The translations under genes were made by a program, and so were the position numbers. A model generated the notes under the pieces. It was not told where the DNA came from. It saw nothing but the letters and a program-made list of their open reading frames with translations, and did not search any database. Positions 1 to 64,000 of a stretch of 64,000 bases of DNA are shown one piece after another (position 1 is the stretch's first letter; each line of letters begins with the position of its first letter). The DNA comes from Metabacillus sediminilitoris (GTDB lineage: Bacteria; Bacillota; Bacilli; Bacillales; Bacillaceae), in assembly GCF_009720625.1 (NCBI RefSeq), contig NZ_CP046266.1, positions 2,985,501-3,049,500 of the forward strand, read 5' to 3'.

Positions 1-2393
1 AAGACAACGGTCATTTGTTTACTTTCGAGTGCCGTCGTGATAGCAAAGATGTTACGCATATCATCATCTACGATAAGAATTTTTTTACCATTTAACAAGG
101 AATCTTCTTTTTGTAAAGTGATATCCTGCTCCTTGTTTTCATCAACAATCTCTAATGATGTTGCCGCTTCTAATCTATGAGGATCTGTTTCTTTCAAGCT
201 ATTTTTCTCGAAGACTGGTAAGTATAGTGTAAAGGTACTTCCCTTTTCAGGAACACTTTCAACATCAATACTTCCGCCTAATAAGTGAGCAATTTCTCGA
301 CTAATGGATAGACCTAATCCTGTTCCACCATATTTTCTACTTGTTGTCCCGTCTCCTTGCTGGAAAGCTTGAAAAATTAGCGATTGTTTCTCTTTTGAGA
401 TCCCGATACCAGTATCTTTTATTGAAAAGGCCAAAATCGTTTTGATCGTATGAATCGCAGGATGAATATCGATCTTTGCTTTATGGATATGCATTGTGAT
501 TTCGCCTTTATCTGTAAATTTAAAAGCGTTTGAAAGTAAATTTCTTATTACTTGTTGCAATCTCTGCTGATCAGTCCAAATACTTTCCGGGAGATTATCC
601 TCAATAGAAATTGATAGCTTTAGTCCTTTCTGATTAGCAAGTTGAAGAAATTGACGTTCTGCAAAAAGACAGACATCCCTCAAATTGACTTTATTAGGAA
701 AAATGTCGATCTTACCTGATTCAATTTTCGATAAATCTAACACTTCGTTGATTAGCTGTAAAAGTTCATTTCCAGACTTATATATTGTGTCTGCAAAAAT
801 AACTTGTTGATCTGTTAGATTTCCTTCTTTATTTTCTGTAAGCAAATGAGCAAGAATTAGTAAGCTATTTAACGGTGAACGTAATTCATGAGACATGTTG
901 GCAAGAAATTCAGATTTATACTTCGAATTAAGTTCCAATTGTAAAGCCTTTTCTTCAAGTTCTATTTTTGTATTGTTTAGGTCGTTCGTTTTTTGCTCTA
1001 ACCTCTTATATTGTTCTTCAAGCTTTTCATTCATACTAATTAATTCTTCGTGTTGCAGCTGCAGCTCTTCAGACTGACTTTGCAATTCTTCCGTTAATGC
1101 TTTCGATTCAATTAGTAGAGTTTCTACTTGCATACGTCCATTAACACTTTTTACTGTGATCCCAATTTGGTTAGCTACTTGTTGTAATAAGGTTTCTTGA
1201 ATAGCAGTAAATTTCTTAAATGATGCTATTTCAATTACGACTGTAATTTCTCCTTCAAATTCAACCGGTATTACAATTATGCTTGCTGGTGCAGCTTCAC
1301 CTACACCAGAGGCAATTTTTATATAATTTTCAGGGATATCTGTTAGATGAATCGTCCGCTTTTCAAGGGCTGCTTGTCCTACAATTCCTTCACCGAAACG
1401 GAAGCTTGATGCCCCCATCTCTTGTCCATTAAATGCATATGCTGCAATCGTATAAAACCTCTGTTCTACTGTTCCTTGTCTAGCATAAAAAACACCGTAA
1501 TTTGCTCCAATCATTGGTGTGATTTTATTAATAAATTGTTGCCCCAATGTTTGAAGATCATGAATTCCTTGATACATAGTTGCCATTTCTGCAATACTTG
1601 TTTCTAACCAGCTTTTTTCCTTGAGGGATTGTGTCATATTATTAAACGCCATAGCAATATCTTGAATTTCATCACGTGATTTTACCTCAATCTGGGGCAA
1701 TTGCTTAACAGCGTTAGATTCAGTAGTCAACCTTTTGATAACTCTTGTAATTTTAGTAAGATTATTTGTAATATTCTTAGATATAATAAGTCCAATCAAA
1801 ATATTTAATAATAATGCTAGTACACTGAAAAAAATAGTCATCTTTTTCATTTGTTTTACATGTTCGGTATTTTCCACTCTTGATTCATTCATCAATTGCT
1901 GCTGTCGTTCAGTAAGATACTTCGTTAATGGAGAAAACTGAGTCCCGATAGGTAGCACATCTGTCTTAAAATATTCTGAAGCTGCTTGTTTACTGGCATT
2001 TTCTTCAAACATCATTAATAAACCTTCATATTTATTATTAAAGTTTTGATTAAGTTCTCCTAACTTTAAAACAGTAGCTTTACTTTCAGGCTCAATAGCT
2101 AGTGAGCTTGTTTTATTAATTAACATATTCATTTCAGCATTCGCATTCTGAAGCTCTGTTATAAACTCAGGACTTTCTGTTAAAAGATACCCTCTTAAAC
2201 TACTAGTTTGTTGGTGTGCTAATATTTGTATATCTTTAGCATTATTTAAAATATTGACTCGTCGATTAATCAAATCAGAATAGGAGTTGTTCACCTTACT
2301 TAAGTTATAATAAAAAATTCCGCTTGTTGCTCCAAAGAAAAGTGCTACAATCAAAAATCCTATGATTAGTTTTTTACTAATTGTAAACCTCAT
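1..2393 (-). CDS. Hybrid sensor histidine kinase (TM-HAMP-GAF-HisKA-HATPase-REC), C-terminus beyond window
   Basis: This open frame starts at ATG 2393 behind GAGGAGG and runs off position 1, so 797 codons are visible. Domains in order: TM helix about residues 8-28, extracytoplasmic four-helix-like sensor 30-180, TM helix 184-204, HAMP 205-258, GAF about 270-420, a Gln/Glu-rich coiled coil 425-490, HisKA with SHELRSPLN (phospho-acceptor His502), and HATPase_c with the N box NLLSNAFKFT, DTGIGI and GGTGLGL. The start of a receiver domain follows (KILIVDDDMRNIF, near position 90). It should autophosphorylate on His and pass phosphate to the attached receiver. The ligand is unknown. Family assignment is firm; the number of C-terminal receiver domains cannot be seen. 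Confidence 0.93.
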   Translation of the reverse strand, partial: MRFTISKKLIIGFLIVALFFGATSGIFYYNLSKVNNSYSDLINRRVNILNNAKDIQILAHQQTSSLRGYLLTESPEFITELQNANAEMNMLINKTSSLAIEPESKATVLKLGELNQNFNNKYEGLLMMFEENASKQAASEYFKTDVLPIGTQFSPLTKYLTERQQQLMNESRVENTEHVKQMKKMTIFFSVLALLLNILIGLIISKNITNNLTKITRVIKRLTTESNAVKQLPQIEVKSRDEIQDIAMAFNNMTQSLKEKSWLETSIAEMATMYQGIHDLQTLGQQFINKITPMIGANYGVFYARQGTVEQRFYTIAAYAFNGQEMGASSFRFGEGIVGQAALEKRTIHLTDIPENYIKIASGVGEAAPASIIVIPVEFEGEITVVIEIASFKKFTAIQETLLQQVANQIGITVKSVNGRMQVETLLIESKALTEELQSQSEELQLQHEELISMNEKLEEQYKRLEQKTNDLNNTKIELEEKALQLELNSKYKSEFLANMSHELRSPLNSLLILAHLLTENKEGNLTDQQVIFADTIYKSGNELLQLINEVLDLSKIESGKIDIFPNKVNLRDVCLFAERQFLQLANQKGLKLSISIEDNLPESIWTDQQRLQQVIRNLLSNAFKFTDKGEITMHIHKAKIDIHPAIHTIKTILAFSIKDTGIGISKEKQSLIFQAFQQGDGTTSRKYGGTGLGLSISREIAHLLGGSIDVESVPEKGSTFTLYLPVFEKNSLKETDPHRLEAATSLEIVDENKEQDITLQKEDSLLNGKKILIVDDDMRNIFAITTALESKQMTVV

Positions 2394-2719
2394 CAAGTCC
2401 TCCTCTTCTATGTATCATCATGATTTTCCTTAATTAGTGAATTTTATTTGTTTTCTGAACAATTAAATAAATTATAAACTATTAAGTTATAAAATATAAC
2501 AACAATTGTTATATTTTCTTACAAAATATCAACTATTTACATTAATTTAACAATCTTAAATCTCATATTTTGGAACATGTTATTTACTAAAACATACAAC
2601 TACACAAAATCGACACATTTTCCGACCTTTTTTCGACATACTTATCTAGTTTGACTCCTTATACTAAACAATGTTGTTCTTAATGTAACTAAAAATAACA
2701 TTGTTTAGGGTGACTGTAG
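2394..2719. other. AT-rich divergent intergenic region
   Basis: Very A+T-rich spacer between the kinase and the ATP-grasp fragment. It must hold the kinase promoter. I see no clear inverted repeat or RNA element in it. Confidence 0.5.
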
Positions 2720-3058
2720 ATGAAAATTTGGAGGAATAAAAAGGTGACAGTACTTACAGTGAAAAACAAACAAATATTTTCAGATTATGTTAAACATTCA
2801 TTTTACGATGAGATGTTTGATCACAAAGGACAAGTAAGAGGGCCATACGAGAAACTTTTTCAACAATTTTCTAGAATGGGAATTGATGAGGTAACAGAGA
2901 GAAATTTTTCTATGCAGTCGCAAATGATGAAACAGGGTATCACATTTACTCTTTATGATGGGAACCAAAATGATACATATTCTGAACGAACAATACCTTT
3001 CGATATCATCCCAAGAATTGTTACCTCGGTTGAATGGGAGCTGCTAGAAGTGGATTAA
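2720..3058 (+). pseudogene. N-terminal fragment of a circularly permuted type-2 ATP-grasp protein (DUF404/407 family)
   Basis: The 112 codons match the conserved N-terminus of circularly permuted ATP-grasp proteins: YDEMFDHKGQVRGPYEKL, then QGITFTLYDGN, then IPFDIIPRIVTSVEWELLE. In the family this leads into a 450-500 residue enzyme, but here the frame stops right after EWELLEVD and no continuation is found in any frame downstream. Catalytic ATP-grasp residues are therefore missing. The start and Shine-Dalgarno are weak (GGGTGACTGTAG then ATG). I read it as a truncated gene rather than a functional small protein. Family members sit in operons with alpha-E and transglutaminase-like proteins; none is present here. 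Confidence 0.8.
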
Positions 3059-3178
3059 AACAAAGAGTTTGTGCTTTAAATATGTTTATTAAGGTTTTTA
3101 GTAATTCGATGTGACCAAAAGCAATGTGAATTGTTTACAATTGATAGTAGAATTTCGTTAGCAGACTTGACATATATA

Positions 3179-3227
3179 AGCAGCTCATAAATTGATGGTG
3201 ACCTTTACTATCAATTTATGAGCTGCT
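3179..3227. repeat. Perfect 18-bp inverted repeat with 13-nt loop
   Basis: AGCAGCTCATAAATTGAT (3179-3196) is exactly complementary to 3210-3227. No T-run follows on either side, so it is not a typical intrinsic terminator. It lies in degraded DNA between two pseudogenes and may be a remnant of a mobile-element end or a protein-binding palindrome. Confidence 0.7.
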
Positions 3228-3391
3228 AAATCTTAGAGCAAGTTTTGAACATTACGATTATCACAAAAAACTGTTATTGTACGCTTGCTCCGTTGCTAGG
3301 CAATGAACCAAAGCACGCTAGCTAAGTACGAAAGACAAATCAAAAAACATTTCCACTTATTAACAATAACAAGATAATGATCACTTGGGAA

Positions 3392-3700
3392 TTAGCCTTT
3401 TTTATAAAAATTTACTATTTCAATAGTTTTTGTTAAGACATTTCCTTTTGCAAAAATCCAATCAAGTCGTCTTTCCGGTCCGCACTCTGTAGGATCATCA
3501 AAACCATTGAAAGTTCCAAGCCAAGATCTTCATTAATTCAGGTTTGAGCAGTTACTCATAGATCAGCAAATGCTCCATCACTTGTTAGTGTTTGATGTGG
3601 AAGCCTATTAGGACTAGTATTGAAATCCCCTGTTAATAAAATTGGAATCTATTGTTTAAATTCTTCAGTAAATGTTCAACGTTCTTTTTTAGTCATTGTA
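3392..3700 (-). pseudogene. Remnant of an endonuclease/exonuclease/phosphatase (EEP) family protein, C-terminal part
   Basis: Reading the minus strand across frames gives IPILLTGDFNTSPNRLPHQ, the catalytic GDFN motif of EEP enzymes, then SDGAFADL, then TFNGFDDPTE and RRLDWIFAKGN, the family's C-terminal RxDWI signature, ending at TAA 3392-3394. At least three in-frame stops and a frameshift break the frame, and the N-terminal half is absent. The intact family hydrolyses phosphodiesters of nucleic acids or lipids. This copy cannot encode an enzyme. Confidence 0.8.
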
Positions 3701-3803
3701 GATTCTCCTCAAATGTATTATATGTAGTCTACTGACCTTAAAAGAACAGTCCAACTAAGTGTAGCCTATCTAATAAATAATGATTATTTAAACCAATCTC
3801 AAA

Positions 3804-5574
3804 TTATGAAACACAGAAAAAACTCTTTATATAATCATCAATCTTACAACATACCTCTCTTACTTCATTCACAAAACGATTTCTTTGCCTAACAAAATAA
3901 GTCTTTGTAAACAAAAAATCTTCTGATGATACGTTTCCTGAGTAAATATTCCTCACTTTTGCTAAACCTGGATATGGTTGAAATGGATAGGTATTATCGT
4001 ATTCATACTTGCTGGAATAAGAAAACATTAGTCTATTTAATGTTCCACCAACTACTTTTATCATGTTGTTATATGCATCAGCATGTTCAATTTCTGTATC
4101 CGAAAGTGTTTTTACCTGTTCAGTTAGTAAATCAAGCGCTTTATGAATCGGTGTAAAATCAAATTGGTCATCTGAATTTCTGTCAATTTCTCCGATGATT
4201 TTTCGGCTATTATTTACAAATAACGTTAGATTAAGCGGTATAATTGCTAAATTGGTAAGTTCATAGACAAGCGAAGTATGCAACTTCGTATCCCGAACTA
4301 ATAGTTCTAAATCAATTTTGTCATACAAATCTTCCTCTGTATGCCACCACCAATTACCGCCAGGTGTTTGATAGATCTTTTCATCTTCATTAGGTTCATA
4401 CTTAAACTGAATATGAATCGGAACATTCGTCCCCCAAAAGGATTGGTCTGCACCGCGAGGGAGGTATACGAAATGATTTGGCTTTTGACCTGTAAAATAA
4501 GCAATAATGTTTTCTAGTAATCTTCGATCCTCGATGGAGCTTGACCTTGGAATGACGTTGATCCCTCCCATGGTTCCAGGGAAATCCACATTGATGTGTG
4601 CAATGCACTTTTCATTGATTTCATGCCAATAATGAACAATACCATGTAGAGCCCGCATATCTTCCATTTGAATGTCCGGGCCACCATGCCAATTTGATCC
4701 CTCGTGTCAAACCTCCTTTTTTATTTGAAAATACCCGTGCCAATTCAAGCAATAATGCATTACCGCCAGCATTATCGGTTGCACCTTTATGCCATGAATC
4801 GTAATGACCTGAGACTAAAATGTATTGATCTGTCTTACCTGGTATCGAAGCAATCGGTAAACTGACTCGTTTGATTCCGGTCCGTACGACCGTTTTCACG
4901 ACAACTTTGATTTCTTCTTTTTGCATACGTTCCAATAATTGCATTCCATCGTGAAAAGTAATCCCAACCACAGGTATTTTTGTTAACTGATCCACATTTT
5001 CAATTGTAGGCGTTCCCCATACTGCTCCAACCGTTTCTTCATGGATTACCTTTTCATGTGATGGCCATATATGAATTAATCCCTTCGCGCCAGCACTCTG
5101 AATTTTCTTGACGTAATCCTCATAAAAATTCCAACTGACAACAATCTTCCCTTGTAAATTTGTATAACGATCAATTGCATCAGTACAGCTGTTATAACGT
5201 TCTTCACTATAGAAGTCATAAACGGCTTCTCCTGCGATACCTTCTGGACAATGAAGGCTAAATGATCGCGATTTTGCCTTTAAGCTAATTATATCCGAAG
5301 AAATCACATTGACTTCCCCATGTATTGGATCACTGAAATAGCTATCAAATTCACACCGCTCATGATACACGCCATACTTGTTTAACTGTTCTAAAATATA
5401 ATCAGCAGCTATTTCTGCCTCTTTTTCACCACTTAATCGTTCCCATTGGGTCAACGCTTTTGCATGTTTATCCAATTGTTCTTTATTAATCAATTGGATT
5501 AGTTCAGCATATTCTGAAGGATTAAATTTATATTTATCCAAGTTTTTCACCCTTTGCTTACGTACAGAATTCAT
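3804..5574 (-). pseudogene. M28 family metallopeptidase with PA domain, broken by one frameshift
   Basis: Two overlapping frames, 5574-4621 and 4667-3804, together make one M28 aminopeptidase-like protein of about 590 residues. The first half holds an inserted PA domain (LQGKIVVSWN, GAKGLIHIW) and the zinc region VSGHYDSWHKGATDNAGG, where H and D are ligands. It reads to RYAGSTWY and then hits a stop. The second half resumes as HYWHEINEKCIAHINVDFPG, so the shift lies at about 4621-4650. The gene begins 20 bp after the YfcC carrier gene, so it is the last gene of that operon. It is a real lesion or a sequencing error: the rest of both halves looks well conserved. The product would be an exported or cytoplasmic peptidase. 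Confidence 0.85.
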
Positions 5575-5593
5575 ATTAGACAAGTAACAATTT

Positions 5594-7030
5594 TTAATAT
5601 TGAATAAAATCTGCAAACAGGACAAATCCAGCTCCAATGACAATCCAAATCAATAGCAACGGCCAGAAAAATTTGACCCATTCCTGATATTTAATTTTAG
5701 AAACAGCTAAACTCCCCATGAGCATAGCAGAAGTAGGAAGGATACAATTTGATAAGCCGTCTCCTAATTGAAAAATCAAAACCGTTGTTTGTCTTGATAC
5801 TTCAATTAAATCAGCCAGCGGCACTAAAATCGGCATTGTCGTTGCAGCTTGTCCTGTTCCAGAAGTAATAAAAATGTTCATGAGGTTTTGCACGACATAG
5901 ATTCCTAAAACTTGAATCTGAGTAGGTAAATGAGCAATTGAAGTAAACAATCCATTAACAACAGAATCGATAATTGCGCCCTGCTCTAAGACGACAACAA
6001 CCCCTTTGGCAATTCCGACGATAAAGGCGCCAAATGTAATTTCCTTTGCTCCAATAACAAACTCTCTTGCAATTTTACTAGGTCCATACTTTGCTAAAAA
6101 TCCAACAATAATTCCTAATGATAAGAAAAACGCTGCTAGCTCCTCCATCCACCAGCCTTTGCTGGAGACACCCCAAATTAAGACACCGAAACCTGCAACC
6201 ACAGCAATGATTGTTAAATAATGAGCTATTTTTATTTGTGGTAAAGAGGATATTAAATCTGTTATTCCTTTCGCTTCTTCTTTTTCAAGTTCATAAGATA
6301 AGCTAAGGGTAGGATCTTTTTTCACCTTTTTGGCATAGCGAATAATATAAGTACTTGTAACAACTAATAAAATGACTAACAAAATAGCCCGCAGCCACAT
6401 TCCAGAAAACAATGGAATCTCAGCAATCGATTGGGCAATTCCTACGTTGAATGGATTTAAGAGCCCTGCTGTAAACCCGCTGGCTGCACCTAACATGACC
6501 ATCGCGGTACCTGTTACCGCATCATATCCCAACGATCTTGCTATAGCAATTCCGATTGGTACAAACGCCATAACCTCTGCCGACATCCCCATCGTAAATC
6601 CACCGACTGAAAACAACGTCAAGAAAATAGGGATGATAACGAGCCCCCGATTCATAAAGGTTTTTCCGACCCTTGCTGTTACTGCTTCAATCGTTCCCGT
6701 CGAATTAATAATTTGAAACACTCCGCCAATAATAAATATGAAAAAGACTGTATCGCTGGCACTGGTCAGCCCTTGAACAATGGCTAAAGGTACATCGATG
6801 ATACTTACAGGATTTTGCTCCACGGAATGAAACGTATTTTCAACAACAACAGTGTTACCCTTTTCCTTATCTTCAACTCGATCAAATTCACCTGCTGGTA
6901 AAATATACGTTAATAGCGCACATACTAAGATAATAAAAACGATAATGACAAGTGTATGGGGCATTTTAAAAAAGCTCTTTAATTTCGATGTGGGTTTTGC
7001 TTTCGGTTCAAGTTTAGAATTAGTATTCAA
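5594..7030 (-). CDS. YfcC family membrane carrier (C4-dicarboxylate/basic amino acid type)
   Basis: About 478 residues with a short cytoplasmic N-terminus and some 11-12 hydrophobic segments, starting LVIIVFIILVCALLTYILPAG. The ILPAGEFDR element and the paired hairpin motifs GGFTMGMSAEVMAF and TSGTGQAATTMPILVPLAD are typical of the YfcC/DcuC superfamily of anion or amino acid carriers. The start is probably TTG 7030, nine bases behind AAGGGTGG; GTG 7042 overlaps that ribosome site. The gene lies between an M20 amidohydrolase upstream (52-64 bp gap) and the M28 peptidase downstream, so its substrate is probably a peptide, acylated amino acid or aminobenzoyl-glutamate-like compound. That substrate is inferred. 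Confidence 0.85.
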   Translation of the reverse strand: MNTNSKLEPKAKPTSKLKSFFKMPHTLVIIVFIILVCALLTYILPAGEFDRVEDKEKGNTVVVENTFHSVEQNPVSIIDVPLAIVQGLTSASDTVFFIFIIGGVFQIINSTGTIEAVTARVGKTFMNRGLVIIPIFLTLFSVGGFTMGMSAEVMAFVPIGIAIARSLGYDAVTGTAMVMLGAASGFTAGLLNPFNVGIAQSIAEIPLFSGMWLRAILLVILLVVTSTYIIRYAKKVKKDPTLSLSYELEKEEAKGITDLISSLPQIKIAHYLTIIAVVAGFGVLIWGVSSKGWWMEELAAFFLSLGIIVGFLAKYGPSKIAREFVIGAKEITFGAFIVGIAKGVVVVLEQGAIIDSVVNGLFTSIAHLPTQIQVLGIYVVQNLMNIFITSGTGQAATTMPILVPLADLIEVSRQTTVLIFQLGDGLSNCILPTSAMLMGSLAVSKIKYQEWVKFFWPLLLIWIVIGAGFVLFADFIQY

Positions 7031-7094
7031 TATTAAAACCACCCTTCATAGGATTTCATAAGATTTTGCTGAAATGGTTATTTCAAACTTGTTC

Positions 7095-8291
7095 CTACTT
7101 AGATTGCTTTTTCTTCTTCCATTCTTCAAATTCATTTCGGATCGCTTGAAAATGAGCCGGATTGCAGCATACATCATAAGCAGTCATCGCTAATGCTTTC
7201 GCTGCCTTATTTAAACCCTGCATGCCATTCTCTGACTTTGCAGCTTCGACAAATTCAGGAGTATGGGTCGTTGCATCATCCGTTATTTTGATATACGGAT
7301 GGATCGTAGCTGTAACTTGACCCACATTTCCTATATCAGACGAACCAATCCCTCCTTTTTTGGGAGGTTCAATGACTTCTTCACCTAAGAGTTCCAAATT
7401 CTCTTTAAATAAAGATGCTAATTTTTTATTATTATTTCGTTCCGCATAGACTAGTCCCTCTATTATTTCGAGCTTTGCACCCACAGCTTCAGTAGTATGA
7501 CGAGCAGCTGCGTAAACCTTGTTACGAACGATATTCAGTTCATCAACAGTCTCGGCTCTAAGTAAAAATTCTGCTTCACAGTAGTCTGGTACAACATTTG
7601 TTGCTTCTCCGCCTTTTGTGATAATCCCATGAATCCTAACATCATCTTTGAAAAATTGTCGCAATGAGTTAACTGTAACAAAGGTGTTAATAACTGCATC
7701 AAGAGCACTAATTCCTTTTTCCGGGGCAGAAGATGCGTGCGCAGATTTCCCGTAAAATTTAAATATTGCATCAACACATGCTAGTCCGCCACGAAGTACC
7801 ATTGATTGTTTTTGCGGATGGCACATCATTGCCACATCAACATCATCAAATACCCCGTCTTGAACCATTAAGATTTTACCTCCGCCTTCTTCTTCAGCAG
7901 GTGTACCTAAAACGACAATTTCCCCTTGAAGATTCGGATGAGCAGCCTTTAATGCTAACGCTGCACCTACTGCAGACGTTCCAATAATATTATGGCCACA
8001 CCCATGGCCGAGTCCTTTTAGGGCATCGTATTCAGCTAATATGGCAACAGTAGGTCCGCCAGGTTGTCCTTTCCATGTTGCTCTAAACGATGTTTCCAGA
8101 TTAGATATTCCTTTTTCAATTGTAAAACCAGCTTTTTCTAAAGGCTCTGTCAACCATTCCATCGCTTGATATTCTTGGAAGCTAAGTTCAGGATTCCTAT
8201 GAATCTTCAATGACAATTCACGTAGTTCATGGTCACGAGCATCAACAGCTGCTTGTATCATTTTTTTCCCTTCCAAAACATCACTATTCAT
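7095..8291 (-). CDS. M20 family amidohydrolase/peptidase (AbgB-like)
   Basis: 398 residues, usual length for the M20 aminoacylase/AbgB group. Metal-site motifs are present: LAEYDALKGLGHGCGHN near 80-100, the Glu pair PAEEEGGGK near 131-139, and MCHP near 155. The dimerisation lid is seen around SAHASSAPEKGISALDA. Such enzymes hydrolyse N-acyl-amino acids, indole- or aminobenzoyl-glutamate conjugates, or dipeptides. The start ATG 8291 has AAGGAGGT ten bases upstream. It is the first gene of an operon with the YfcC carrier and M28 peptidase, downstream of a LysR regulator, which points to import and cytoplasmic cleavage of an amide-linked nutrient. Confidence 0.9.
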   Translation of the reverse strand: MNSDVLEGKKMIQAAVDARDHELRELSLKIHRNPELSFQEYQAMEWLTEPLEKAGFTIEKGISNLETSFRATWKGQPGGPTVAILAEYDALKGLGHGCGHNIIGTSAVGAALALKAAHPNLQGEIVVLGTPAEEEGGGKILMVQDGVFDDVDVAMMCHPQKQSMVLRGGLACVDAIFKFYGKSAHASSAPEKGISALDAVINTFVTVNSLRQFFKDDVRIHGIITKGGEATNVVPDYCEAEFLLRAETVDELNIVRNKVYAAARHTTEAVGAKLEIIEGLVYAERNNNKKLASLFKENLELLGEEVIEPPKKGGIGSSDIGNVGQVTATIHPYIKITDDATTHTPEFVEAAKSENGMQGLNKAAKALAMTAYDVCCNPAHFQAIRNEFEEWKKKKQSK

Positions 8292-8381
8292 AAATATACA
8301 ACCTCCTTATAATTCAGAAAATTCACTATTTGATTATTCATTTTACTTTCCAACAAACCATAAGTAAAATTAATGTTTTTT

Positions 8382-8402
8382 TGGGTATCTATAAAATTTT
8401 TT
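8382..8402. promoter_or_regulatory. Candidate LysR-type operator upstream of the M20-YfcC-M28 operon
   Basis: The near-perfect palindrome CTATAAAATTTTTTTATAG lies about 90 bp upstream of the M20 start, between it and the LysR gene. It fits the T-N11-A style of LysR sites, but in AT-rich DNA such a match can be chance. Confidence 0.35.
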
Positions 8403-8446
8403 TATAGTTTAAATATACAAATTTATCCAAACCGTTTTTTCAAAAG

Positions 8447-8480
8447 CAAAAAAAGAACACCTCATTAAGTGTCCTCTTCT
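8447..8480 (-). terminator. Intrinsic terminator after the LysR gene
   Basis: Read on the minus strand: AGGACAC, loop TTAATGAG, GTGTTCT, then a T7 run. It follows the LysR stop by a few bases and separates it from the peptidase operon. Confidence 0.8.
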
Positions 8481-8484
8481 CCTA

Positions 8485-9384
8485 CTAAAATATTTTCTTA
8501 ATATAATTAACAAATGTCGAGACTGTTGCTAATTGCAAGGATGACTGGCGAAATAACATCCATGTTCTTCTTTTTAATTCCTGGCCGTCTTTAAAGATTA
8601 AATTATGACATGTTAATTCATCACTTTCGTGAATAAATACCCTTGGGATAATTGCATACCCAAGCCCTTTTTTCACCATTTCTTTACACGTCTCATAACT
8701 GTCTACTTGCATTGTAATATGCGGTGGTTGCTCGTATCGTTCATCCCACCAACTATTGATGCTTTTATCTAGAGGACTTGATGAAACATTTTTATATTTC
8801 ATTAATACGGCTGGTTCTTTTCGATTAATCATCGGTAATTCAGGAAGTTCATCTAAATCTATTTCATTCTTGGAGATAAGGCAAATATTTTCTTCATTGA
8901 GGAGATACGTTTGATCTGACCAGTTATAATCCCCTTTTACGATTGCAACATCAATCTCCCCTTCCATGAGCAAATCCATCATTTCCGTACTAAAGCCTGT
9001 ATCCACATTCACATGAACTTTCGGATATTGGTTCATTAAATATTCTAGAATCGAAGGCAATTTGTAAAGCCCGAAGTTGCTGCTCACTCCTATTTTTAAA
9101 CTTCCTTGCACCTCATTCCCCATATTTAACAAATACTCTTTCGTCCTGCGCAAATCAGTTAGCATTCTTTTTGCATACCCGACGATATATTCACCAGCAG
9201 GTGTTATCTTAATGTTTTTCCCATTCTTTGAGAAAATCAGAATCTGAAACTCCTTTTCAATTTGCCGAATTCGATACGTCAAAGCAGGCTGCGTCATATA
9301 AAAACGCTCTGCAGCCTTTGTTAAATTCGGGTTTTCATACAAATATTGCAAGATCAGACAATCCTTCTCATCCAAAACATTCAC
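8485..9384 (-). CDS. LysR family transcriptional regulator
   Basis: 299 residues, standard LysR length. The N-terminal winged helix-turn-helix is plain (LTKAAERFYMTQPALTYRIRQIEKEF, residues about 20-45). A type-2 periplasmic-binding-like effector domain fills residues 90-299 (GSLKIGVSSNFGLYKLPSIL, then EIDVAIVKGDYNW). It is encoded directly upstream of, and parallel to, the M20-YfcC-M28 operon rather than divergently, and has its own terminator. It probably responds to the operon's substrate. The start ATG 9384 lacks a strong Shine-Dalgarno. Confidence 0.92.
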   Translation of the reverse strand: MNVLDEKDCLILQYLYENPNLTKAAERFYMTQPALTYRIRQIEKEFQILIFSKNGKNIKITPAGEYIVGYAKRMLTDLRRTKEYLLNMGNEVQGSLKIGVSSNFGLYKLPSILEYLMNQYPKVHVNVDTGFSTEMMDLLMEGEIDVAIVKGDYNWSDQTYLLNEENICLISKNEIDLDELPELPMINRKEPAVLMKYKNVSSSPLDKSINSWWDERYEQPPHITMQVDSYETCKEMVKKGLGYAIIPRVFIHESDELTCHNLIFKDGQELKRRTWMLFRQSSLQLATVSTFVNYIKKIF

Positions 9385-9413
9385 CTACCCTATCGTCACG
9401 AAAAGATATTTAA

Positions 9414-10112
9414 TAAGTGTCTTTTCTAATTGTTCTAGAGGCATATATATGGACCCTCTATCTTATTAAACTCTTAATTGACATTCTATAGTTTTTTCAA
9501 TTATAGCTTCAATCCTTGCTATTGTCAGTTTTCTGAGAGTTGGCTATAAAATTTCTATTTGGATTCTAATCACAGGATTTTTAGCTTTTTCTGATGTATA
9601 CATTTCTTTAATATAAATTTTTATCGTTTCTTCTTTTAAGGATTTTTAAAGAAAAGTTGGTTTCTACAACGACTCTTCTCTAGCCTGACGGCGATTGTAA
9701 CGGCTATAGAAGCACATATTTTTTTAGCTCTTTTACCTCTATTGAATTCAACTATCGAAATAGGGTCTCGAGAAGGTTTAAAATTGATGCCTTACCCCCG
9801 ATGTAAGGAGATTACCCCCTTATCATTGGATAAGTGATTCAAAGTTAAATATCCGGGTCTTTCAAAGAAAACGATAACTTGACACCCCCTATGAACACTC
9901 CAGAAACAGAAGACTTAACTTTACTATAGTCATATTATGTTGGACCTTCTTTTAATACCTAGCCTTATAAAATCTAATACAGAATTATTAATTAAAGAGC
10001 ATGAAGCTAATGAGTTTTCTGGTAGATTAATTACGCCTAAAGGAAGGCTTTATGACAAGGTGTCAACGTGATTGTAGAAAAGCAGAAAGAATCATCCCTA
10101 ATGCTTCTATAA
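9414..10112. other. Non-coding or decayed region
   Basis: No intact gene was found. A plus-strand run near 9673-9837 (starting SLTAIVTAIEAH) and another near 9963-10070 (ending [18 protein letters not shown]) have coding-like composition but no start, no recognisable family and no partner. They are probably remains of older genes. Confidence 0.4.
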
Positions 10113-10330
10113 TCATGTACCGCAAAAGATTCGGTAAGGACGGGTTGATGGCGCAGGCAGTGTAACAGTATTCAGCCTGTTCGGGGGAGTGCGCGTAGGG
10201 GCTTGAAAGAAGATTAAGAAGCCACTCTATCACGTTGTAGTCTCCTTGTTTTACTGCGGCTTCTACCCGGTGGTTCCGAGGGATTAGACCAAGGATTAGT
10301 TCTACATCAACTGATGCGAGGTGGCATTCT
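10113..10330 (-). pseudogene. C-terminal remnant of SelO (YdiU/UPF0061) protein adenylyltransferase
   Basis: One minus-strand frame gives [20 protein letters not shown], then [15 protein letters not shown]. The next frame continues [16 protein letters not shown] followed by a stop. IPRNHxVE and the terminal YRxFCGT are the conserved C-terminus of SelO pseudokinases, which AMPylate proteins. At least one frameshift (near 10160) and probably a second (near 10290, RTNP) separate the pieces, and the roughly 400-residue catalytic part is missing. Local G+C is visibly higher than in the flanks, which fits an older, more constrained sequence. Confidence 0.8.
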
Positions 10331-10739
10331 AACACTGTTAACTTAGAGTTTCGATTAAAGTCAAACACAATCTTGCCCTTTAATTGAGTAACTAAGATCA
10401 GGTCATTTATTTTAAAAACTATTTTGCTGTGATTAGTTATATTGAAAAGCATAAATTGTTTTTGGCTATGTTAACAAAGGCAGATGGAGTTATATTAGCT
10501 ATGAGATCTCACTTGGTAGTGACAAGGAATAAATAATTTGTCATATTTGAGTTGGATGAAATTAACTTACTTAAAATGATAATCAACGTTTGAAGTGATT
10601 TTACGTCACGACTTATTTGTCTGAGAACAAAAATTTTTATATTGTTATTATTATTTTCTTTCATTTAATCCTTTTGTAATGATTTAATGAAAAATGTGGT
10701 AAGAACTTAAAAATTTATCTTATAGATTGGAGAGTACCT

Positions 10740-11135
10740 ATGAAAAAAACGGTAAAAGTTGTCGCTGCCATCATCGAAAATGACAAAAATGAAATATTAT
10801 GTGCTTTAAGATCTCTCGATATGTCATTACCAAATATGTGGGAGTTTCCAGGTGGGAAAATTAATAAAAATGAGGACATTTACACAGCTTTAGAAAGGGA
10901 GATACGTGAGGAATTAGAATGTAAAATTGAAGCTCAAAATATTTTTCATATAAACACACATGAATACGAACCGTTTATTATTAACTTGTTTTGTATTCGT
11001 TGTGCAATCACTGAGGGATATCCGATTGCTCGCGAACATTCAAAATTGATTTGGCTGAAAAGAGAAAATTTAAACTCATTAATATGGGCTCCTGCTGATC
11101 TTCCTGCTGTTAAGCAATTAATGAATGAAAAGTAG
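10740..11135 (+). CDS. Nudix hydrolase, MutT/8-oxo-dGTP or CTP diphosphatase type
   Basis: 131 residues. The Nudix box is complete: GGKINKNEDIYTALEREI then REELECKI, fitting GX5EX7REUXEEXGU with Cys in place of the last Gly. The start KKTVKVVAAIIENDKNEILCALRS and the WEFPGGK motif are typical of the short MutT group that hydrolyses oxidised or non-canonical nucleoside triphosphates. The start ATG 10740 follows TTGGAGAG. It is a single gene, ending inside a long hairpin. Exact substrate specificity cannot be read from the sequence. Confidence 0.9.
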   Translation: MKKTVKVVAAIIENDKNEILCALRSLDMSLPNMWEFPGGKINKNEDIYTALEREIREELECKIEAQNIFHINTHEYEPFIINLFCIRCAITEGYPIAREHSKLIWLKRENLNSLIWAPADLPAVKQLMNEK

Positions 11136-11174
11136 TCATTACTTCATTAATGAAGTAATAACTACTTTTCATTC
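11123..11174. terminator. Long hairpin overlapping the end of the Nudix gene
   Basis: GAATGAAAAGTAGT (11123-11136) pairs with 11161-11174 and encloses the 22-bp palindrome 11138-11159. The whole 52-bp unit is almost perfectly self-complementary and includes the stop codon. The T-tail is poor, so it may act as a transcript stabiliser or weak two-way terminator. Confidence 0.6.
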
Positions 11175-11390
11175 AGAGTATTATGGACTACTATTTGGAA
11201 TTCCAATGCGTATACGAAATTTGTATTTGCATACTATAATCAAAGCTTACTGATTCTATAGTGCTAAACCTAGTCGACTAATCCTAGAAAATAACTACAA
11301 ATATTTAAACTTTAGTTTATAAGTTATGATTTTCCTAATTAATAGCTTAGCAAGTTTCAGCAAAATCTTTTCAATTAATACATATATCTT

Positions 11391-11777
11391 CTACCTTACT
11401 TTTACCGTTTTAATTTTAAAAATGAAATAATAATATTTATAACCAACAATAAAGATTAGTGCCATTCTTAAAAATACGTTCTCAGTCAATATAAACGGGA
11501 TCGCGATCATACAATCGGCAAATATATTCAACGATATTTTCTGCTTTAATGACATCGATTGGTTTTCAACAAATTCTTCTATGTATTTTTTGTAAAGTCT
11601 CGTTCCTTTAAACCAAATTTCAAATTTCTTAGAACCTCTGACAAAACATACTGACGCCAAAAGTAAAAATGGAGTTGTAGGAAGGAACGGCATAATAATA
11701 CCTAATACCCCTAAACCCATAAAAATGAAACCAAGGAAAATATAAATTATTTTTCTAATCCTTATTATTGTCTTCAC
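11391..11777 (-). CDS. DUF454 (YbaN family) inner-membrane protein
   Basis: 128 residues matching the short YbaN/DUF454 family: an N-terminal helical hairpin (IFLGFIFMGLGVLGIIMPFL, then PTTPFLLLASVCFVRGSKKF), a central amphipathic part with YIEEFVENQSMSLKQK, and two further hydrophobic helices before a Lys-rich tail. The PLLPTTPFLLLA-type motif is the family hallmark. Function is not established. It is monocistronic with no visible partner. Confidence 0.87.
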   Translation of the reverse strand: MKTIIRIRKIIYIFLGFIFMGLGVLGIIMPFLPTTPFLLLASVCFVRGSKKFEIWFKGTRLYKKYIEEFVENQSMSLKQKISLNIFADCMIAIPFILTENVFLRMALIFIVGYKYYYFIFKIKTVKVR

Positions 11778-12014
11778 ATACTTTCTACATTTTAATCAAT
11801 AGTGACCCAACCCTATACGATTTAACCGCTTCCTTTTGATCCACTTACTTGGCTTGATAGTTAGAGAGTATAAGAGTTATATATATCAATTTAATTTTAT
11901 CATATTATAGATCTATGGTGTTTTAAGAAGCATCAAATTCTTTCTCACTTAGGTTTCTAGTCTTATTCAGCCTATGATATAGTATTAAGGAATAATGATG
12001 AAGGGAGTTTTTAT
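11778..12014. promoter_or_regulatory. Divergent promoter region of DUF454 and ASCH genes
   Basis: Both flanking genes start here. A TATAGT-like -10 at about 11977 and GATGAAGGGAG just before 12015 serve the ASCH gene. The rest is AT-rich with no other clear signal. Confidence 0.45.
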
Positions 12015-12365
12015 ATGTCTAATCACGATGTACATAATAGCCTACCACCAAAAACTTGTTCAATTGAACGACTTGTAACTATGCCAGCAGATGTAAAAAA
12101 AGTTATTGAGGGTAAGAAAACAGCTACTCGCAGAAATGGTAGATATGCTGATGTAGGAGAAATTAGGATCTTAGAGGGTAAAAAATTCAGAGTGGATCGC
12201 GTGTATTCTCAATCACTTGGCGAATTAACTAATGAACATGCACACCAGGAAGGTTACGATACAGTAGAAGAATACAAGGAATCTATTTTGTCATATCATC
12301 CTGGAATGCCTTGGCTTCCGCATATGAGAGTATGGGTTCATGAGTTTAGTCCAGTAAATGAATAA
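12015..12365 (+). CDS. ASCH domain protein
   Basis: 116 residues. The ASCH beta-barrel is recognisable from ADVKKVIEGKKTATRRNGRY (the GKKTxTxR substrate/nucleic-acid face) and the following VGEIRILEGKKFRVDRVYSQ, ending with MRVWVHEFSP. ASCH proteins are small RNA- or nucleoside-binding modules; the YqfB group hydrolyses N4-acetylcytidine. Whether this copy is an enzyme is not shown. The start follows GAAGGGAG with good spacing. It is probably co-transcribed with the membrane protein seven to thirteen bases downstream. Confidence 0.8.
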   Translation: MSNHDVHNSLPPKTCSIERLVTMPADVKKVIEGKKTATRRNGRYADVGEIRILEGKKFRVDRVYSQSLGELTNEHAHQEGYDTVEEYKESILSYHPGMPWLPHMRVWVHEFSPVNE

Positions 12366-12377
12366 CAGGAAATGGAA

Positions 12378-12818
12378 ATGGAATTTTTACTTTATCGATT
12401 TTTAATCTTTATTCACGTTGTTAGCGCTATCATATCAATAGGTCCTTTCTTTATTCTCATACCACTTATAAAAAAACTTCGAGTGGCCGGGGATAAAGAA
12501 TTAGTTACCCAATTGGACACATTCAAATTAGTTGTTAGACTCTCGAAGCATTCAGGTCATGTACTTGTTGGTTCAGGAATCTTGCTCGTGATGACAGGTC
12601 CATGGTCTTGGAGTACACCTTGGGTCGTTTTTACACTTATTACCATGTTTTGTTCATTATTCTTTCTAGCCCGTGCTTTTTCCCCAACACTTCGGAAATT
12701 TGATGAGATAAATCATAATAGAGAGTTATTAGTCGGAAAGCTTAATCGCACGATTTGGATTTATATTATATTATTACTGACAATGCTTTGGTTTATGGTT
12801 GTTAAGCCAACTCTTTAG
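12378..12818 (+). CDS. DUF2269-like integral membrane protein
   Basis: About 146 residues with four hydrophobic helices (FLIFIHVVSAIISIGPFFIL, then HVLVGSGILLVM, WVVFTLITMFCSLFFLARAF and IWIYIILLLTMLWFMVV). The HVVSA/His-rich first helix and the GHVLVGSGILLVMTGPW stretch resemble DUF2269/CopD-like small membrane proteins, where such His residues may hold a haem or metal. ATG 12378 is preferred because AGGAA sits 4-6 bases before it; ATG 12372 overlaps that site. It lies just after the ASCH gene and is followed by a terminator. Confidence 0.7.
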   Translation: MEFLLYRFLIFIHVVSAIISIGPFFILIPLIKKLRVAGDKELVTQLDTFKLVVRLSKHSGHVLVGSGILLVMTGPWSWSTPWVVFTLITMFCSLFFLARAFSPTLRKFDEINHNRELLVGKLNRTIWIYIILLLTMLWFMVVKPTL

Positions 12819-12862
12819 TAAACAACAAATCAATAGGGAATCCTATAATAGGTTAAAAAAGG

Positions 12863-12914
12863 GTCTGACTGAATACATTGGTTTCATAGATGGTTCATTC
12901 AGACTTTTTTATTC
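12863..12914 (+). terminator. Intrinsic terminator after the ASCH/DUF2269-like pair
   Basis: GTCTGA...TCAGAC stem (outer arms 12863-12868 and 12899-12904) with an internal loop, followed by TTTTTTATT. Confidence 0.75.
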
Positions 12915-13034
12915 TTTATATACTGATAACTTTCTACTACATATTATTCCTATCAATCATACCTATTATGTCCCTCCAATTAGAATTGCACATTTCTTAT
13001 TTGACATTCATTACATTATTTATTAAAATATTAT

Positions 13035-13048
13035 TGTAAACGCTTTCA
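13035..13048. promoter_or_regulatory. Perfect CcpA cre site upstream of the FbpA-like gene
   Basis: TGTAAACGCTTTCA matches the catabolite-response consensus TGWNANCGNTNWCA at every fixed position. It ends 17 bases before the start codon, so it covers the promoter/leader. CcpA bound here would repress the small gene when preferred sugars are plentiful. Confidence 0.8.
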
Positions 13049-13065
13049 ATAATAGGGGTGGTTTT

Positions 13066-13239
13066 ATGTGTGGATCAAATAATCGAAAAGTATCGAACAA
13101 AGTTGACATCATTGATGCCCTTTTACATAAAAATTTGTACAAGATGCCTGACGGAAGACAATTTTATGAAGCAACCGAAAAAGAATTAGAGAACATCCTT
13201 TTTTTACATACTGATACTGAAAAGTTTTGTTCGGTATAA
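13066..13239 (+). CDS. Small FbpA-family (Fur-regulated basic protein A) protein
   Basis: 57 residues, starting ATG 13066 behind AGGGGTGG. After a polar N-terminus with MCGSNNRK, the stretch NKVDIIDALLHKNLYKMPDG, then RQFYEATEKELENIL, fits the FbpA domain of bacilli (LIxxLLxxGxyKxxDxxLYELTLxELE). In B. subtilis such proteins are small partners in the Fur-controlled iron-sparing response. Here I see no convincing Fur box. Instead a perfect cre site lies just upstream, which suggests carbon rather than, or in addition to, iron control. A terminator follows directly. Confidence 0.7.
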   Translation: MCGSNNRKVSNKVDIIDALLHKNLYKMPDGRQFYEATEKELENILFLHTDTEKFCSV

Positions 13240-13264
13240 GCAAAAATGATTACAATTTAAACAG

Positions 13265-13308
13265 AAGCTTGAAGATCCTAATTAATAGGAATCCTCAAGC
13301 TTTTTTAT
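13265..13308 (+). terminator. Intrinsic terminator after the FbpA-like gene
   Basis: AAGCTTGA-GATCCTA, loop ATTAA, TAGGAATC-CTCAAGCTT, then a T run. Confidence 0.85.
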
Positions 13309-13479
13309 TTCTAAAGGCAGATATTGTTTATTCATGCAAATACAGTGTATGTAGTAACCTACTCTCCATTTTAACTATCAATCAAAACTAAGGTAAAATC
13401 ATAATAAAAAATCATGGTATACAGGTCTCTCTTTTTAGCAAAATAACAAAGAGATGATGGATAGGAAGGTGTTTTTTCA

Positions 13480-13617
13480 ATGAAAAATGACGATAAATTT
13501 ATTTGTAATGAAGAAATGGACTATGTAAATCATATGCTGAATGAACAGATCACACGAATTTGTGTGAAAGAGGAAGAAGAAAGAATCAAAGAAGAATTGG
13601 AGAAGGAAGAAATGTAA
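13480..13617 (+). CDS. Small acidic/charged protein, 45 aa, unknown
   Basis: ATG 13480 follows ATAGGAAGGTG at good spacing and the frame ends at TAA 13617. The product begins MKNDDKFICNEEMDYVNHML and ends in a Glu/Lys run (VKEEEERIKEELEKEEM) that would form a charged helix. Two Cys residues are present. No family was recognised. It has its own AT-rich promoter region and the bidirectional terminator 13687-13724 downstream, so it is probably a real monocistronic mini-gene. Confidence 0.6.
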   Translation: MKNDDKFICNEEMDYVNHMLNEQITRICVKEEEERIKEELEKEEM

Positions 13618-13686
13618 TTTACTTTACGCTTACTAAATCAAATGTTGCCGAGTGATTACCTATACGTATCTATTTTAATTGAAATG

Positions 13687-13724
13687 AAAAGCTGTTAAGT
13701 ATAACTCAACAGCTTTTTATTTTC
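13687..13724. terminator. Bidirectional terminator between the 45-aa gene and the GH18 gene
   Basis: AAAAGCTGTT...AACAGCTTTTT with loop AAGTATAACTC. It has T-runs on the plus side and AAAA/TTTT symmetry on the minus side, between two convergent genes. Confidence 0.85.
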
Positions 13725-13726
13725 TA

Positions 13727-14890
13727 TTATGATCCGGATTTAAATGCGTATTGTTTTTGTAAGGCTTGCTCTTGATTAAAAACTTCTGAAATTGTATTCG
13801 TTATACTTTTTGACCCTTTTGCATCGAGCCCTAATTCCCAGAGCATCATCCCGCCAAAGCCGTTTTCTAGTGCTAGGTTTGTTTTCTTTTGAATAGTTGT
13901 TACTCCATTATAATGATAAGTGGTACCGTTCATATCAACACGGTCTTTTTCAGCGTTTGCTGGATCCTTATTAAGGATGGCAGCATATGAAACTTGTTTA
14001 ATTGATAAGTCTTCAGGTTGTGCATAAGAAGGAACCCCTAATACTAGTTTTTCTTTAGAAATTCCATGTTTGTCAAATAGCTTGGACCAGTAGTCAACAA
14101 TATTTACAGTGAATGAATAAGGAGATAAATTGGCTGCATTGTACTCACCATCCCACTGACCGTCATATGCCATGATATTTATATGATCGACCGTGTTAAA
14201 CATTTTTGGTTCAAATACAACCGAATGGATTTCTGTTCCAGTTACACTGTGGATTTTTGAATAGACGGCAATAGATATCTCCTTGTCTTTTGCATGTAAT
14301 TTTTCGCTTAAAGATTTTGTAAAAACTGCAAGATGGTGTGCATCCTCTTTCGAACGAGGATGTTCGAAGTCTATATCTATACCATCTAGATTTTCTCGGT
14401 CTGCTATTCCAATTAATTCATTAATAAGTTTATGACGGGATACTGGATTAGAAATCGCCGCTTTAAAGTAATCGTATGATTCTCCACCTTCAATATGATA
14501 CCAGCCGCCCACAGCCAACATTGCTTTCTTATCAGCTTGATGTGCTTTTTGTACCATTAACCGTAAATTAGATAGTGCCGATTCACCATTCAGCAATAGT
14601 TTTCCATCTCTTGCGGGATGAGCAAAGGAAAAAATGACATGTGTTAATTCGGTATAATCAATTGAGGCAGGGTCACGAAAATCCTGTACATATCCGATCA
14701 ATACTTTTGGTTTCAAATGTTCTATCTTTGGAAACTGTTTTTGTTTTAACTGCTTTGCAGATAGAGGTGACTGATCTGTTTTTAACTTTTTTTGAGTTAA
14801 GTTATTTTCTGAGAAAATTACTCCAGAAAAAAGTCCTCCAAGAAAAATAAAAAGTCCTGTCATTATAAGGAGGACGTAATGTTTTTTCAT
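13727..14890 (-). CDS. Glycoside hydrolase family 18 (chitinase-like) protein, exported or membrane-anchored
   Basis: 387 residues from ATG 14890 (ATG ATG behind GGAAGG; an upstream GTG 14908 overlaps the ribosome site). An N-terminal signal/anchor (YVLLIMTGLFIFLGGLFSG) precedes a GH18 barrel: VLIGYVQDFRDPASIDYTEL, VIFSFAHPA, AVGGWYH, and the catalytic DGIDIDFEHP (DxxDxDxE, with Glu as acid). HINIMAYDGQWDG and GGMMLWELGLD follow. It should cleave beta-1,4-GlcNAc polymers such as chitin oligomers or peptidoglycan-like glycans at the cell surface. It has no LysM or chitin-binding module. It is monocistronic. Confidence 0.92.
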   Translation of the reverse strand: MKKHYVLLIMTGLFIFLGGLFSGVIFSENNLTQKKLKTDQSPLSAKQLKQKQFPKIEHLKPKVLIGYVQDFRDPASIDYTELTHVIFSFAHPARDGKLLLNGESALSNLRLMVQKAHQADKKAMLAVGGWYHIEGGESYDYFKAAISNPVSRHKLINELIGIADRENLDGIDIDFEHPRSKEDAHHLAVFTKSLSEKLHAKDKEISIAVYSKIHSVTGTEIHSVVFEPKMFNTVDHINIMAYDGQWDGEYNAANLSPYSFTVNIVDYWSKLFDKHGISKEKLVLGVPSYAQPEDLSIKQVSYAAILNKDPANAEKDRVDMNGTTYHYNGVTTIQKKTNLALENGFGGMMLWELGLDAKGSKSITNTISEVFNQEQALQKQYAFKSGS

Positions 14891-14990
14891 CATTTTCCTT
14901 CCTTTCACAAATCATGTACTCTACGAATATAGTAACAAAAAATCGAACGGAAAAATGATGGTAATATCATCCTATGAACGAAATGGAAAC

Positions 14991-16121
14991 TTAAAATTTC
15001 ATTTTCTTTGCTAGGGGTTCAACAAAGAAATCCATTATCCACTTTAAAAAACTCCAAGCTAGTTTTGATTTGAATGGTAAATGCTCCTGGTAAAAGTAAG
15101 TATATTCAATCTCCTGAATTGAGCCTCGCTTTTGCTTAAATTTTGAAGCACCAGCACTTCGATGGCCTAAATAGTGATGAGCCAAGATTTCTTTTGTAAT
15201 TAAATATGATAATACTCGATAAAGCCCGTATTCCTTATCACGATTTACTAAATAACCTAAAATAGGAGTTGTAAGTACGCCATTTTTCACCCAACACCCT
15301 ATTACACCTAATATTTCGGAATCCTTACATACTAGTTTGAAATAGAGAAGCTTATTTGTCACTATATTTTCAAAAAAATCCTTTGTAAATTGTGGATTGT
15401 TTTTTGAATATTTATCTATATAAAGTTGATTGTATAATGCTTCAATAATCGAATATTCATCATCTTTTATATCTCTTATTTGATAACCAAATTTTTGGAT
15501 AAGTTTCTGATCTTGATTTAGGACCTTTCTTTGTTTTCTTGTTAACGTTTTTTTAGGATCCCATAAATAAATTGAACGAGACATGATACCTTTATAGCCT
15601 ATTCTTCTTAACCCAGTGATCATATCGTGATGTAGTGTTTCATTTATGGATCTAAATAGAATCGTATGCTGTGGAAAACAGCTTGTAAGATAGGCAGTTA
15701 ATCTTTTAACCTGGTCATTTGAAATGTGCGGGTATAGGTTAGTTGACATAAGAAAGTTATTTACAACTATAACTTTGTTTATATTACTTTTACGAAGTAT
15801 AAATCCTATTATGCTTAGGATATGTGTAAAGAGTTTTTCTAGTCTCCTATTTCCTAGTTCCCAAAGCTCTTCTTTCGCATAACTAATATAATGTGTATAT
15901 GGTGAAGCCACATATGAATTATTAAATTCTTTTTCATTTATAGTAATTGGTAAAATAAGATCATCGATTTCCAGTAAAAAAATACTTGTCTCTATATTTT
16001 TAATTGTTGCCTGTGTACCCTTCTTTATTAAAGGCTCAAAAAATCCCCTTATGAATTCTCCATCCTGCTTTGTTGACCATTCAATTGAATCCATATCATT
16101 TGCATTATACAATTTTACCAT
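14991..16121 (-). CDS. GNAT/FemAB-like acyl- or aminoacyl-transferase, last gene of biosynthetic operon
   Basis: 376 residues with no named motif certain. The second half has a GNAT-like core: LYFKLVCKDSEILGVIGCWV, then GYLVNRDKEYGLYRVLSYLI, then HRSAGASKFKQKRG, in the two-domain arrangement of FemAB/long GNAT proteins. The first half (HYISYAKEELWELGNRRLEK) would be the paired domain. Its start overlaps the end of the adenylating-enzyme gene by 17 bp, so the two are translationally coupled. An acyltransfer to a product or lipid made by the operon is the simplest role; this is inferred. A C-terminal hydrophobic, basic tail could bind membrane. Confidence 0.65.
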   Translation of the reverse strand: MVKLYNANDMDSIEWSTKQDGEFIRGFFEPLIKKGTQATIKNIETSIFLLEIDDLILPITINEKEFNNSYVASPYTHYISYAKEELWELGNRRLEKLFTHILSIIGFILRKSNINKVIVVNNFLMSTNLYPHISNDQVKRLTAYLTSCFPQHTILFRSINETLHHDMITGLRRIGYKGIMSRSIYLWDPKKTLTRKQRKVLNQDQKLIQKFGYQIRDIKDDEYSIIEALYNQLYIDKYSKNNPQFTKDFFENIVTNKLLYFKLVCKDSEILGVIGCWVKNGVLTTPILGYLVNRDKEYGLYRVLSYLITKEILAHHYLGHRSAGASKFKQKRGSIQEIEYTYFYQEHLPFKSKLAWSFLKWIMDFFVEPLAKKMKF

Positions 16122-17448
16122 CGAATTGTTCCCTCATCTCGTTTGCAATCCGTTTACGTTTACTAGCAGATGGGATTAAATCATATGGAAGAAAATGCAT
16201 GTCGGGGATGACTAACTGATGGTGTGCCCAAATAGCTCCAAGCTCATTCTTCACACTTTCTGAAACTAATTCTTGATTTGCTTTTACCTTAAGTTTTATT
16301 TCAATCAAATCCAAAGTTAGCTGGGTTACTTTGTATTCAAGAATCAGATCAGAAGCTAACATGATTGCCCGTCGGATAAAATCTGGAAAAAGGATTCCTA
16401 TCTCTTTACTATTGTTTTTATATCCGTAAAATAAGTCATCACAACGACCATCAATTCTTTCTAATGCTAAGAAAGGAGATCCACAAGGACAAGAAGTTTT
16501 TCTTTCAATTAATAGATCATTTAATCGATATCGAATGATTGGTTGTGTTTTCCTAGTAAAATCAGTGATGATTGGCACAAATACACCTTTATCCTTATCA
16601 AGATATTCTTTTTCTACTAATACTAGATCTTCATTTATGTGAAGAATACCTTTTGAGCATGTAGCTGCTAAAAATCCTTCAGTACATTGATACACTTGAT
16701 GCAAAGTCTGTTTAAAAACAGTTTCAATTAATCTTCTATCAATTTCCTCTAAGACTTCAGCGACCGAAATGATCTTAAGTGGCCGAATTGAAATCTTTTC
16801 ATCCATTTGCCATTCTGCTAATTTCCTTAACATGGATGGAGGAGCAATAATAATAGTAGGCTGCAATTTATTAATTCGCTCAATATGTAAGGGAAGATCA
16901 TCGAATAGATCAAAAAAAGTGAAGGAAATACGGCCATTTGCAGTTGTCCTATATAAATTATTGTTAGCGCGAAGAAAAAACGCAATCTTTTGCTTATCAA
17001 ACAATTTACCTGGTAATAGCTTAGCTAAAACCGTCCCAGCCCACATGGCAGATTCTTTGTCACTTACTAAAAAGACGCCTTGATTTCCACTTGTTCCAGA
17101 GGATAACCCTATCGAAATATGTCCGAGCTTTGGTGAAAAATCTCTGGATCTCTCTGCCTCAATTGCTAATTTAAGAGCACTTTCCTTTTTAATTCCTACA
17201 GTATTTAAATCATCAAAATGGTTCATCATGATGGATTTATCTATTATAGGCAGGGCTGATAAATTGTTATTGTTAATAGCTTTTTGAAAATCATGATAAA
17301 ACATTTGATAAAAAGGGGAATGATTCATCACAAATGATAGTTGTTTTTTTATTTTACGATTCTGAAAAGATTGCAATTCTTCGATGCTAGAAAAATTCCG
17401 TCTAAACTTCGTTATCAAAAATTGTTTTACAAGTTCTAGTTTATTCAT
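16105..17448 (-). CDS. Adenylate-forming enzyme of the F390-synthetase-related clade (PaaK/CapK fold)
   Basis: 447 residues from ATG 17448 behind AAAGGGG. The phosphate-binding loop GLSSGTSGNQGVFLVSD (about 115-130), the YQCTEGFLA motif near 240 and the C-terminal hinge RYRLNDLLI followed by CPCGSPFLALERIDGRCDD are those of PaaK/F390-synthetase-like AMP-forming enzymes. The Cys-x-Cys pair is typical of this clade. It should activate a carboxylic acid as acyl-AMP. It overlaps the neighbours on both sides, so it acts within the KAS III/ATP-grasp/epimerase operon. Neither F420 biosynthesis nor a CoA-ligase partner is in sight, so the substrate is open. Confidence 0.85.
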   Translation of the reverse strand: MNKLELVKQFLITKFRRNFSSIEELQSFQNRKIKKQLSFVMNHSPFYQMFYHDFQKAINNNNLSALPIIDKSIMMNHFDDLNTVGIKKESALKLAIEAERSRDFSPKLGHISIGLSSGTSGNQGVFLVSDKESAMWAGTVLAKLLPGKLFDKQKIAFFLRANNNLYRTTANGRISFTFFDLFDDLPLHIERINKLQPTIIIAPPSMLRKLAEWQMDEKISIRPLKIISVAEVLEEIDRRLIETVFKQTLHQVYQCTEGFLAATCSKGILHINEDLVLVEKEYLDKDKGVFVPIITDFTRKTQPIIRYRLNDLLIERKTSCPCGSPFLALERIDGRCDDLFYGYKNNSKEIGILFPDFIRRAIMLASDLILEYKVTQLTLDLIEIKLKVKANQELVSESVKNELGAIWAHHQLVIPDMHFLPYDLIPSASKRKRIANEMREQFDGKIV

Positions 17449-18289
17449 AAACAAACCCCTTTTTCACCTGATCCCATGTTTTGCTGCAATGTGTCGGCAA
17501 AATATCAATATCAGGATTTGTTATTGATAAATGATGCAGTTTTTTTATATTTTTTTTATAAGCCTCAACATCTTCGATAATAAAACTTGCTACTTTATGT
17601 GGAAGAATAAGCTGCTCATATGCTTGACTAACCCATACTGCATCCGCACATAAAAAGACCTTTTTACCGCTTAGAAGATTTACAAAAATTCCAAATTGTC
17701 CTATTGCATGCCCTGTTAAATCAACTGCAATGATTGAGTTATCACCTAGCACATCATAACCCTTTGAAAAATCTCCATAGCATTTATCCAAGACAATCTC
17801 TCCTTGATCTATAAACGAAGTTCTCGTATCAATATCATTTGGAAGTAAATCAAGCAAACATCCCTTTAATAGTGCTCTGAATTTACTTATCGATCGAATC
17901 GATTGATAGGCATTTTTAAAAGTTAAAATTGTAGCATTAGGAAAATCTTTTAATCCGCCGATATGATCACCATGAAAGTGAGAAAGAATAATCGTATGAA
18001 TTTGCTCTCGTTTAATTCCGTCTTTTTCTAATTGGTTTACGATTGCTTTTTCTTCCGAGAAAAACACTGGTGTTAATTTCGCATAGATTGAATAAGGGAA
18101 TTTTTTCGTTGCTTGAAAAAAACGAGCGGCATAACCTGTATCGAAAAGAATATACCCTCTTGTAGGATGCTGTAATAAAGCAACTGTTGCCGGAAATTTT
18201 AATCGTTTTAGTGAGCCATTTGGTAAAACAACCTTTTCTGGATGTGTACAGTAACCACATTCATAAAGTTTAAGTTTGTTAATTAGCAT
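17441..18289 (-). CDS. Metallo-beta-lactamase-fold hydrolase, lactonase-like
   Basis: 282 residues. The metal motif LSHFHGDHIGGL (HxHxDH) lies near residue 105, followed by DLTGHAIGQFG and CADAVW (bridging Asp) and a final His in LPTHCSKTW. The N-terminal HPTRGYILFDTGYAARF resembles the lactonase/AttM branch, where the barrel hydrolyses lactone or thioester bonds. It overlaps the adenylating-enzyme gene by about 8-14 bp and the epimerase gene by 11 bp. In context it may release or open a product or cut a thioester; this is inferred. Confidence 0.88.
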   Translation of the reverse strand: MLINKLKLYECGYCTHPEKVVLPNGSLKRLKFPATVALLQHPTRGYILFDTGYAARFFQATKKFPYSIYAKLTPVFFSEEKAIVNQLEKDGIKREQIHTIILSHFHGDHIGGLKDFPNATILTFKNAYQSIRSISKFRALLKGCLLDLLPNDIDTRTSFIDQGEIVLDKCYGDFSKGYDVLGDNSIIAVDLTGHAIGQFGIFVNLLSGKKVFLCADAVWVSQAYEQLILPHKVASFIIEDVEAYKKNIKKLHHLSITNPDIDILPTHCSKTWDQVKKGFVYE

Positions 18290-19271
18290 GCATTTTCCAC
18301 CATTCTACAAATTCCTTCGTTCCATCCTCAATTGAAAGAGCTGGACGATAACCTAATTCCCGTCGAGCTTTCTCAATTGATAATGTTTGTGATTGTGAAA
18401 GAACACTTACGGTATAACGAGTTAACAGTGGTTCTTTTCCACCTAAACAAATTGTTGAGGTACATTCTAGTAACCTAGCAATAAAAAATGCCTTTTTAGT
18501 AGAAATATTTCTAAATTTCGTCGTCTTATTCAATTGCCCCATAACATCATTGATCATATCGTATAAATTAACTCTGACACCATTTGTAATGTTATATTTG
18601 GTACCTAAAGTTGACTCCTCTGAGCTAAGGCATAGTAGTAATGCATCAACAACATTCTCAACATAGGTAAGATCAATTTCGACCTCTCCATTACCTATTT
18701 TCGGAAAAACTCCTTTTTCACAAACCCTAATCAACCTTGGTAGAATTGCGTTATCTCCAGGGCCAAAAATGGCTCTCGGTCTAATGGTAATTGTCGGCAA
18801 ACCTTCCTGAAAAGCTTTATCAACTTCTAACTCAGCTAAATATTTCGTTTCCGCATAATGGTTAACAAATTTTTCCGGTAAAGGATCTGTTTCTTTCACA
18901 TCTCGGCGCTCATCATAATAAAAATAAAGACTTGGTGTTGATACATGTATAAGACGTTTAACCTTCCACTTTTTGCAGCCTTCAATGACATTCTTCGTGC
19001 CTATAACATTTGCTGAATAAAATTCTTTATATTTCCCCCATGGTGACGAAAGCGCTCCACTATGAAAAACATAATCCTGATTTCTACAAAGCTCTATAAT
19101 CCGTTCTTGATTCTCTAATGCTGCTGCTTCAAATGTAATTCCTTTCTCTGTTAACTGTTTACCTATTTCCCAATTACGTCCAATGCCAGTGACATTGAAT
19201 CCAAGTGAAACCAATCTGTAAGCTAGTTTTTGACCTAAAAATCCTGTTGCTCCAGTTACTAATACATTCAA
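18279..19271 (-). CDS. NAD(P)-dependent epimerase/reductase (extended SDR, 3beta-HSD/OleD-like)
   Basis: 330 residues. The Rossmann start MNVLVTGATGFLGQKLAYRL gives the GxxGxxG motif, and the catalytic YxxxK is HYAETKYLAE with Ser in HVSTPSLYF. The element SSPWGKYKEFYSANVIGTKN and RPRAIFGPGDNAILPRLI fit the 3beta-hydroxysteroid dehydrogenase-like group that includes OleD, the ketone reductase of olefin/beta-lactone pathways. With a ketoacyl synthase III in the same operon, reduction of a beta-keto product is a good guess. ATGA overlap (19268-19271) couples it to the ATP-grasp gene. Confidence 0.88.
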   Translation of the reverse strand: MNVLVTGATGFLGQKLAYRLVSLGFNVTGIGRNWEIGKQLTEKGITFEAAALENQERIIELCRNQDYVFHSGALSSPWGKYKEFYSANVIGTKNVIEGCKKWKVKRLIHVSTPSLYFYYDERRDVKETDPLPEKFVNHYAETKYLAELEVDKAFQEGLPTITIRPRAIFGPGDNAILPRLIRVCEKGVFPKIGNGEVEIDLTYVENVVDALLLCLSSEESTLGTKYNITNGVRVNLYDMINDVMGQLNKTTKFRNISTKKAFFIARLLECTSTICLGGKEPLLTRYTVSVLSQSQTLSIEKARRELGYRPALSIEDGTKEFVEWWKMHAN

Positions 19272-20428
19272 ATATCTTCACCATCCCAGCTAATATCATA
19301 AGTTGACTGTTCTAGCATGTTAACATGATTCTTTCGACTAGCCTTCCATAAGTCATACATACAGATGAATTGATAGAAAAATGGAGTTTTATCGTTTTTT
19401 CGATAAACCGTATCTTTATATGTAAACAACATTAGAAAAAATCGTTTTATTTGATATATGCTTTTAACATTTTTCATGCTATATAGAAGAACACCTAATT
19501 TAATTGCTTCTTTCGTTTCCTTCTTAGGATACATAGTTTCTCGTATTTCATCATTTATTATCGAATGTGCAATTTCCTTGCCAAATAAATGTAACCCGCT
19601 CGTTGCTCGAGGATTACATTCTATTGGTATCGCAATACCAGCTTGATTCACAATAAAGTCAAATGATATTTGGCCTGTATACGATAACTTTTCTACTATC
19701 ATTTTTACAAAAAGTTCAATATCATCTTTTTCACTGTGTTCAAATGTAAGTGTCGCTCCTATACCAGCAGTAAATTCGGATTTATAGACCGCATGTGCAA
19801 GTAATTTCCCATCTCTAGCGATGCCGTAGGAACAATATTGTGTTCCTCTAATTCTCTCCTGAATTAACCAAGACGAATTTGTAAAATCACATTTCGGTAT
19901 TTCATCACCAGACTTATAAAAAGTAACTGACTCAGAAAAACGTGAATATACTTTTTTTAATACAAATTCGCTAGGGAATTCCCTTTCAATAAAAAATGGA
20001 ACCAATTGCGATGAGAGTAAAAACGTTTTAGGGGTTTTGAAACCCAGATCTGCTACAAATTGTATAAAGTTGCCTTTATGATGAAGTAATTTCATTTTAT
20101 CAAATTCATCTACGAACACATCACAGTAGTGTGATAATTGTTTCCGGAACATCGATATATAGAAAGTTTCCTCACATGTTGGTATCAATACATCAATTTC
20201 TCTCTTATTAATAATTTGAATTAAGCACTCAATAAACCGATGTGTTTCAAATTTTGGACTTGGATATAAAAAGTATTCTTTGCTATATCTCGATGATTTT
20301 GCTAGTGCATGAAAAACACTGTCAGCCGTATAGATTTCATTTCCTGACTCTGCTAAGACTCGGCATAGATGAAGTGTAATCGGTGCTCTTGCACCTGTAA
20401 TCATTATTCGTTTCTTTTTAATACTCAA
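19268..20428 (-). CDS. ATP-grasp domain protein (carboxylate-amine ligase type)
   Basis: About 386 residues. The start is probably TTG 20428, eight bases after GGAGG; the longer frame to 20443 begins on the TTG that overlaps that site. A pre-ATP-grasp domain (RIMITGARAPITLHLCRVLA) is followed by the ATP-grasp fold: FVLKKVYSRFSESVTF, WLIQERIRGTQYCSYGIARD and the metal site FDFIVNQAGIAIPIECNPRA. Relatives join a carboxylate to an amine through acyl-phosphate, like the CarB-like ligases of peptide natural products. It overlaps the KAS III gene by about ten bases, so it is the second gene of the operon. Substrates are unknown. Confidence 0.85.
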   Translation of the reverse strand: MSIKKKRIMITGARAPITLHLCRVLAESGNEIYTADSVFHALAKSSRYSKEYFLYPSPKFETHRFIECLIQIINKREIDVLIPTCEETFYISMFRKQLSHYCDVFVDEFDKMKLLHHKGNFIQFVADLGFKTPKTFLLSSQLVPFFIEREFPSEFVLKKVYSRFSESVTFYKSGDEIPKCDFTNSSWLIQERIRGTQYCSYGIARDGKLLAHAVYKSEFTAGIGATLTFEHSEKDDIELFVKMIVEKLSYTGQISFDFIVNQAGIAIPIECNPRATSGLHLFGKEIAHSIINDEIRETMYPKKETKEAIKLGVLLYSMKNVKSIYQIKRFFLMLFTYKDTVYRKNDKTPFFYQFICMYDLWKASRKNHVNMLEQSTYDISWDGEDI

Positions 20429-21407
20429 GAACGATGCCTCCAATTGATAGACCGGCAGATGTACCTAAAAGTAATATTGTATCTCCCCTGTTTACTCTTC
20501 CTTGTTTAATCGCTTCATAAAGTGCCATCGGGATAGACGCTGCAATCATATTTCCATAGTTTTCAATAATATTCATAAACCTTGATTCATCTACGCCAAG
20601 TTTTTTCCTGATAATTTTCATCGCAGAAGCACTTGCTTGGTGAGGTATGACCATATGTATATCTTTTATTGAAAGATTAGTAGATGAAAATAACGTTTCA
20701 ATAAAACTAGGAAGTAGTTTAAAAGATAATTTAAATAAAGCTTTTCCATCCATATCAAAAAGGAAATCATCTTTTGTTTGTTCATCATAAAATTTTGGAT
20801 GTATCTTTGTTCCCCCACCTCTTATTTCAGATAAATGTGCACCCAAACTATGCGTCTCCATATGGGAACTAATAATTCCTGAATGATCATGAGATTTAGA
20901 TAATACAATGGCGACAGCACCGTCACCAAATAAGATACTGCTTTCTGGTTGATCCCAGTTCAACCCTACAGATGAAATTTCTGAAGAAACCAATAGAACA
21001 TTCTTATATCTTCCATATTCGATTGCATATGAAATCATATCTAATGCTGACACAAAGCTTAGACAAGTTGAGTTCACGTCAAAAGATGGGATACCTGAAT
21101 GATGAAGTCCCAATTGTTCCTGGATCAAGGATGCAGTGCAAGGTATAGCTTGTTCCATTGTTCCGCTTCCACTAATAATACAATCAATATCATTTAGAGA
21201 AATGCCTGCATCTTGAACTGCTTGTAAAGCAGCTTCAGCTCCCATGAATGATGCGGTTTCCCCATCTACATAGTATCGTTGCTTCACACCGGATTTTTTT
21301 TCGGACCATCCAATAGATTGAGAAAACATTTTATCGATTTCTTCAGCTTTTACAATTCGTTTTGGTAAATATGAACCTATTCCTATTATTTTTACGCTAC
21401 GTTTCAT
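20418..21407 (-). CDS. 3-oxoacyl-ACP synthase III-type ketosynthase, first gene of biosynthetic operon
   Basis: About 329 residues; ATG 21407 is preferred because GAGGTG lies seven bases before it. The KAS III triad is complete: Cys in DVNSTCLSFVSALDM, His in MVIPHQASASAM, Asn in IIENYGNMIAASIPM. FGDGAVAIVLSK and GTSAGLSIGGIVLEY are also typical. This is unlikely to be housekeeping FabH, which normally sits with fabF; it resembles specialised FabH/OleA-like enzymes that condense two acyl thioesters or make a beta-keto acid. It opens the six-gene overlapping operon and shares a 150-bp divergent region with a DUF3231 gene. Confidence 0.9.
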   Translation of the reverse strand: MKRSVKIIGIGSYLPKRIVKAEEIDKMFSQSIGWSEKKSGVKQRYYVDGETASFMGAEAALQAVQDAGISLNDIDCIISGSGTMEQAIPCTASLIQEQLGLHHSGIPSFDVNSTCLSFVSALDMISYAIEYGRYKNVLLVSSEISSVGLNWDQPESSILFGDGAVAIVLSKSHDHSGIISSHMETHSLGAHLSEIRGGGTKIHPKFYDEQTKDDFLFDMDGKALFKLSFKLLPSFIETLFSSTNLSIKDIHMVIPHQASASAMKIIRKKLGVDESRFMNIIENYGNMIAASIPMALYEAIKQGRVNRGDTILLLGTSAGLSIGGIVLEY

Positions 21408-21556
21408 TTTATTGCACCTCATATGTATGTGTATATGTTAAGTTACATTAATAGTAATTATAAACAATTTTTATCCAGGCAGAATCCTTCCTTTCATGAA
21501 TAATTCACGATATAACAGCGCAAAATATTTCAAAAAGCTGTCTCAGGGAGGTCACC

Positions 21557-22564
21557 ATGCAAGATAAAAAGGCTATTCGCCTAACAGCGGCAGAGATGTC
21601 ATCACTCTGGTCGCAGTATATGAATGATACTGCATTAATCTGTATGCTTACTCAATTCCTCGAAAATCTAGAAGATGAAGAAGTTCGCCCAGTTATTGAG
21701 CTTGCATTAAAAACATCAAACGATAATCTTATATTTTTAAAAGAACTTTTCCAAAAAGAACACTTTCCTGTACCAGTAGGGTTTACGAATGAGGATGTCA
21801 TTTCAAAAAAACATAAGCTTTTTTCAGACACATTTGTTTTGATGTATTTACGTCAAATGTCAATTCTTGGCATGACTGCTAGTAGTATGGCTCTTGGTTT
21901 TGTAACAAGAGAAGACATTTTTGCCTTTCATAAAGAAGTATTACAATCTTCTGTTAAATTAAAATATCTTTCAAGGGAATTAATGCTAAAACAAGGCACT
22001 TATGTACGCCCGCCTTTTATCTCTATACCAGATAAAGTTGATTTTATTGATAGTCAGCAATTTTTAGCAGGTTTTATTGGCAAAAAACGACCACTTACTT
22101 CAATTGAAATTACACATTTATTTATTAATATTCAAACAAACATGATAGGCAAAACATTAATTGTAGGATTCTCTCAAATAGCTCAAAATAAAGAAGTAAT
22201 CAATTATTTAGTTAGAGGTAAGCAATTAGCGCAGAAACATATAGATCTTTTTAGTGAAATATTAAAAAAGTATGATTTACCTGCTCCAATGTCATGGGAC
22301 ACTGCCGTAACAGATAATACTATTCCAATATTCTCAGATAAATTAATCATGTTTCATGTTTCAGCGATGATTGCTGCTGGTGTTGGAAATTATGGGGTAG
22401 CAATGGGCGCAAGTCCAAGAAGAGATATCGCATTAAAATATGCAACTCTCATACCAGAGATAGCTTTATATGCTGAAGATGGAGCAAATATTTTGATTAA
22501 ACACAGCTGGTTAGAGGAACCACCTCAGACTGACGATCGAAATGAACTAATAAAGAAAAAATAA
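21557..22564 (+). CDS. DUF3231 family protein
   Basis: 335 residues built from two homologous halves of about 165 residues, each a ferritin-like or coat-F-like four-helix region (LTAAEMSSLWSQYMNDTALI in the first; LTSIEITHLFINIQTNMIGK in the second). This tandem-repeat layout is characteristic of DUF3231 proteins of spore-forming bacilli. Each half has a characteristic aromatic/acidic start and helices such as HVSAMIAAGVGNYGVAMGAS. Many bacilli carry several paralogues; function is unknown, with a spore or stress role suspected. It is divergent from the biosynthetic operon, behind CAGGGAGGTC, and monocistronic. Confidence 0.85.
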   Translation: MQDKKAIRLTAAEMSSLWSQYMNDTALICMLTQFLENLEDEEVRPVIELALKTSNDNLIFLKELFQKEHFPVPVGFTNEDVISKKHKLFSDTFVLMYLRQMSILGMTASSMALGFVTREDIFAFHKEVLQSSVKLKYLSRELMLKQGTYVRPPFISIPDKVDFIDSQQFLAGFIGKKRPLTSIEITHLFINIQTNMIGKTLIVGFSQIAQNKEVINYLVRGKQLAQKHIDLFSEILKKYDLPAPMSWDTAVTDNTIPIFSDKLIMFHVSAMIAAGVGNYGVAMGASPRRDIALKYATLIPEIALYAEDGANILIKHSWLEEPPQTDDRNELIKKK

Positions 22565-22587
22565 AGAGAACTAAATCATAATTTTGA

Positions 22588-22632
22588 GGGCTTCAAGATG
22601 AGTATCAACTAATATTGAAAGCCTTTTTTATA
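22588..22632 (+). terminator. Intrinsic terminator after the DUF3231 gene
   Basis: GGGCTTCAA ... TTGAAAGCC then TTTTTTA. Confidence 0.85.
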
Positions 22633-22884
22633 TTATGTATATAAAAAAGGAGAGATTATTACTATTTCCTTTAATTAAACTCATAAACTTCATTTTTGTA
22701 TATAAAACACATTTTATAAAAAAGGTATAAAGAGTTGTGTTCTAATAAATGAGAACCTTAAAAAATCCTATTTAACATAGAGGATTTGCGTACCTTGAAG
22801 AATTTCAACCTAAACTTTTTGTACAGAATATCTTTATTAAGCAGATTGCCTCTATTTTAAAGTAACTAATTACCAATATATTAA
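22633..22884. other. AT-rich convergent spacer
   Basis: No gene, repeat or RNA signature recognised between the two terminators. Confidence 0.4.
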
Positions 22885-22885
22885 A

Positions 22886-22931
22886 AATCCGCTCAGATAC
22901 TACAACAAGATCAAAGAACGGATTTTATACA
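22886..22931 (-). terminator. Terminator after the glutamate-synthase-like gene
   Basis: Minus strand: AAATCCG ... CGGATTT with a long loop, then TTTAAT. Confidence 0.65.
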
Positions 22932-22938
22932 TTTTATG

Positions 22939-24363
22939 TTATTCATTTTGATTTTGACTATTATTTTTATTAACCCATGGTTCAAAGGAGAAAGGTATTC
23001 CAACCATTTTAGCTGTTAGCTCATCATATGAGACTAAATCTTCTTTTGATAATTCTTTTAAAGAGTGTTTCCCCATGGCTCTTAAACCCATTTTCATTTC
23101 TTCCGTACTAGAAGTCAGGAATTTCTCGGCTGTTTTCACACCGTCTTCTACTTTAAATTTATCTTTAAATTTCCCTTGGTTCCAAACAGCTTGAGTCGGC
23201 GGTTCAAATGGCATTGCATTCAATGATTGATTATGTGCAACTGCAAATAAAATGGCGGAACCTACATAGACAGCATCAGCACCTAGTGCAAGTACTTTTA
23301 AAAAGTGACCAGGAACTAAAAGTCCGCCTGAAACGATTAAACTAATATGTTCTTTCATCTTTCTTTTTTCAAGGTGTTTTACAGCACGAACAACTGCATG
23401 TATAGTTGGTATTCCCATGTCATCAGAAAGTATCGGTGGTGCACCTAATGTTGCAGCTTGTCCCCCGTCAATTGCAATATAATCCACCCCTAGTTCAATT
23501 ACATGATCAATATCTTCTTCAATTTTACCGCCAGCACCCATTTTTACCCCAATTGGGACACCACCTGATAGCTCCCGTAAATCTTCAACTAGATTTTTTA
23601 AATCATTTAATGTTTGATCTTCAAAAAAGTGGTCATAAATCACAGCATCTTCATCTTCTTGTAAACCCATCACATTACGAGCACGTCCTGTTAAATTTTT
23701 TGGTGAAATCTTTGCTCCTACACCAAATAACGCCCCCTGGCCAAGCTTGATTTCTATCATATCAGCACGTTTTATCGTATCTTCCTCTTTTGACCATTTT
23801 GTTTTGGCATATTGTAGAATATACTTTCCAGCTTTGTCTAATTCTTCTGGTAATACACCGCCTTCTCCAGAATTTATCGCCGTTCCTACATTTTTAGCTG
23901 CTTCTGCTAACGAAAGTCTTACTTCTTCACTTAGTGCAATTCCGTATGCCATTCCGCTGATCATGAGTGGAATGTTTAGATCCAAAGGTTTTTTAGCTTT
24001 AGGTCCTATTGTAACTTTTACATCAACATCTTCTTCACCATCAATAGGAAATGGTGAAGTTTGGGCAGGAATAAATGTAATGGAATCTAAGTGTGGCCAT
24101 TTTTTTGAAGACCCAAGCGGACGATGAAGGATATCACCTGTCTCAGCTCGCAAACTATTTTCTAACATATTTTGAATTCCCATATGCCTTAGTCCTGGAA
24201 TCAATTCCATGATATTTTCTTGATAACTATCAGTTAAGATGATCTTTCCATATTTCTTTACGATTCTTTTTAAAATCCAACGCCATCCAATTAGCATAAA
24301 TAAAAAGATGATGAATAAAATCAACATCATGGCAAAAACCATATAATCTAAAAAATTCGACAT
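22939..24363 (-). CDS. FMN-binding glutamate-synthase-like protein (GltB central/FMN domain only; YerD-like)
   Basis: 474 residues from ATG 24363 (GGAG eight bases upstream; GTG 24369 is too close). One N-terminal TM helix (VFAMMLILFIIFLFMLIGW) anchors the protein. The rest is a glutamate synthase FMN barrel without the glutaminase domain: SGMAYGIALSEEVRLSLAEA, GEGGVLPEEL, GVKMGAGGKIEEDID, DYIAIDGGQAATLGAPPILS and VSGGLLVPGHFLKVLALGAD. It lacks the [3Fe-4S] Cys cluster and the GltD partner. Homologues such as B. subtilis YerD are annotated as putative glutamate synthases, but the reaction is unproven. Confidence 0.88.
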   Translation of the reverse strand: MSNFLDYMVFAMMLILFIIFLFMLIGWRWILKRIVKKYGKIILTDSYQENIMELIPGLRHMGIQNMLENSLRAETGDILHRPLGSSKKWPHLDSITFIPAQTSPFPIDGEEDVDVKVTIGPKAKKPLDLNIPLMISGMAYGIALSEEVRLSLAEAAKNVGTAINSGEGGVLPEELDKAGKYILQYAKTKWSKEEDTIKRADMIEIKLGQGALFGVGAKISPKNLTGRARNVMGLQEDEDAVIYDHFFEDQTLNDLKNLVEDLRELSGGVPIGVKMGAGGKIEEDIDHVIELGVDYIAIDGGQAATLGAPPILSDDMGIPTIHAVVRAVKHLEKRKMKEHISLIVSGGLLVPGHFLKVLALGADAVYVGSAILFAVAHNQSLNAMPFEPPTQAVWNQGKFKDKFKVEDGVKTAEKFLTSSTEEMKMGLRAMGKHSLKELSKEDLVSYDELTAKMVGIPFSFEPWVNKNNSQNQNE

Positions 24364-24605
24364 AATCACTACTCCAGTAACTTAAAAATTACACCCTTGA
24401 TTATTCTCATTATTTCCCAATAATTAAAAATTATATTAATTATTTATATTGCTAGGACTAATTTATATTTAATCGAAATGTATTTTAATCAGGATCCTAT
24501 TTTTTGCAAATGTATTAAAATTTAAAGTGGAGACTAGAATAATAGGTACAACAACACGCAATCAATGAACGAACAAGAATTAGCTGTAATTAAGGAGATC
24601 TTTTT

Positions 24606-25346
24606 ATGAATGTATTAAACGAAACTACTCATCGTCCATTCTCATTGCCTGAAAAGAAATGGATTATGCGGCAATCATGGCGTAATCTTTTGTTTACACA
24701 TTGGCCAATTTCACCAGAAGTATTACGACCTTATATTCCATCTCAATTACAAATTGATACATATAATGATAGAGCCTGGATTGGTGTTGTTGTATTTGTT
24801 ATGGAAGGGATTTATCATCGTTACTTGCCAACTATATCGCTTACTCCAACCTTTTCAGAAATTAATGTCAGAACATACGTCCGTTATAACGGAAAACCAG
24901 GTATTTACTTTTTATCCCTAGACGTGAATGATTTAGCATCGTATACAATAGCGAAAAGATGGTATCACTTGCCATATTCTCTTGCTTCAATTTCTTATCA
25001 ACAGGATGGACCAACCTTTCATGTTAAAAGCATTCGTAAAGCAAAAACAAATATTCCTATTGAATTTAAAGGAAGTTATTCACCTAACCAGGATGTCTTT
25101 TATGCAAAAAAAGAAACGTTAGAACATTGGTTTATTGAAAGGTATTGTTTATATAGTAATGATAAGCGAGGAAATATGTATTGCGGGGATATTCATCATC
25201 GCCCATGGCCTTTACAAACCGTAAACACGAATATATCTATGAATACACTCTTTTCTATGTTTTCATTCAATGTTATTGAAGAGAATTCACTTTCCTATTA
25301 TTCAAGAGGTGTTGATACACTCATATGGAATATTAAGAAGCTTTAA
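24606..25346 (+). CDS. yqjF: YqjF family protein (DUF2071)
   Basis: 246 residues. It follows the DUF2071/YqjF pattern: WIMRQSWRNLLFTHWPISPE near the start, VLRPYIPSQLQIDTYNDRAW, GVVVFVMEGI, FSEINVRTYVRYNGKPGIYF (the family hallmark) and a late FIERYCLYSNDKRGNMYCGD. The fold is related to acetoacetate decarboxylase-like barrels, but no catalytic Lys is evident. Its role is unknown. ATG 24606 follows AAGGAGATC. The gene is monocistronic, and AT-rich DNA with a probable promoter precedes it. Confidence 0.87.
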   Translation: MNVLNETTHRPFSLPEKKWIMRQSWRNLLFTHWPISPEVLRPYIPSQLQIDTYNDRAWIGVVVFVMEGIYHRYLPTISLTPTFSEINVRTYVRYNGKPGIYFLSLDVNDLASYTIAKRWYHLPYSLASISYQQDGPTFHVKSIRKAKTNIPIEFKGSYSPNQDVFYAKKETLEHWFIERYCLYSNDKRGNMYCGDIHHRPWPLQTVNTNISMNTLFSMFSFNVIEENSLSYYSRGVDTLIWNIKKL

Positions 25347-25402
25347 ATCTAAGTGATAGTTAAACCTACAAATAAAGATTAGGTAGATATCAGAAATTAT
25401 TT

Positions 25403-26506
25403 TTATTTATTCATTAGCCATTTCTTTTTAAAAAAAACAATCATAACTAATAAAAATGGGACCACCATAAATAATGGAATATAGACGTATTTTGGTATTA
25501 TTTTATTTCCAACTACCGCATGTTCTATATAATTAGGCGCCATTAATATCGACAAAGCAATAACTGCAGTTCCTAAAATCGGAATCGTATATTTAGTTAT
25601 CTGATCCTTATTTATAAGATTTGAAATACCCTCAATAGCACCTAAAAAAAATATGGTAATTTTAAAAAATCCACCAATTATCAACATAATAAGTGCAATA
25701 GGATCGAGCCTTTGAAAGACATCTCCAATATTTATTTTTTCAACTGTATCTAATAAAGGAAATGTACTGATTTTAGCAGCATATGGTCCAAGAACACTAA
25801 TCATTACTGTAGTCGCAATTAGTAAGATAATTCCGCTAAAAATAATTCCTAAAAAACCACTAATAACCCCTTGCTTCTGACTATTTAAATATGGAAAAAA
25901 GATAGTAAAGACAATAGATTCGCCAAAAGGAAAAGAAAAAATTGTCGGGAAAGCAACTTTCCATATAGGTTGCCATCCACCTTCAAGGACAGGTTGAAGA
26001 TTTTCTAGCTTAGGAAGACCACTGATCAAGATAAAAAGGATAAACAGGAAACTAAAGAACATGACCCAAAAAAAGAAAATCTCTGCTGTTCTTGCAATCA
26101 CTTCAAATCCTAAATAACAGGCAAAACAGATGACTGCCATAAACATAATTGCTATTACCAAAATTGGTGTTTCGACTAATATCGTGATTAAAACAAGCTC
26201 ACAGAATATTCTTAAAACCCTTGCTGCAATATATAAGAATAAACAAATATAGATGACCGCAAGTAATCGGCCAATCATCTTTCCCACAATTAATTCAAGA
26301 TAATTCATCATAGATAAGTCTGGAAATTGTGTGTAGAGATAAATATATAAAGAAAATAAAACAAGACCTCCCAACAGCCCTAAAAGTATTGCTAACCATG
26401 CATCTTGTTTTACTTCTAAACCTAATCCAACCACTACCGAACTTCCAACTTCAAATAAAACCATTAAAACGAATAGCTGAAACGGCTGTAGCTTGTTTGG
26501 AATCAA
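25403..26506 (-). CDS. Spore germination receptor B subunit (GerAB/GerKB family), second copy
   Basis: 367 residues, ten predicted TM helices of the APC-like GerB family (LFVLMVLFEVGSSVVVGLGL near the start; FPFGESIVFTIFFPYL; DPIALIMLIIGGFFKI). It starts at TTG 26506 behind AAAGGAGGTG. GerB subunits sit in the inner spore membrane and bind the amino acid or sugar germinant. It is the fifth gene of the ger operon and follows a paralogue by 28 bp. The two B proteins differ clearly, so the receptor may accept alternative B subunits. Confidence 0.9.
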   Translation of the reverse strand: MIPNKLQPFQLFVLMVLFEVGSSVVVGLGLEVKQDAWLAILLGLLGGLVLFSLYIYLYTQFPDLSMMNYLELIVGKMIGRLLAVIYICLFLYIAARVLRIFCELVLITILVETPILVIAIMFMAVICFACYLGFEVIARTAEIFFFWVMFFSFLFILFILISGLPKLENLQPVLEGGWQPIWKVAFPTIFSFPFGESIVFTIFFPYLNSQKQGVISGFLGIIFSGIILLIATTVMISVLGPYAAKISTFPLLDTVEKINIGDVFQRLDPIALIMLIIGGFFKITIFFLGAIEGISNLINKDQITKYTIPILGTAVIALSILMAPNYIEHAVVGNKIIPKYVYIPLFMVVPFLLVMIVFFKKKWLMNK

Positions 26507-26534
26507 TGTAACACCTCCTTTTTCAAGATTTCAG

Positions 26535-27641
26535 CTAAGATGATTTAGCAGCAGAGATTTTCTTACTAAGTTTCCCTATGATTACTACTAAGAGCGGGAG
26601 AAACAAACAAATCGTGAAAGAATAATGTGGCCATGTTTTCGCAAGGAAATGTTGAAAATGAACCATATCTGGATGTGCAATAATTGAAAAAGAAATGATT
26701 AATAAAAACAATGGAAACATTAATATTTGATGACTTTTTAATCCCAGTACATTCGCTAGTCCATTTGATAAACTGTAATAACAGATGGAGATTTTGAAAT
26801 ATACTGTAAGTATCCATATAATGGCCACAATGGCTTCAATGCGTTCTAAAAAGCCGCCTATATTTATCTTTTTACCTAATATAAAAGATGGATAAGATTG
26901 TCTGGCACTGTTTTCTGCACCTAAAACTAAAATACTAAATAATATGATCAGTGTTATTACCAAACCACCAAATAATGTCCCTTTATAAAAGGCCCTTTTC
27001 ATTTGTTTCTTTTCATTTACATATGGTGCTACCATTAATAAGATTATTAGTTGGTTATATGGGATTGATAAATTGTTATATGTAGCCTTCATAAATGGTT
27101 TTAATCCTGCTTCTAAAATTGGCTGAACATTTTCTAGCTTGATTTCAGGAATGAGAAATAAAAATAACATAAGTAAAAGAAAGATTATCCAAGGGTAAAA
27201 AATAAGTGCAGTGCGGACGATAACCTCTAACCCTAACCTGACACCGTATAAAACTGTTAATAAAAACAAGATCATGATTATCTCAATCGGCGTTTCAACC
27301 AATATTTGCGTTGTGAAAAAATTCCCGATTTCTCTGAGTACTCCAGCAGTAAGGTAATATAAATAAAAAAGAAAGATCAGGGCAGCGATTTTACCTAACC
27401 ATTTTCCAAACACTTTTTCAAGACATTCAATAAATGTCATAGATGGATAAAGATCAGCTATTTTATTATATAGATAAATAAAAAATAAACTGATTAGAAC
27501 TGTTAACGCTGATGTAATCCAGGCATCTTGTTTTACAATCTTTGTAACTTGTGAAGGTGAAGTAAGAACGGAAGATCCAATTGTAAATACAATGACTAAT
27601 AATTGAAATTCCGTTGCATTAATTTTTCCTTTTTCAAGCAT
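26535..27641 (-). CDS. Spore germination receptor B subunit (GerAB/GerKB family), first copy
   Basis: 368 residues, about ten TM helices, with the GerB signature start ATEFQLLVIVFTIGSSVLTS and later ILTVYFKISICYYSLSNGLA. ATG 27641 sits ten bases after AGGTGGG; GTG 27647 is an alternative. It is paralogous to the next gene (shared GLKPFMKA/GWQPIWKV loops, and KINIGGFLERIEAIVAI against KINIGDVFQRLDPIALI). It is separated from the upstream small gene by about 130 bp, which holds no clear terminator. Its role is germinant recognition with the A and C subunits. Confidence 0.9.
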   Translation of the reverse strand: MLEKGKINATEFQLLVIVFTIGSSVLTSPSQVTKIVKQDAWITSALTVLISLFFIYLYNKIADLYPSMTFIECLEKVFGKWLGKIAALIFLFYLYYLTAGVLREIGNFFTTQILVETPIEIIMILFLLTVLYGVRLGLEVIVRTALIFYPWIIFLLLMLFLFLIPEIKLENVQPILEAGLKPFMKATYNNLSIPYNQLIILLMVAPYVNEKKQMKRAFYKGTLFGGLVITLIILFSILVLGAENSARQSYPSFILGKKINIGGFLERIEAIVAIIWILTVYFKISICYYSLSNGLANVLGLKSHQILMFPLFLLIISFSIIAHPDMVHFQHFLAKTWPHYSFTICLFLPLLVVIIGKLSKKISAAKSS

Positions 27642-27775
27642 ATTCACTCATCCCACCTACAACCGAAGTTTTTCATCATGACATTATAGTAATCAAGTTT
27701 ATTTTTACAATAAAAAACAGATTAATTTAAAAAGGATGCACATTTTTTATAAATCCTTTTCGTACTTTCCAACAT

Positions 27776-28009
27776 CTAGGATAAAATCCGCTCGACGAAA
27801 GATGTTACTGGACTATATATTTTTTCTATCCAGTTTATGGGTGTAGGGATATTAATTTTCAAACACAATAAAACAGCAAAAGTCATACCGATTGAAAGTA
27901 ATAGAAAATAGGCAATAATTTCTCTCCACCATCTCTTCTTTACTAGGGGAGGAATTTCAAATAATGAAATAACCACACCTGTTGTTAACATACCAATAAT
28001 TGCCCACAT
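27776..28009 (-). CDS. Small two-TM protein of the ger operon, probable D subunit
   Basis: 77 residues with two hydrophobic helices (MWAIIGMLTTGVVISLFEIP and AYFLLLSIGMTFAVLLCLKI) separated by a basic loop VKKRWWRE. It ends in a short polar tail. It lies four bases downstream of the gerC-type gene and before the B genes. Small two-helix D subunits in ger operons are known from other Bacillus species to modulate receptor activity. The assignment rests on size, topology and position, not on a motif. Confidence 0.7.
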   Translation of the reverse strand: MWAIIGMLTTGVVISLFEIPPLVKKRWWREIIAYFLLLSIGMTFAVLLCLKINIPTPINWIEKIYSPVTSFVERILS

Positions 28010-28012
28010 TGG

Positions 28013-29206
28013 TCATTGCTCCTCAATTTCTTTTTGGAATTCTTCTGTTATTGTGCCTAATCGGCGAATATTTGCCATTACATTAACAGTCACTTCCATT
28101 TTTGCAAATTCTTGATCCCAATTCTTCTCAAGGCTCTTCCAAGCCTTAGGATCCGAACGATGGATCACTTCTCCAAATCCAAAAATATCACTTTGATAAT
28201 TATCCTGCATCGATTTAAGTGCTGCTTTAATTTTCCCTTTTATCGATTCCTTATATTTTTCGTTTAACTGTTGAATACTTTCTGGTTTTGTTAAATCGAT
28301 ACTGCATTCAACTTCGCCAACGAATCCTTCAGCGTTAACATCTATTTCTATTTTAGGTTTTCCTTTTACGACTTTCCCTTTAACCTTTGTTTTTGAGCGG
28401 GTAGTATCTATTGTTACCTTACTATCTTCACATGCAAATGTAACAGGTGTCTTTTTTATATTATCTGTTATATAGTTAAAGCCTCTGCTTTCATCTTCCG
28501 TTAACCAACCTAATAGCTTATCATTTTTAAATACTCCTATTGAGTTAATTCTTAAACCAGTTGCTGGGGAAACATTTTGTATATTAGTAAATTCACTTCC
28601 AGTTTCAGGATCACCATACACATATACACCAGTTAAAACAGGCTCTTTCCCTTTACTGACAATGCTACTAATTAACTCATCCAACCTAACAGTCTTAGTA
28701 GGCGACCATGCTTTCTCTGAATTTTCTAAGGCGTTTGCGATTTTTATTGAAGGTATTTTTTCAAGAGCAGTTTGGACATTTAGAACATCGTATGCAGTTG
28801 TTCCTTTTGCAACAGTAATAAAGAAATCAGAACGTAATTCATGTTGCCTGGAAAGCACGTCCAGAGCTTTTCCAATACCTTCCTGTGCAAGTTCTTCACC
28901 TATAACGACTAACTGAAGATGCGCCACATAAATTCTTCTAGGGGCATCAGTAGATAAATGTCTTACAGCATCATAAATCGTTTCTCCACTTTTCATAAAG
29001 CTTACAACTTCTGTCCGACCTGATGCAGATTGTCCAGCAATTTCACTTGGATTAACGATTTGGACTGATACCATATACCCTTCTTCTGTTTTATCAATTC
29101 CCATTGATGTCACGATGGCCAGTTCGTTTAGTTCAGTCCTGCTCCAACAACCTGATAGAAATATGATCAGGATACTAATCATGACATACAAATTCCTTTT
29201 TTTCAT
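28013..29206 (-). CDS. Spore germination receptor C subunit, lipoprotein (GerAC/GerKC family)
   Basis: 397 residues from ATG 29206 behind GGGGGAAG; the longer open frame to 29317 overlaps the A gene and is spurious. A lipoprotein signal peptide ends in FLSGC, then WSRTELNELAIVTSMGIDKT, the GerC-family start. Three-domain GerC features follow (RRIYVAHLQLVVIGEELAQE, SKGKEPVLTGVYVYGD, ending WDQEFAKMEVTVNVMANIRR). The protein is lipid-anchored on the outer face of the inner spore membrane and is needed for receptor assembly. It is 26 bp after the A gene. Confidence 0.93.
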   Translation of the reverse strand: MKKRNLYVMISILIIFLSGCWSRTELNELAIVTSMGIDKTEEGYMVSVQIVNPSEIAGQSASGRTEVVSFMKSGETIYDAVRHLSTDAPRRIYVAHLQLVVIGEELAQEGIGKALDVLSRQHELRSDFFITVAKGTTAYDVLNVQTALEKIPSIKIANALENSEKAWSPTKTVRLDELISSIVSKGKEPVLTGVYVYGDPETGSEFTNIQNVSPATGLRINSIGVFKNDKLLGWLTEDESRGFNYITDNIKKTPVTFACEDSKVTIDTTRSKTKVKGKVVKGKPKIEIDVNAEGFVGEVECSIDLTKPESIQQLNEKYKESIKGKIKAALKSMQDNYQSDIFGFGEVIHRSDPKAWKSLEKNWDQEFAKMEVTVNVMANIRRLGTITEEFQKEIEEQ

Positions 29207-29232
29207 TTTCTTCCCCCGGCAACTGAGAGTTT

Positions 29233-30960
29233 TTAGCGTGTTGGTTTTGGAGGAGGTGTATCTCCTCTTTTTATATCCTTTTGATTGATTAACCGTGGAC
29301 GCGAAGCTAAAGCCCAATGCGGAAAGCGTAGGATATTATCTTTTTGGTCCTGTAAAATAAATGGGGCGCTTGGAGATAAATAAGGTATACCAAACGATCT
29401 TAAGCTGTTAAGATGAAGAACCATAACAATTAATCCTAAAATAATACCAAACAGTCCAAATGTAGCTGCGAGAAACATAAACAAGAACCGAAGAATTCGA
29501 ATTGATATAGATAAATTAAAGGATGGAGATACAAAGCTACTTATCGCTGTTAAGGAAACAACTATTACCATCGATGCTGAAACAAAGCCAGCTTCAACTG
29601 CAGCTTGACCAATAACTAATGCACCCACAATTGATATAGAAGAACCTACAGCTCGAGGTAATCTCACTCCTGCCTCCCTTAAGATTTCAAATGTTAATTC
29701 CATTAGTAACGCCTCTACAAGTGCTGGAAATGGTACACCCTCACGCTGAGAGGCAAGGTTAATGATTAATGAGGTTGGGAGCATTTCTTGATGAAATGTC
29801 GTAACAGCAATATAGGAAGATGGTGTCAGTAATGCCAGGAAAAAACATATATAACGTAAGATTCGAATAAAAGATGCAATATCAGCCCGTTGATAGTAAT
29901 CCTCACTTGATTGAAAGAAGTGGGTAAATAATGCTGGAACGATAAGCACAAAGGGCGTTCCATCAACAAGTATTGCAATCCTTCCTTCTAAAATTGCACC
30001 AGCAACAGCGTCTGGACGTTCTGTATTATAAACAGTTGGAAATGGAGAATATGTTGAATCTTGAATGAGTTCTTCAATATAACCACTTTCAAGAATAGCA
30101 TCAATGTTAATTCTCTTTAATCTGTCTTGAACCTCTTTGACTAATTTGTCATTCGCTACTCCTTTTAAGTACATAATTGAAACGTCTGTTTGTGTCTTTT
30201 TTCCAATCTGACTTGTTTCTAACCAAAGGTTCGGATCTTTTATTCTTCGTCTTATTAATGCCGTATTTGTCCTCAGTGTTTCTGAAAAACCGTCCTTAGG
30301 ACCTCTAACAACAGTTTGTGATGATGGCTCCTGAACACCGCGATCAACCCAACTTCTAAAACCAAGTACGAATCCCTTCTCATAGCAATCAAATAAAATG
30401 ATTGTATCACCTGACAATAAGTGTAAAAAAAGTTTTTGAAACTCACTTATTTCTTTTATTTCTCCTACTGGTAGTGAATCAGCTTTCAGTGCGTCCATTA
30501 AATTTGAAGCATGAAACTCTTCTGATTCTAATTCTGCATTGCGAATTTTGACCATTAGATTTTCAAGAATAAACTCTTGAACAGAATCTGAATTAGTTAG
30601 ACCATCCGTATAGATGACGCCAATTTTAATTTCTCCGTTAAGACCAACATGAAAATCCCTTATTACGATGTCAGAACTATTTCCTAACGTTTCTTTTATA
30701 TAATTCATATTTTTTTTGAGGTCAAAACCGATATTAATTTTTTCCTGTACCTGTACATCTTGATTTTGTACCTGTTTTTTATAGTTGATTTTAACTTTTG
30801 GATTCCTTAGTGTTTTACTTTTATTTTCATTTTTCAGTTGATTTTGGCTACCCTGATGCTTTTCTTCCACTTTTTGTTCAGCTTTTGCGAGATCTTTCTG
30901 TTTCTCGTCCTGCTTATCTCTTAATAGCTTTTGCAAAGGGATTGGAATCCTGGTTTTCAA
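29233..30960 (-). CDS. Spore germination receptor A subunit (GerA/GerKA family)
   Basis: 575 residues if it starts at TTG 30960, six bases after GAGGTGG; the open frame runs further upstream without another good ribosome site. A long Lys/Glu/Gln-rich hydrophilic N-terminus (about 1-95) precedes the GerA core with DIVIRDFHVG, TVVRGPKDGFSETLRTNTAL, RRRIKDPNLW and EGRIAILVDGTPFVLIVPAL. A membrane part with about five TM helices follows, and the tail has PHWALASRPRLINQK. It is the first gene of the A-C-D-B-B operon. The N-terminal extension is longer than in GerAA. Confidence 0.92.
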   Translation of the reverse strand: MKTRIPIPLQKLLRDKQDEKQKDLAKAEQKVEEKHQGSQNQLKNENKSKTLRNPKVKINYKKQVQNQDVQVQEKINIGFDLKKNMNYIKETLGNSSDIVIRDFHVGLNGEIKIGVIYTDGLTNSDSVQEFILENLMVKIRNAELESEEFHASNLMDALKADSLPVGEIKEISEFQKLFLHLLSGDTIILFDCYEKGFVLGFRSWVDRGVQEPSSQTVVRGPKDGFSETLRTNTALIRRRIKDPNLWLETSQIGKKTQTDVSIMYLKGVANDKLVKEVQDRLKRINIDAILESGYIEELIQDSTYSPFPTVYNTERPDAVAGAILEGRIAILVDGTPFVLIVPALFTHFFQSSEDYYQRADIASFIRILRYICFFLALLTPSSYIAVTTFHQEMLPTSLIINLASQREGVPFPALVEALLMELTFEILREAGVRLPRAVGSSISIVGALVIGQAAVEAGFVSASMVIVVSLTAISSFVSPSFNLSISIRILRFLFMFLAATFGLFGIILGLIVMVLHLNSLRSFGIPYLSPSAPFILQDQKDNILRFPHWALASRPRLINQKDIKRGDTPPPKPTR

Positions 30961-31048
30961 TGCTAACCACCTCAAAAAAAAATCGTTATTAATTCTATAT
31001 TTTCTCCAAAGATGATAATTTATCCCATTTGATAAAATATGTTTACAT

Positions 31049-31083
31049 ACAAAAAAGCTACTTATCAATAGTAGCTTTTTGAC
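31049..31083. terminator. Bidirectional hairpin terminator upstream of the ger operon
   Basis: AAAAAGCTACT, loop TATCAAT or ATTGATA, AGTAGCTTTTT. It works in both directions and ends transcription coming from the DUF3891 gene. Confidence 0.8.
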
Positions 31084-31099
31084 TCTTAACTATTTTTTG

Positions 31100-31155
31100 T
31101 TTTTTTTATTGATTGATCTGATATTAAGCACATGCTCAGATCTGATCAATAAAAA
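31100..31155 (-). terminator. Imperfect terminator hairpin directly after the DUF3891 gene
   Basis: ATTGATTGATCTGATA ... TCAGATCTGATCAAT, flanked by A/T runs on both sides. It lies upstream of the stronger 31049 hairpin, giving tandem terminators. Confidence 0.65.
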
Positions 31156-31161
31156 ATCTAG

Positions 31162-31929
31162 TTAATTTTCTTTTATTTTTACAGTTCTAAAATGAATGGG
31201 TGTTTTGTGATATGCATCCTCTATTCCATACTTTGAAATAAGATTTTTAGGTACATTTCTTATAGGAACAGATATCTCAAAATCATCATTAAAAGGGAAA
31301 GGATAAATAATGATTTCATGACAACTACTCCACTCTACTTGAAAGTTTTTTTCAGGAAACTGCTCAAATGGTTGTTTTATTCCATTTTTAAACCATTCAT
31401 GGACCCCACTATCCAAAGCTCCCGCCTCCTGCATACATACAAAAAGAGAAAGGTTATCACAAAACTTAAGTAATTGATAGTGAAAGTCCAATTCCATATC
31501 CGTCTGTTTGATATTTAATATATCGAATAGCTTAGTTTGTCTCTTTTTTTCATCTTCAAGATATCTTCTGATGCGATGATCCTCTGCCATACCCATAAAA
31601 AAATTAGTATAGTGAACACTGCAAAGTAATGCTGCATATTGGTTTTGGTTTTCGATCTCATCGATCCCTTTACGATAAAATTGAAGTTTAATCGGGATTG
31701 GATAATCATGAAATGAATAGGGTGCTCCGGACTTATCATTCCAGATAGGTGATTCATCAATATCAATCCATGCCCGATCATGTTGAGCAATTGCATATAA
31801 AACTGATTCTTTTTTTTCAAATCCCAAGAAGTTATTCTCATTCCAATTCCTAGCAAAACCTTCAGATAATAATCCATGCTGATGTTGATCAGTCATAATA
31901 AAAGAAGTAAAGTCTTCATATATAACCAT
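31162..31929 (-). CDS. DUF3891 family protein
   Basis: 255 residues from ATG 31929, nine bases after AGAGGGGAG. The sequence is that of the DUF3891 family: HQHGLLSEGFARNWNENNF, AIAQHDRAWIDIDESPIWND, the conserved FHDYPIPIKLQFYRKGIDEI and YQLLKFCDNLSLFVCMQEAG. The repeated His/Asp motifs (QHQHG, QHDRAW, SVHYTNFF, and FCDNLSL) resemble an HD-type phosphohydrolase arrangement, so a metal-dependent hydrolase is possible. Function is unproven. It is monocistronic with two terminators behind it. Confidence 0.83.
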   Translation of the reverse strand: MVIYEDFTSFIMTDQHQHGLLSEGFARNWNENNFLGFEKKESVLYAIAQHDRAWIDIDESPIWNDKSGAPYSFHDYPIPIKLQFYRKGIDEIENQNQYAALLCSVHYTNFFMGMAEDHRIRRYLEDEKKRQTKLFDILNIKQTDMELDFHYQLLKFCDNLSLFVCMQEAGALDSGVHEWFKNGIKQPFEQFPEKNFQVEWSSCHEIIIYPFPFNDDFEISVPIRNVPKNLISKYGIEDAYHKTPIHFRTVKIKEN

Positions 31930-32529
31930 CGTAACCATCTCCCCTCTGTTATATGTTTATGATTACGCTTACTTTTCCCTCTTCTAATTTTCGATATTTA
32001 AGCAGAAAAAACCTTTCAACTACAAGAAAAGAAATATAATGATAATGAATTTAAGTCACTTCTTAATCGTCCATATACATTTATGAATGATTATTAATAA
32101 TAACATGGTAAAAGTATTTCCAATTGGGAATAGACCATCATACACGGCTCCAGTTTATAATATGCCACATGTGCATGAAATTGTGTATGGTTTATAGTCC
32201 TTAACAACCTAGTCAATCTAATGAGCTAGTGATCAACGTCTATTTGGTTTTATGCTAATTCAATGTAAAGCGATGGCTAGCTTATTAGGAATGCCAGCAT
32301 GTGAAATAAAAAATACTGTGTTCCAAATTTAGTTGGCTTATGTACTATATTTATTCCAAAATAAACATCAATCTTATCAGGTCAAGCAGCTTCACCAACA
32401 TGTTATGCAACAAAATGTTGAACGCTTTTACTTCATATCCGTACCTAGAATGAACAATCATACACCATCTAGCTATACTCAATAAAGGAAATAATTAATT
32501 GAATTAATTTCTCTTAAATGCCTCTAAGA
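31930..32529. pseudogene. Intergenic region with a decayed plus-strand reading frame
   Basis: The stretch 32104-32485 reads in pieces such as VKVFPIGNRPSYTAPVYNMP, FGFMLIQCKAMASLLGMPAC, and VMQQNVERFYFISVPRMNNH, each ended by stops. These fragments have coding character (Pro, Asn, His-rich, as in some spore-coat proteins), but no family can be named. I regard it as a gene destroyed by several mutations. The rest of the region shows nothing else. Confidence 0.4.
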
Positions 32530-32558
32530 TTGCATTAACAACTGTCAAAATGTATAAT
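32530..32558 (+). promoter_or_regulatory. Strong sigma-A promoter of the candidate small RNA
   Basis: TTGCAT (32530-32535), 17-base spacer, TATAAT (32553-32558). This near-consensus promoter sits nine bases before the structured RNA. Confidence 0.8.
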
Positions 32559-32564
32559 ATAAAT

Positions 32565-32659
32565 ATGTCCCTTCCGAAACATTTCGCTTGTTGCGGGACA
32601 CTTAACCATGTACGGATCGGAAGGGACTAGTGTCTGATATTTATCAGGCACTTTTTTTA
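32565..32659 (+). ncRNA. Candidate structured small RNA, about 95 nt
   Basis: A near-consensus promoter is followed by GTCCCTTCCGA (32567-32577), which pairs perfectly with TCGGAAGGGAC (32617-32627). It encloses a 39-nt loop that contains GCGGGAC (32593-32599), able to compete for the same GTCCC. An independent terminator hairpin AGTGTCTGATA...TATCAGGCACT with a T7 run closes it at 32659. There is no start codon with a ribosome site inside, and the next gene begins 150 bp later. The layout suits a trans-acting sRNA or a terminated leader. No known family was matched with confidence. Confidence 0.7.
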
Positions 32660-32811
32660 TTGTTCAGATGGCTCTTTTTACATAAAGTTGTAGTGATTAT
32701 CTTCTATTTATCTGCTATTATTGGGATAGGGTTCCATTTTACTTACTCAAACAAAATATGTAATTTTAAATTCTTATATACATAAAGTGTGCATTTATAG
32801 GAGGAAAGACT

Positions 32812-33018
32812 ATGTTACGTACAATTGAATTTGTTTATTTGCCAACTGATGTTGGAACAATTCGACTTGATATTTACTACAAACATTCTATGTATCATGT
32901 TCAAGCTGAGTTAGATGATTTAGTGACTTCTTCTTATGATCGTAAAAAAGTGGAAGCAGTCAAAAAATCCTTATTGTTACTCGCAAAAGAACACCATGCG
33001 TTTGGACATCAAGAATAA
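32812..33018 (+). CDS. Small conserved-looking protein, 68 aa, unknown
   Basis: ATG 32812 follows TAGGAGGAAAGACT, an excellent ribosome site. The product is a mixed alpha/beta mini-protein: a beta strand start LRTIEFVYLPTDVGTIRLDI, an aromatic turn YYKHSMYHVQAELDDLV, and a helical basic C-terminus DRKKVEAVKKSLLLLAKEHH. No family was recognised. It lies between the candidate small RNA and yneK, parallel to both. The strong translation signals make a real gene likely. Confidence 0.65.
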   Translation: MLRTIEFVYLPTDVGTIRLDIYYKHSMYHVQAELDDLVTSSYDRKKVEAVKKSLLLLAKEHHAFGHQE

Positions 33019-33112
33019 AAATTGTTTTAACAGATAAGTTTTTTCCTTATACAATGTACTTAAGAATAAAGGTGAATGCCTGCCAAAGATTTAAGCACTA
33101 GAGGTGAATAAC

Positions 33113-33538
33113 ATGTTAGAAGGTTGGTTTTTGTGGTTTATTATGTTTTGGGTCGTCTTTTTAATTTCGATGTTAGCAATCGGCGGTTTTTTCATGTTTC
33201 GAAAATTTCTTCAAAGACTTCCTAAAGAAGATGGAAAATCCGATTTAGATTGGCAAGACTATTATCTCGAAAAAACGAGACATTTATGGAAACAGGAAGA
33301 AAAAAACTTTTTGGAAGATCTTGTTGAACCAGTACCAGAGCTTTTTCGTGATGTAGCACGAGCAAAAATTGCTGGTAAAATAGGTCAACTTGCTTTAAAT
33401 GAAAAAGCGTCAAATATCACTCAAGATTTAATTATCAGAGGTTATATCATGGCCACGCCTAAACGAGATCATAAATTCTTAATTAAGCGATTGAATGAAA
33501 AACAAATAGATTTTTCTAAATATAAAGCACTATTTTAA
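33113..33538 (+). CDS. yneK: YneK (DUF2621) membrane-anchored protein
   Basis: 141 residues from ATG 33113, six bases after GAGGTG. One N-terminal TM helix (WFLWFIMFWVVFLISMLAIG) is followed by a soluble domain with DLDWQDYYLEKTRHLWKQEE, FLEDLVEPVPELFRDVARAK and KIAGKIGQLALNEKAS. The last part (FLIKRLNEKQIDFSKYK) is typical of YneK/DUF2621. The same neighbourhood (ccdC, yneI, ccdA) is found in B. subtilis. The function is unknown. It is convergent with ccdC across a shared terminator. Confidence 0.87.
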   Translation: MLEGWFLWFIMFWVVFLISMLAIGGFFMFRKFLQRLPKEDGKSDLDWQDYYLEKTRHLWKQEEKNFLEDLVEPVPELFRDVARAKIAGKIGQLALNEKASNITQDLIIRGYIMATPKRDHKFLIKRLNEKQIDFSKYKALF

Positions 33539-33568
33539 AGGATCTGGATCCCATATATTCTCAAAACA

Positions 33569-33607
33569 AAAAAAACGAAACATATAATTTGTTTCGTTTT
33601 TTTTATT
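33569..33607. terminator. Shared bidirectional terminator of yneK and ccdC
   Basis: AAAAACGAAAC, loop ATATAATTT, GTTTCGTTTTTTTT. Confidence 0.88.
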
Positions 33608-33609
33608 TG

Positions 33610-34107
33610 TTAAAGTGGTGGAATACTTGGAGTTGTCGTGTCAAGTTTGTTTCTTGTTTTTTTATAGGAAAGGAACATAGCAATTCTCCAAGGAACAATC
33701 ATTCCGAATGCAAGTATCCAAAACATACCACTAAGCTCACCAATATCGATGGTATTACTTAAATAAGATTTTAGAATGATTCGAATAATTAAGAGCCCAA
33801 TTAAAATAAACGCAAATGCCTTCGATCGTTTTAGATAAATTTGATTGTCTCTTATTTCGAAGTTTGATGTTTTAATTAAAAAAATTGAAAATACCATCCC
33901 TACTAGTATAGCTTCAAAGAATTCACCAACTGTTACTCGAAACATAGGATGAATAAACATCAGTGCACCTGTGCTCATGAAAATTGGCGGTAAAATGATT
34001 TTCTTTGCAGTAGCAGGCTTATTTGCAGATTTCATTCTAATGAAAATAACGAATAATGCCATACAGACTGCAATGATTGAAGAAAAAAATGTGACCAAAT
34101 AAATCAA
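33610..34107 (-). CDS. ccdC: CcdC family membrane protein (YneJ)
   Basis: 165 residues with five hydrophobic helices; PATAKKIILPPIFMSTGALM and HPMFRVTVGEFFEAILVGMV are the CcdC family core, and the tail is Pro-rich (TTPSIPPL). It is named for its place beside ccdA in the cytochrome-c biogenesis locus, but in B. subtilis ccdC is not essential for cytochrome c. It is encoded after the yneI response regulator, with a terminator between, and its own AT-rich promoter region of about 160 bp. Confidence 0.88.
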   Translation of the reverse strand: MIYLVTFFSSIIAVCMALFVIFIRMKSANKPATAKKIILPPIFMSTGALMFIHPMFRVTVGEFFEAILVGMVFSIFLIKTSNFEIRDNQIYLKRSKAFAFILIGLLIIRIILKSYLSNTIDIGELSGMFWILAFGMIVPWRIAMFLSYKKTRNKLDTTTPSIPPL

Positions 34108-34229
34108 CCCTTTACTCTACAGCTACTATTCCTAGTATATACGAATTTACCATATTTACCTACTAGAACTTTCAATTTTTTGTTTAGTTAAAGAATTGAA
34201 TTGTCTACTATAATTAATATGAATTTTTT

Positions 34230-34262
34230 AAAAAAACCATTTAAGATTCTCTCCTAAATGGC
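34230..34262 (-). terminator. Terminator after yneI
   Basis: Minus strand: CCATTTA, loop GGAGAGAATCT, TAAATGG, then TTTTTTT. Confidence 0.85.
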
Positions 34263-34270
34263 CCCTTCTT

Positions 34271-34630
34271 TTATCCTAAAACACGATTAATCGCTTCAAT
34301 AACACGACTTTCATCAAAAGGTTTAACAATAAAATCCTTAGCCCCTGCTTCAATCGCTTCAACGACCATTTTTTGCTGGCCCATGGCAGAACACATGATA
34401 ATTTTCGCATTGGCATGCTTTGTTTTTATTTCTTTTAGTGCAACAAGTCCATTTTTCCCCGGCATTGTGATATCCATTGTAACTAAATCTGGTTTTACTT
34501 TTTCATAAAGATTTACAGCTTCATCTCCATTTTCTGCCTCACCGACGATCTCATGGTTTGCCTTTTCTAATATATTAGAAAGCGTTAATCTCATAAACTT
34601 GGCATCATCAACAATTAATATTCTAGCCAC
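34271..34630 (-). CDS. yneI: CheY-like single-domain response regulator (YneI)
   Basis: 119 residues from GTG 34630, eight bases behind GAGGAGG; the longer frame upstream is spurious. It is a lone receiver domain: acidic pair Asp8-Asp9 (ILIVDDAKFM), phospho-acceptor Asp53 (VTMDITMPGKNG), Ser81 (MCSAMGQ) and Lys103 (VKPF). It has no DNA-binding output. In B. subtilis it lies in the ccdA-yneI-ccdC group, as here. The cognate kinase is unknown. The hybrid kinase at the left end is not linked to it. Confidence 0.9.
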   Translation of the reverse strand: MARILIVDDAKFMRLTLSNILEKANHEIVGEAENGDEAVNLYEKVKPDLVTMDITMPGKNGLVALKEIKTKHANAKIIMCSAMGQQKMVVEAIEAGAKDFIVKPFDESRVIEAINRVLG

Positions 34631-34828
34631 GCTTTGTTCCTCCTCAATAATGATAAAGGAAGCCTGATGATAGTCAAACTCCAATATGAAAGCGATTGCC
34701 ATTTGACTTTATAAGTCAATATTGCCATTATATTTGCAATTGTAGCAATCTCTATCATTAATAACTATATTATAGCAAAAAATAGTAAAAATAGCATAAT
34801 TTTCAAATAAATCAATATTCCTTTTGGA

Positions 34829-35536
34829 CTAAAATCCTGTGAAACCTCCATAAATTTGTGTTAAAAATATGATAATCGAAGTCATTAAATCAAAGAATAA
34901 TAAGATACCCATAATAATCATTAGATATCCACCGATTTGCATAATTTTCATATTATGCTTTTTAAGTAAACTAAGCTTGCCAATGAAAAAAGATAAAACA
35001 AGAAATGGAATGGCAAACCCTAAAATATAAGCGATCATATACAACATTGCAGAATTTGGATTTGATGCTGCTAGCCAAATAACGGCCGAAAGAATAGGTC
35101 CAGTACAAGGTGTCCAACCTGCTGCAAAAGCCATCCCAATTAGAGCAGAACCAACATATCCAGTTGGACGATTTTTAAATTCAAATCTTCGTTCTTTCAT
35201 TAAAAATTCTGGCGTAAATACTCCAACGACCATTAAACCAAAAATCACAATAATGATTGCACCTATTTGCCGAATTAAATCTTGGTAGTTTTGAAAGAAT
35301 TGACCCACAAAAGATGTACCAAATCCTAGAGCTATAAATATTGAAGAAAAACCTATTAAAAAGAAAATTGTGTGTAATAAACTTCTCTTTTGCACCAGTA
35401 CTTGTTCAGTTTTTAACTCTCCTACTGAAACACCAGTTATATACGATAAAAATGCAGGATATAATGGTAAGCAGCACGGAGAAATAAATGATAAAAAACC
35501 TGCTCCGAACGCCAGAAATATGTTTACATCAGCCAT
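34829..35536 (-). CDS. ccdA: CcdA, cytochrome c biogenesis thiol-disulfide transmembrane reductase
   Basis: 235 residues, six TM helices of the DsbD/CcdA family. Both active Cys are present in conserved contexts: [20 protein letters not shown] (helix 1) and [20 protein letters not shown] (helix 4). CcdA passes reducing power from cytoplasmic thioredoxin across the membrane to thiol proteins needed for cytochrome c maturation and spore cortex synthesis. It starts at ATG 35536 behind TAGGAGGAG. It is followed by yneI 200 bp downstream. Confidence 0.95.
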
Positions 35537-35803
35537 GTTACTCCTCCTAAAAGGAAATGTCTTCTTTATTTTAACAAATTTCCCCTTTCTTGAAATATTG
35601 CATAGTATGTCATTTTTTTGTCAATTTCTTAACACTTACAATTTCTCCTTTTCTTTCTTCCTAAGATACATTTATAATAGATTCATTGTTGTTTCTAGCA
35701 TCTTCCTTTGAATTCATTTAAATAAAAAGGTATACTTTAATATAATCAAAAATCATACTAAAAAAATGATTCTAACCATCTAAAAAAGAAAGGACAAATT
35801 CTC

Positions 35804-35986
35804 GTGTCAAAACAAGAAATGCTTCATTTAATTGAACAGAAACGAGCTGAACTTATTGACATTGTCCTAAAAAACGGGCTTAATTCAACGATTTCTATTA
35901 AATATAGCCAAGAGCTTGATCAATTATTAATTGAATATATTAAAAATGATCATGCTAAAAAAAATAATATAACTGAATGCTACTAA
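35804..35986 (+). CDS. ynzD: Spo0E family aspartyl-phosphate phosphatase (YnzD)
   Basis: 60 residues forming the two-helix Spo0E hairpin, with the signature YSQELDQLLIEYI (SQELD holds the catalytic Asp). Such proteins dephosphorylate Spo0A~P and delay sporulation. GTG 35804 lies ten bases after GAAAGGA; ATG 35819 is the alternative. Position next to ccdA matches B. subtilis ynzD. A clean terminator follows. Confidence 0.88.
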   Translation: MSKQEMLHLIEQKRAELIDIVLKNGLNSTISIKYSQELDQLLIEYIKNDHAKKNNITECY

Positions 35987-36018
35987 TAGTCTAAATAATA
36001 AAACAGATAAATTCAAAG

Positions 36019-36052
36019 AAATAGCACGCATTTTGCGTGCTATTATTTTTCA
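36019..36052 (+). terminator. Terminator after ynzD
   Basis: AATAGCACGCA, loop TT, TGCGTGCTATT, then ATTTTT. Confidence 0.85.
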
Positions 36053-36131
36053 TATCGTTCTTCTACATTAGTTATAGTATGTATCTTGAACATTTGTTGC
36101 ATAAAATAAAAGCCTAAAAATCGGGACTTTA

Positions 36132-36205
36132 ATTCATTTAACCATTCATAGCTTTTAGCATTTGATTGATTTTCCCTTGGGAAGGTTTCATCCCTACTTG
36201 CATCA
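36132..36205 (-). repeat. 74-bp direct copy of the yneF 3' end
   Basis: This segment matches 39426-39499 at about 68 of 74 positions, in the same orientation. Translated in the yneF frame it reads [18 protein letters not shown] and then stops. The true yneF is intact 3.2 kb away. The DNA between the two copies carries only accessory or decayed genes. This is the layout left by integration of an element at a gene 3' end. Confidence 0.85.
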
Positions 36206-36369
36206 AAACGTTGATATATAAGGGTTTCTATAACTGTTTTTGCCACATTTTCTGTTAAGAAAAATATACCATACCTTCCTTAGATTTGTCCATGTCAAAA
36301 GGTGGATTTCAAAATACATGGTCCATTAGTTTTTCTTATTTTAAAAAAGTAAAAAATTTAAATATCAAG

Positions 36370-36476
36370 TCTATATTCACTTATATAATCCTCAATCGGT
36401 CTTCATCAGTATTCGTTTCTTCATGCCATATTACAATTCCATCGACTGTTTTAACTTTCCATTTAAATATTTAACC
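36370..36476 (-). pseudogene. Short coding remnant of unknown origin
   Basis: Minus-strand frames read AVKYLNGKL and, after a shift, FKWKVKTVDGIVIWHEETNT then DEDRLRII and a stop. The composition is protein-like, but there is no start and no family could be named. It is one of several fragments between the two yneF 3' ends. Confidence 0.35.
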
Positions 36477-36545
36477 GCGAAGGTTATTGATAATATTTGT
36501 GAAGTTTAAAATTGTGAGGTTGATGAGGTTATAGTTTACATAAAA

Positions 36546-36582
36546 AAAGAACCCACTGAAAAATGATGAGTGGGTTTATTAA
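36546..36582 (-). terminator. Terminator after the DUF2690 gene
   Basis: Minus strand: AACCCACT, loop CATCATTTTTC, AGTGGGTT, then CTTTTTTT. Confidence 0.88.
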
Positions 36583-36604
36583 TTTAACTATTATTTATAA
36601 CATT

Positions 36605-37090
36605 TTAATAACGGCCAGTGTTCGCAGATTGAATGAGAGCCCCGCTTGAAGAATAAATACCAGCTTTGGCTAGAGCATTATACGGATCTTTATTCCACAT
36701 TTGAGCAGTATAACAGGAGGTCTGACCTTTCATTATCCATCCGTTACCACCAGAATTGGCACAACTTGCATATCCTCTCTTAGTCGTGCCATTAAAACTA
36801 TCAATCCAAACATTCGCATAAAAATCGTACGGAGCTGCATTATAAAACTTTAAGTAACCCCAAGCCGTATGACAATACGCACTACCTTTTAGCTGTACAT
36901 ATCCAATTTTCACACCGTTTTTATAGATATATTCTGTCTCATAGGTGATTGGACTTTTATACGCACAACCTGTCGAATATGGATTCGTACCATCATACGT
37001 TAATGCAGATGCTTTATTTATTGGTACAATTGCAAAGAATAGACTAAAAACAAGAGTAAATATCATTCCAATATTAAATAATTTTTTCAT
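36605..37090 (-). CDS. Secreted DUF2690 (YjfA-like) protein
   Basis: 161 residues. A Sec signal peptide (KKLFNIGMIFTLVFSLFFAI ... PINKASA) is followed by a roughly 130-residue mature domain: TNPYSTGCAYKSPITYETEY, VQLKGSAYCHTAWGYLKFYN, SCANSGGNGWIMKGQTSCYT. The paired Cys residues (GC ... YC ... SCANSG ... SCYT) and the CxTAWG core are typical of DUF2690, including B. subtilis YjfA. Disulfides are likely. It is followed by a perfect terminator. The function is unknown. Confidence 0.82.
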   Translation of the reverse strand: MKKLFNIGMIFTLVFSLFFAIVPINKASALTYDGTNPYSTGCAYKSPITYETEYIYKNGVKIGYVQLKGSAYCHTAWGYLKFYNAAPYDFYANVWIDSFNGTTKRGYASCANSGGNGWIMKGQTSCYTAQMWNKDPYNALAKAGIYSSSGALIQSANTGRY

Positions 37091-37245
37091 CGTAACAACC
37101 CTCCTTTCCTTTTTCTAGACTTTACCATGTAAAAATTTGTATTTCGATGTGCTAAGGAATCATTTTATATCTACATACAAACGACCATTTTTTACCAGCC
37201 ATTAAGCTAAAAGGTTACTATAGTATTAATTATCTGAAAATAATC

Positions 37246-37284
37246 AAACAAAGAAACCACTGAAAATTAATCAGTGGCCTTTAA
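37246..37284 (-). terminator. Hairpin downstream of the 37.3-37.7 kb minus-strand gene remains
   Basis: Minus strand: GGCCACTGATT ... AATTTTCAGTGGTTTC then TTTGTTTG. It overlaps the stop at 37267. Confidence 0.65.
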
Positions 37285-37668
37285 TATTATATACCCTTCC
37301 ATCTCAGCAATTACTAACAATGCTTTAAGAAGTTCTAATAAAAACTCCTCAGAAAATTCAAATTCTCTAATATGTAAAAAGTCATCTGCTTTAAATCCAA
37401 ATATGAATATCATATCTACTACACATGTCTACCAGCTCTTGAATCAATATACTCCTTACAAAAATTCCGAATATTTGTAAATTATTGTGAAACGATCAAC
37501 TGTTTCTTCATAAGTCATATCCTCACTTGCAGGGGGTATAACAGTTACATGTGCTGCGTATGTATCATACTCCTTTATCCAACCTTTTTGTTCCTTACCA
37601 TAGTAAACCCTTTCAGAATAACAAGAAGTGTCTCTTTTTAGATTCATATTGTTGGCTTTATTAATCAC
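37267..37668 (-). pseudogene. Small broken gene of unknown family (two or three frames)
   Basis: The first minus-strand frame (37668-37456) encodes MINKANNMNLKRDTSCYSER then YDTYAAHVTVIPPASEDMTY and YKYSEFL, and ends. A second frame (37413-37267) reads MIFIFGFKADDFLHIREFEF then SEEFLLELLKALLVIAEMEG and ILKATD, just before a terminator. A third short frame between them (LIQELVDMCSRYDIHIW) could bridge the two. Together they look like one small gene of about 120-130 residues hit by frameshifts; size and acidity recall immunity-type proteins, but that is only a guess. Confidence 0.45.
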
Positions 37669-37962
37669 GCCTAGTTTCTACACTTTTGTAGACCTTCGTA
37701 AGAGAACGCTTTTCTAATTGGATAACTTAAAAACATGTCTAAAGTAAAAAAAGTAACATAACCCTTTAATTGAAATTGGATATTTATACCATATATTAAA
37801 TAACAAGGTCTAGAAGACAATATATTTGTCTACTCGTTCAATAGATACAATTAGTAAACTTTTGCAGAATGGAACCTTTGTTCTTTTGAAAAGGAATACA
37901 TTCCAGCAATAGTCACACTTAACTATTTAAATTTAAAACGGTCAATTCAAGGAGGAATTAGT

Positions 37963-38463
37963 ATGGTAAAAGAGACAGAATTAGAAGTTATTAAAAAGAA
38001 TATTAAATCTTCAGACGCAGAAAAAGCTAAAATTGAAAAAGTTGCGGCTGCTAAGGTTGAAGAAGAAATTGGTGAGGAGCTTTTACCATTAAAGAGTCAA
38101 TTATCATCAATACAAACTGCTCTAAATCAACTTGAATCAAATAGTCAACAGATGAATCCATCAATCGGGCAAAATCAACAACAAACAAATGAATTATTAA
38201 GACAGATCCAACAGTTTAGCTTACAAACTCAACAACAACAGCAAAAAACATTCCAACAATTGCAACAATCTATTCATCAAGCTGCACAAATGTTAACTGG
38301 TGTAGAACAATCATTACAATCAGTAAATATGTTGAACCAAATAGCACAACAAATTAACCAATCACAACAACAATTACAACAACAACAACAAAATCAAAAC
38401 CAGCAACAACAGAACCAAGGTCAAGGACAAATGGGTATGAATAATAACCAAATGTATCAATAA
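37963..38463 (+). CDS. Gln/Asn-rich coiled-coil protein, 166 aa, unknown
   Basis: ATG 37963 follows CAAGGAGGAATTAGT, a strong site. Residues 1-50 are a charged helix (EVIKKNIKSSDAEKAKIEKV). Residues 55-135 are a Gln-rich coiled coil (QTNELLRQIQQFSLQTQQQQ; QKTFQQLQQSIHQAAQMLTG). The tail from about 128 is a nearly pure Gln/Asn run ending GQGQMGMNNNQMYQ. There is no signal peptide, TM helix or known domain. Poly-Gln tails of this sort are unusual in bacteria and prone to aggregation or phase separation. It may be spore- or coat-related by analogy only. Confidence 0.75.
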   Translation: MVKETELEVIKKNIKSSDAEKAKIEKVAAAKVEEEIGEELLPLKSQLSSIQTALNQLESNSQQMNPSIGQNQQQTNELLRQIQQFSLQTQQQQQKTFQQLQQSIHQAAQMLTGVEQSLQSVNMLNQIAQQINQSQQQLQQQQQNQNQQQQNQGQGQMGMNNNQMYQ

Positions 38464-38660
38464 TTGATTATGTGTAGCTGATAATATGCGGTTATCAGCT
38501 ACATTCTTTATTTTAAAAATAGTTTTCCATCCTTCTAACAGTTTATTCATCCAAAATTACCCATTTCAATCTAACTAATTTACTTACAAATTTTGACCAC
38601 TTACCTTACTAACACCCTTAGCTAGATATTTCATTTTCCCTTAACTATTTACTACGATTT

Positions 38661-39121
38661 TCAGCTTAGAATTGATTTATCCAATCTCTTCATACAACTC
38701 ACTAAACAATCTTTGATCATGTACACTAATAACAATTCCGTTGAAATAGCAAACAAATTAAGTATCTTATGTTTACCCAGTTTAATGTTTCTAATTAGCT
38801 GTTTAAAGCACTTAATAGCTGGTCCTAATTTGTCTTGCTCTGAGTATTGGAAATAGTATTTAGTCACCTGTTTAACACCTGTATAAAGCTCCTCAATTGT
38901 CTTTGGGCATGAATAGTAACTAGTTGCTAATTCAATATATTCTTTTGGAACTTGCTTGCTTGTGAATGATGAATCAAGCGTGTGAGTACGTTCTTTTGAT
39001 ATGTTGTTAGTTTTAAAAGGTGGAGAGTTAATTGCTGGTTCATTTGTTCCTCTTTAGGTGGTTCAATATGATTTGAAATAGAAGAAGGTTGTGCTTCATA
39101 TAATACAAAATGGTTAAACAC
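38661..39121 (-). pseudogene. C-terminal remnant of a plasmid/phage-type helix-turn-helix protein
   Basis: Two frames combine on the minus strand. After a shift near 39000 it reads SKQVPKEYIELATSYYSCPK, then TIEELYTGVKQVTKYYF and KLGPAIKCFKQLIRNIKL. This is the VPxxFxxLVxYF...KTIEEYW...AxxSFKQLIRKLK pattern of a Bacillus helix-turn-helix protein family common on plasmids and in mobile regions. The N-terminal DNA-binding part is lost, and the C-terminus diverges to a stop. It lies inside the segment bracketed by yneF 3' ends. Confidence 0.6.
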
Positions 39122-39247
39122 TATGAGACTTCAATTAAGAATTGTATTAATTGATTTAACTCCTAACATTTGTTTTTTAATGTTTTTGGAGTGATTCCTT
39201 TAGCTTCACAATGGTAATAATACTCGTAATAATATCTTCTAAATGTA

Positions 39248-39294
39248 CAAAAAACCACCTTCGCTGCTGATATTTCCAGCAGAAAAAGTGGTTT
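39248..39294. terminator. Hairpin between the decayed helix-turn-helix gene and yneF
   Basis: AAACCAC-CTTC-GCTGCTG ... CAGCAG-AAAAA-GTGGTTT, with T-runs on the minus-strand side (GTGGTTTTTTG). It probably ends transcription from yneF. Confidence 0.7.
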
Positions 39295-39422
39295 ATTAAT
39301 TGTTATAAGAAGGATTAAGCATTTTAGAATAAAAAATCCGATGAAAGATTCACCAACCGCTATTAATAGAGAAGATGTTTTCATTATGTAAATTGCTTAA
39401 AACCTTATTATATCAACGGTTT

Positions 39423-39641
39423 TTATTTCATTTGACCATTCATAGCTTTTAGCATTTGATTGATTTTCTTTTGGGAAGGTTTCATCCCCATTTGCATCAT
39501 CATCATTTTTAACATTTGCTCGTTGATTGGTGGATTTTTCTTCAGGTAAGTCATCATATATTTACGCGCAATGAAAAATCCTAGTGCAATACCAGCAAGT
39601 AGTGCTAGAATGCCTACTAGAATAACAACCCATAATTCCAT
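39423..39641 (-). CDS. yneF: YneF (UPF0154) small membrane protein
   Basis: 72 residues: one N-terminal TM helix ([20 protein letters not shown]), then the UPF0154 signature [20 protein letters not shown] and [20 protein letters not shown]. This protein is conserved throughout bacilli and of unknown function. It sits after sirA as in B. subtilis. Its last 74 bp are duplicated 3.2 kb downstream. Confidence 0.95.
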
Positions 39642-39726
39642 TATTTTTCCTCCTTCGTGTTGTCTATCTTACAGTGTACTAAACCCTTGGATATTATACA
39701 ACATTTGCTTAATAATTTCTTCACTT

Positions 39727-40173
39727 TTAACCAAAATTTCTTTCTTTAATAGGATTTAACCACCCGTATCTTTCTCCTTGTAAATCCATAGCTAAAAAAC
39801 AAGGATCAAATTTCCTTAATACTTCAAAGAAAATAGTTTCCGCCTCATAACTTCCATTCGAAGATAGTTCAATATACCGGTCTTTCACAATCATCGTAGC
39901 ACTGCCTCTATTTCCCTTTAATTCCACTTTGTGAATATGTTGAACCTTCTGATAATCAACCCGATTTGCTAAATGTGAACAGAGCAGCTGATCTATAAAC
40001 AAAGTAGGTATTGGTTTTGTAATATAATTTATTTGTTTTGCAAGCATATCTACATGATTTGAGCGAGCTGTTGTCCAATGATAGTCTTGAAACAGGTGAT
40101 AAATTTTCGACTCCCGTCCAAAGTAGTGACTAGCAAATTCCTCTTCTATTAAGTATATATAATAGTGTCTCAC
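39727..40173 (-). CDS. sirA: SirA, sporulation inhibitor of DNA replication
   Basis: 148 residues, the normal SirA (YneE) length, with the conserved start MRHYYIYLIEEEFASHYFGR and HLFQDYHWT, later KVELKGNRGSATMIVKDRYI and FEVLRKFDPCFLAMDLQGER. SirA binds domain I of DnaA and blocks replication initiation once Spo0A~P rises, keeping the sporulating cell diploid. It is upstream of yneF, in the same order as B. subtilis. A GAGAGGGAG ribosome site precedes it. A Spo0A box was not searched exhaustively. Confidence 0.92.
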   Translation of the reverse strand: MRHYYIYLIEEEFASHYFGRESKIYHLFQDYHWTTARSNHVDMLAKQINYITKPIPTLFIDQLLCSHLANRVDYQKVQHIHKVELKGNRGSATMIVKDRYIELSSNGSYEAETIFFEVLRKFDPCFLAMDLQGERYGWLNPIKERNFG

Positions 40174-40188
40174 TATTTCACTCTCCCT

Positions 40189-40431
40189 CTACCATCCAAT
40201 TGCTATAATTATAAAAGATTCTTTAAGCAATAATTGTCTTAAGATGGAGAAAGAAGCCACTATTTTTGTCGAAGTGATAAGAAAACCAAAACCCGTTAAA
40301 ATAAGTCCATAGAAGTAGGACAAAATATCAGTCCTGCTAAACTTTAATCCCACGGAAAGATCCAAATCATTTTTAAAGCTAAATACCATAACGATACAAC
40401 TAAATAATTGGTCTAGCAAATAAGGGGTCAT
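40189..40431 (-). CDS. Small membrane protein, 80 aa, uncertain
   Basis: The open frame is 16 bp upstream of sirA on the same strand and has two hydrophobic stretches (YFYGLILTGFGFLITSTKIV and KESFIIIAIGW). Codon choice looks reasonable, but the ribosome site is weak and no family was recognised. In B. subtilis this interval holds tkt. The frame may be a gene remnant or a novel small protein. Confidence 0.35.
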   Translation of the reverse strand: MTPYLLDQLFSCIVMVFSFKNDLDLSVGLKFSRTDILSYFYGLILTGFGFLITSTKIVASFSILRQLLLKESFIIIAIGW

Positions 40432-40478
40432 CTTAATTACTGATATAAAAAAGAATAAATCACTAGGATTTATCCTTT

Positions 40479-40709
40479 TTAATGAAGATTATGTTTTTTC
40501 ACATCTTTTAGTTTTTGAGGTGTTACATCATTTCCATTTGGATCAATAATCGTTACACCTTCTAAAGTATTTTTGATAGATGAACGGAAAGTTTGAAGAT
40601 ATTGTTGACGAAGTGATTGTTGCTCTTCTTTTTCTTCCGATGTTAAACCAACAGATTTAGCTTTTTTTGATAATTCATTTATACGATTAAGTTTTTGTTT
40701 AGGTAACAT
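40479..40709 (-). CDS. ynzC: YnzC (UPF0291/DUF896)
   Basis: 76 residues in a three-helix bundle: KLNRINELSKKAKSVGLTSE, EEQQSLRQQYLQTFRSSIKN, TLEGVTIIDPNGNDVTPQKL. This is the UPF0291 signature (LTxEExxEQxxLRxxYL..F...). In B. subtilis ynzC is the third gene of the SOS-induced yneA-yneB-ynzC operon. Here a 5-kb hydroxy-acid module separates it from yneB, so SOS control is probably lost. A good GGAGAAG ribosome site is present. Confidence 0.95.
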   Translation of the reverse strand: MLPKQKLNRINELSKKAKSVGLTSEEKEEQQSLRQQYLQTFRSSIKNTLEGVTIIDPNGNDVTPQKLKDVKKHNLH

Positions 40710-40979
40710 ATTTTATCTTCTCCTCTCAGCTCATGCATGTTAGAATTCTATATCATTGATTTAAAGAAATAAAAGAAATAGAAGGAGTTCATATCTCCGT
40801 AATCTTTTATCTTTAAAATACCTAAAATAGTTATAACATACATGTCATATTACTAAAAGGAGAAACATCTGACAACTAATATGACTGCCACTTATCAATA
40901 TACTTCGTTTTTCATTCCTCTTCATGGAGTAGTTTTGCTTGTAGTTAGAATGCTTATTAAGTAAATTTGAATGAATACG

Positions 40980-42242
40980 TTATTCTTCAACATATGGAAT
41001 TGTCAGTGGTCCTAAAGGAAGTACTGCAACTTTCATATCTTCTCCGTAACTCTCCTTCAATTCTTCCAATGTTCGATCAATATCCTTAGTAGATGTAAAC
41101 ATTGCATTGTTTACATCTTCATCTGATAATGTTGAATAAACAAAAACATCTGCCCATACTTGAATAACAGCCTGCTTTTGAACTTGCCATTGATCAAACA
41201 TTTTAAATTCAGGATCATTAATCATATCTAATATTTCTTGCGGAGTTTTTCGCATCCTAAGTATTTCTGCATAATTTCCATGGTTAGGTAATCCATCTGA
41301 GCATTCAGCTGCACAGATAATTGTCCCTCCTTTTTTGACAATTTTATGAGCAGCACTCATACCTTTTACAGCCTGGTATAAATTTTGATCCAACGGATAG
41401 CCAGAATTAGATGTGATGACGACATCAAAACGATCATCACATTTAATCATTGAGTGTTCTTTGACATAAGCACAACCTTCATCATGTGCTTCATAAAGCT
41501 CACCTGCAAAAACATTGGTAATTTGTTTTGCTTTATTTAATGTTACGTTTAACATGAAATGTGGTTTACAGTAACTATTTACTTCGCGGGTCATATCCTG
41601 TACAGGATTATTGACCATATTTCCCCATGTTGATAATGGATCACCAATCATTCGGGCATTATGAAACGTCATAATTGTCTCAATACCAGCAATGCCAGGC
41701 ATAATACCCTTAGGTCCCCCTGAAAATCCAGCAAAAAAATGTGGTTCAATAAAACCAGTAACAATACGAAAATCTGCTTCAACATACTCTTTATTGAGAT
41801 AAATATCACACCCGAATTTACTTTCCCCAACGTTCACAAGCGTTTCTTTATCATGACAACTATTATTGATTACACGCACATTGTCTACGACCCATTCACC
41901 CAACATTTGTACAAATTCATCCCTTGTTTGATCTCGATGTGTACCTGTACCATTTATGATGACAAAATTATTTAATGGAACATGTGGTAATTCTTTAATT
42001 AACCAAGGTACTAGCTTGTGGTTTGGTGTTGGACGTGTAATATCACTAATAACGATTGCAACTTTATCGGTTTCTTTAACCATTTCATGAAGTGGTTTTG
42101 ACCCGATAGGATTTCTTAATGCTTCTATAACGGCTTTTTCTTCATTTTCTAAGCCCTCTAGATTATTAGGTACAACAATTACTGAGTCATCTGGAACATT
42201 TATTGTTAATCCTTCTTTACCATATAAAAGTGTTGTTTTCAT
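40980..42242 (-). CDS. larA: LarA family nickel-pincer-type hydroxy-acid racemase (DUF2088)
   Basis: 420 residues. N-terminal DUF2088 domain with SDITRPTPNHKLVPWLIKEL and INGTGTHRDQTRDEFVQMLG. The cofactor region HFFAGFSGGPKGIMPGIAGI contains the Lys that carries the nickel-pincer nucleotide in LarA, and nearby His (EPH, TFHNAR) fit the metal and catalytic His. LarA homologues racemise lactate, malate or other 2-hydroxy acids. With glycerate kinase and a permease in the operon, a glycerate-like substrate is plausible. LarB, LarC and LarE for cofactor synthesis are not in the window. Confidence 0.87.
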   Translation of the reverse strand: MKTTLLYGKEGLTINVPDDSVIVVPNNLEGLENEEKAVIEALRNPIGSKPLHEMVKETDKVAIVISDITRPTPNHKLVPWLIKELPHVPLNNFVIINGTGTHRDQTRDEFVQMLGEWVVDNVRVINNSCHDKETLVNVGESKFGCDIYLNKEYVEADFRIVTGFIEPHFFAGFSGGPKGIMPGIAGIETIMTFHNARMIGDPLSTWGNMVNNPVQDMTREVNSYCKPHFMLNVTLNKAKQITNVFAGELYEAHDEGCAYVKEHSMIKCDDRFDVVITSNSGYPLDQNLYQAVKGMSAAHKIVKKGGTIICAAECSDGLPNHGNYAEILRMRKTPQEILDMINDPEFKMFDQWQVQKQAVIQVWADVFVYSTLSDEDVNNAMFTSTKDIDRTLEELKESYGEDMKVAVLPLGPLTIPYVEE

Positions 42243-42298
42243 TCTTTTATCTCACTTCCTGTGTTAGTATCAAATGTCCTTTTTCATTTTCTATTTTA

Positions 42299-42334
42299 AA
42301 ACCCCTGAAGCTCTTTACACATCAGGGGCAAATA
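42299..42334 (-). terminator. Hairpin terminator between the KdgT-type permease and larA
   Basis: Minus strand: GCCCCTGA, loop TGTGTAAAGAGCT, TCAGGGGT, then TTTAAAAT. It probably lowers larA expression relative to the first two genes. Confidence 0.75.
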
Positions 42335-42341
42335 AACAATT

Positions 42342-43460
42342 TTACAGATCGATTGATGCATTTTTACCAGCATGACTAGATTCATCATATTCTTTTTTCG
42401 CATCAATACCTTTTTTCTTCTGATAATTATCCATCAATATAACAGCAACTGGACATAAAACAGCAGTTGTTAAAGTAGCAATTGAAATTTGAGCAGTGGC
42501 AATGTTAACAATATCCTGATAGCTTTGAGCTTCAGCAGCTGTCATCATACCAGAGCCAGCAGCAACTGTTGCTGCCGCTGCAATTGCTGCAGGTGTTGCT
42601 GCCGCATTGCCAGCTGTAGAAGCTTCTGCAACTGGTGCGATTTGACTCTTTTCTCTGAACAATTTAAATACAAGAATACCTGTACCTCCTGTTAAGACTA
42701 CAGTCAAAACTCCAAGCAATAATCCCGCACCTACTACTTCCGGATTAAAGAAATTTGCTAAGTTCATTCCTGCACCTAAAGCAAAGGCAAAGAATGGTAC
42801 AGGTAACAGCTCTCCCGGTTTTAGGAATTCACGTATTTCAGGGTCTAGGTTACCCAAAATCATACCGATTGCGATCGGAAGTAATACAGCAATAAATGCA
42901 ATAACCGGAAAACTTGAACCCATCATTCCAAGAGCCATTAATGTAAAGAATGGACCATCGTTTAATGAAAGAACTGAAACTGCTCCAACATCAGAACGGT
43001 TGCCGTATTGACCTGTTAAAGCAGCATACATACCACCATTTCCGTTTGTCATAGCGGCAATAATAGCTACAGTTGATAATCCTAATAATCCATTCATAGG
43101 ATCAAATAACATCCCAAACACAACACCAACAGCAAGACCTGTAAGATATTTAGATGTAGTAAGTAATACACCTTTTTTAAGCGCTCTTCCGCCAACCTTT
43201 AAATTCATTTGACTTCCACAGCAAAATAGAAATAAAGCAATTAATGTTAATGAGCCGTTTTTAAACAATGCTTCTGAAAAACCGCCAATCTTAAGCATTT
43301 CATAGTTTCCTTCTTCAGTAGGAGCAACACCTAATACTTTTAGAAAATCCATAATAAATGGGATATGCAGTTGATCGATTGTATTTATTAGTGCACCTAA
43401 CAAAAGTGGAACAACCATTAAACCACCAGGAACTTTTTCAATAGATTGTTTTATTTTCAT
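42342..43460 (-). CDS. KdgT-type permease (2-keto-3-deoxygluconate permease family)
   Basis: 372 residues from ATG 43460, six bases behind GGGGGAG; it overlaps the glycerate kinase gene by 23 bp. Typical KdgT features: KVPGGLMVVPLLLGALINTI, AIIAAMTNGNGGMYAALTGQ, VGAVSVLSLNDGPFFTLMAL, LLPVPFFAFALGAGMNLANF. About ten TM helices are expected. One unusual feature is the Ala/Thr-rich loop (EASTAGNAAATPAAIAAAAT), an insert not usual in the family. In this operon it probably imports glycerate or a sugar acid by proton symport. Confidence 0.88.
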   Translation of the reverse strand: MKIKQSIEKVPGGLMVVPLLLGALINTIDQLHIPFIMDFLKVLGVAPTEEGNYEMLKIGGFSEALFKNGSLTLIALFLFCCGSQMNLKVGGRALKKGVLLTTSKYLTGLAVGVVFGMLFDPMNGLLGLSTVAIIAAMTNGNGGMYAALTGQYGNRSDVGAVSVLSLNDGPFFTLMALGMMGSSFPVIAFIAVLLPIAIGMILGNLDPEIREFLKPGELLPVPFFAFALGAGMNLANFFNPEVVGAGLLLGVLTVVLTGGTGILVFKLFREKSQIAPVAEASTAGNAAATPAAIAAAATVAAGSGMMTAAEAQSYQDIVNIATAQISIATLTTAVLCPVAVILMDNYQKKKGIDAKKEYDESSHAGKNASIDL

Positions 43461-44631
43461 TAACATCTCCCCCTTGTTTAACGAATTTCGAATTATGAAT
43501 GGAAAAAGTACGTAAAACTTGTTCAGCTGCTTGTTCGAGTAAGAAAGTAGCCTTCTCAAATGCCTCATCAAGATCCATGGGAGCGTTTACAATACTATGG
43601 ATACTTCGAATTCCATATTGATATAACTCATCAATCCCCTTACCTATTGATCCAGCTAATACAATCGTTGGGATCCCCCATTTTTGAGCTTCTTGTGCAA
43701 TACCCATAGGAGTTTTACCTGACGCAGTTTGGAAATCGATCTGCCCCTCACCTGTTATGACAAGATCAGCTCCTGTTAATGCATGAGCAAAATTTGTATA
43801 CTCAATGACAATATCTATACCTCGCCTCATATTAACTGGAAAAAATGCTAGAAAAGCCCCTCCTAATCCCCCAGCTGCTCCTGCACCAGGTCTATCATGG
43901 AGTCGTATACCTGTTAATTCTTCAACTTTCTCAGCAAAATGACGAAGCTTTCGATCTAATTCTTCGACCATTTTAGGTGTCGCTCCTTTTTGTGGACCAA
44001 ATACATATGATGCTCCATTTAAACCTATAAGTGGATTTTGCACGTCCGAAGCAAGTAGAAATGATGATTCAGCAATTCTTTTATCAAATGTGCTATCATC
44101 AATTGTGGCGATTTTGTCTATTTCTTCAGCTCCCAGGCAAATTTCATTACCATTAATATCTAGTAACTTCATTCCTAATGCTTGAAGCATTCCAATACCA
44201 CCATCATTTGTTGCACTTCCACCAATACCCAGAATAAAATGACGACATCCATTATTTAATGCTTCCTTAATTAATTGTCCTGTACCATATGTTGTCGCTT
44301 TCAATGGATTTCTCAAATTAGCAGGAACTAAATTTAAGCCAGATGCACTTGCCATTTCAATAATGCATGTTTTTCCATCACCTAGCATTCCATATTCCGC
44401 TAATACATCTTTTTCTATTGGCCCCTTTACTTTCACTGATACTTTTTTTCCTGTAGTAGCTTCAACAAGACTGTCCATTGTACCTTCTCCCCCATCTGCA
44501 ACAGGAACTAATACAGTTTCAGCATATGGAAGATAATTTTTAATTCCTTTTTCAATTGCAACCGCAGCCTCTAATGCACTAACGCTTCCTTTAAAAGAAT
44601 CTGGTGCTATGACAATTTTTATGGTATCCAC
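43438..44631 (-). CDS. glxK: Glycerate kinase (GlxK/GarK family)
   Basis: About 397 residues if begun at GTG 44631. Family proteins normally start directly at KIVIAPDSFKGS; here that Met codon is ATA (44622-44620), lying eight bases behind AGGGGG, the best ribosome site. Glycerate kinase type 1 motifs: PVADGGEGTMDSL, GTGQLIKEAL, GIGGSATNDGGIGMLQALG, GAAGGLGGAFLAFFP, TGEGQIDFQTASGKTPMGIA. It phosphorylates glycerate with ATP. Its C-terminus overlaps the permease gene. It is the first gene of the hydroxy-acid operon, with a cre site in the leader. The start codon is uncertain (TTG 44670, GTG 44631 or ATA 44622). Confidence 0.92.
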   Translation of the reverse strand: MDTIKIVIAPDSFKGSVSALEAAVAIEKGIKNYLPYAETVLVPVADGGEGTMDSLVEATTGKKVSVKVKGPIEKDVLAEYGMLGDGKTCIIEMASASGLNLVPANLRNPLKATTYGTGQLIKEALNNGCRHFILGIGGSATNDGGIGMLQALGMKLLDINGNEICLGAEEIDKIATIDDSTFDKRIAESSFLLASDVQNPLIGLNGASYVFGPQKGATPKMVEELDRKLRHFAEKVEELTGIRLHDRPGAGAAGGLGGAFLAFFPVNMRRGIDIVIEYTNFAHALTGADLVITGEGQIDFQTASGKTPMGIAQEAQKWGIPTIVLAGSIGKGIDELYQYGIRSIHSIVNAPMDLDEAFEKATFLLEQAAEQVLRTFSIHNSKFVKQGGDVNENKTIY

Positions 44632-44636
44632 CCCCT

Positions 44637-44650
44637 GGTTAGCGCTTACA
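44637..44650. promoter_or_regulatory. CcpA cre site of the hydroxy-acid operon
   Basis: Minus strand TGTAAGCGCTAACC; 13 of 14 positions fit the cre consensus. It lies in the leader, 6-15 bases upstream of the probable start, so glxK-kdgT-larA should be catabolite repressed. Confidence 0.7.
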
Positions 44651-44924
44651 TTTTTATTAACCTTGTTCAATATAGGTTAAGTTTATTATATAAATAGTAC
44701 CGAGAAATAGCTTTGTTCATATTAAATAAAAATAGTGTATATTTTTAAGAATTTTTTGTTTACTATAAATAAAAAAGCTAAATGCCTCTCAAGAATTAAT
44801 TTTCCGCTTTCATCTAGTTAGCTCAGAGGAACTTTAAAATTTGTCATTAACTATATAATTCAGATATAAATTGAAAGTCTTTTTACAATTCCACTATAAA
44901 TCTTACAAATGAGACAATGAGGAT

Positions 44925-46037
44925 GTGTACAAATTGTTAACTCAAGAAATTGCAGAAGAAATTGTTAAAGAAACGATGAGACGTTTAAATCGCAATATAA
45001 ATATCATGGATCCTACTGGGACAATTATTGCTTCAGGAGATTCAACTCGAATAAGTTATTTCCATGAAGGTGGATTTCATGTCATTAAGTCTGGAAAGCC
45101 TTTAGTTATTACAAAACATAACAAAGATCAGTGGAGAGGAAGTAAAATAGGAATTAATCTGCCAATTGAATTCCAAAATAAAATTATTGGAGTCATCGGA
45201 ATAACCGGAGAACAAAACGAAGTAGAAGAATTTGGTGAACTCGTAAAAATGACTACTGAGATGATGATTAAACAGTCATATTTAGCTACTCAATCAGAAT
45301 GGCAGGCTAGATCAAAAGAAGAAACGTTTGTTGAATTAGTAAAAGAAAAACCTAATTATGACTTTATTGATCAAAGGCTTGAATTATTACAAATTAATCT
45401 GATTCCACCTTTTCATATGTTTTTAATAGAAATCAAATTGATAAAAATACAAAGTCAATCACTAATTAGAAAACTTGAAGAGATATTTAATAAAAAATGC
45501 ACACTTATTGGGTTTCTAGAAGTTGGCAGAATGTTTATTCTGTCTTCCGGTATTTCTAGTAAACAGGCAATAGATAAAATCAACATTATTCAAGACATGC
45601 TAACTAAATTACAAATACAATGTAAAATAGGCTACGGTACTCCTGTTTACACAAGAGAAATGCTAAAAGTATCCTTTAATGAATCAGAAATTGCGTTATC
45701 GATTGGAAAAGTTAGAGAACTATCATTTAATTCATACTCTAATATGGAAGCAGAAGCACTTATTATTCAGATTGATGAGGATTTGAAAAAACGTTTTTTA
45801 GAGAGAATCTTCCCAACAATAGATGCAAAAGTAATTGAAACATTACAAGCATTTTTTCAATGTAATTTTAATATTACTGAAACAGCAAGTAAACTATTTA
45901 TCCATAGAAATACTCTTATTTATCGATTAAAAAAAATAAAAGAAGAAACAGGCTATGATCCACAAGTTTTTAAAGATTCAGTTCCTCTTCAATTAGCTAT
46001 TTGGATGTATGTAAATAAACTCTCTACTACTAACTGA
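44925..46037 (+). CDS. cdaR: CdaR family sugar-diacid/hydroxy-acid regulator
   Basis: 370 residues, divergent from glxK. N-terminal diacid-recognition domain (LTQEIAEEIVKETMRRLNRN, INIMDPTGTIIASGD, GINLPIEFQNKIIGVIGITG) is followed by a GGDEF-like middle and a C-terminal PucR-type helix-turn-helix, FNITETASKLFIHRNTLIYR. CdaR proteins sense glycerate, glucarate or galactarate and activate neighbouring catabolic genes. This agrees with the kinase and permease next door. The start is GTG 44925, with a modest GAGG site. Confidence 0.92.
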   Translation: MYKLLTQEIAEEIVKETMRRLNRNINIMDPTGTIIASGDSTRISYFHEGGFHVIKSGKPLVITKHNKDQWRGSKIGINLPIEFQNKIIGVIGITGEQNEVEEFGELVKMTTEMMIKQSYLATQSEWQARSKEETFVELVKEKPNYDFIDQRLELLQINLIPPFHMFLIEIKLIKIQSQSLIRKLEEIFNKKCTLIGFLEVGRMFILSSGISSKQAIDKINIIQDMLTKLQIQCKIGYGTPVYTREMLKVSFNESEIALSIGKVRELSFNSYSNMEAEALIIQIDEDLKKRFLERIFPTIDAKVIETLQAFFQCNFNITETASKLFIHRNTLIYRLKKIKEETGYDPQVFKDSVPLQLAIWMYVNKLSTTN

Positions 46038-46132
46038 AAAGTAATAATCAATAATAGGTAAAACAATATATAAAAAATATTATTTGAAAGCGCACACATA
46101 TGAAAGTCTTTATAAAAAAGAGTCATTAAATT

Positions 46133-46170
46133 AACGAGAGCAATGCATTCATTATGTTGCTCTCTTTCAA

Positions 46171-46172
<2 letters not shown>
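46133..46172. terminator. Bidirectional terminator between cdaR and yneB
   Basis: GAGAGCAA...TTGCTCTC with loop TGCATTCATTATG, T-rich flanks on both strands (TTTCAATTAATTTT). Confidence 0.75.
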
Positions 46173-46875
<703 letters not shown>

Positions 46876-46897
46876 TTAAAAAAGTAAAAACTACATT

Positions 46898-47212
46898 TTA
46901 TTTACTACTGGCAATCTGTTCAATTTGATGCTCCTGCTCTCTTTCTACTGGTACATAAACTAAATCGCCTGGCTTAATTATACTTGAATGAATTTCGTTT
47001 TTTTCCTGTACCCACACAACAAATTCTTGTTTTGATATTTTTGTGTTAACTGAATATTCTTCGGCAATACTCCATAAACTGTCACCTTCTTTAATTTCAA
47101 CTTGATGATATTTTTCTAAACTTTCTTTTGTACCTGTATAAGAAACGGCCCCAAAAACAGCTACTAATACCACAAAAAATGAAAAGATGTAGATCATTGA
47201 CTCTTTTTTCAT
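46898..47212 (-). CDS. yneA: YneA, SOS cell division suppressor
   Basis: 104 residues from ATG 47212 (GGGGTG six bases upstream). One TM/signal helix (MIYIFSFFVVLVAVFGAVSY) is followed by an extracytoplasmic LysM domain: EIKEGDSLWSIAEEYSVNTK ... IKPGDLVYVPV. YneA is made during DNA damage and delays division until LexA is restored; it is rapidly proteolysed. It is divergent from lexA, sharing the SOS boxes. Confidence 0.93.
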   Translation of the reverse strand: MKKESMIYIFSFFVVLVAVFGAVSYTGTKESLEKYHQVEIKEGDSLWSIAEEYSVNTKISKQEFVVWVQEKNEIHSSIIKPGDLVYVPVEREQEHQIEQIASSK

Positions 47213-47228
47213 ATTAATCACCCCATAA

Positions 47229-47306
47229 GAATATTTGTTCGCATTTATAAATTGAGTATAATACGAACGATTGTTCTAGTCAATCTTTTTTCTCGAACTT
47301 ATGTTT
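47229..47306. promoter_or_regulatory. Three SOS (LexA) boxes in the yneA-lexA intergenic region
   Basis: GAATATTTGTTC at 47229-47240, GAACGATTGTTC at 47265-47276 (perfect, preceded by C) and GAACTTATGTTT at 47295-47306. The consensus is CGAAC-N4-GTTCG. The third box overlaps the -35 element of lexA. Confidence 0.9.
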
Positions 47307-47333
47307 GTATTAATAGGAAAAAGATGCTATAAT
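47305..47333 (+). promoter_or_regulatory. lexA promoter
   Basis: TTGTAT (47305-47310), 17-base spacer, TATAAT (47328-47333). The -35 shares bases with the third SOS box, giving autorepression. Confidence 0.8.
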
Positions 47334-47369
47334 AAACATATATTATAGGAATCCGAGGTGTCTCAGAGG

Positions 47370-47993
47370 ATGACGAAACTATCAAAAAGACAACAAGATA
47401 TCTTAAGCTTTATAAAAGATGAAGTACAAAAGAAAGGGTATCCACCCTCTGTACGTGAAATTGGCGAGGCAGTTGGATTAGCATCTAGCTCTACTGTTCA
47501 CGGGCACTTAGCTAGGTTAGAATCAAAGGGATTAATTCGACGTGATCCAACAAAACCTAGAGCAATTGAGATACTCGAAGAGGATGACTCCTTACACATC
47601 CCAAAAAGCAAGGTTATAAATGTTCCAGTTATCGGTAAAGTAACAGCTGGTCTACCTATTACTGCAATTGAAAATGTAGAAGAATATTTTCCGCTTCCAG
47701 ACAAATACGCTACTGACGATGAACATATTTTTATGTTAGAAATTATGGGTGAAAGTATGATAGAGGCTGGAATCCTTGATGGAGATATGGTCATTGTAAG
47801 ACAACAGCAAACTGCGAATAATGGCGATATCGTTGTTGCAATGACAGAGGAAGATGAAGCAACGTGTAAGCGATTCTTTAAGGAAAAGGATTATATCCGT
47901 TTACAACCTGAAAATTCTACAATGGAACCAATTATTTTACGCAATGTTTCTATTTTAGGTAAAGTAATTGGTGTGTACCGTTCAATACATTAA
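47370..47993 (+). CDS. lexA: LexA repressor
   Basis: 207 residues from ATG 47370, nine bases after CCGAGGTG. N-terminal winged helix ([20 protein letters not shown]) and S24 autoprotease: cleavage site Ala93-Gly94 in VTAGLPI, catalytic Ser129 (MGESMIEAG) and Lys167 (EATCKRF). On RecA-ssDNA it cleaves itself and releases yneA, yneB and other SOS genes. A perfect terminator follows. Confidence 0.97.
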
Positions 47994-48006
47994 ACTCTTG
48001 CCAATT

Positions 48007-48062
48007 TGAACTGCACCTGCAATTGTTGGATACAATCTAACAATTGCAGGTGCAGTTTTTAC
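48007..48062 (+). terminator. lexA terminator
   Basis: Perfect 19-bp stem, AACTGCACCTGCAATTGTT with its complement, loop GGATACAATCT, then TTTTTACTTT. Confidence 0.92.
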
Positions 48063-48155
48063 TTTATCATTCATATTATTAAGGACTTTTTAAACTATAG
48101 GATCTTTTAAACAACACTTCTAAACCATGTTCTTCGTATTACATTACACAATTCC

Positions 48156-48435
48156 TTACAACACTTTCCGATGTACCAATGGCTTCACAATCGTAATAGG
48201 ATCCTCACCTGTTAAATATCGCTGAACGTCTCCTTTATCTTCAATAAAATGAGCGAATTGTTCATTCGTTTCAGCATATTTATCCAAATAGAATTTTTTG
48301 AAATTGACTTTACATCAAAATGTTTTCAGAAATAATTATTAAACTTTCTTCATACTCTAAACCTATTAAAAATTCACTTTCAAGTATTTTGATCTTATCT
48401 ATTGTTTCAAATATGTTTGTACAATTAATGTTCAT
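48156..48435 (-). pseudogene. Small frameshifted gene remnant, family unknown
   Basis: Two minus-strand frames follow each other. From ATG 48435: MNINCTNIFETIDKIKILES then FLIGLEYEESLIIISENILM and a stop at 48310. After a one-base shift: FKKFYLDKYAETNEQFAHFI then EDKGDVQRYLTGEDPITIVK and PLVHRKVL, with a stop at 48156. Both parts have clear coding character and would join into an approximately 90-residue C-terminal domain. No family was recognised. Confidence 0.45.
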
Positions 48436-48555
48436 CAATTATACCAATCATTATGATTTCTGAATACAGAGCAACGTGATTTCCTATTAGCTGATTGTTG
48501 ATTATCTCTTTCGCTTATACATTTTACTAGTTAACATTGGCCGAATGTAAAAATA

Positions 48556-48604
48556 ATAAGGATACAGAAATTTTTTCTAATGCTAAATTTCTGTATCCTT
48601 AATA
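48556..48604. terminator. Hairpin upstream of the pentapeptide gene end
   Basis: AAGGATACAGAAATTT, loop, AAATTTCTGTATCCTT with flanking A/T-rich runs; stem about 16 bp. Confidence 0.75.
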
Positions 48605-48737
48605 TGTAATATTTACGAACCTCTGGAACAAAAGTAACATCCAGATGTCAATGATTCGCTTTTACAACGTGTTAAAATTAAATAGTTCATCTGTCTCTAC
48701 TATCTCTAACAGGTAATGTTGGATTTGAATATCATTT

Positions 48738-49697
48738 TTATTCGAACCAATGTGTTGGTCGAGAAAGCAAGATTGGTATTTTTGTACTTGCATCGCCCTT
48801 CGCCGAATTAATCTGTACTTGAGTGAGAAAGATACTCCCTGTCAGGTCCGCCCCCCTTATGTCAGCATCCCTTAAATCAGCACCGATAAAATCAGCGAAT
48901 CTCAAGTCCGCATATTGAAGATCAGCAGCAATGAGATATGCCCCTCTCAAGTTGGCTCCTTTGAGATCTGCCCCTCTAAGGTTTGCCCCCATAAGATCTG
49001 CCCCTCTATGGTCGATCTTCCGCCTATTTATAGAGCTCTTATATTGGAGAAGTGACTCTTTCCGTACTAGTTCACTTGTCTTTAAAAGTAAAGTGTTCAC
49101 TTCTTTCCGATGTAATGGAATATCTAGATCAATGAGTGAATCAGCACGAAGCTTTGTAAGTTGTTCCGTTTTGTCGAGAGCAAAGTGCAGCTCACTGTGA
49201 ATCAGTCGAGATGCTTTCAACGTCAGTGCTTCGGTCAGATACCAGAGCATCTCATGAAGTTGTTGCATAATTGGAAACACATCAAACATTTTCTTTGCTA
49301 TATCTGTATCTTTTCTCCAATTGATCCCTTCAAAAGTGACATTTGAAACTTTTTGTCCTGCTCCGAAGCAATCAAATACAGTACACCCTTTATATCCGTG
49401 CTGTCTCAGGCTTTTGTGAATACTACAACTATAGTCTGATTTTAAATTAGTACAAGGTTTACCAGCGTCCTTATCCATCGCAAAATCTGCTGAAGCAGCA
49501 AAGGGTAACGCTACACAACACAAGCCAAAGCAGTTTTCACAGTCAGCACGAAGATAATTGTGACTATTGTGACTATTGTGACTATTGTGGCTTATTGTAT
49601 TTCTATCATTATCATTCTCAAACAACACGGGCACATCCTTTGAATTTTCATTACTATTTCTATATGAATATAAATCTTGTAAACAAGTGCTTTCCAA
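48738..49697 (-). CDS. Pentapeptide-repeat protein with N-terminal Cys-rich (YkgJ-like) domain
   Basis: Up to 319 residues. A low-complexity leader (about 1-50) contains four SHN triplets. Next comes a Cys-rich zinc-binding-like domain: ADCENCFGLCCVALPF, CTNLKSDYSCSIH, GYKGCTVFDCFGAGQ. A helical linker follows, then about 60 residues of A(D/N)LxX pentapeptide repeats (GADLMGANLRGADLKGANLR; ADLQYADLRFADFIGADLRD) forming a short beta-helix. Such proteins may mimic DNA and protect gyrase, but the short helix here makes that uncertain. The start (TTG 49697) is weakly supported; GTG codons near 49630 are alternatives. Confidence 0.8.
   Translation of the reverse strand: MESTCLQDLYSYRNSNENSKDVPVLFENDNDRNTISHNSHNSHNSHNYLRADCENCFGLCCVALPFAASADFAMDKDAGKPCTNLKSDYSCSIHKSLRQHGYKGCTVFDCFGAGQKVSNVTFEGINWRKDTDIAKKMFDVFPIMQQLHEMLWYLTEALTLKASRLIHSELHFALDKTEQLTKLRADSLIDLDIPLHRKEVNTLLLKTSELVRKESLLQYKSSINRRKIDHRGADLMGANLRGADLKGANLRGAYLIAADLQYADLRFADFIGADLRDADIRGADLTGSIFLTQVQINSAKGDASTKIPILLSRPTHWFE
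49557..49592. repeat. 9-bp tandem repeat (about four units) inside the pentapeptide gene
   Basis: TGTGACTAT is repeated nearly four times and encodes Ser-His-Asn triplets. Slippage would change the number of SHN units by whole triplets and keep the frame. Confidence 0.9.
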
Positions 49698-49789
49698 TTT
49701 TATTATATTATCACTGTGTTAATTTACTGTCAATTATTGTTATTTTAGAAAATTTTATAAAAGCATCTTACGGGAAATCAAAAAGGTCA

Positions 49790-49843
49790 CATTAACATGT
49801 ATTGTTCTTTTTCCCATTAGTGCACTTGTGTTCGGAACATATA
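49790..49843 (-). repeat. 54-bp copy of the glnA 3' end
   Basis: It matches 51009-51062 at about 48 of 54 positions in the same orientation. Read in the glnA frame it gives FRTQVH, a stop, then WEKEQYMLM, against [17 protein letters not shown] in intact glnA. YdbC and a metallopeptidase pseudogene lie between the copies. Confidence 0.85.
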
Positions 49844-50342
49844 CTTTCTTATTTTAAAAAATTAAGTTCATTCGAATTGACTGATATAATTAATTCCTAT
49901 ATTTCCTTTTCATTTCATTTATTCCTTTCAAACTTCTGTGGGTTAATTACGGGTGGTTTTATGGGTGTGAAAATAGTGGTGAATTAACCTTTTATACAAA
50001 GAAACTATACTCTCTAAATGTTGAATTTGAAGGAAAAACCCATAGAAAATATCTCTACGGGTTACTTTGTTTTGACATGATACTGCAACTTCAAATTTTT
50101 TAACAAAAAAGACCGTAACTATGCGAAGCAAGTCAGAAAAAAAGGAGTCTATTTATTGTATGATTGTATAGCACCTGTAAACCTTCCCTGTCAAGGATTG
50201 GATCTGATTATAACAGATTAATTTGGAGAAATATTGATCTACTTGCCGCCATAACACCACAAGATAAATACCTTGTGTTTACGGTTTTAACAGGTTTTCT
50301 ATATAATTGCTCTTCAATTTTTCAAAATAGAAATCATAAAAT
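49844..50342. other. Region without an intact gene
   Basis: A plus-strand run near 49996-50100 (KKLYSLNVEFEGKTHRKYLY, then GLLCFDMILQLQIF) has coding character but no start. Nothing else is convincing. Confidence 0.4.
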
Positions 50343-50564
50343 TTATAAATCCATCCTATTTAAAATTTCTTTTAATTGTATTAACTCATCCTTAGAAAGT
50401 GTAATTCCTTTACCCATCTTTTCATTGTCTTGATCCCAGTCACGCAAATCATATTTTGGATCACGCCCATTCCAGCTTATAAGGTTCAGCTCCTTTTTCC
50501 AACCCTTTGCTCCTTCAGAAATTGTTCCTAGCTTTTCTTGTATTTCAAATTTTATATTTGCCAA
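50343..50564 (-). CDS. YdbC family (PC4-like) nucleic-acid-binding protein
   Basis: 73 residues in the compact PC4/YdbC fold: MANIKFEIQEKLGTISEGAK, GWKKELNLISWNGRDPKYDL, RDWDQDNEKMGKGITLSKDE, helix LIQLKEIL. The strand pattern and the KMGKGITL motif identify the family. Homologues bind single-stranded DNA as dimers. AGGAGATG lies seven bases before ATG 50564. It is in the segment between the two glnA 3' ends and looks intact. Confidence 0.9.
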   Translation of the reverse strand: MANIKFEIQEKLGTISEGAKGWKKELNLISWNGRDPKYDLRDWDQDNEKMGKGITLSKDELIQLKEILNRMDL

Positions 50565-50664
50565 AATCTACATCTCCTCTTTTTTTTATTTCTACAACTA
50601 TAATAAATCATTCATTGGTAGTTTGGCCAAGCATAATAAAACCTATTTTAGGGAGAGTAACATC

Positions 50665-50957
50665 ATGCACAGCTTTCAATACGGGAAAACCACATTTAAT
50701 TACTCAGTGGAATACATACAAGCTACCACCAGCCGGATTTGATTCATACAAACAATTTTTTATAAAAAAGCTCCCTCGATCATAAAGAGAATTTATGAAC
50801 TTGAAGAAGTCGTCGTAGATCCAGCTTCTCCAAAGGAGATTGTCAGTGATGAGAAATTTGCATATCTTGGGCGACATTATCGATTAAAAGTACTTAAAAA
50901 ATGTGGGGAAATTGTGCGTTTGTTTATTCAAAAGACTAAGAAGAATATTATGTTTAC
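50665..50957 (+). pseudogene. N-terminal remnant of a YgjP/SprT-like M48-type metallopeptidase (DUF45)
   Basis: From ATG 50665 the frame reads MHSFQYGKTTFNYSVEYIQA, then is disturbed. It resumes as KKAPSIIKRIYELEEVVVDP, ASPKEIVSDEKFAYLGRHYR and LKVLKKCGEIV. This is the DUF45 N-terminal pattern (QYGxxxIxYxxxY ... LGRRYRLKV). The stop and a shift near 50740-50770, and loss of the HExxH catalytic half, show decay. It ends against the glnA terminator. Confidence 0.75.
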
Positions 50958-50999
50958 AAAAATAAAAACCCTCAACACCAGAAGTGTCAAGGGTTATAC
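50958..50999 (-). terminator. glnA terminator
   Basis: Minus strand: AACCCTTGACACT, loop TCTGG, TGTTGAGGGTT, then TTTATTTTT. Confidence 0.85.
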
Positions 51000-51002
51000 T
51001 TA

Positions 51003-52337
51003 TTAATACATTGACATGTATTGTTCTCTTTCCCATGGGTGTACTTGTGTACGGAACATATCCCACTCAATTTCTTTTGCTTCAATGAAATGCTCAAATA
51101 AGTGCTCACCTAATGCAGCTTTCATTGTGCTGTCTGCTTTTAATAAATCCAATGCTTGTGCAAGAGTAGCTGGTAGATCAACAATTCCATTTTCTACGCG
51201 TTCTTCTTTTGTCATTACATAGATGTTACGATCGATTGGTTTTGGTGCTTCAAGACCATTTTTGATTCCTTCTAGTCCAGCTGCTAAAAGAACACTCATT
51301 GCTAAGTATGGGTTTGCAGCAGGATCAACGCTACGTACTTCAACACGAGTACTTAAGCCGCGTGAAGCAGGAATACGAATTAATGGACTTCTGTTTTGTG
51401 CAGACCAAGCAACATAACATGGTGCTTCATAGCCTGGTACAAGACGTTTATATGAGTTAACTGTTGGATTTGTTACTGCAGTAAATGATGGTGCATGTTT
51501 GATAATCCCTGCAATAAATTGTCTTGCTGTATCACTTAATTGTAAATCAGCACTAGTATCCAAGAATGCATTCTCACCATTACGGAATAAAGATAAGTTC
51601 ATGTGCATACCTGAACCATTTACACCAAATAGTGGTTTTGGCATGAATGTCGCGTGTAAACCATGTTTACGAGCAATTGTTTTAACAACTAGTTTAAATG
51701 TTTGAATATCATCACATGCTTTAATTGCACCAGCATATTTAAAATCAATTTCATGTTGACCAGGTGCCACCTCATGGTGTGATGCTTCAATTTCAAAGCC
51801 CATTTCTTCCAGCTCTAACACGATATCACGACGGCAGTTTTCACCTAAATCAGTTGGTGCTAAGTCAAAGTAACCGCCATTATCGTTAAGCTCTAATGTT
51901 GGTTCGCCTTTTTCATCTAATTTAAATAAGAAGAATTCTGGCTCAGGTCCTAAGTTAAAATCAGTAAATCCAAGCTCTTCCATTTCTCCTAAGATGCGGC
52001 GAAGATTGTTACGTGGATCACCAGCAAATGGAGTTCCATCTGGATTATAAATGTCACAGATAAAACGAGCTACTTTACCTTTTTCAGCTGTCCAAGGGAA
52101 GATTACGAAAGTATCTAGATCTGGATAAAGATACATATCAGATTCTTCAATACGTACGAAGCCTTCAATTGAAGATCCGTCAAACATCATTTTGTTGTCT
52201 AATGCCTTATCAAGTTGGCTTACAGGGATTTCAACGTTTTTAATTGTCCCTAAAATATCTGTAAATTGTAAACGGATATACTTAACATTGTTATCTTTAA
52301 CTAAGCTTATAATATCTTCTCTTGAATATTTAGCCAT
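51003..52337 (-). CDS. glnA: Glutamine synthetase, type I-alpha
   Basis: 444 residues, exactly the Bacillus GSI-alpha length. Motifs: [41 protein letters not shown], the nucleotide site [20 protein letters not shown] and [20 protein letters not shown], ending [12 protein letters not shown]. It makes glutamine from glutamate, ammonia and ATP; feedback-inhibited GlnA also binds GlnR and TnrA. It is the second gene of the glnRA operon, 61 bp after glnR, with its own terminator. Confidence 0.98.
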
Positions 52338-52398
52338 TGAAAAAATTCTCCTCTCTTGTGTGAAAAAAGTATATTTATATTTAATTTATTACATATAC

Positions 52399-52800
52399 TC
52401 ATTGGAAAAATCTTGACATGTCCCCGTGTCTTAATGAAGGACGATTACGGCCGGCTTGCATTAATTCTGATTTCAAAAGCTTACGAAGCTCAGCATCTGT
52501 AAGATCTGGTTTTTCAACAGTTTTAGTTTGCTCTTGTTGATCGACATTATGTGTCGTTTCTTTACGAGAAAAAATTTGTTTAATCCCTGCAAGATTTACC
52601 CCTTGTTCAATTAATGAGCGAATTTCTAATAACTTATCGACATCATTAAATGAAAAAACTCTTCGGTTGGTTTCTGTTCTCGCTGGAAAAATCAATTCAT
52701 TTTCTTCGTAATATCGAATTTGTCTTGCAGAAAGTTCTGTTAGCTGCATAACAATTCCAATTGGAAAGAGGGGCATTGAGCGTCGAATATTATCACTCAT
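52399..52800 (-). CDS. glnR: GlnR, MerR family nitrogen repressor
   Basis: 133 residues. MerR winged helix ([20 protein letters not shown]), dimer helix ([20 protein letters not shown]), and the short GlnR C-terminal autoinhibitory tail [10 protein letters not shown]. With feedback-inhibited GlnA it represses glnRA under nitrogen excess. It starts at ATG 52800 behind AAGGAG. Confidence 0.95.
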
Positions 52801-52829
52801 GTTGTTGGCTCCTTTTTTTATCTATATTC

Positions 52830-52858
52830 ATTATATATTATGTAATATTATCTGTCAA
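52830..52858 (-). promoter_or_regulatory. glnRA promoter with overlapping GlnR/TnrA box
   Basis: Minus strand: consensus TTGACA (52858-52853), 17-base spacer, TATAAT (52835-52830). TGACAGATAATATTACA (52857-52841) fits the TGTNAN7TNACA box at all but one fixed position and covers the -35. Confidence 0.85.
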
Positions 52859-52901
52859 GAATATGGTAGAATTTATAACATAGAAAAAGTTTATTTACTA
52901 G

Positions 52902-54176
52902 TTAGCTATTTACTGAGATTAATCCTTGATCAATTAATGAATCAATAGCCGTACAAATGGCAATTTTAACATGTGAATATGTTAGTCCGCCTTGAACATA
53001 AGCAACATATGGTGCTCTTAGCGGTCCATCTGCAGAAAGTTCTATACTTGCGCCTTGAATAAATGTACCCGCTGCCATTATAACATCATCTTCATAGCCA
53101 GGCATATAATTAGGGTATGGTGTAACATGTGAATTAATTGGTGACGCATATTGAATTGCTTGGCAAAAGGCCACCATTAGCTTTGGATCATCAAATTGAA
53201 CTGATTGAATCAAATCTGTCCTTACACTATTCCATAGTGGGTTTGTTTTTAAGCCAAGTACTTCTAAAAATGCAGCTGTGAATATTGCACCTTTTAATGC
53301 TTGTCCGACTACATGCGGTGCTAAGAAAAAGCCCTGGTACATTTCCTGTAAACTAAAAAGTGACGCACCTGCTTCAGCACCAATCCCTGGAGATGTCATC
53401 CGATAGGAACAAGCTTCAACTAAAGGTTGTTTTCCTACAATATATCCTCCAGTTTTAGCGATACCTCCGCCTGGATTTTTTATTAAAGATCCAGCCATTA
53501 AATCTGCGCCTACATGACACGGTTCTAGTTCCTCAACAAATTCACCATAACAATTATCTACAAAGACAACAACATCATCTTTTAGAGTTTTAACATAACT
53601 GATCATTTCTTGAATCTCAGCAATTGTGAAAGAAGGACGTGTTGCATATCCTTTTGAACGTTGGATTCCAATCATTTTCGTTTTTGAAGAAATAGCATTT
53701 TTCACAGCGTTGAAATCGATTGTACCATTATCTTGCAGATTTACGGTTTTATAATCAATCTGAAATTCCTTTAATGATCCTACTCCGTTTCCACGAATTC
53801 CGACTATTTCTTCAAGAGTATCGTATGGCTTTCCTGTTATATAAACAAGTTCATCACCAGGTCTTAATATACCAAATAATGCAATTGAAATCGCATGCGT
53901 TCCAGAAATAATTTGGGGTCTTACCAACCCTGCCTCACCACCGAATACTTCAGCGTATATAGCCTCTAATGTATCTCTGCCTATATCGTCATATCCATAA
54001 CCAGTAGTTGGAATGAAATGGGAATCACTTACACGATGCTTTTGAAAACTTCTCAAAACGCGAAATTGATTTGCTTCACTTTGTCTCTCTATATTATCAA
54101 GTATATCTTTAATCTGCTCTTCTATTTTTTTGACTATTGGGGCAAGAGTTCTCCCGTGTTTTAAATAATTAAACAT
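52902..54176 (-). CDS. ynbB: Methionine gamma-lyase-family (YnbB) PLP protein
   Basis: 424 residues of the YnbB/aluminum-resistance family. A fold-type I PLP enzyme: RPQIISGTHAISIALFGIL, VVVFVDNCYGEFVEELEPCH and the internal-aldimine region LIKNPGGGIAKTGGYIVG. It is annotated as a putative methionine gamma-lyase or cystathionine beta-lyase; the reaction is unproven. It lies 14 bp after hflX and before glnR, as in B. subtilis. Confidence 0.9.
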   Translation of the reverse strand: MFNYLKHGRTLAPIVKKIEEQIKDILDNIERQSEANQFRVLRSFQKHRVSDSHFIPTTGYGYDDIGRDTLEAIYAEVFGGEAGLVRPQIISGTHAISIALFGILRPGDELVYITGKPYDTLEEIVGIRGNGVGSLKEFQIDYKTVNLQDNGTIDFNAVKNAISSKTKMIGIQRSKGYATRPSFTIAEIQEMISYVKTLKDDVVVFVDNCYGEFVEELEPCHVGADLMAGSLIKNPGGGIAKTGGYIVGKQPLVEACSYRMTSPGIGAEAGASLFSLQEMYQGFFLAPHVVGQALKGAIFTAAFLEVLGLKTNPLWNSVRTDLIQSVQFDDPKLMVAFCQAIQYASPINSHVTPYPNYMPGYEDDVIMAAGTFIQGASIELSADGPLRAPYVAYVQGGLTYSHVKIAICTAIDSLIDQGLISVNS

Positions 54177-54190
54177 ATCCTTTACCTCTT

Positions 54191-55462
54191 TTAACCTCTT
54201 TTAGTATACTTCTCTAGTTGTCCTTTGACTGAATGGGTAGGTAAAACAAACCCGTCAATTTCATATGTTTCCTCATCCTCATTAAAATCTAAATTGTGAA
54301 TTAATGATTCGGTTTTTAGCAGAGAAATGATTCTTCCTTCACTTGCAGGTACTGTCACACTATAGTTCTCCATAATTTCTATTGCGAATTTTTCTATTTT
54401 GCTCATTAATTTTTCTAAATCTTCAATTGAGAAAGCAGAGATGCTTATATAATCCTCATTAGGTGAAGGAACAAAAGAATTTGGTGTTTTATCTCTTTTA
54501 TTGTAAACAGTAAGAATCGGAATATCTGTTACCTCCAACTGCTTAAGTAGCTGATAAACAGTTTGTTCATGGTTTGAATAATCCAAATTTGAACTATCTA
54601 CTATATGGAGTATTAAATTAGCTTCTTTCACTTCCTCTAACGTTGAACGAAATGACGCGACTAGAGTTGTTGGAAGATCCTGAATAAATCCAACTGTATC
54701 AGTAAGCAACGCTTGGTAGTTTGAAGGCAATACTACTTTTCTCGTCATTGGATCAAGGGTTGCAAACAATAAGTCTTCTTCAAAGCTCCCAGCTGTTGTT
54801 AATCGATTAAAAATCGTTGATTTACCTGCGTTTGTATAGCCAACAAGTGCAATTTGAAACGCCTGATTTTTTTTACGGCGCTCCCTATAACGATTTCGGT
54901 GGCTTACAATCGTTGAAAGCTGCTGCTTAATTTCATGAATCCGATTACGGATATGTCTTCGATCAGTTTCTAGTTGTGTCTCACCAGGACCTCTAGTACC
55001 AATTCCCCCGCCTTGTCGTGATAAAGAGATCCCTTGGCCTGATAGTCTTGGCAACAAGTATTGGAGTTGTGCTAATTCAACCTGTAGTTTACCTTCTTTA
55101 GATTTCGCACGACCTGCAAAGATATCTAATATTAATTGTGTGCGGTCAATGATTCTCACATTTAAAGTTGAAGATAAATTACGCATTTGACTAGGTGAAA
55201 GCTCATCATTAAATATTATGATGTCAGGATCTAGCTCTTCGACAAGATTCAATAGTTCTTCGACTTTCCCTTTTCCTATATATGTAGCAGGATGCGGCCT
55301 GTCTCTTTTTTGGATCATGTTTATTAATACTTCACCATTTGCCGTTTTCGTTAATGAAGCGAGTTCTTCCATTGAGTATTGAAAATGATCATCAAGCATC
55401 GTTTGAAGTTGACAACCAACTAATATGACTTTTTCCTTTAAAACATCAATTGTATGATTCAA
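54191..55462 (-). CDS. hflX: HflX, ribosome-associated GTPase
   Basis: 423 residues. N-terminal HflX domain with [20 protein letters not shown] and [20 protein letters not shown]; GTPase with G1 [13 protein letters not shown]3 [11 protein letters not shown]4 NKRD; and the [20 protein letters not shown] glycine-rich element. HflX binds the 50S subunit and splits stalled ribosomes. It forms an operon with ynbB. Confidence 0.95.
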
Positions 55463-55694
55463 TAAAAAATCCTTCCTTTTCGCTAATTTGCCAATATTAT
55501 CATATCAAACATTTTGATATTTCACTAATTATTTCTTACTATTTCTTACTTTTCATCAAAATATGATTGAACCATTTTTATCACCTTTCTTACAAAAAAA
55601 TATTATCCTTCACAATTATCATTGACCTTTTTAAAAATGGACTTTAAAATCAATTTCAGTAATTAGATTGATTGAACTTGAAGGAGATTTGACT

Positions 55695-56318
55695 ATGACT
55701 TGGGAAGTTTTGAGTATTATTGGAACTTTTGCATTTGCCATTAGTGGTGCAATTGTTGCTATGGAAGAAGAATATGATATTTTAGGTGTATATATTTTAG
55801 GAATTGTTACCGCTTTTGGAGGTGGGGCGATACGAAACCTCCTTATAGGAGTACCTGTCACTGCTTTATGGGACCAAGGTTTATTGTTTCAAATTGCCCT
55901 TTTTGCCATGACAATTATTTTCCTTTTCCCTGACAAGTTACTAAAGCATTGGAATAAATGGGGGAATATTACGGATGCGATTGGTCTTTCAGCATTTGCT
56001 ATTCAAGGTGCACTTTATGCAGTTGAAATGGGACATCCAACAAGTGCAGTTGTCGTTGCAGCAGTACTAACAGGCAGTGGTGGTGGACTTGTACGGGATT
56101 TACTTGCAGGTCGAAAACCATTAGTTTTACGAGCTGAGATTTACGCTTTTTGGGCAATCATTGCTGGTTTACTTATAGGATTTGAGCTTGTAAAACAACC
56201 TATCGAACTCTATATCTTATTCATTGGAATCGTTGTATTAAGAGTCCTCTCCTATACATTCAATTGGAGATTACCGATTAGAAGCCTGCATTCGACTACT
56301 AAAAATCAAATGATGTAA
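55695..56318 (+). CDS. Trimeric intracellular cation channel-type protein (UPF0126)
   Basis: 207 residues from ATG 55695 behind AAGGAG. The TRIC/UPF0126 repeat occurs twice: AFAISGAIVAMEEEYDILGV with GGGAIRNLLIG, and AFAIQGALYAVEMGHPTSAV with GGGLVRDLLAGRKPLVL. Seven TM helices are expected. Prokaryotic TRIC channels form homotrimers that conduct K+. It is divergent from hflX and monocistronic. Confidence 0.92.
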   Translation: MTWEVLSIIGTFAFAISGAIVAMEEEYDILGVYILGIVTAFGGGAIRNLLIGVPVTALWDQGLLFQIALFAMTIIFLFPDKLLKHWNKWGNITDAIGLSAFAIQGALYAVEMGHPTSAVVVAAVLTGSGGGLVRDLLAGRKPLVLRAEIYAFWAIIAGLLIGFELVKQPIELYILFIGIVVLRVLSYTFNWRLPIRSLHSTTKNQMM

Positions 56319-56360
56319 TGATAAACAAAAGCTTGTCATCTTACTCTTATATAACATATA

Positions 56361-56410
56361 AACAGGAGGACCTTACAAACTATCTACTATAAGTTCCTCT
56401 TGTTTACCTT
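56361..56410 (+). terminator. Weak terminator after the UPF0126 gene
   Basis: AAACAGGAGGA ... CCTCTTGTTT with a long loop and a short T-tail. Confidence 0.4.
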
Positions 56411-56466
56411 TAAATTAGAGAAAAACAACAGTTTTTGCCTCTCTCCGTGTTATGTCACTTTATGTA

Positions 56467-56805
56467 TCAGCTAATTTTTTGCAGAATTTGTCTTGATTGA
56501 TTTACTTTACATTTAACATATGTGTGAGTAGTATCAAATAATTCAGCGACAAATAAAGTTGCTCCATAATATGTTTTGTCATTCAACATTTCATTACTAA
56601 CTATATAATCATAGATTGTTGCTTCTATATCATTGAAGAATGGTAAAAGTAATTTATTATTTGTTAAAATTTGATAAAGCTGAGTAATTAGGATAGGGCT
56701 TTTCTCAAACCTATGATGCAAATCGATCATCTTATTCTCGTTAAGTGACAAATCATTTTCAACAAGATATTTAAGCTCTTCTAAAAATTCTTTATTATCA
56801 CTCAT
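56467..56805 (-). CDS. Small helical protein, 112 aa, unknown
   Basis: ATG 56805 lies six bases after AAAGGAGTG. The product is acidic and fully helical: DNKEFLEELKYLVENDLSLN, FNDIEATIYDYIVSNEMLND, and a basic C-terminus VKCKVNQSRQILQKIS. No family was recognised. It is convergent with the UPF0126 gene and has clean borders, so it is likely real. Confidence 0.6.
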   Translation of the reverse strand: MSDNKEFLEELKYLVENDLSLNENKMIDLHHRFEKSPILITQLYQILTNNKLLLPFFNDIEATIYDYIVSNEMLNDKTYYGATLFVAELFDTTHTYVKCKVNQSRQILQKIS

Positions 56806-57041
56806 GCTAATCACTCCTTTGATACTAATATTTTAACATTACAGCACTATTTTTGTAAGCGGTTCCATAAATAATTTCTATAGCTTTTTACGATCAAATT
56901 TAACGAGTTTAATGCTTTTTACTGATTGATTTTTTTATACACATTGAATAATTCATCTCACCCTAAGAAATGATTCACCGAAAATTTAGTAAATGAATAA
57001 ATTAAGAAGAATGCTCCTTTCTGAAAGGTGTGAATGAATGT

Positions 57042-57401
57042 ATGAAATGGAAAAACTATGGATTATGGGTCTCAATTGCATCGCTTCTATATATGATATT
57101 TAAAGATTTTGGTTTGGAAATCGACTTAACAGCATGGCAAACATATGTGACAGCCATTCTCGGTATTTTAGTTTCTTTAGGGATCATTTCAAATCCTGAA
57201 AACGGCAAAGGTTATTTCAATGCAAAAGTTCCACCGAGTATACCTGGAAATTCCGCACCAGAACAAGCTAACTTACCTTCAGAAGAAACAGAAGTATATA
57301 ATGAAACAAATTCTGCACTTAATCAAACGGAAGTCACTCCGCCTTTATCTCTAGAAGAAGAAATTGTTCATGATCGTATGTATACTCCTTATGAAAAATA
57401 A
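57042..57401 (+). CDS. Phage holin (phi LC3-like) domain protein
   Basis: About 119 residues. The first 60 residues fit phi LC3-type holins: KWKNYGLWVSIASLLYMIFK, DFGLEIDLTAWQTYVTAILG, ILVSLGIISNPENGKGY. The C-terminal half is a polar Pro/Glu-rich extension ending VHDRMYTPYEK. Such holin homologues occur as chromosomal single genes in bacilli, here without an endolysin. ATG 57042 is favoured over GTG 57030, which overlaps AAAGG. Confidence 0.75.
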   Translation: MKWKNYGLWVSIASLLYMIFKDFGLEIDLTAWQTYVTAILGILVSLGIISNPENGKGYFNAKVPPSIPGNSAPEQANLPSEETEVYNETNSALNQTEVTPPLSLEEEIVHDRMYTPYEK

Positions 57402-57405
57402 ATTT

Positions 57406-57436
57406 TAAAAAGGCTGAAAAATTTTCAGCCTCTTTG
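57406..57436 (+). terminator. Terminator after the holin-like gene
   Basis: AGGCTGAAAA ... TTTTCAGCCT then CTTTGACTT. Confidence 0.8.
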
Positions 57437-57453
57437 ACTTAAACGGTTTTTTC

Positions 57454-57685
57454 TTATTTAATTATTCCAACTGTATGATTTTCACACTCTACAAATGCCA
57501 ATGATTGACAGTAATTGTTATATCCCTTTACTTCTCTAATAACATACTTTAATTTTAATCCCTTCTCTTCTACATGTTTTAACTGTTCTGTTTCTAGTTT
57601 GTCAGATGGTTTAGCTAATAAAAGAATAAGAAAAAAAGATACCTAATTATACAACAAATAATACTAGACCGACCGCTTTCATCAT
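57454..57685 (-). pseudogene. Small exported or membrane protein gene, broken by a stop and a frameshift
   Basis: From ATG 57685 (behind GAAGGTC) a hydrophobic leader reads MMKAVGLVLFVV, then a TAA. A frame displaced by one base continues LILLLAKPSDKLETEQLKHV, EEKGLKLKYVIREVKGYNNY and CQSLAFVECENHTVGIIK to a stop at 57454. The pieces would make a roughly 75-residue secreted or anchored protein with three Cys in the tail. No family was recognised. Confidence 0.6.
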
Positions 57686-57782
57686 GACCTTCAGAACATT
57701 CAATATGATATATCTTGTAAGCCGGTAGAATCAAAAAAGAGCAAGGGAATATCTAGGAAATAAATAAACTAATTCAAATAGG

Positions 57783-57808
57783 ACTAACCATAGTAGTTAG
57801 TCCTTTTC
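57783..57808 (-). terminator. Hairpin after spoVK
   Basis: AGGACTAAC, loop CATAGTA, GTTAGTCCT; the T-tail on the minus strand is short. Confidence 0.6.
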
Positions 57809-57812
57809 TTTA

Positions 57813-58778
57813 TTACTTTTTTTCATCAGATAAGTCTAAATCCTGACCTTTAATCGTCAATAGATCTTCCCGATTATATCGATCGGTGAGCAATAATCGC
57901 ATGGCTTGGGAACGAATTGATTTCTCGATTATATTTCGAACATACCTGCCATTACTAAATTTTGATGGATGTGTCATTACTTTTACAGCCATTAAATGTT
58001 CTTTGAGTTTGACAGCTGCTTCATCATTAAATCGATATTCTCTTTCAGACATCATTCTATTTGCAATTTCTATAAGATCCTCAACAGAATAATCTGGAAA
58101 ATCAACAACCAATGGAAATCTAGATAATAAGCCAGGATTAAGTGATAAAAAGTTATCCATTTCCCGAGGATACCCTGCAAGAATCAACACAAAGTCATGT
58201 TGTTTATCTTCCATATGCTTTACTAATGTATCAATTGCTTCTTTACCGAAATCTTTTTCACCACCTCTTGCAAGTGAATAAGCTTCATCAATGAATAATA
58301 TTCCTCCAAGAGATTTTTTAATTAAATCTCTCGTTTTTTGAGCAGTATGACCAATATATTCACCAACTAGATCTGCTCGCTCTGCTTCAATAAGATGGCC
58401 TTTCGATAATACATTCATTTGAAAAAACAACTTTCCAACTAATCGAGCAACTGTTGTTTTTCCTGTACCTGGATTGCCCTTAAACATCATATGAAGAGCT
58501 TGTTTCCCTACCTTTAACCCTTGTTCTTCACGTTTTTTATTGATAAATATCCAAGCATAGATCTCCTTTATCATTCGTTTCATTTCATTCATTCCTACTA
58601 GCGAGCTCATTTCGTTCTCAATTTCTTTTAGAATGATATGTTTTCCTTCCACTTTTGGAATTTTCAAATCAAAGGAAGAGGCCTTATCTTTTTCATCGAA
58701 TTTTTCCTTAGATTGATTATTTAAGATGATATTAATCTGTCCATTTGTTTTATATGTGACAGCTTGATCTCTTTCCAT
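57813..58778 (-). CDS. spoVK: SpoVK, stage V sporulation AAA+ ATPase
   Basis: 321 residues, CbbX-type AAA+ protein. Walker A FKGNPGTGKTTVARLVGKLF, Walker B GGILFIDEAYSLARGG, sensor region ILAGYPREMDNFLSLNPGLL and arginine finger SRFPLVVDFPDY. It is needed for late spore maturation in B. subtilis. Expected sigma-E/K control could not be read with confidence. A Lys/Asn-rich N-terminal segment precedes the ATPase. Confidence 0.93.
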   Translation of the reverse strand: MERDQAVTYKTNGQINIILNNQSKEKFDEKDKASSFDLKIPKVEGKHIILKEIENEMSSLVGMNEMKRMIKEIYAWIFINKKREEQGLKVGKQALHMMFKGNPGTGKTTVARLVGKLFFQMNVLSKGHLIEAERADLVGEYIGHTAQKTRDLIKKSLGGILFIDEAYSLARGGEKDFGKEAIDTLVKHMEDKQHDFVLILAGYPREMDNFLSLNPGLLSRFPLVVDFPDYSVEDLIEIANRMMSEREYRFNDEAAVKLKEHLMAVKVMTHPSKFSNGRYVRNIIEKSIRSQAMRLLLTDRYNREDLLTIKGQDLDLSDEKK

Positions 58779-59005
58779 AGATGTTCACCCCAAATCTCTG
58801 ACTATTGATATGTAGGCTTAAAATGATTGCATCATTATAAGCCTAAAAATGAACATTCATCTTGTACAACTCTACATGTTTTTACAAATTATTGACGAAA
58901 ACACTTGAAAACTGTTGATATTTGCGCTTTCCCAAGAAATATTCATTCCTTTATTTATATTCATTTCTTAAAAAATTACAACCGTTTGAAGATAAAAACT
59001 AAAAA

Positions 59006-59044
59006 ACAAACGGAGCTGATAGAAGATCAGCTCCGTTTTAACTT
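59006..59044 (-). terminator. hfq terminator
   Basis: Minus strand: AACGGAGCTGAT, loop CTTCT, ATCAGCTCCGTT, then TGTTTTTT. Confidence 0.9.
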
Positions 59045-59054
59045 TGAATGTAAA

Positions 59055-59279
59055 CTATTCTAATTCCAATTGGATATTTTTCTGCGGGGAAAAAGTTGAA
59101 ATTGCATGCTTATATATTAGCTGTTGCTTACCTTCCGTTTCTAAAAGAACTGTGAAATTATCGAAGCCCTTCACAAGTCCTCTTAATTGAAATCCATTTA
59201 ATAGAAACACAGTGACAAATGTACCATCCTTGCGTAATTGGTTTAAAAATTGATCTTGAATGTTGATTGATTGTTTCAT
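59055..59279 (-). CDS. hfq: Hfq RNA chaperone
   Basis: 74 residues, the short form of bacilli. Sm1 motif: [40 protein letters not shown]; Sm2 motif: [12 protein letters not shown]. It forms a hexamer that binds A-rich and U-rich RNA. It is 45 bp after miaA, the conserved arrangement. GGAGGACG lies before ATG 59279. Confidence 0.96.
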
Positions 59280-59324
59280 GTTTCGTCCTCCTCTTTTCTC
59301 TATACCTATATAATTCGCTTAAAA

Positions 59325-60263
59325 CTAAAGCTTTCCTGCAATGTATGTAAATATTTCATCAACCATATTATTATAGTTAATTGGTGGCGTCATATCAAAC
59401 CAATTAACATCCATTTTATTGCGGAACCATGTTAATTGACGTTTCGCATATCTTCGTGAATTTTGCTTCAGCTGATTTATGGCATCATCAAATGTGATCT
59501 TTCCATCAAAATAGTCATAGATCTCTTTGTAGCCTATTGCTTGAATTGATTGTGTGTTGCGAATTCCTTTATCGTATAACCACTTAACTTCTTCGAACAG
59601 TCCTTGCGCTACCATAATGTCCACTCTTTTGTTTATACGTTCATAGAGTATGTCACGATCCATCGTTAATCCAACTAAAGCTACATCATAAAGTAATTCT
59701 TGTTCCTGGCTGCTTATGTATTCAGACATCGGTTTATTCGTACAATGAAAAACCTCAAGCGCACGAATCACTCTTCTACTATTGTTTGGATGAATTTTAC
59801 TTGCCGATTCAGGATCGATTTTCTCAAGCATTTCATGTATTGCATGTTCACCCTTTTCTTTTAACACCAATTCCATATTAGATCTAAATTCAGGATCAGA
59901 TGGATTCTCTGTAAATTGATAATTATATAATACAGATTGGATATATAATCCAGTTCCTCCAACAATCATAGGTGTCTTAGACTGATTGCTAATTTCATCA
60001 ATTAAGGGTCGGACTCTATGTTGAAATTCAGCGACAGAAAAGTCTTCATCAGGATTTTTAATATCAAGTAAGTGATGCTTAATCCCTTCCATTTCAGCTT
60101 CGGTTATTTTCGCTGTACCGATGTCCATTCCTTTGTAAATCTGCATTGAGTCACCACTAATTATTTCTCCATTTAGTCGATGTGCTAAATCAATACTAAG
60201 TTTCGTTTTCCCAACTGCTGTTGGACCAATGATGACGACGAGTTTCCTTTTTTTCAAATACAA
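59325..60263 (-). CDS. miaA: MiaA, tRNA dimethylallyltransferase
   Basis: 312 residues. Walker A VIIGPTAVGKTKLSIDLAH, DSMQIYKGMDIGTAK, the tRNA-binding HHLLDIKNPDEDFSVAEFQ, TGLYIQSVL and the C-terminal QLKQNSRRYAKRQLTWFRN. It adds an isopentenyl group to A37 of tRNAs reading UNN codons. It is the first gene of miaA-hfq. Confidence 0.97.
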   Translation of the reverse strand: MYLKKRKLVVIIGPTAVGKTKLSIDLAHRLNGEIISGDSMQIYKGMDIGTAKITEAEMEGIKHHLLDIKNPDEDFSVAEFQHRVRPLIDEISNQSKTPMIVGGTGLYIQSVLYNYQFTENPSDPEFRSNMELVLKEKGEHAIHEMLEKIDPESASKIHPNNSRRVIRALEVFHCTNKPMSEYISSQEQELLYDVALVGLTMDRDILYERINKRVDIMVAQGLFEEVKWLYDKGIRNTQSIQAIGYKEIYDYFDGKITFDDAINQLKQNSRRYAKRQLTWFRNKMDVNWFDMTPPINYNNMVDEIFTYIAGKL

Positions 60264-60418
60264 TCACTCTTTCACACCAGATAAATACTACGTTCATCAT
60301 CTTACCATGTGAACATCGTGAACACCAGAATATTGTACCCTTTTTTATACAATTGTAAACATTTTACCTTCTAACAAATTTAAGTTTACATAATATATTT
60401 ATCGGAAATTAATACACC

Positions 60419-60640
60419 TTACTTTAGTTTATTTGCATGTAATAATTCCTTTTGCCTTACTCCTTTTTTTGACAGATAATTATTTTTCCAACCAGCATAT
60501 AGAAAATAATATCCAGATAAGATCGTGATAACATCATTAACTTTATCCTCAGGAATTGTTTGATAGCCCAATGTATTTAACACAGTATTCACAACAGCAA
60601 CAATTAGAAGTGTAAAACGAACAATGCTTGGAATATCCAA
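60419..60640 (-). CDS. SPP1-type phage holin-like small membrane protein
   Basis: 73 residues with two TM helices (IVRFTLLIVAVVNTVLNTLG and VNDVITILSGYYFLYAGWKN), a short polar loop (YQTIPEDK), and a basic tail. The pattern TIVRxxLLxVAxxNxxLxxxG...I....A.WKNN matches SPP1 holin-family proteins. There is no endolysin nearby, so this is a stand-alone holin homologue. GGAGGCATTAAT lies before ATG 60640. Confidence 0.75.
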   Translation of the reverse strand: MDIPSIVRFTLLIVAVVNTVLNTLGYQTIPEDKVNDVITILSGYYFLYAGWKNNYLSKKGVRQKELLHANKLK

Positions 60641-60756
60641 ATTAATGCCTCCTCTATATCTCTCTTTTTTTCAAATCATCTCTTATATCTTATATTCACC
60701 CCTTCTATAGCTAGACTTATTTTTAAAACAATTAAATTGTGGAATGAATCCAGCAA

Positions 60757-60782
60757 AATAAAAAGCCCTCAGCTGAGGACTA
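60757..60782 (-). terminator. Terminator overlapping the end of the 56-aa gene
   Basis: Minus strand: TAGTCCTCAG, CTGAGGGCT, then TTTTATTTTG. Confidence 0.8.
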
Positions 60783-60950
60783 GAGTTTGTCTCTTTGATT
60801 TTTCACTCGGTCGATAAGCCTAATATAATTAATTAACAAATCATAGGGCCATATTAACGTTGTAAGGATGATCTCATGACGCTTTAACTCTTTCACTTTA
60901 TAGACTGAATACACAATACCAATCATCATATAAATTAAAAGTTCAAGCAT
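60780..60950 (-). CDS. Small membrane protein, 56 aa, unknown
   Basis: ATG 60950 is seven bases after AAAGGAA. One TM helix (MLELLIYMMIGIVYSVYKVK) is followed by a polar turn and a second weak hydrophobic segment (EIILTTLIWPYDLLINYI), then RLIDRVKNQRDKL. No family was recognised. The tight ribosome site and terminator support a real monocistronic gene. Confidence 0.55.
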   Translation of the reverse strand: MLELLIYMMIGIVYSVYKVKELKRHEIILTTLIWPYDLLINYIRLIDRVKNQRDKL

Positions 60951-61094
60951 ATTGATGTTCCTTTCCTTTTTTCCCATTGTATTCAGTTACCTGAAATGGG
61001 TTCATAAGGATATAAACCTTGATAAATACTTGAATTTATCACAATTCATTTAGAAATAAGCATAGACATTCAACATGTCAATAATTAAATGAAA

Positions 61095-61141
61095 CAAAAA
61101 ACCACCCAAATAAAGCTAGCAGCAGCTAAGGGTGGCTTCTT
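61095..61141 (-). terminator. Terminator after the MFS gene
   Basis: Minus strand: AGCCACCC ... GGGTGGTTTTTTG with an inner stem AGCTGCTGCTAGCT; it overlaps the end of the gene. Confidence 0.8.
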
Positions 61142-62418
61142 ACTGTTAATTTTTTTGCATGAGTTTCTTCCTTTGACTGTTCTTTTATTAGAACTCCTCC
61201 AATTAGACCAATGACTGAAAAGATCACTGGAATAATAAAACCGTATAGATAACCAACACTGCTTTCTGCAGATTGAAAATGGTCCAATACTTTTCCAAAA
61301 ATGATCGGTAAAAGAACAGCACTTAAAAAACCTCCCATATTCGCAAACCCCGAGGCAACACCGACCTCTTTTATATCAAATGACTTACGTACAAATGCAA
61401 ATGTTAAGGCACTCGCTCCATTTCCATATCCAATCAATAAAAAAAGAAAAATAAGAATAAAAAATGGTGGTTTCCCGCTAAATAAAAGAAAAGCAGTCCA
61501 ACTTATTAAAATTAGCAAATGAACAAAAATATACGGTTTTTTGATTGAATGTAAGCGACTTGAAATCCAACTAGTTAAAGGAGCACCAATGATTGCTCCA
61601 ATGAGACCAATCATGATAAATTGGCTTGCAACGGAAAGTGACATATCATATACATGCATTCCATATGGTACTGCCCATGAACCGATGAATCCTACATACG
61701 TACCAACTGCGCCAAAGTGACAGAAAAACGCTGCCCATGCTTGACGATTAGAAAAAATTCTTTTTAATATTATCATCGGTTTTTCGCGATTTTTCTCCAT
61801 CTTATTAGAAGATGAATTCGTAACAGAACTGTTTTTTATCATCCGTTTTGTATTTTTAACAAGTACAAAATAAAGAAGAATTCCACACAGGCATAAAATA
61901 ATTCCAGTCGTAAAAAAGGACGCTCTCCACCCCGTTATCGCAATCCATAAAGAAAAAGGTACAGTTGCCAATAAAAACCCAAGACTACCAGTCATTCCGG
62001 CCATACCGAGTAATTTAATAAATTCATTTCCTTTAAACCATTGGCTTAAAATTAAAACTAAATTCACCCAAATCGTCGCATCACCTGTTCCGACTATTAA
62101 TCTTGCAAAAAGGAGAAAGGACTCATTAGGTGCAAGACTATAAATTATTGTACCTAAACCAGTAAGGAATGTGCCTACAATAAGAAAGAAATTTGGACCA
62201 TAACGATCAGACAAAATTCCGATCGGAACTTGCAAACCTGCATATGCAAAAAATTGTATACTTGTTAATAAACCAATAGTTGCTGCAGTAACGTTGAAAT
62301 CTTTCATCAATTGGTCAGAAATTAATCCCGGTGCAGTTCTTTGGCTTACAATAATAAAATATGTGAACAATACTGTGGCAAAAACAACCCATCTGTATTT
62401 GCTATTTTGTTTATCCAT
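61126..62418 (-). CDS. MFS transporter (anion:cation symporter/glucarate-type)
   Basis: 430 residues from ATG 62418, seven bases after AGGAGTG. Twelve TM helices; N-terminal motif QVPIGILSDRYGPNFFLIVG (MFS motif A) and FARLIVGTGDATIWVNLVLI. The opening RWVVFATVLFTYFIIVSQRT and the LTSIQFFAYAGLQ stretch resemble the ACS subfamily that imports organic anions such as glucarate or phthalate. The substrate is not deducible. It is monocistronic with a good terminator. Confidence 0.88.
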   Translation of the reverse strand: MDKQNSKYRWVVFATVLFTYFIIVSQRTAPGLISDQLMKDFNVTAATIGLLTSIQFFAYAGLQVPIGILSDRYGPNFFLIVGTFLTGLGTIIYSLAPNESFLLFARLIVGTGDATIWVNLVLILSQWFKGNEFIKLLGMAGMTGSLGFLLATVPFSLWIAITGWRASFFTTGIILCLCGILLYFVLVKNTKRMIKNSSVTNSSSNKMEKNREKPMIILKRIFSNRQAWAAFFCHFGAVGTYVGFIGSWAVPYGMHVYDMSLSVASQFIMIGLIGAIIGAPLTSWISSRLHSIKKPYIFVHLLILISWTAFLLFSGKPPFFILIFLFLLIGYGNGASALTFAFVRKSFDIKEVGVASGFANMGGFLSAVLLPIIFGKVLDHFQSAESSVGYLYGFIIPVIFSVIGLIGGVLIKEQSKEETHAKKLTVRSHP

Positions 62419-62612
62419 CTGTCTGCACTCCTGTTCCATAAGTATCGATTCTTATTATACTCTTTATTAACATAGATGAATTTATTATTTAGGAAGGAGG
62501 GCAGAAAAATTCCTTTATTTTCAGGACACCTAAACTAAATTAAAAAAGTGTTTTTAATTAACTTGAACCAATATACAATCCTTCTATTAAATATCACCCA
62601 TCAACAGCTGAT

Positions 62613-62846
62613 TTATGATGCTGAAAACTTATTTTGATTTCGCATCTCATTCAGATCATCGTTTAATATTGTGATTTTCTCATCTATATATTTTTTTATC
62701 AACAAATCTAACTTAATTGAATAATTAATATAATCTCTATTAACTGGACCTTTTTTCGAATACAATTCGTTTACAGTTGTTTTTAGATTATATATTTCCA
62801 ATAATAGATTCATGTTTTCACTTTGAACATGATCAATTGCTTTCAT
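62613..62846 (-). CDS. Spo0E-like aspartyl-phosphate phosphatase
   Basis: 77 residues from ATG 62846, seven bases after GAGGTG. The two-helix Spo0E arrangement is seen: LLLEIYNLKTTVNELYSKKG, DYINYSIKLDLLIKKYIDEK, where SIKLD is the SxxxD signature. It is longer than most Spo0E peptides, with an extra helical tail (ITILNDDLNEMRNQNKF). It may dephosphorylate Spo0A~P. It is the second such gene in the window. Confidence 0.7.
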   Translation of the reverse strand: MKAIDHVQSENMNLLLEIYNLKTTVNELYSKKGPVNRDYINYSIKLDLLIKKYIDEKITILNDDLNEMRNQNKFSAS

Positions 62847-62861
62847 CTTTGTACACCTCAT

Positions 62862-63617
62862 AAGCTTTCATATTTGATTTTGAAAATGATGATTTGACTT
62901 GATAATTAAATTCACTGATGTACATATCAATTCTTCCAAAACCTATACGATAGTAACATAGTCAAATTTTTGTGAGAATATGATGAGGAAAAGTAAAAAA
63001 ATTTAGAAAAATCTTGCGGATTATTAATATAATTCTTTATTTTTATAGTTAGTAGATAAAATTAGAGTTTATGTTGAAAATTAAAGCCTTTAATTTCTTC
63101 TTTTATTTTTATTAATAAATATTATTTTATTTCTATAGTAATGAATATAAAAATAAAAATCTTCAGAATAGTGAACTATTTTATCAATTCCCTCCCGACA
63201 TGATTATCATACTTAATTAAACGTTTGTTTAAAAATCGAATAAATAGTCTTTCATCATTGAAACGACATATCAATAATAAAAATTTAATTAACATTTTAA
63301 TAGAAGTAATAACTTAGACTCGAATTCTTTCCTTTACTGCAGAAAAAGGTCAGTTTACGCGCTTACCCAGGAAATTTAATTCCTTATAGATGCGATTTAT
63401 ATGTGTTTTCACATGAACCAAAACTATAAAACCTGAGCATGAGTTCAGCCCCCTCATTCATTTCACTTAACAACTGAACAGGAGATGTGGTTACTTTTGT
63501 TGTATGTTATTATGATTTAATTATATTGTCTTATTTCTTAATATTTTTGTAATGGAGCTATCATGTATTTTATGTATGATTATCTACATAACACAATGTA
63601 AGGAGTAAATTCACATC
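62862..63617. other. Very AT-rich gene-free region
   Basis: No reading frame, repeat or RNA family was recognised in about 750 bp. It is strongly A+T-rich, with only weak short inverted segments. Such stretches may hold promoters or decayed sequence. Confidence 0.5.
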
Positions 63618-63719
63618 ATGAAAGTACTAAAATCTATTGTATGCTTTTTTCGCAGATATCATAAATACGATTATTTCACTGAAAAATGTATTGATTGTGG
63701 TAGAAAAAAACATGCTTAA
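63618..63719 (+). CDS. Mini-gene with a CxxC pair, 33 aa, unknown
   Basis: ATG 63618 is twelve bases after AAGGAG. The product is MKVLKSIVCFFRRYHKYDYF followed by TEKCIDCGRKKHA: a basic helix and a zinc-ribbon-like half (CxxC). An imperfect terminator hairpin (63767-63792) lies downstream. It may be a real tiny protein or the end of a lost gene. Confidence 0.4.
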   Translation: MKVLKSIVCFFRRYHKYDYFTEKCIDCGRKKHA

Positions 63720-63873
63720 ATCCTTCTTCATTTTGTAATTGAACCAGGGATTATCCACATAATAAGGAGTTCTTAGCTGAAGACTTTTTTTATGTGTTTT
63801 TTTAAAGATAAAATTTATGATATGGTGCTCACCATCTATAGTTGGATAATTGTGACTCAATTTATTTTAGCTG

Positions 63874-64000
63874 TCATTCTCTGAAATTCTGCTGAACTGC
63901 TTGATCAAGGTCTATATTGGATATGTTGTCGTCCAATGAAATTTCCCACTCTTCTAGTAAATGGTGAATGCAAAAGGGCCAATGATGATTCTTCAAATCG
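63874..64000 (-). CDS. C-terminal end of an unknown protein, cut by the window edge
   Basis: The last 41 codons are visible: DLKNHHWPFCIHHLLEEWEI then SLDDNISNIDLDQAVQQNFR and E, with TGA at 63874-63876. The acidic tail with an HHWPFCIHH patch is coding-like. No family can be assigned from this fragment. Confidence 0.6.
   Translation of the reverse strand, partial: DLKNHHWPFCIHHLLEEWEISLDDNISNIDLDQAVQQNFRE

Follow-up and report, generated by a model that had tools for sequence, protein, structure and literature searches.

A conserved six-gene operon of Metabacillus sediminilitoris comprises a four-gene acyl core and an ATP-grasp/GNAT pair and may make a lipid-like acyl conjugate

The OleABCD olefin/beta-lactone pathway brings together a condensing enzyme, the OleD reductase, an AMP-forming enzyme and a hydrolase, and in these functional terms a six-gene operon of Metabacillus sediminilitoris resembles it. 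The operon differs in that its condensing enzyme comes from another KAS group and lacks the OleA glutamate, its AMP-forming enzyme is PaaK/F390-like and its hydrolase is of the MBL type; it also carries additional ATP-grasp and FemX-like genes. The myxopyronin and corallopyronin pathways, which employ the ketosynthases MxnB and CorB, are polyketide synthase (PKS) systems that are not known to include the SDR/MBL/F390 core found here. According to the published account (PMC4578411), MxnB has a Cys-His-Asn triad, and MxnB and CorB carry Val94 where OleA and PpyS have a glutamate with a catalytic role; the operon KAS shares the triad and likewise has a hydrophobic residue, Ile93, at that position. 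In bacterial sphingolipid synthesis, Spt, bCerS and CerR build a two-chain lipid by way of condensation, reduction and acyl transfer (PMC11087976), and the same three reaction types are proposed for the operon, with a KAS III where the sphingolipid route has Spt.

The operon was identified in a window of 64,000 nucleotides (the whole stretch of DNA that was analysed), and its six ORFs, running from KAS III to the GNAT protein, are collected with their neighbours in Table 1. Going by called starts, successive ORFs in this order overlap by 26, 4, 11, 14 and 17 bases, which bears out the sequence-only reading of a one-strand operon with an overlap at every junction. That reading had also begun the KAS gene at ATG 21407, and this is probably the true start rather than 21422, the motif GAGGTG standing just upstream of it in the window; of 17 relatives examined, 11 have this motif there too and six carry variants, GGGGTG and GAGGGG among them. 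Moreover, the catalytic motifs of the first five proteins were rightly described as intact: the KAS triad C120/H261/N291 is present in the window, as are residues that we take to be catalytic in the ATP-grasp protein (E275/N277/R279), the SDR (Y139/K143), the MBL protein (seven metal-binding residues, H104/H106/D108/H109/H194/D216/H267) and the F390-related enzyme (SSGTSG loop, GRxDD and K432). All of these are at least 97% conserved in alignments of 75, 71, 68, 74 and 80 sequences, respectively, the window included.

Table 1. Features of the operon and its downstream flank, in window positions
Feature	Coordinates	Strand	Basis
KAS III condensing enzyme	20418..21422	-	NF005541, PDB 4v2p/4yuc, tree, conservation
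ATP-grasp carboxylate-amine-ligase-type protein, TTG start	19268..20443	-	
Extended SDR / 3beta-HSD-like reductase	18279..19271	-	nearest NCBIfam models are OleD
MBL-fold hydrolase, lactonase-like group	17441..18289	-	PF00753, metal-binding residues
F390-synthetase-related adenylate-forming enzyme, PaaK-like	16105..17454	-	TIGR02304, 4r1l profile match
Tandem-GNAT protein, FemX/MprF-type fold; probable aminoacyl- or acyltransferase	14991..16121	-	
GH18 glycoside hydrolase	13727..14908	-	PF00704; adjoins operon, outside conserved set
Terminator-like hairpin after GH18	13687..13717	-	weak: 6 in region vs 3.9 expected in shuffles

A GH18 gene is a neighbour in 8 of the best 80 of 521 related loci, and the one here may be read through on the operon transcript; the hairpin scan listed no terminator-like structure between GNAT and GH18. 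A promoter scan of positions 13500-22800 found 38 candidates against 43.2 expected in shuffles, and thus no excess. Spore-germination genes lie nearby and a DUF3231 gene adjoins the operon; by eye, no conserved sporulation promoter was seen in 17 relatives and the window. An anti-phage role was rejected, PADLOC having returned a single weak match, LmuA to the MBL protein (E 4e-5, 20.9 bits).

The sequence-only reading had proposed asking whether homologues of the six genes co-occur in other genomes, and they do. Among the best 80 of 521 loci, drawn with a Bacilli-heavy query and including four from Brevibacillus reuszeri (two assemblies, two each) and two from an uncultured Brevibacillus, the four-gene core of KAS III, SDR, MBL and F390-related genes is present in 72, the order KAS III, ATP-grasp, SDR, MBL, F390-related is kept in 66, and all six genes stand in order, GNAT last, in 39. 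At the five successive junctions of these 80 loci, the next gene starts no more than 40 bases from the homologous start in 65 of 67, 61 of 64, 66 of 68, 72 of 75 and 43 of 44 adjacent pairs, counted by aligned residues and not by start codons; junction counts from the longest ORF overstate overlap for the very reason that the longest ORF is used, and aligned-residue counts do not. Conserved order, tight spacing and co-occurrence together rule out chance clustering. In 60 related genomes, its own included, a KAS over the cut-off occurs in 19, and 18 of these have an F390-related protein over its cut-off; the nineteenth has an F390 fragment at a contig end, and one genome (G054) has a KAS of 336 bits, under the cut-off, and no F390. 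Damaged or split copies are seen in some congeners: G007 has both F390 and GNAT broken in two, G018 has one stop, and ATP-grasp is likewise split in two in G013 and, with the pieces on separate contigs, in G020.

The core extends well beyond this genus. Besides other Bacilli and Fusobacterium, Proteobacteria have it as well, among them 671 of 5426 complete Escherichia coli genomes (about one in eight); E. coli Nissle 1917 carries a copy. Two genomes of a cyanobacterial draw (L133 and L136) repeat the six-gene order; in that draw all six genes stand together at two of seven F390 loci, and at two others F390 is the one gene of the set within the stretch read. The KAS and F390 genes are about 9 and 18 kb apart on two Pseudomonas plasmids.

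The six genes form two separable modules, the four-gene core and an ATP-grasp/GNAT pair. In the 60 related genomes, ATP-grasp (E up to 1e-40) and GNAT (E up to 1e-20) occur in one and the same set of 17, and two core-positive genomes (G005 and G019) lack both; the two genes are thus jointly present or absent in 60 of 60, even where GNAT lies on another contig. Across 109 tabulated loci, 57 have both genes, 30 ATP-grasp only, 19 neither and three (L043, L070 and L111) GNAT only; the parent set of 110 contains three apparent repeats (L114/L095, L117/L045 and L137/L096), and one locus without F390 (L138) was left out. A GNAT gene was found elsewhere in the genome for 17 of 23 loci with ATP-grasp but no GNAT (16 long matches and one fragment) and for none of seven without ATP-grasp (Fisher p 0.0008, with kinship not corrected). 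These samples cover 23 of the 30 ATP-grasp-only loci and seven of the 19 with neither gene; the other seven ATP-grasp-only loci comprise L023 and L028, in G017 and G018, where GNAT is indeed found elsewhere, two repeats and three plasmid records. Absence of ATP-grasp was confirmed genome-wide for five of the seven loci without the pair, L025 and L026 being taken as G005 and G019. Six of the 23 ATP-grasp genomes, two of them MAGs, have no GNAT match genome-wide, and neither L043 nor L070 has an ATP-grasp over the cut-off elsewhere in its genome. Among 13 neighbourhoods of GNAT genes outside the operon, four from Paenibacillus are alike and four (three Metabacillus-group genomes and Paenactinomyces) have an SDR beside or near the gene, and no clear partner gene was seen across lineages.

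Of the pair, the ATP-grasp protein has the ATP-grasp ligase fold and scores 400.5 bits against NF005315 (PRK06849), just under the cut-off of 406. At the thresholds used, neither Pfam nor NCBIfam gave a match to the sixth protein. Its structural model adopts the tandem-GNAT fold of the FemX/MprF aminoacyl transferases, to which it is about 10% identical; it is probably an aminoacyl- or acyltransferase, a FemX fold not in itself implying that aminoacyl-tRNA is used.

The KAS scores 541.4 bits against NF005541 (PRK07204 KAS III; cut-off 402), and among solved structures it is closest by sequence to MxnB and CorB (PDB 4v2p/4yuc; 282 and 271 bits). PRK07204 is also the best NCBIfam model for MxnB, at 324 of 402 bits and so under the cut-off. 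In a tree with FabH as the sole other KAS III family included, the operon KAS clusters with MxnB and CorB, which form a long branch beside it, and is separated from four FabH-like proteins at 100/100. The position of OleA E117 and PpyS E105, matched by eye from the MxnB alignment and the Val94 reported for MxnB, holds Ile93 in the window; across the 75-sequence alignment, to which the window belongs, it is isoleucine 58 times and leucine 17 times. Because of this residue the KAS is not OleA-like, and an OleA-type mechanism, which the sequence-only reading had drawn on as FabH/OleA-type condensation, was rejected. It is conceivable that the KAS, like MxnB and CorB for pyrones, joins two beta-ketoacyl chains to form an alpha-pyrone or a butenolide-type molecule that the ligases decorate later, and the closeness of these relatives, which also lack the glutamate, fits such a product; it is nevertheless distinctly unlikely, since a dedicated reductase and an acid-activating enzyme are more in keeping with a free beta-hydroxy acid than with a pyrone that cyclises by itself, and there is no PKS or carrier protein among those neighbouring proteins that were scanned.

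The two best NCBIfam models of the SDR are both OleD (NF042422, 220.4 bits; NF042423, 215 bits), and the SDR is OleD-like as the sequence-only reading had it, but both scores are far under the OleD cut-off of 580 bits. The F390-related protein is a member of TIGR02304 (562.2 bits; cut-off 251.9) and not of the coenzyme F390 synthetase model TIGR03335 (26.9 bits against 458.7), and its profile matches phenylacetate-CoA ligase 4r1l. With OleD models ranking best and the four reaction classes matching OleABCD, the F390-related enzyme and MBL protein could stand in for OleC and OleB on a route to a beta-lactone or olefin; this is very unlikely given the missing OleA glutamate, the low OleD scores and a pair with no evident role in an olefin route.

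The MBL protein matches PF00753, and its nearest PDB relatives are lactonases. It might thus be a dedicated lactonase in a single-chain pathway, in which a FabH-type starter KAS leads to a short or medium beta-hydroxyacyl amide or lactone signal; the FabH-type Cys-His-Asn triad without the OleA/PpyS glutamate and the kinship of the MBL protein to acyl-homoserine lactonases agree with this. Such a pathway is rather unlikely, however, as the KAS clade lies apart from the genome's own FabH-like paralogues and the MBL scores fall far under the AttM-type (102 bits; cut-off 390) and AiiA (57.4 bits; cut-off 375) lactonase cut-offs. The same lactonase-like sequence, together with a CoA-ligase-like enzyme, would also suit a catabolic or detoxifying operon that degrades acyl lactones or acyl amides, which is most improbable: a condensing enzyme and an ATP-driven ligase within one conserved overlapping unit point to synthesis, not breakdown.

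The analysis establishes the order and co-occurrence of the genes, their division into core and pair, their family placement, the conservation of active-site residues and the predicted folds. The best reading is that the core would make and activate a long, probably two-chain, beta-hydroxyacyl unit, to which the pair would attach an amino-acid-like group. KAS III would couple an enzyme-bound acyl group with a second activated acyl (beta-ketoacyl or malonyl) thioester to give a beta-keto, probably two-chain, intermediate, and the OleD-like SDR would reduce the keto group to a hydroxyl. The MBL hydrolase would release the acid from its thioester, or open a lactone, and the F390-related enzyme would adenylate the acid for transfer. 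In the six-gene version, the ATP-grasp enzyme may join an amino acid or other amine to the carboxylate, and the FemX/MprF-fold GNAT may put an aminoacyl or acyl group onto the ATP-grasp product. No acyl carrier protein is encoded among the six genes. That the product is a long-chain, lipid-like acyl conjugate is held tentatively, at a little under an even chance. The family assignments support the sequence-only view of acyl-type enzymes, adenylation and amide-type ligation in one operon, and, as that view had it, no named pathway was found to fit; no paper describing the gene set appeared among the matches listed in open-access full texts.

In several lineages without the ATP-grasp/GNAT pair, lipid-tailoring genes adjoin the core, which also counts against the single-chain pathway. 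For example, its neighbours are PAP2, fatty-acid hydroxylase and desaturase genes in E. coli, GT21 in Fusobacterium and Paenibacillus caui, DUF3419 in a Rhizobium, and a sulfotransferase in Paracoccus and Ketogulonicigenium; these few, lineage-variable genes were taken from 16 of 25 plasmid records and a few genomes. No lipid-type neighbour was found at some pair-less core loci of Marinisporobacter (L047 and L065), the Metabacillus group (L025 and L026) and Pseudomonas (L101, which has an unmatched protein). It is possible, if doubtful, that the core supplies the backbone for two-chain, glycerol-free lipids of a class not yet described, with head-group enzymes that are swapped by lineage: the ATP-grasp and FemX-like transferase in Bacilli, cyanobacteria and some Rhizobiales, the BtaA-like DUF3419 protein in a Rhizobium, the sulfotransferase in Rhodobacterales, GT21 or other glycosyltransferases in Fusobacterium, P. 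caui and another Bacilli genome, and PAP2, hydroxylase and desaturase in the core-bearing E. coli.

If the proposal is right, E. coli Nissle 1917, soil Bacilli and other common bacteria harbour a whole biosynthetic pathway that has been overlooked, its genes going by labels like "F390 synthetase-related". With the split into core and pair and the copy in Nissle, the pathway is readily testable, and it could yield a new membrane lipid or a secreted acyl conjugate.

The operon comprises six minus-strand ORFs in the window that overlap at every junction, from the KAS III gene to a GNAT-like gene. Against NCBIfam, the KAS is a member of PRK07204 (541 bits versus a cut-off of 402) and the F390-related adenylating enzyme is a member of TIGR02304 (562 bits, cut-off 251.9), while the ATP-grasp protein falls slightly under the PRK06849 cut-off (400.5 bits versus 406). 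The closest models for the SDR and MBL proteins are OleD (220 bits versus a cut-off of 580) and AttM (102 bits versus 390), respectively. The window's GNAT protein matched nothing in Pfam or NCBIfam; among 32 aligned family members, this one included, PF13480 was matched by ten and FemAB_like by two. Structure prediction gave a complete ATP-grasp ligase fold for the ATP-grasp protein and a FemX/MprF fold for the GNAT protein. A GH18 gene begins 82 bases past the GNAT gene, and spore germination genes, with a DUF3231 gene near them, are also found in the window.

Coordinates of the operon ends, nearby window features and an E. coli relative (the last in coordinates of locus L112)
Feature	Position	Strand	Remark
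KAS III	20418-21422	-	start probably ATG 21407
GNAT-like gene	14991-16121	-	last ORF of six
GH18 gene, then terminator-like hairpin	13687-14908		
DUF3231 gene	21557-22564		
Spore germination genes	25403-29317	-	two Spore_permease, one GerAC
Seven-gene core relative, E. coli ABU 83972	3001-9882		between narI and tRNA-Tyr/purU

The six-gene operon is a true conserved unit. Scanning the genomes of named species yielded 521 related loci, and in the best 80, with genes assigned by profile searches, the four core genes (KAS, SDR, MBL and F390) occur near one another in 72, and the order KAS, ATP-grasp, SDR, MBL, F390 is kept in 66. A GNAT gene is present in 48 of these 80, the complete six in 42, and all six in the window's order in 39. 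Spacing, as taken from aligned residues, placed the next gene no more than 40 bases from the homologous start in 65/67, 61/64, 66/68, 72/75 and 43/44 adjacent pairs, and the annotations of Paenibacillus urinalis and E. coli ABU 83972 also show small overlaps of this kind. GH18 adjoins the operon in eight of the best 80 loci, exclusively in Metabacillus or Bacillus sp., and two of the eight lack GNAT. On Brevibacillus contigs, two operon copies lie ~26 to 33 kb apart (L053 with L075; L082 with L089). Four congeners (G007, G013, G018, G020) carry operon genes in pieces or with a stop, which could be decay or faults of sequencing or assembly.

Within this unit, the operon is composed of two modules, the core and an ATP-grasp/GNAT pair, since the latter two genes are present or missing together across a 60-genome comparison. 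KAS exceeded the cut-off in 19 of the 60 genomes, and F390 did so in 18 of these, the remaining one having a fragment at a contig end; ATP-grasp was found in 17 and GNAT in the identical 17, both being absent from the other two core-positive genomes. In three draft congeners (G008, G017, G018), GNAT and the operon with its ATP-grasp gene are on different contigs. Where a locus has ATP-grasp and no GNAT, GNAT was found elsewhere in 17 of 23 genomes (16 long matches and one fragment of 73 positions) and was not found genome-wide in the other six, versus none of seven genomes whose locus lacks ATP-grasp (Fisher p 0.0008, uncorrected for kinship). Among 109 tabulated loci with F390, GNAT occurs without ATP-grasp in three (L043, L070, L111); a DUF3419 gene sits between F390 and GNAT in L111, and ATP-grasp nowhere exceeds the cut-off in the genome of L043 (no match) or in that of L070 (28.7 bits).

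In a draw from the host's phylum, F390 was found in 6 of 299 genomes (E up to 1e-60), and KAS (E up to 1e-80) in five of those six and in no others; one of 14 control genomes, Deinobacterium chartae, had F390 over the cut-off. A cyanobacterial draw gave F390 over the cut-off in 7 of 244 genomes, ranging from all six genes in the window's order (L133, L136) and five of six (L137) to MBL, F390 and GNAT (L070), MBL and F390 (L134), or F390 only within the stretch read (L132, L135). In two cyanobacteria with a KAS-less locus (L084, L070), KAS lies elsewhere in the genome, one over the cut-off and one truncated by a contig end. Three proteobacterial plasmids carry the core, GNAT and a Rieske protein, plus a convergent ATP-grasp gene on the opposite strand. 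A Rieske-type oxygenase gene repeatedly adjoins operons of the ATP-grasp/GNAT type in Rhizobiales, Roseateles and Paenibacillus (L140, L141, L142; L057, L078, L080), and the Paenibacillus loci concerned also carry a second ATP-grasp gene.

Genes around the core give a hint of lipid chemistry that is real but uneven; 16 of the 25 F390-positive plasmid records were read, together with one E. coli chromosome. In E. coli, the core's neighbours are PAP2, a fatty-acid desaturase and a fatty-acid hydroxylase whose closest NCBIfam model is OlsE, the ornithine-lipid hydroxylase (66.6 bits versus a cut-off of 475). Of 5426 complete E. coli genomes, 671 have at least 80% of the ABU 83972 stretch, and 672, including Nissle 1917, have its F390-related gene. 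Elsewhere, the core adjoins a short-chain reductase and a GT21 glycosyltransferase in Fusobacterium, GT21 in Paenibacillus caui, a GT28/EryCIII-like glycosyltransferase in one further Bacilli genome, a divergent TetR and a sulfotransferase in Paracoccus and Ketogulonicigenium, and GNAT with a DUF3419 protein, which we take to be BtaA-like, in Rhizobium. A second SDR lies within or just after the operon in 25 of the best 80 of 521 loci; a similarly placed SDR in locus L115 reached 217 bits against a 3-ketodihydrosphingosine reductase model (cut-off 400) and exceeded the cut-off of the general model PRK06914 (372 bits versus 320). No telling neighbour was seen at some other core loci, in Marinisporobacter (L047, L065), the Metabacillus group (L025, L026, with GH18) and Pseudomonas (L101, only an unmatched protein). 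Two records labelled as plasmids look chromosomal: E. coli KE48 (L099), whose cluster lies among nar, galU and hns genes, and Fusobacterium (L105), at 2,108,235 bases.

The operon KAS retains an intact Cys-His-Asn triad. Unlike OleA and PpyS, which have a catalytic glutamate, it has Ile93 at that position, where all 75 aligned sequences, the window's included, have I or L. MxnB and CorB likewise lack this glutamate, with Val94 in its place according to PMC4578411. A 30-sequence tree placed the operon KAS with MxnB/CorB and split them at 100/100 from four FabH-like proteins, one of solved structure and three encoded in this genome, although branches were long and FabH was the sole other KAS III family included. 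Chain joining by the operon KAS is thus plausible. All metal ligands of the MBL are kept; Trp219 presumably stands at the position of AiiA Tyr194, a hint that the MBL is other than a plain AHL lactonase. In the route that we infer, each reaction is putative: acyl joining would be followed by reduction, release, adenylation, amino-acid-type ligation and transfer.

The component families have already been named; searches of an open-access library for the gene set turned up no description of it and no name for the system as a whole. The operon probably encodes a KAS III-based acyl pathway, and there is a real chance that it makes a new class of lipid.
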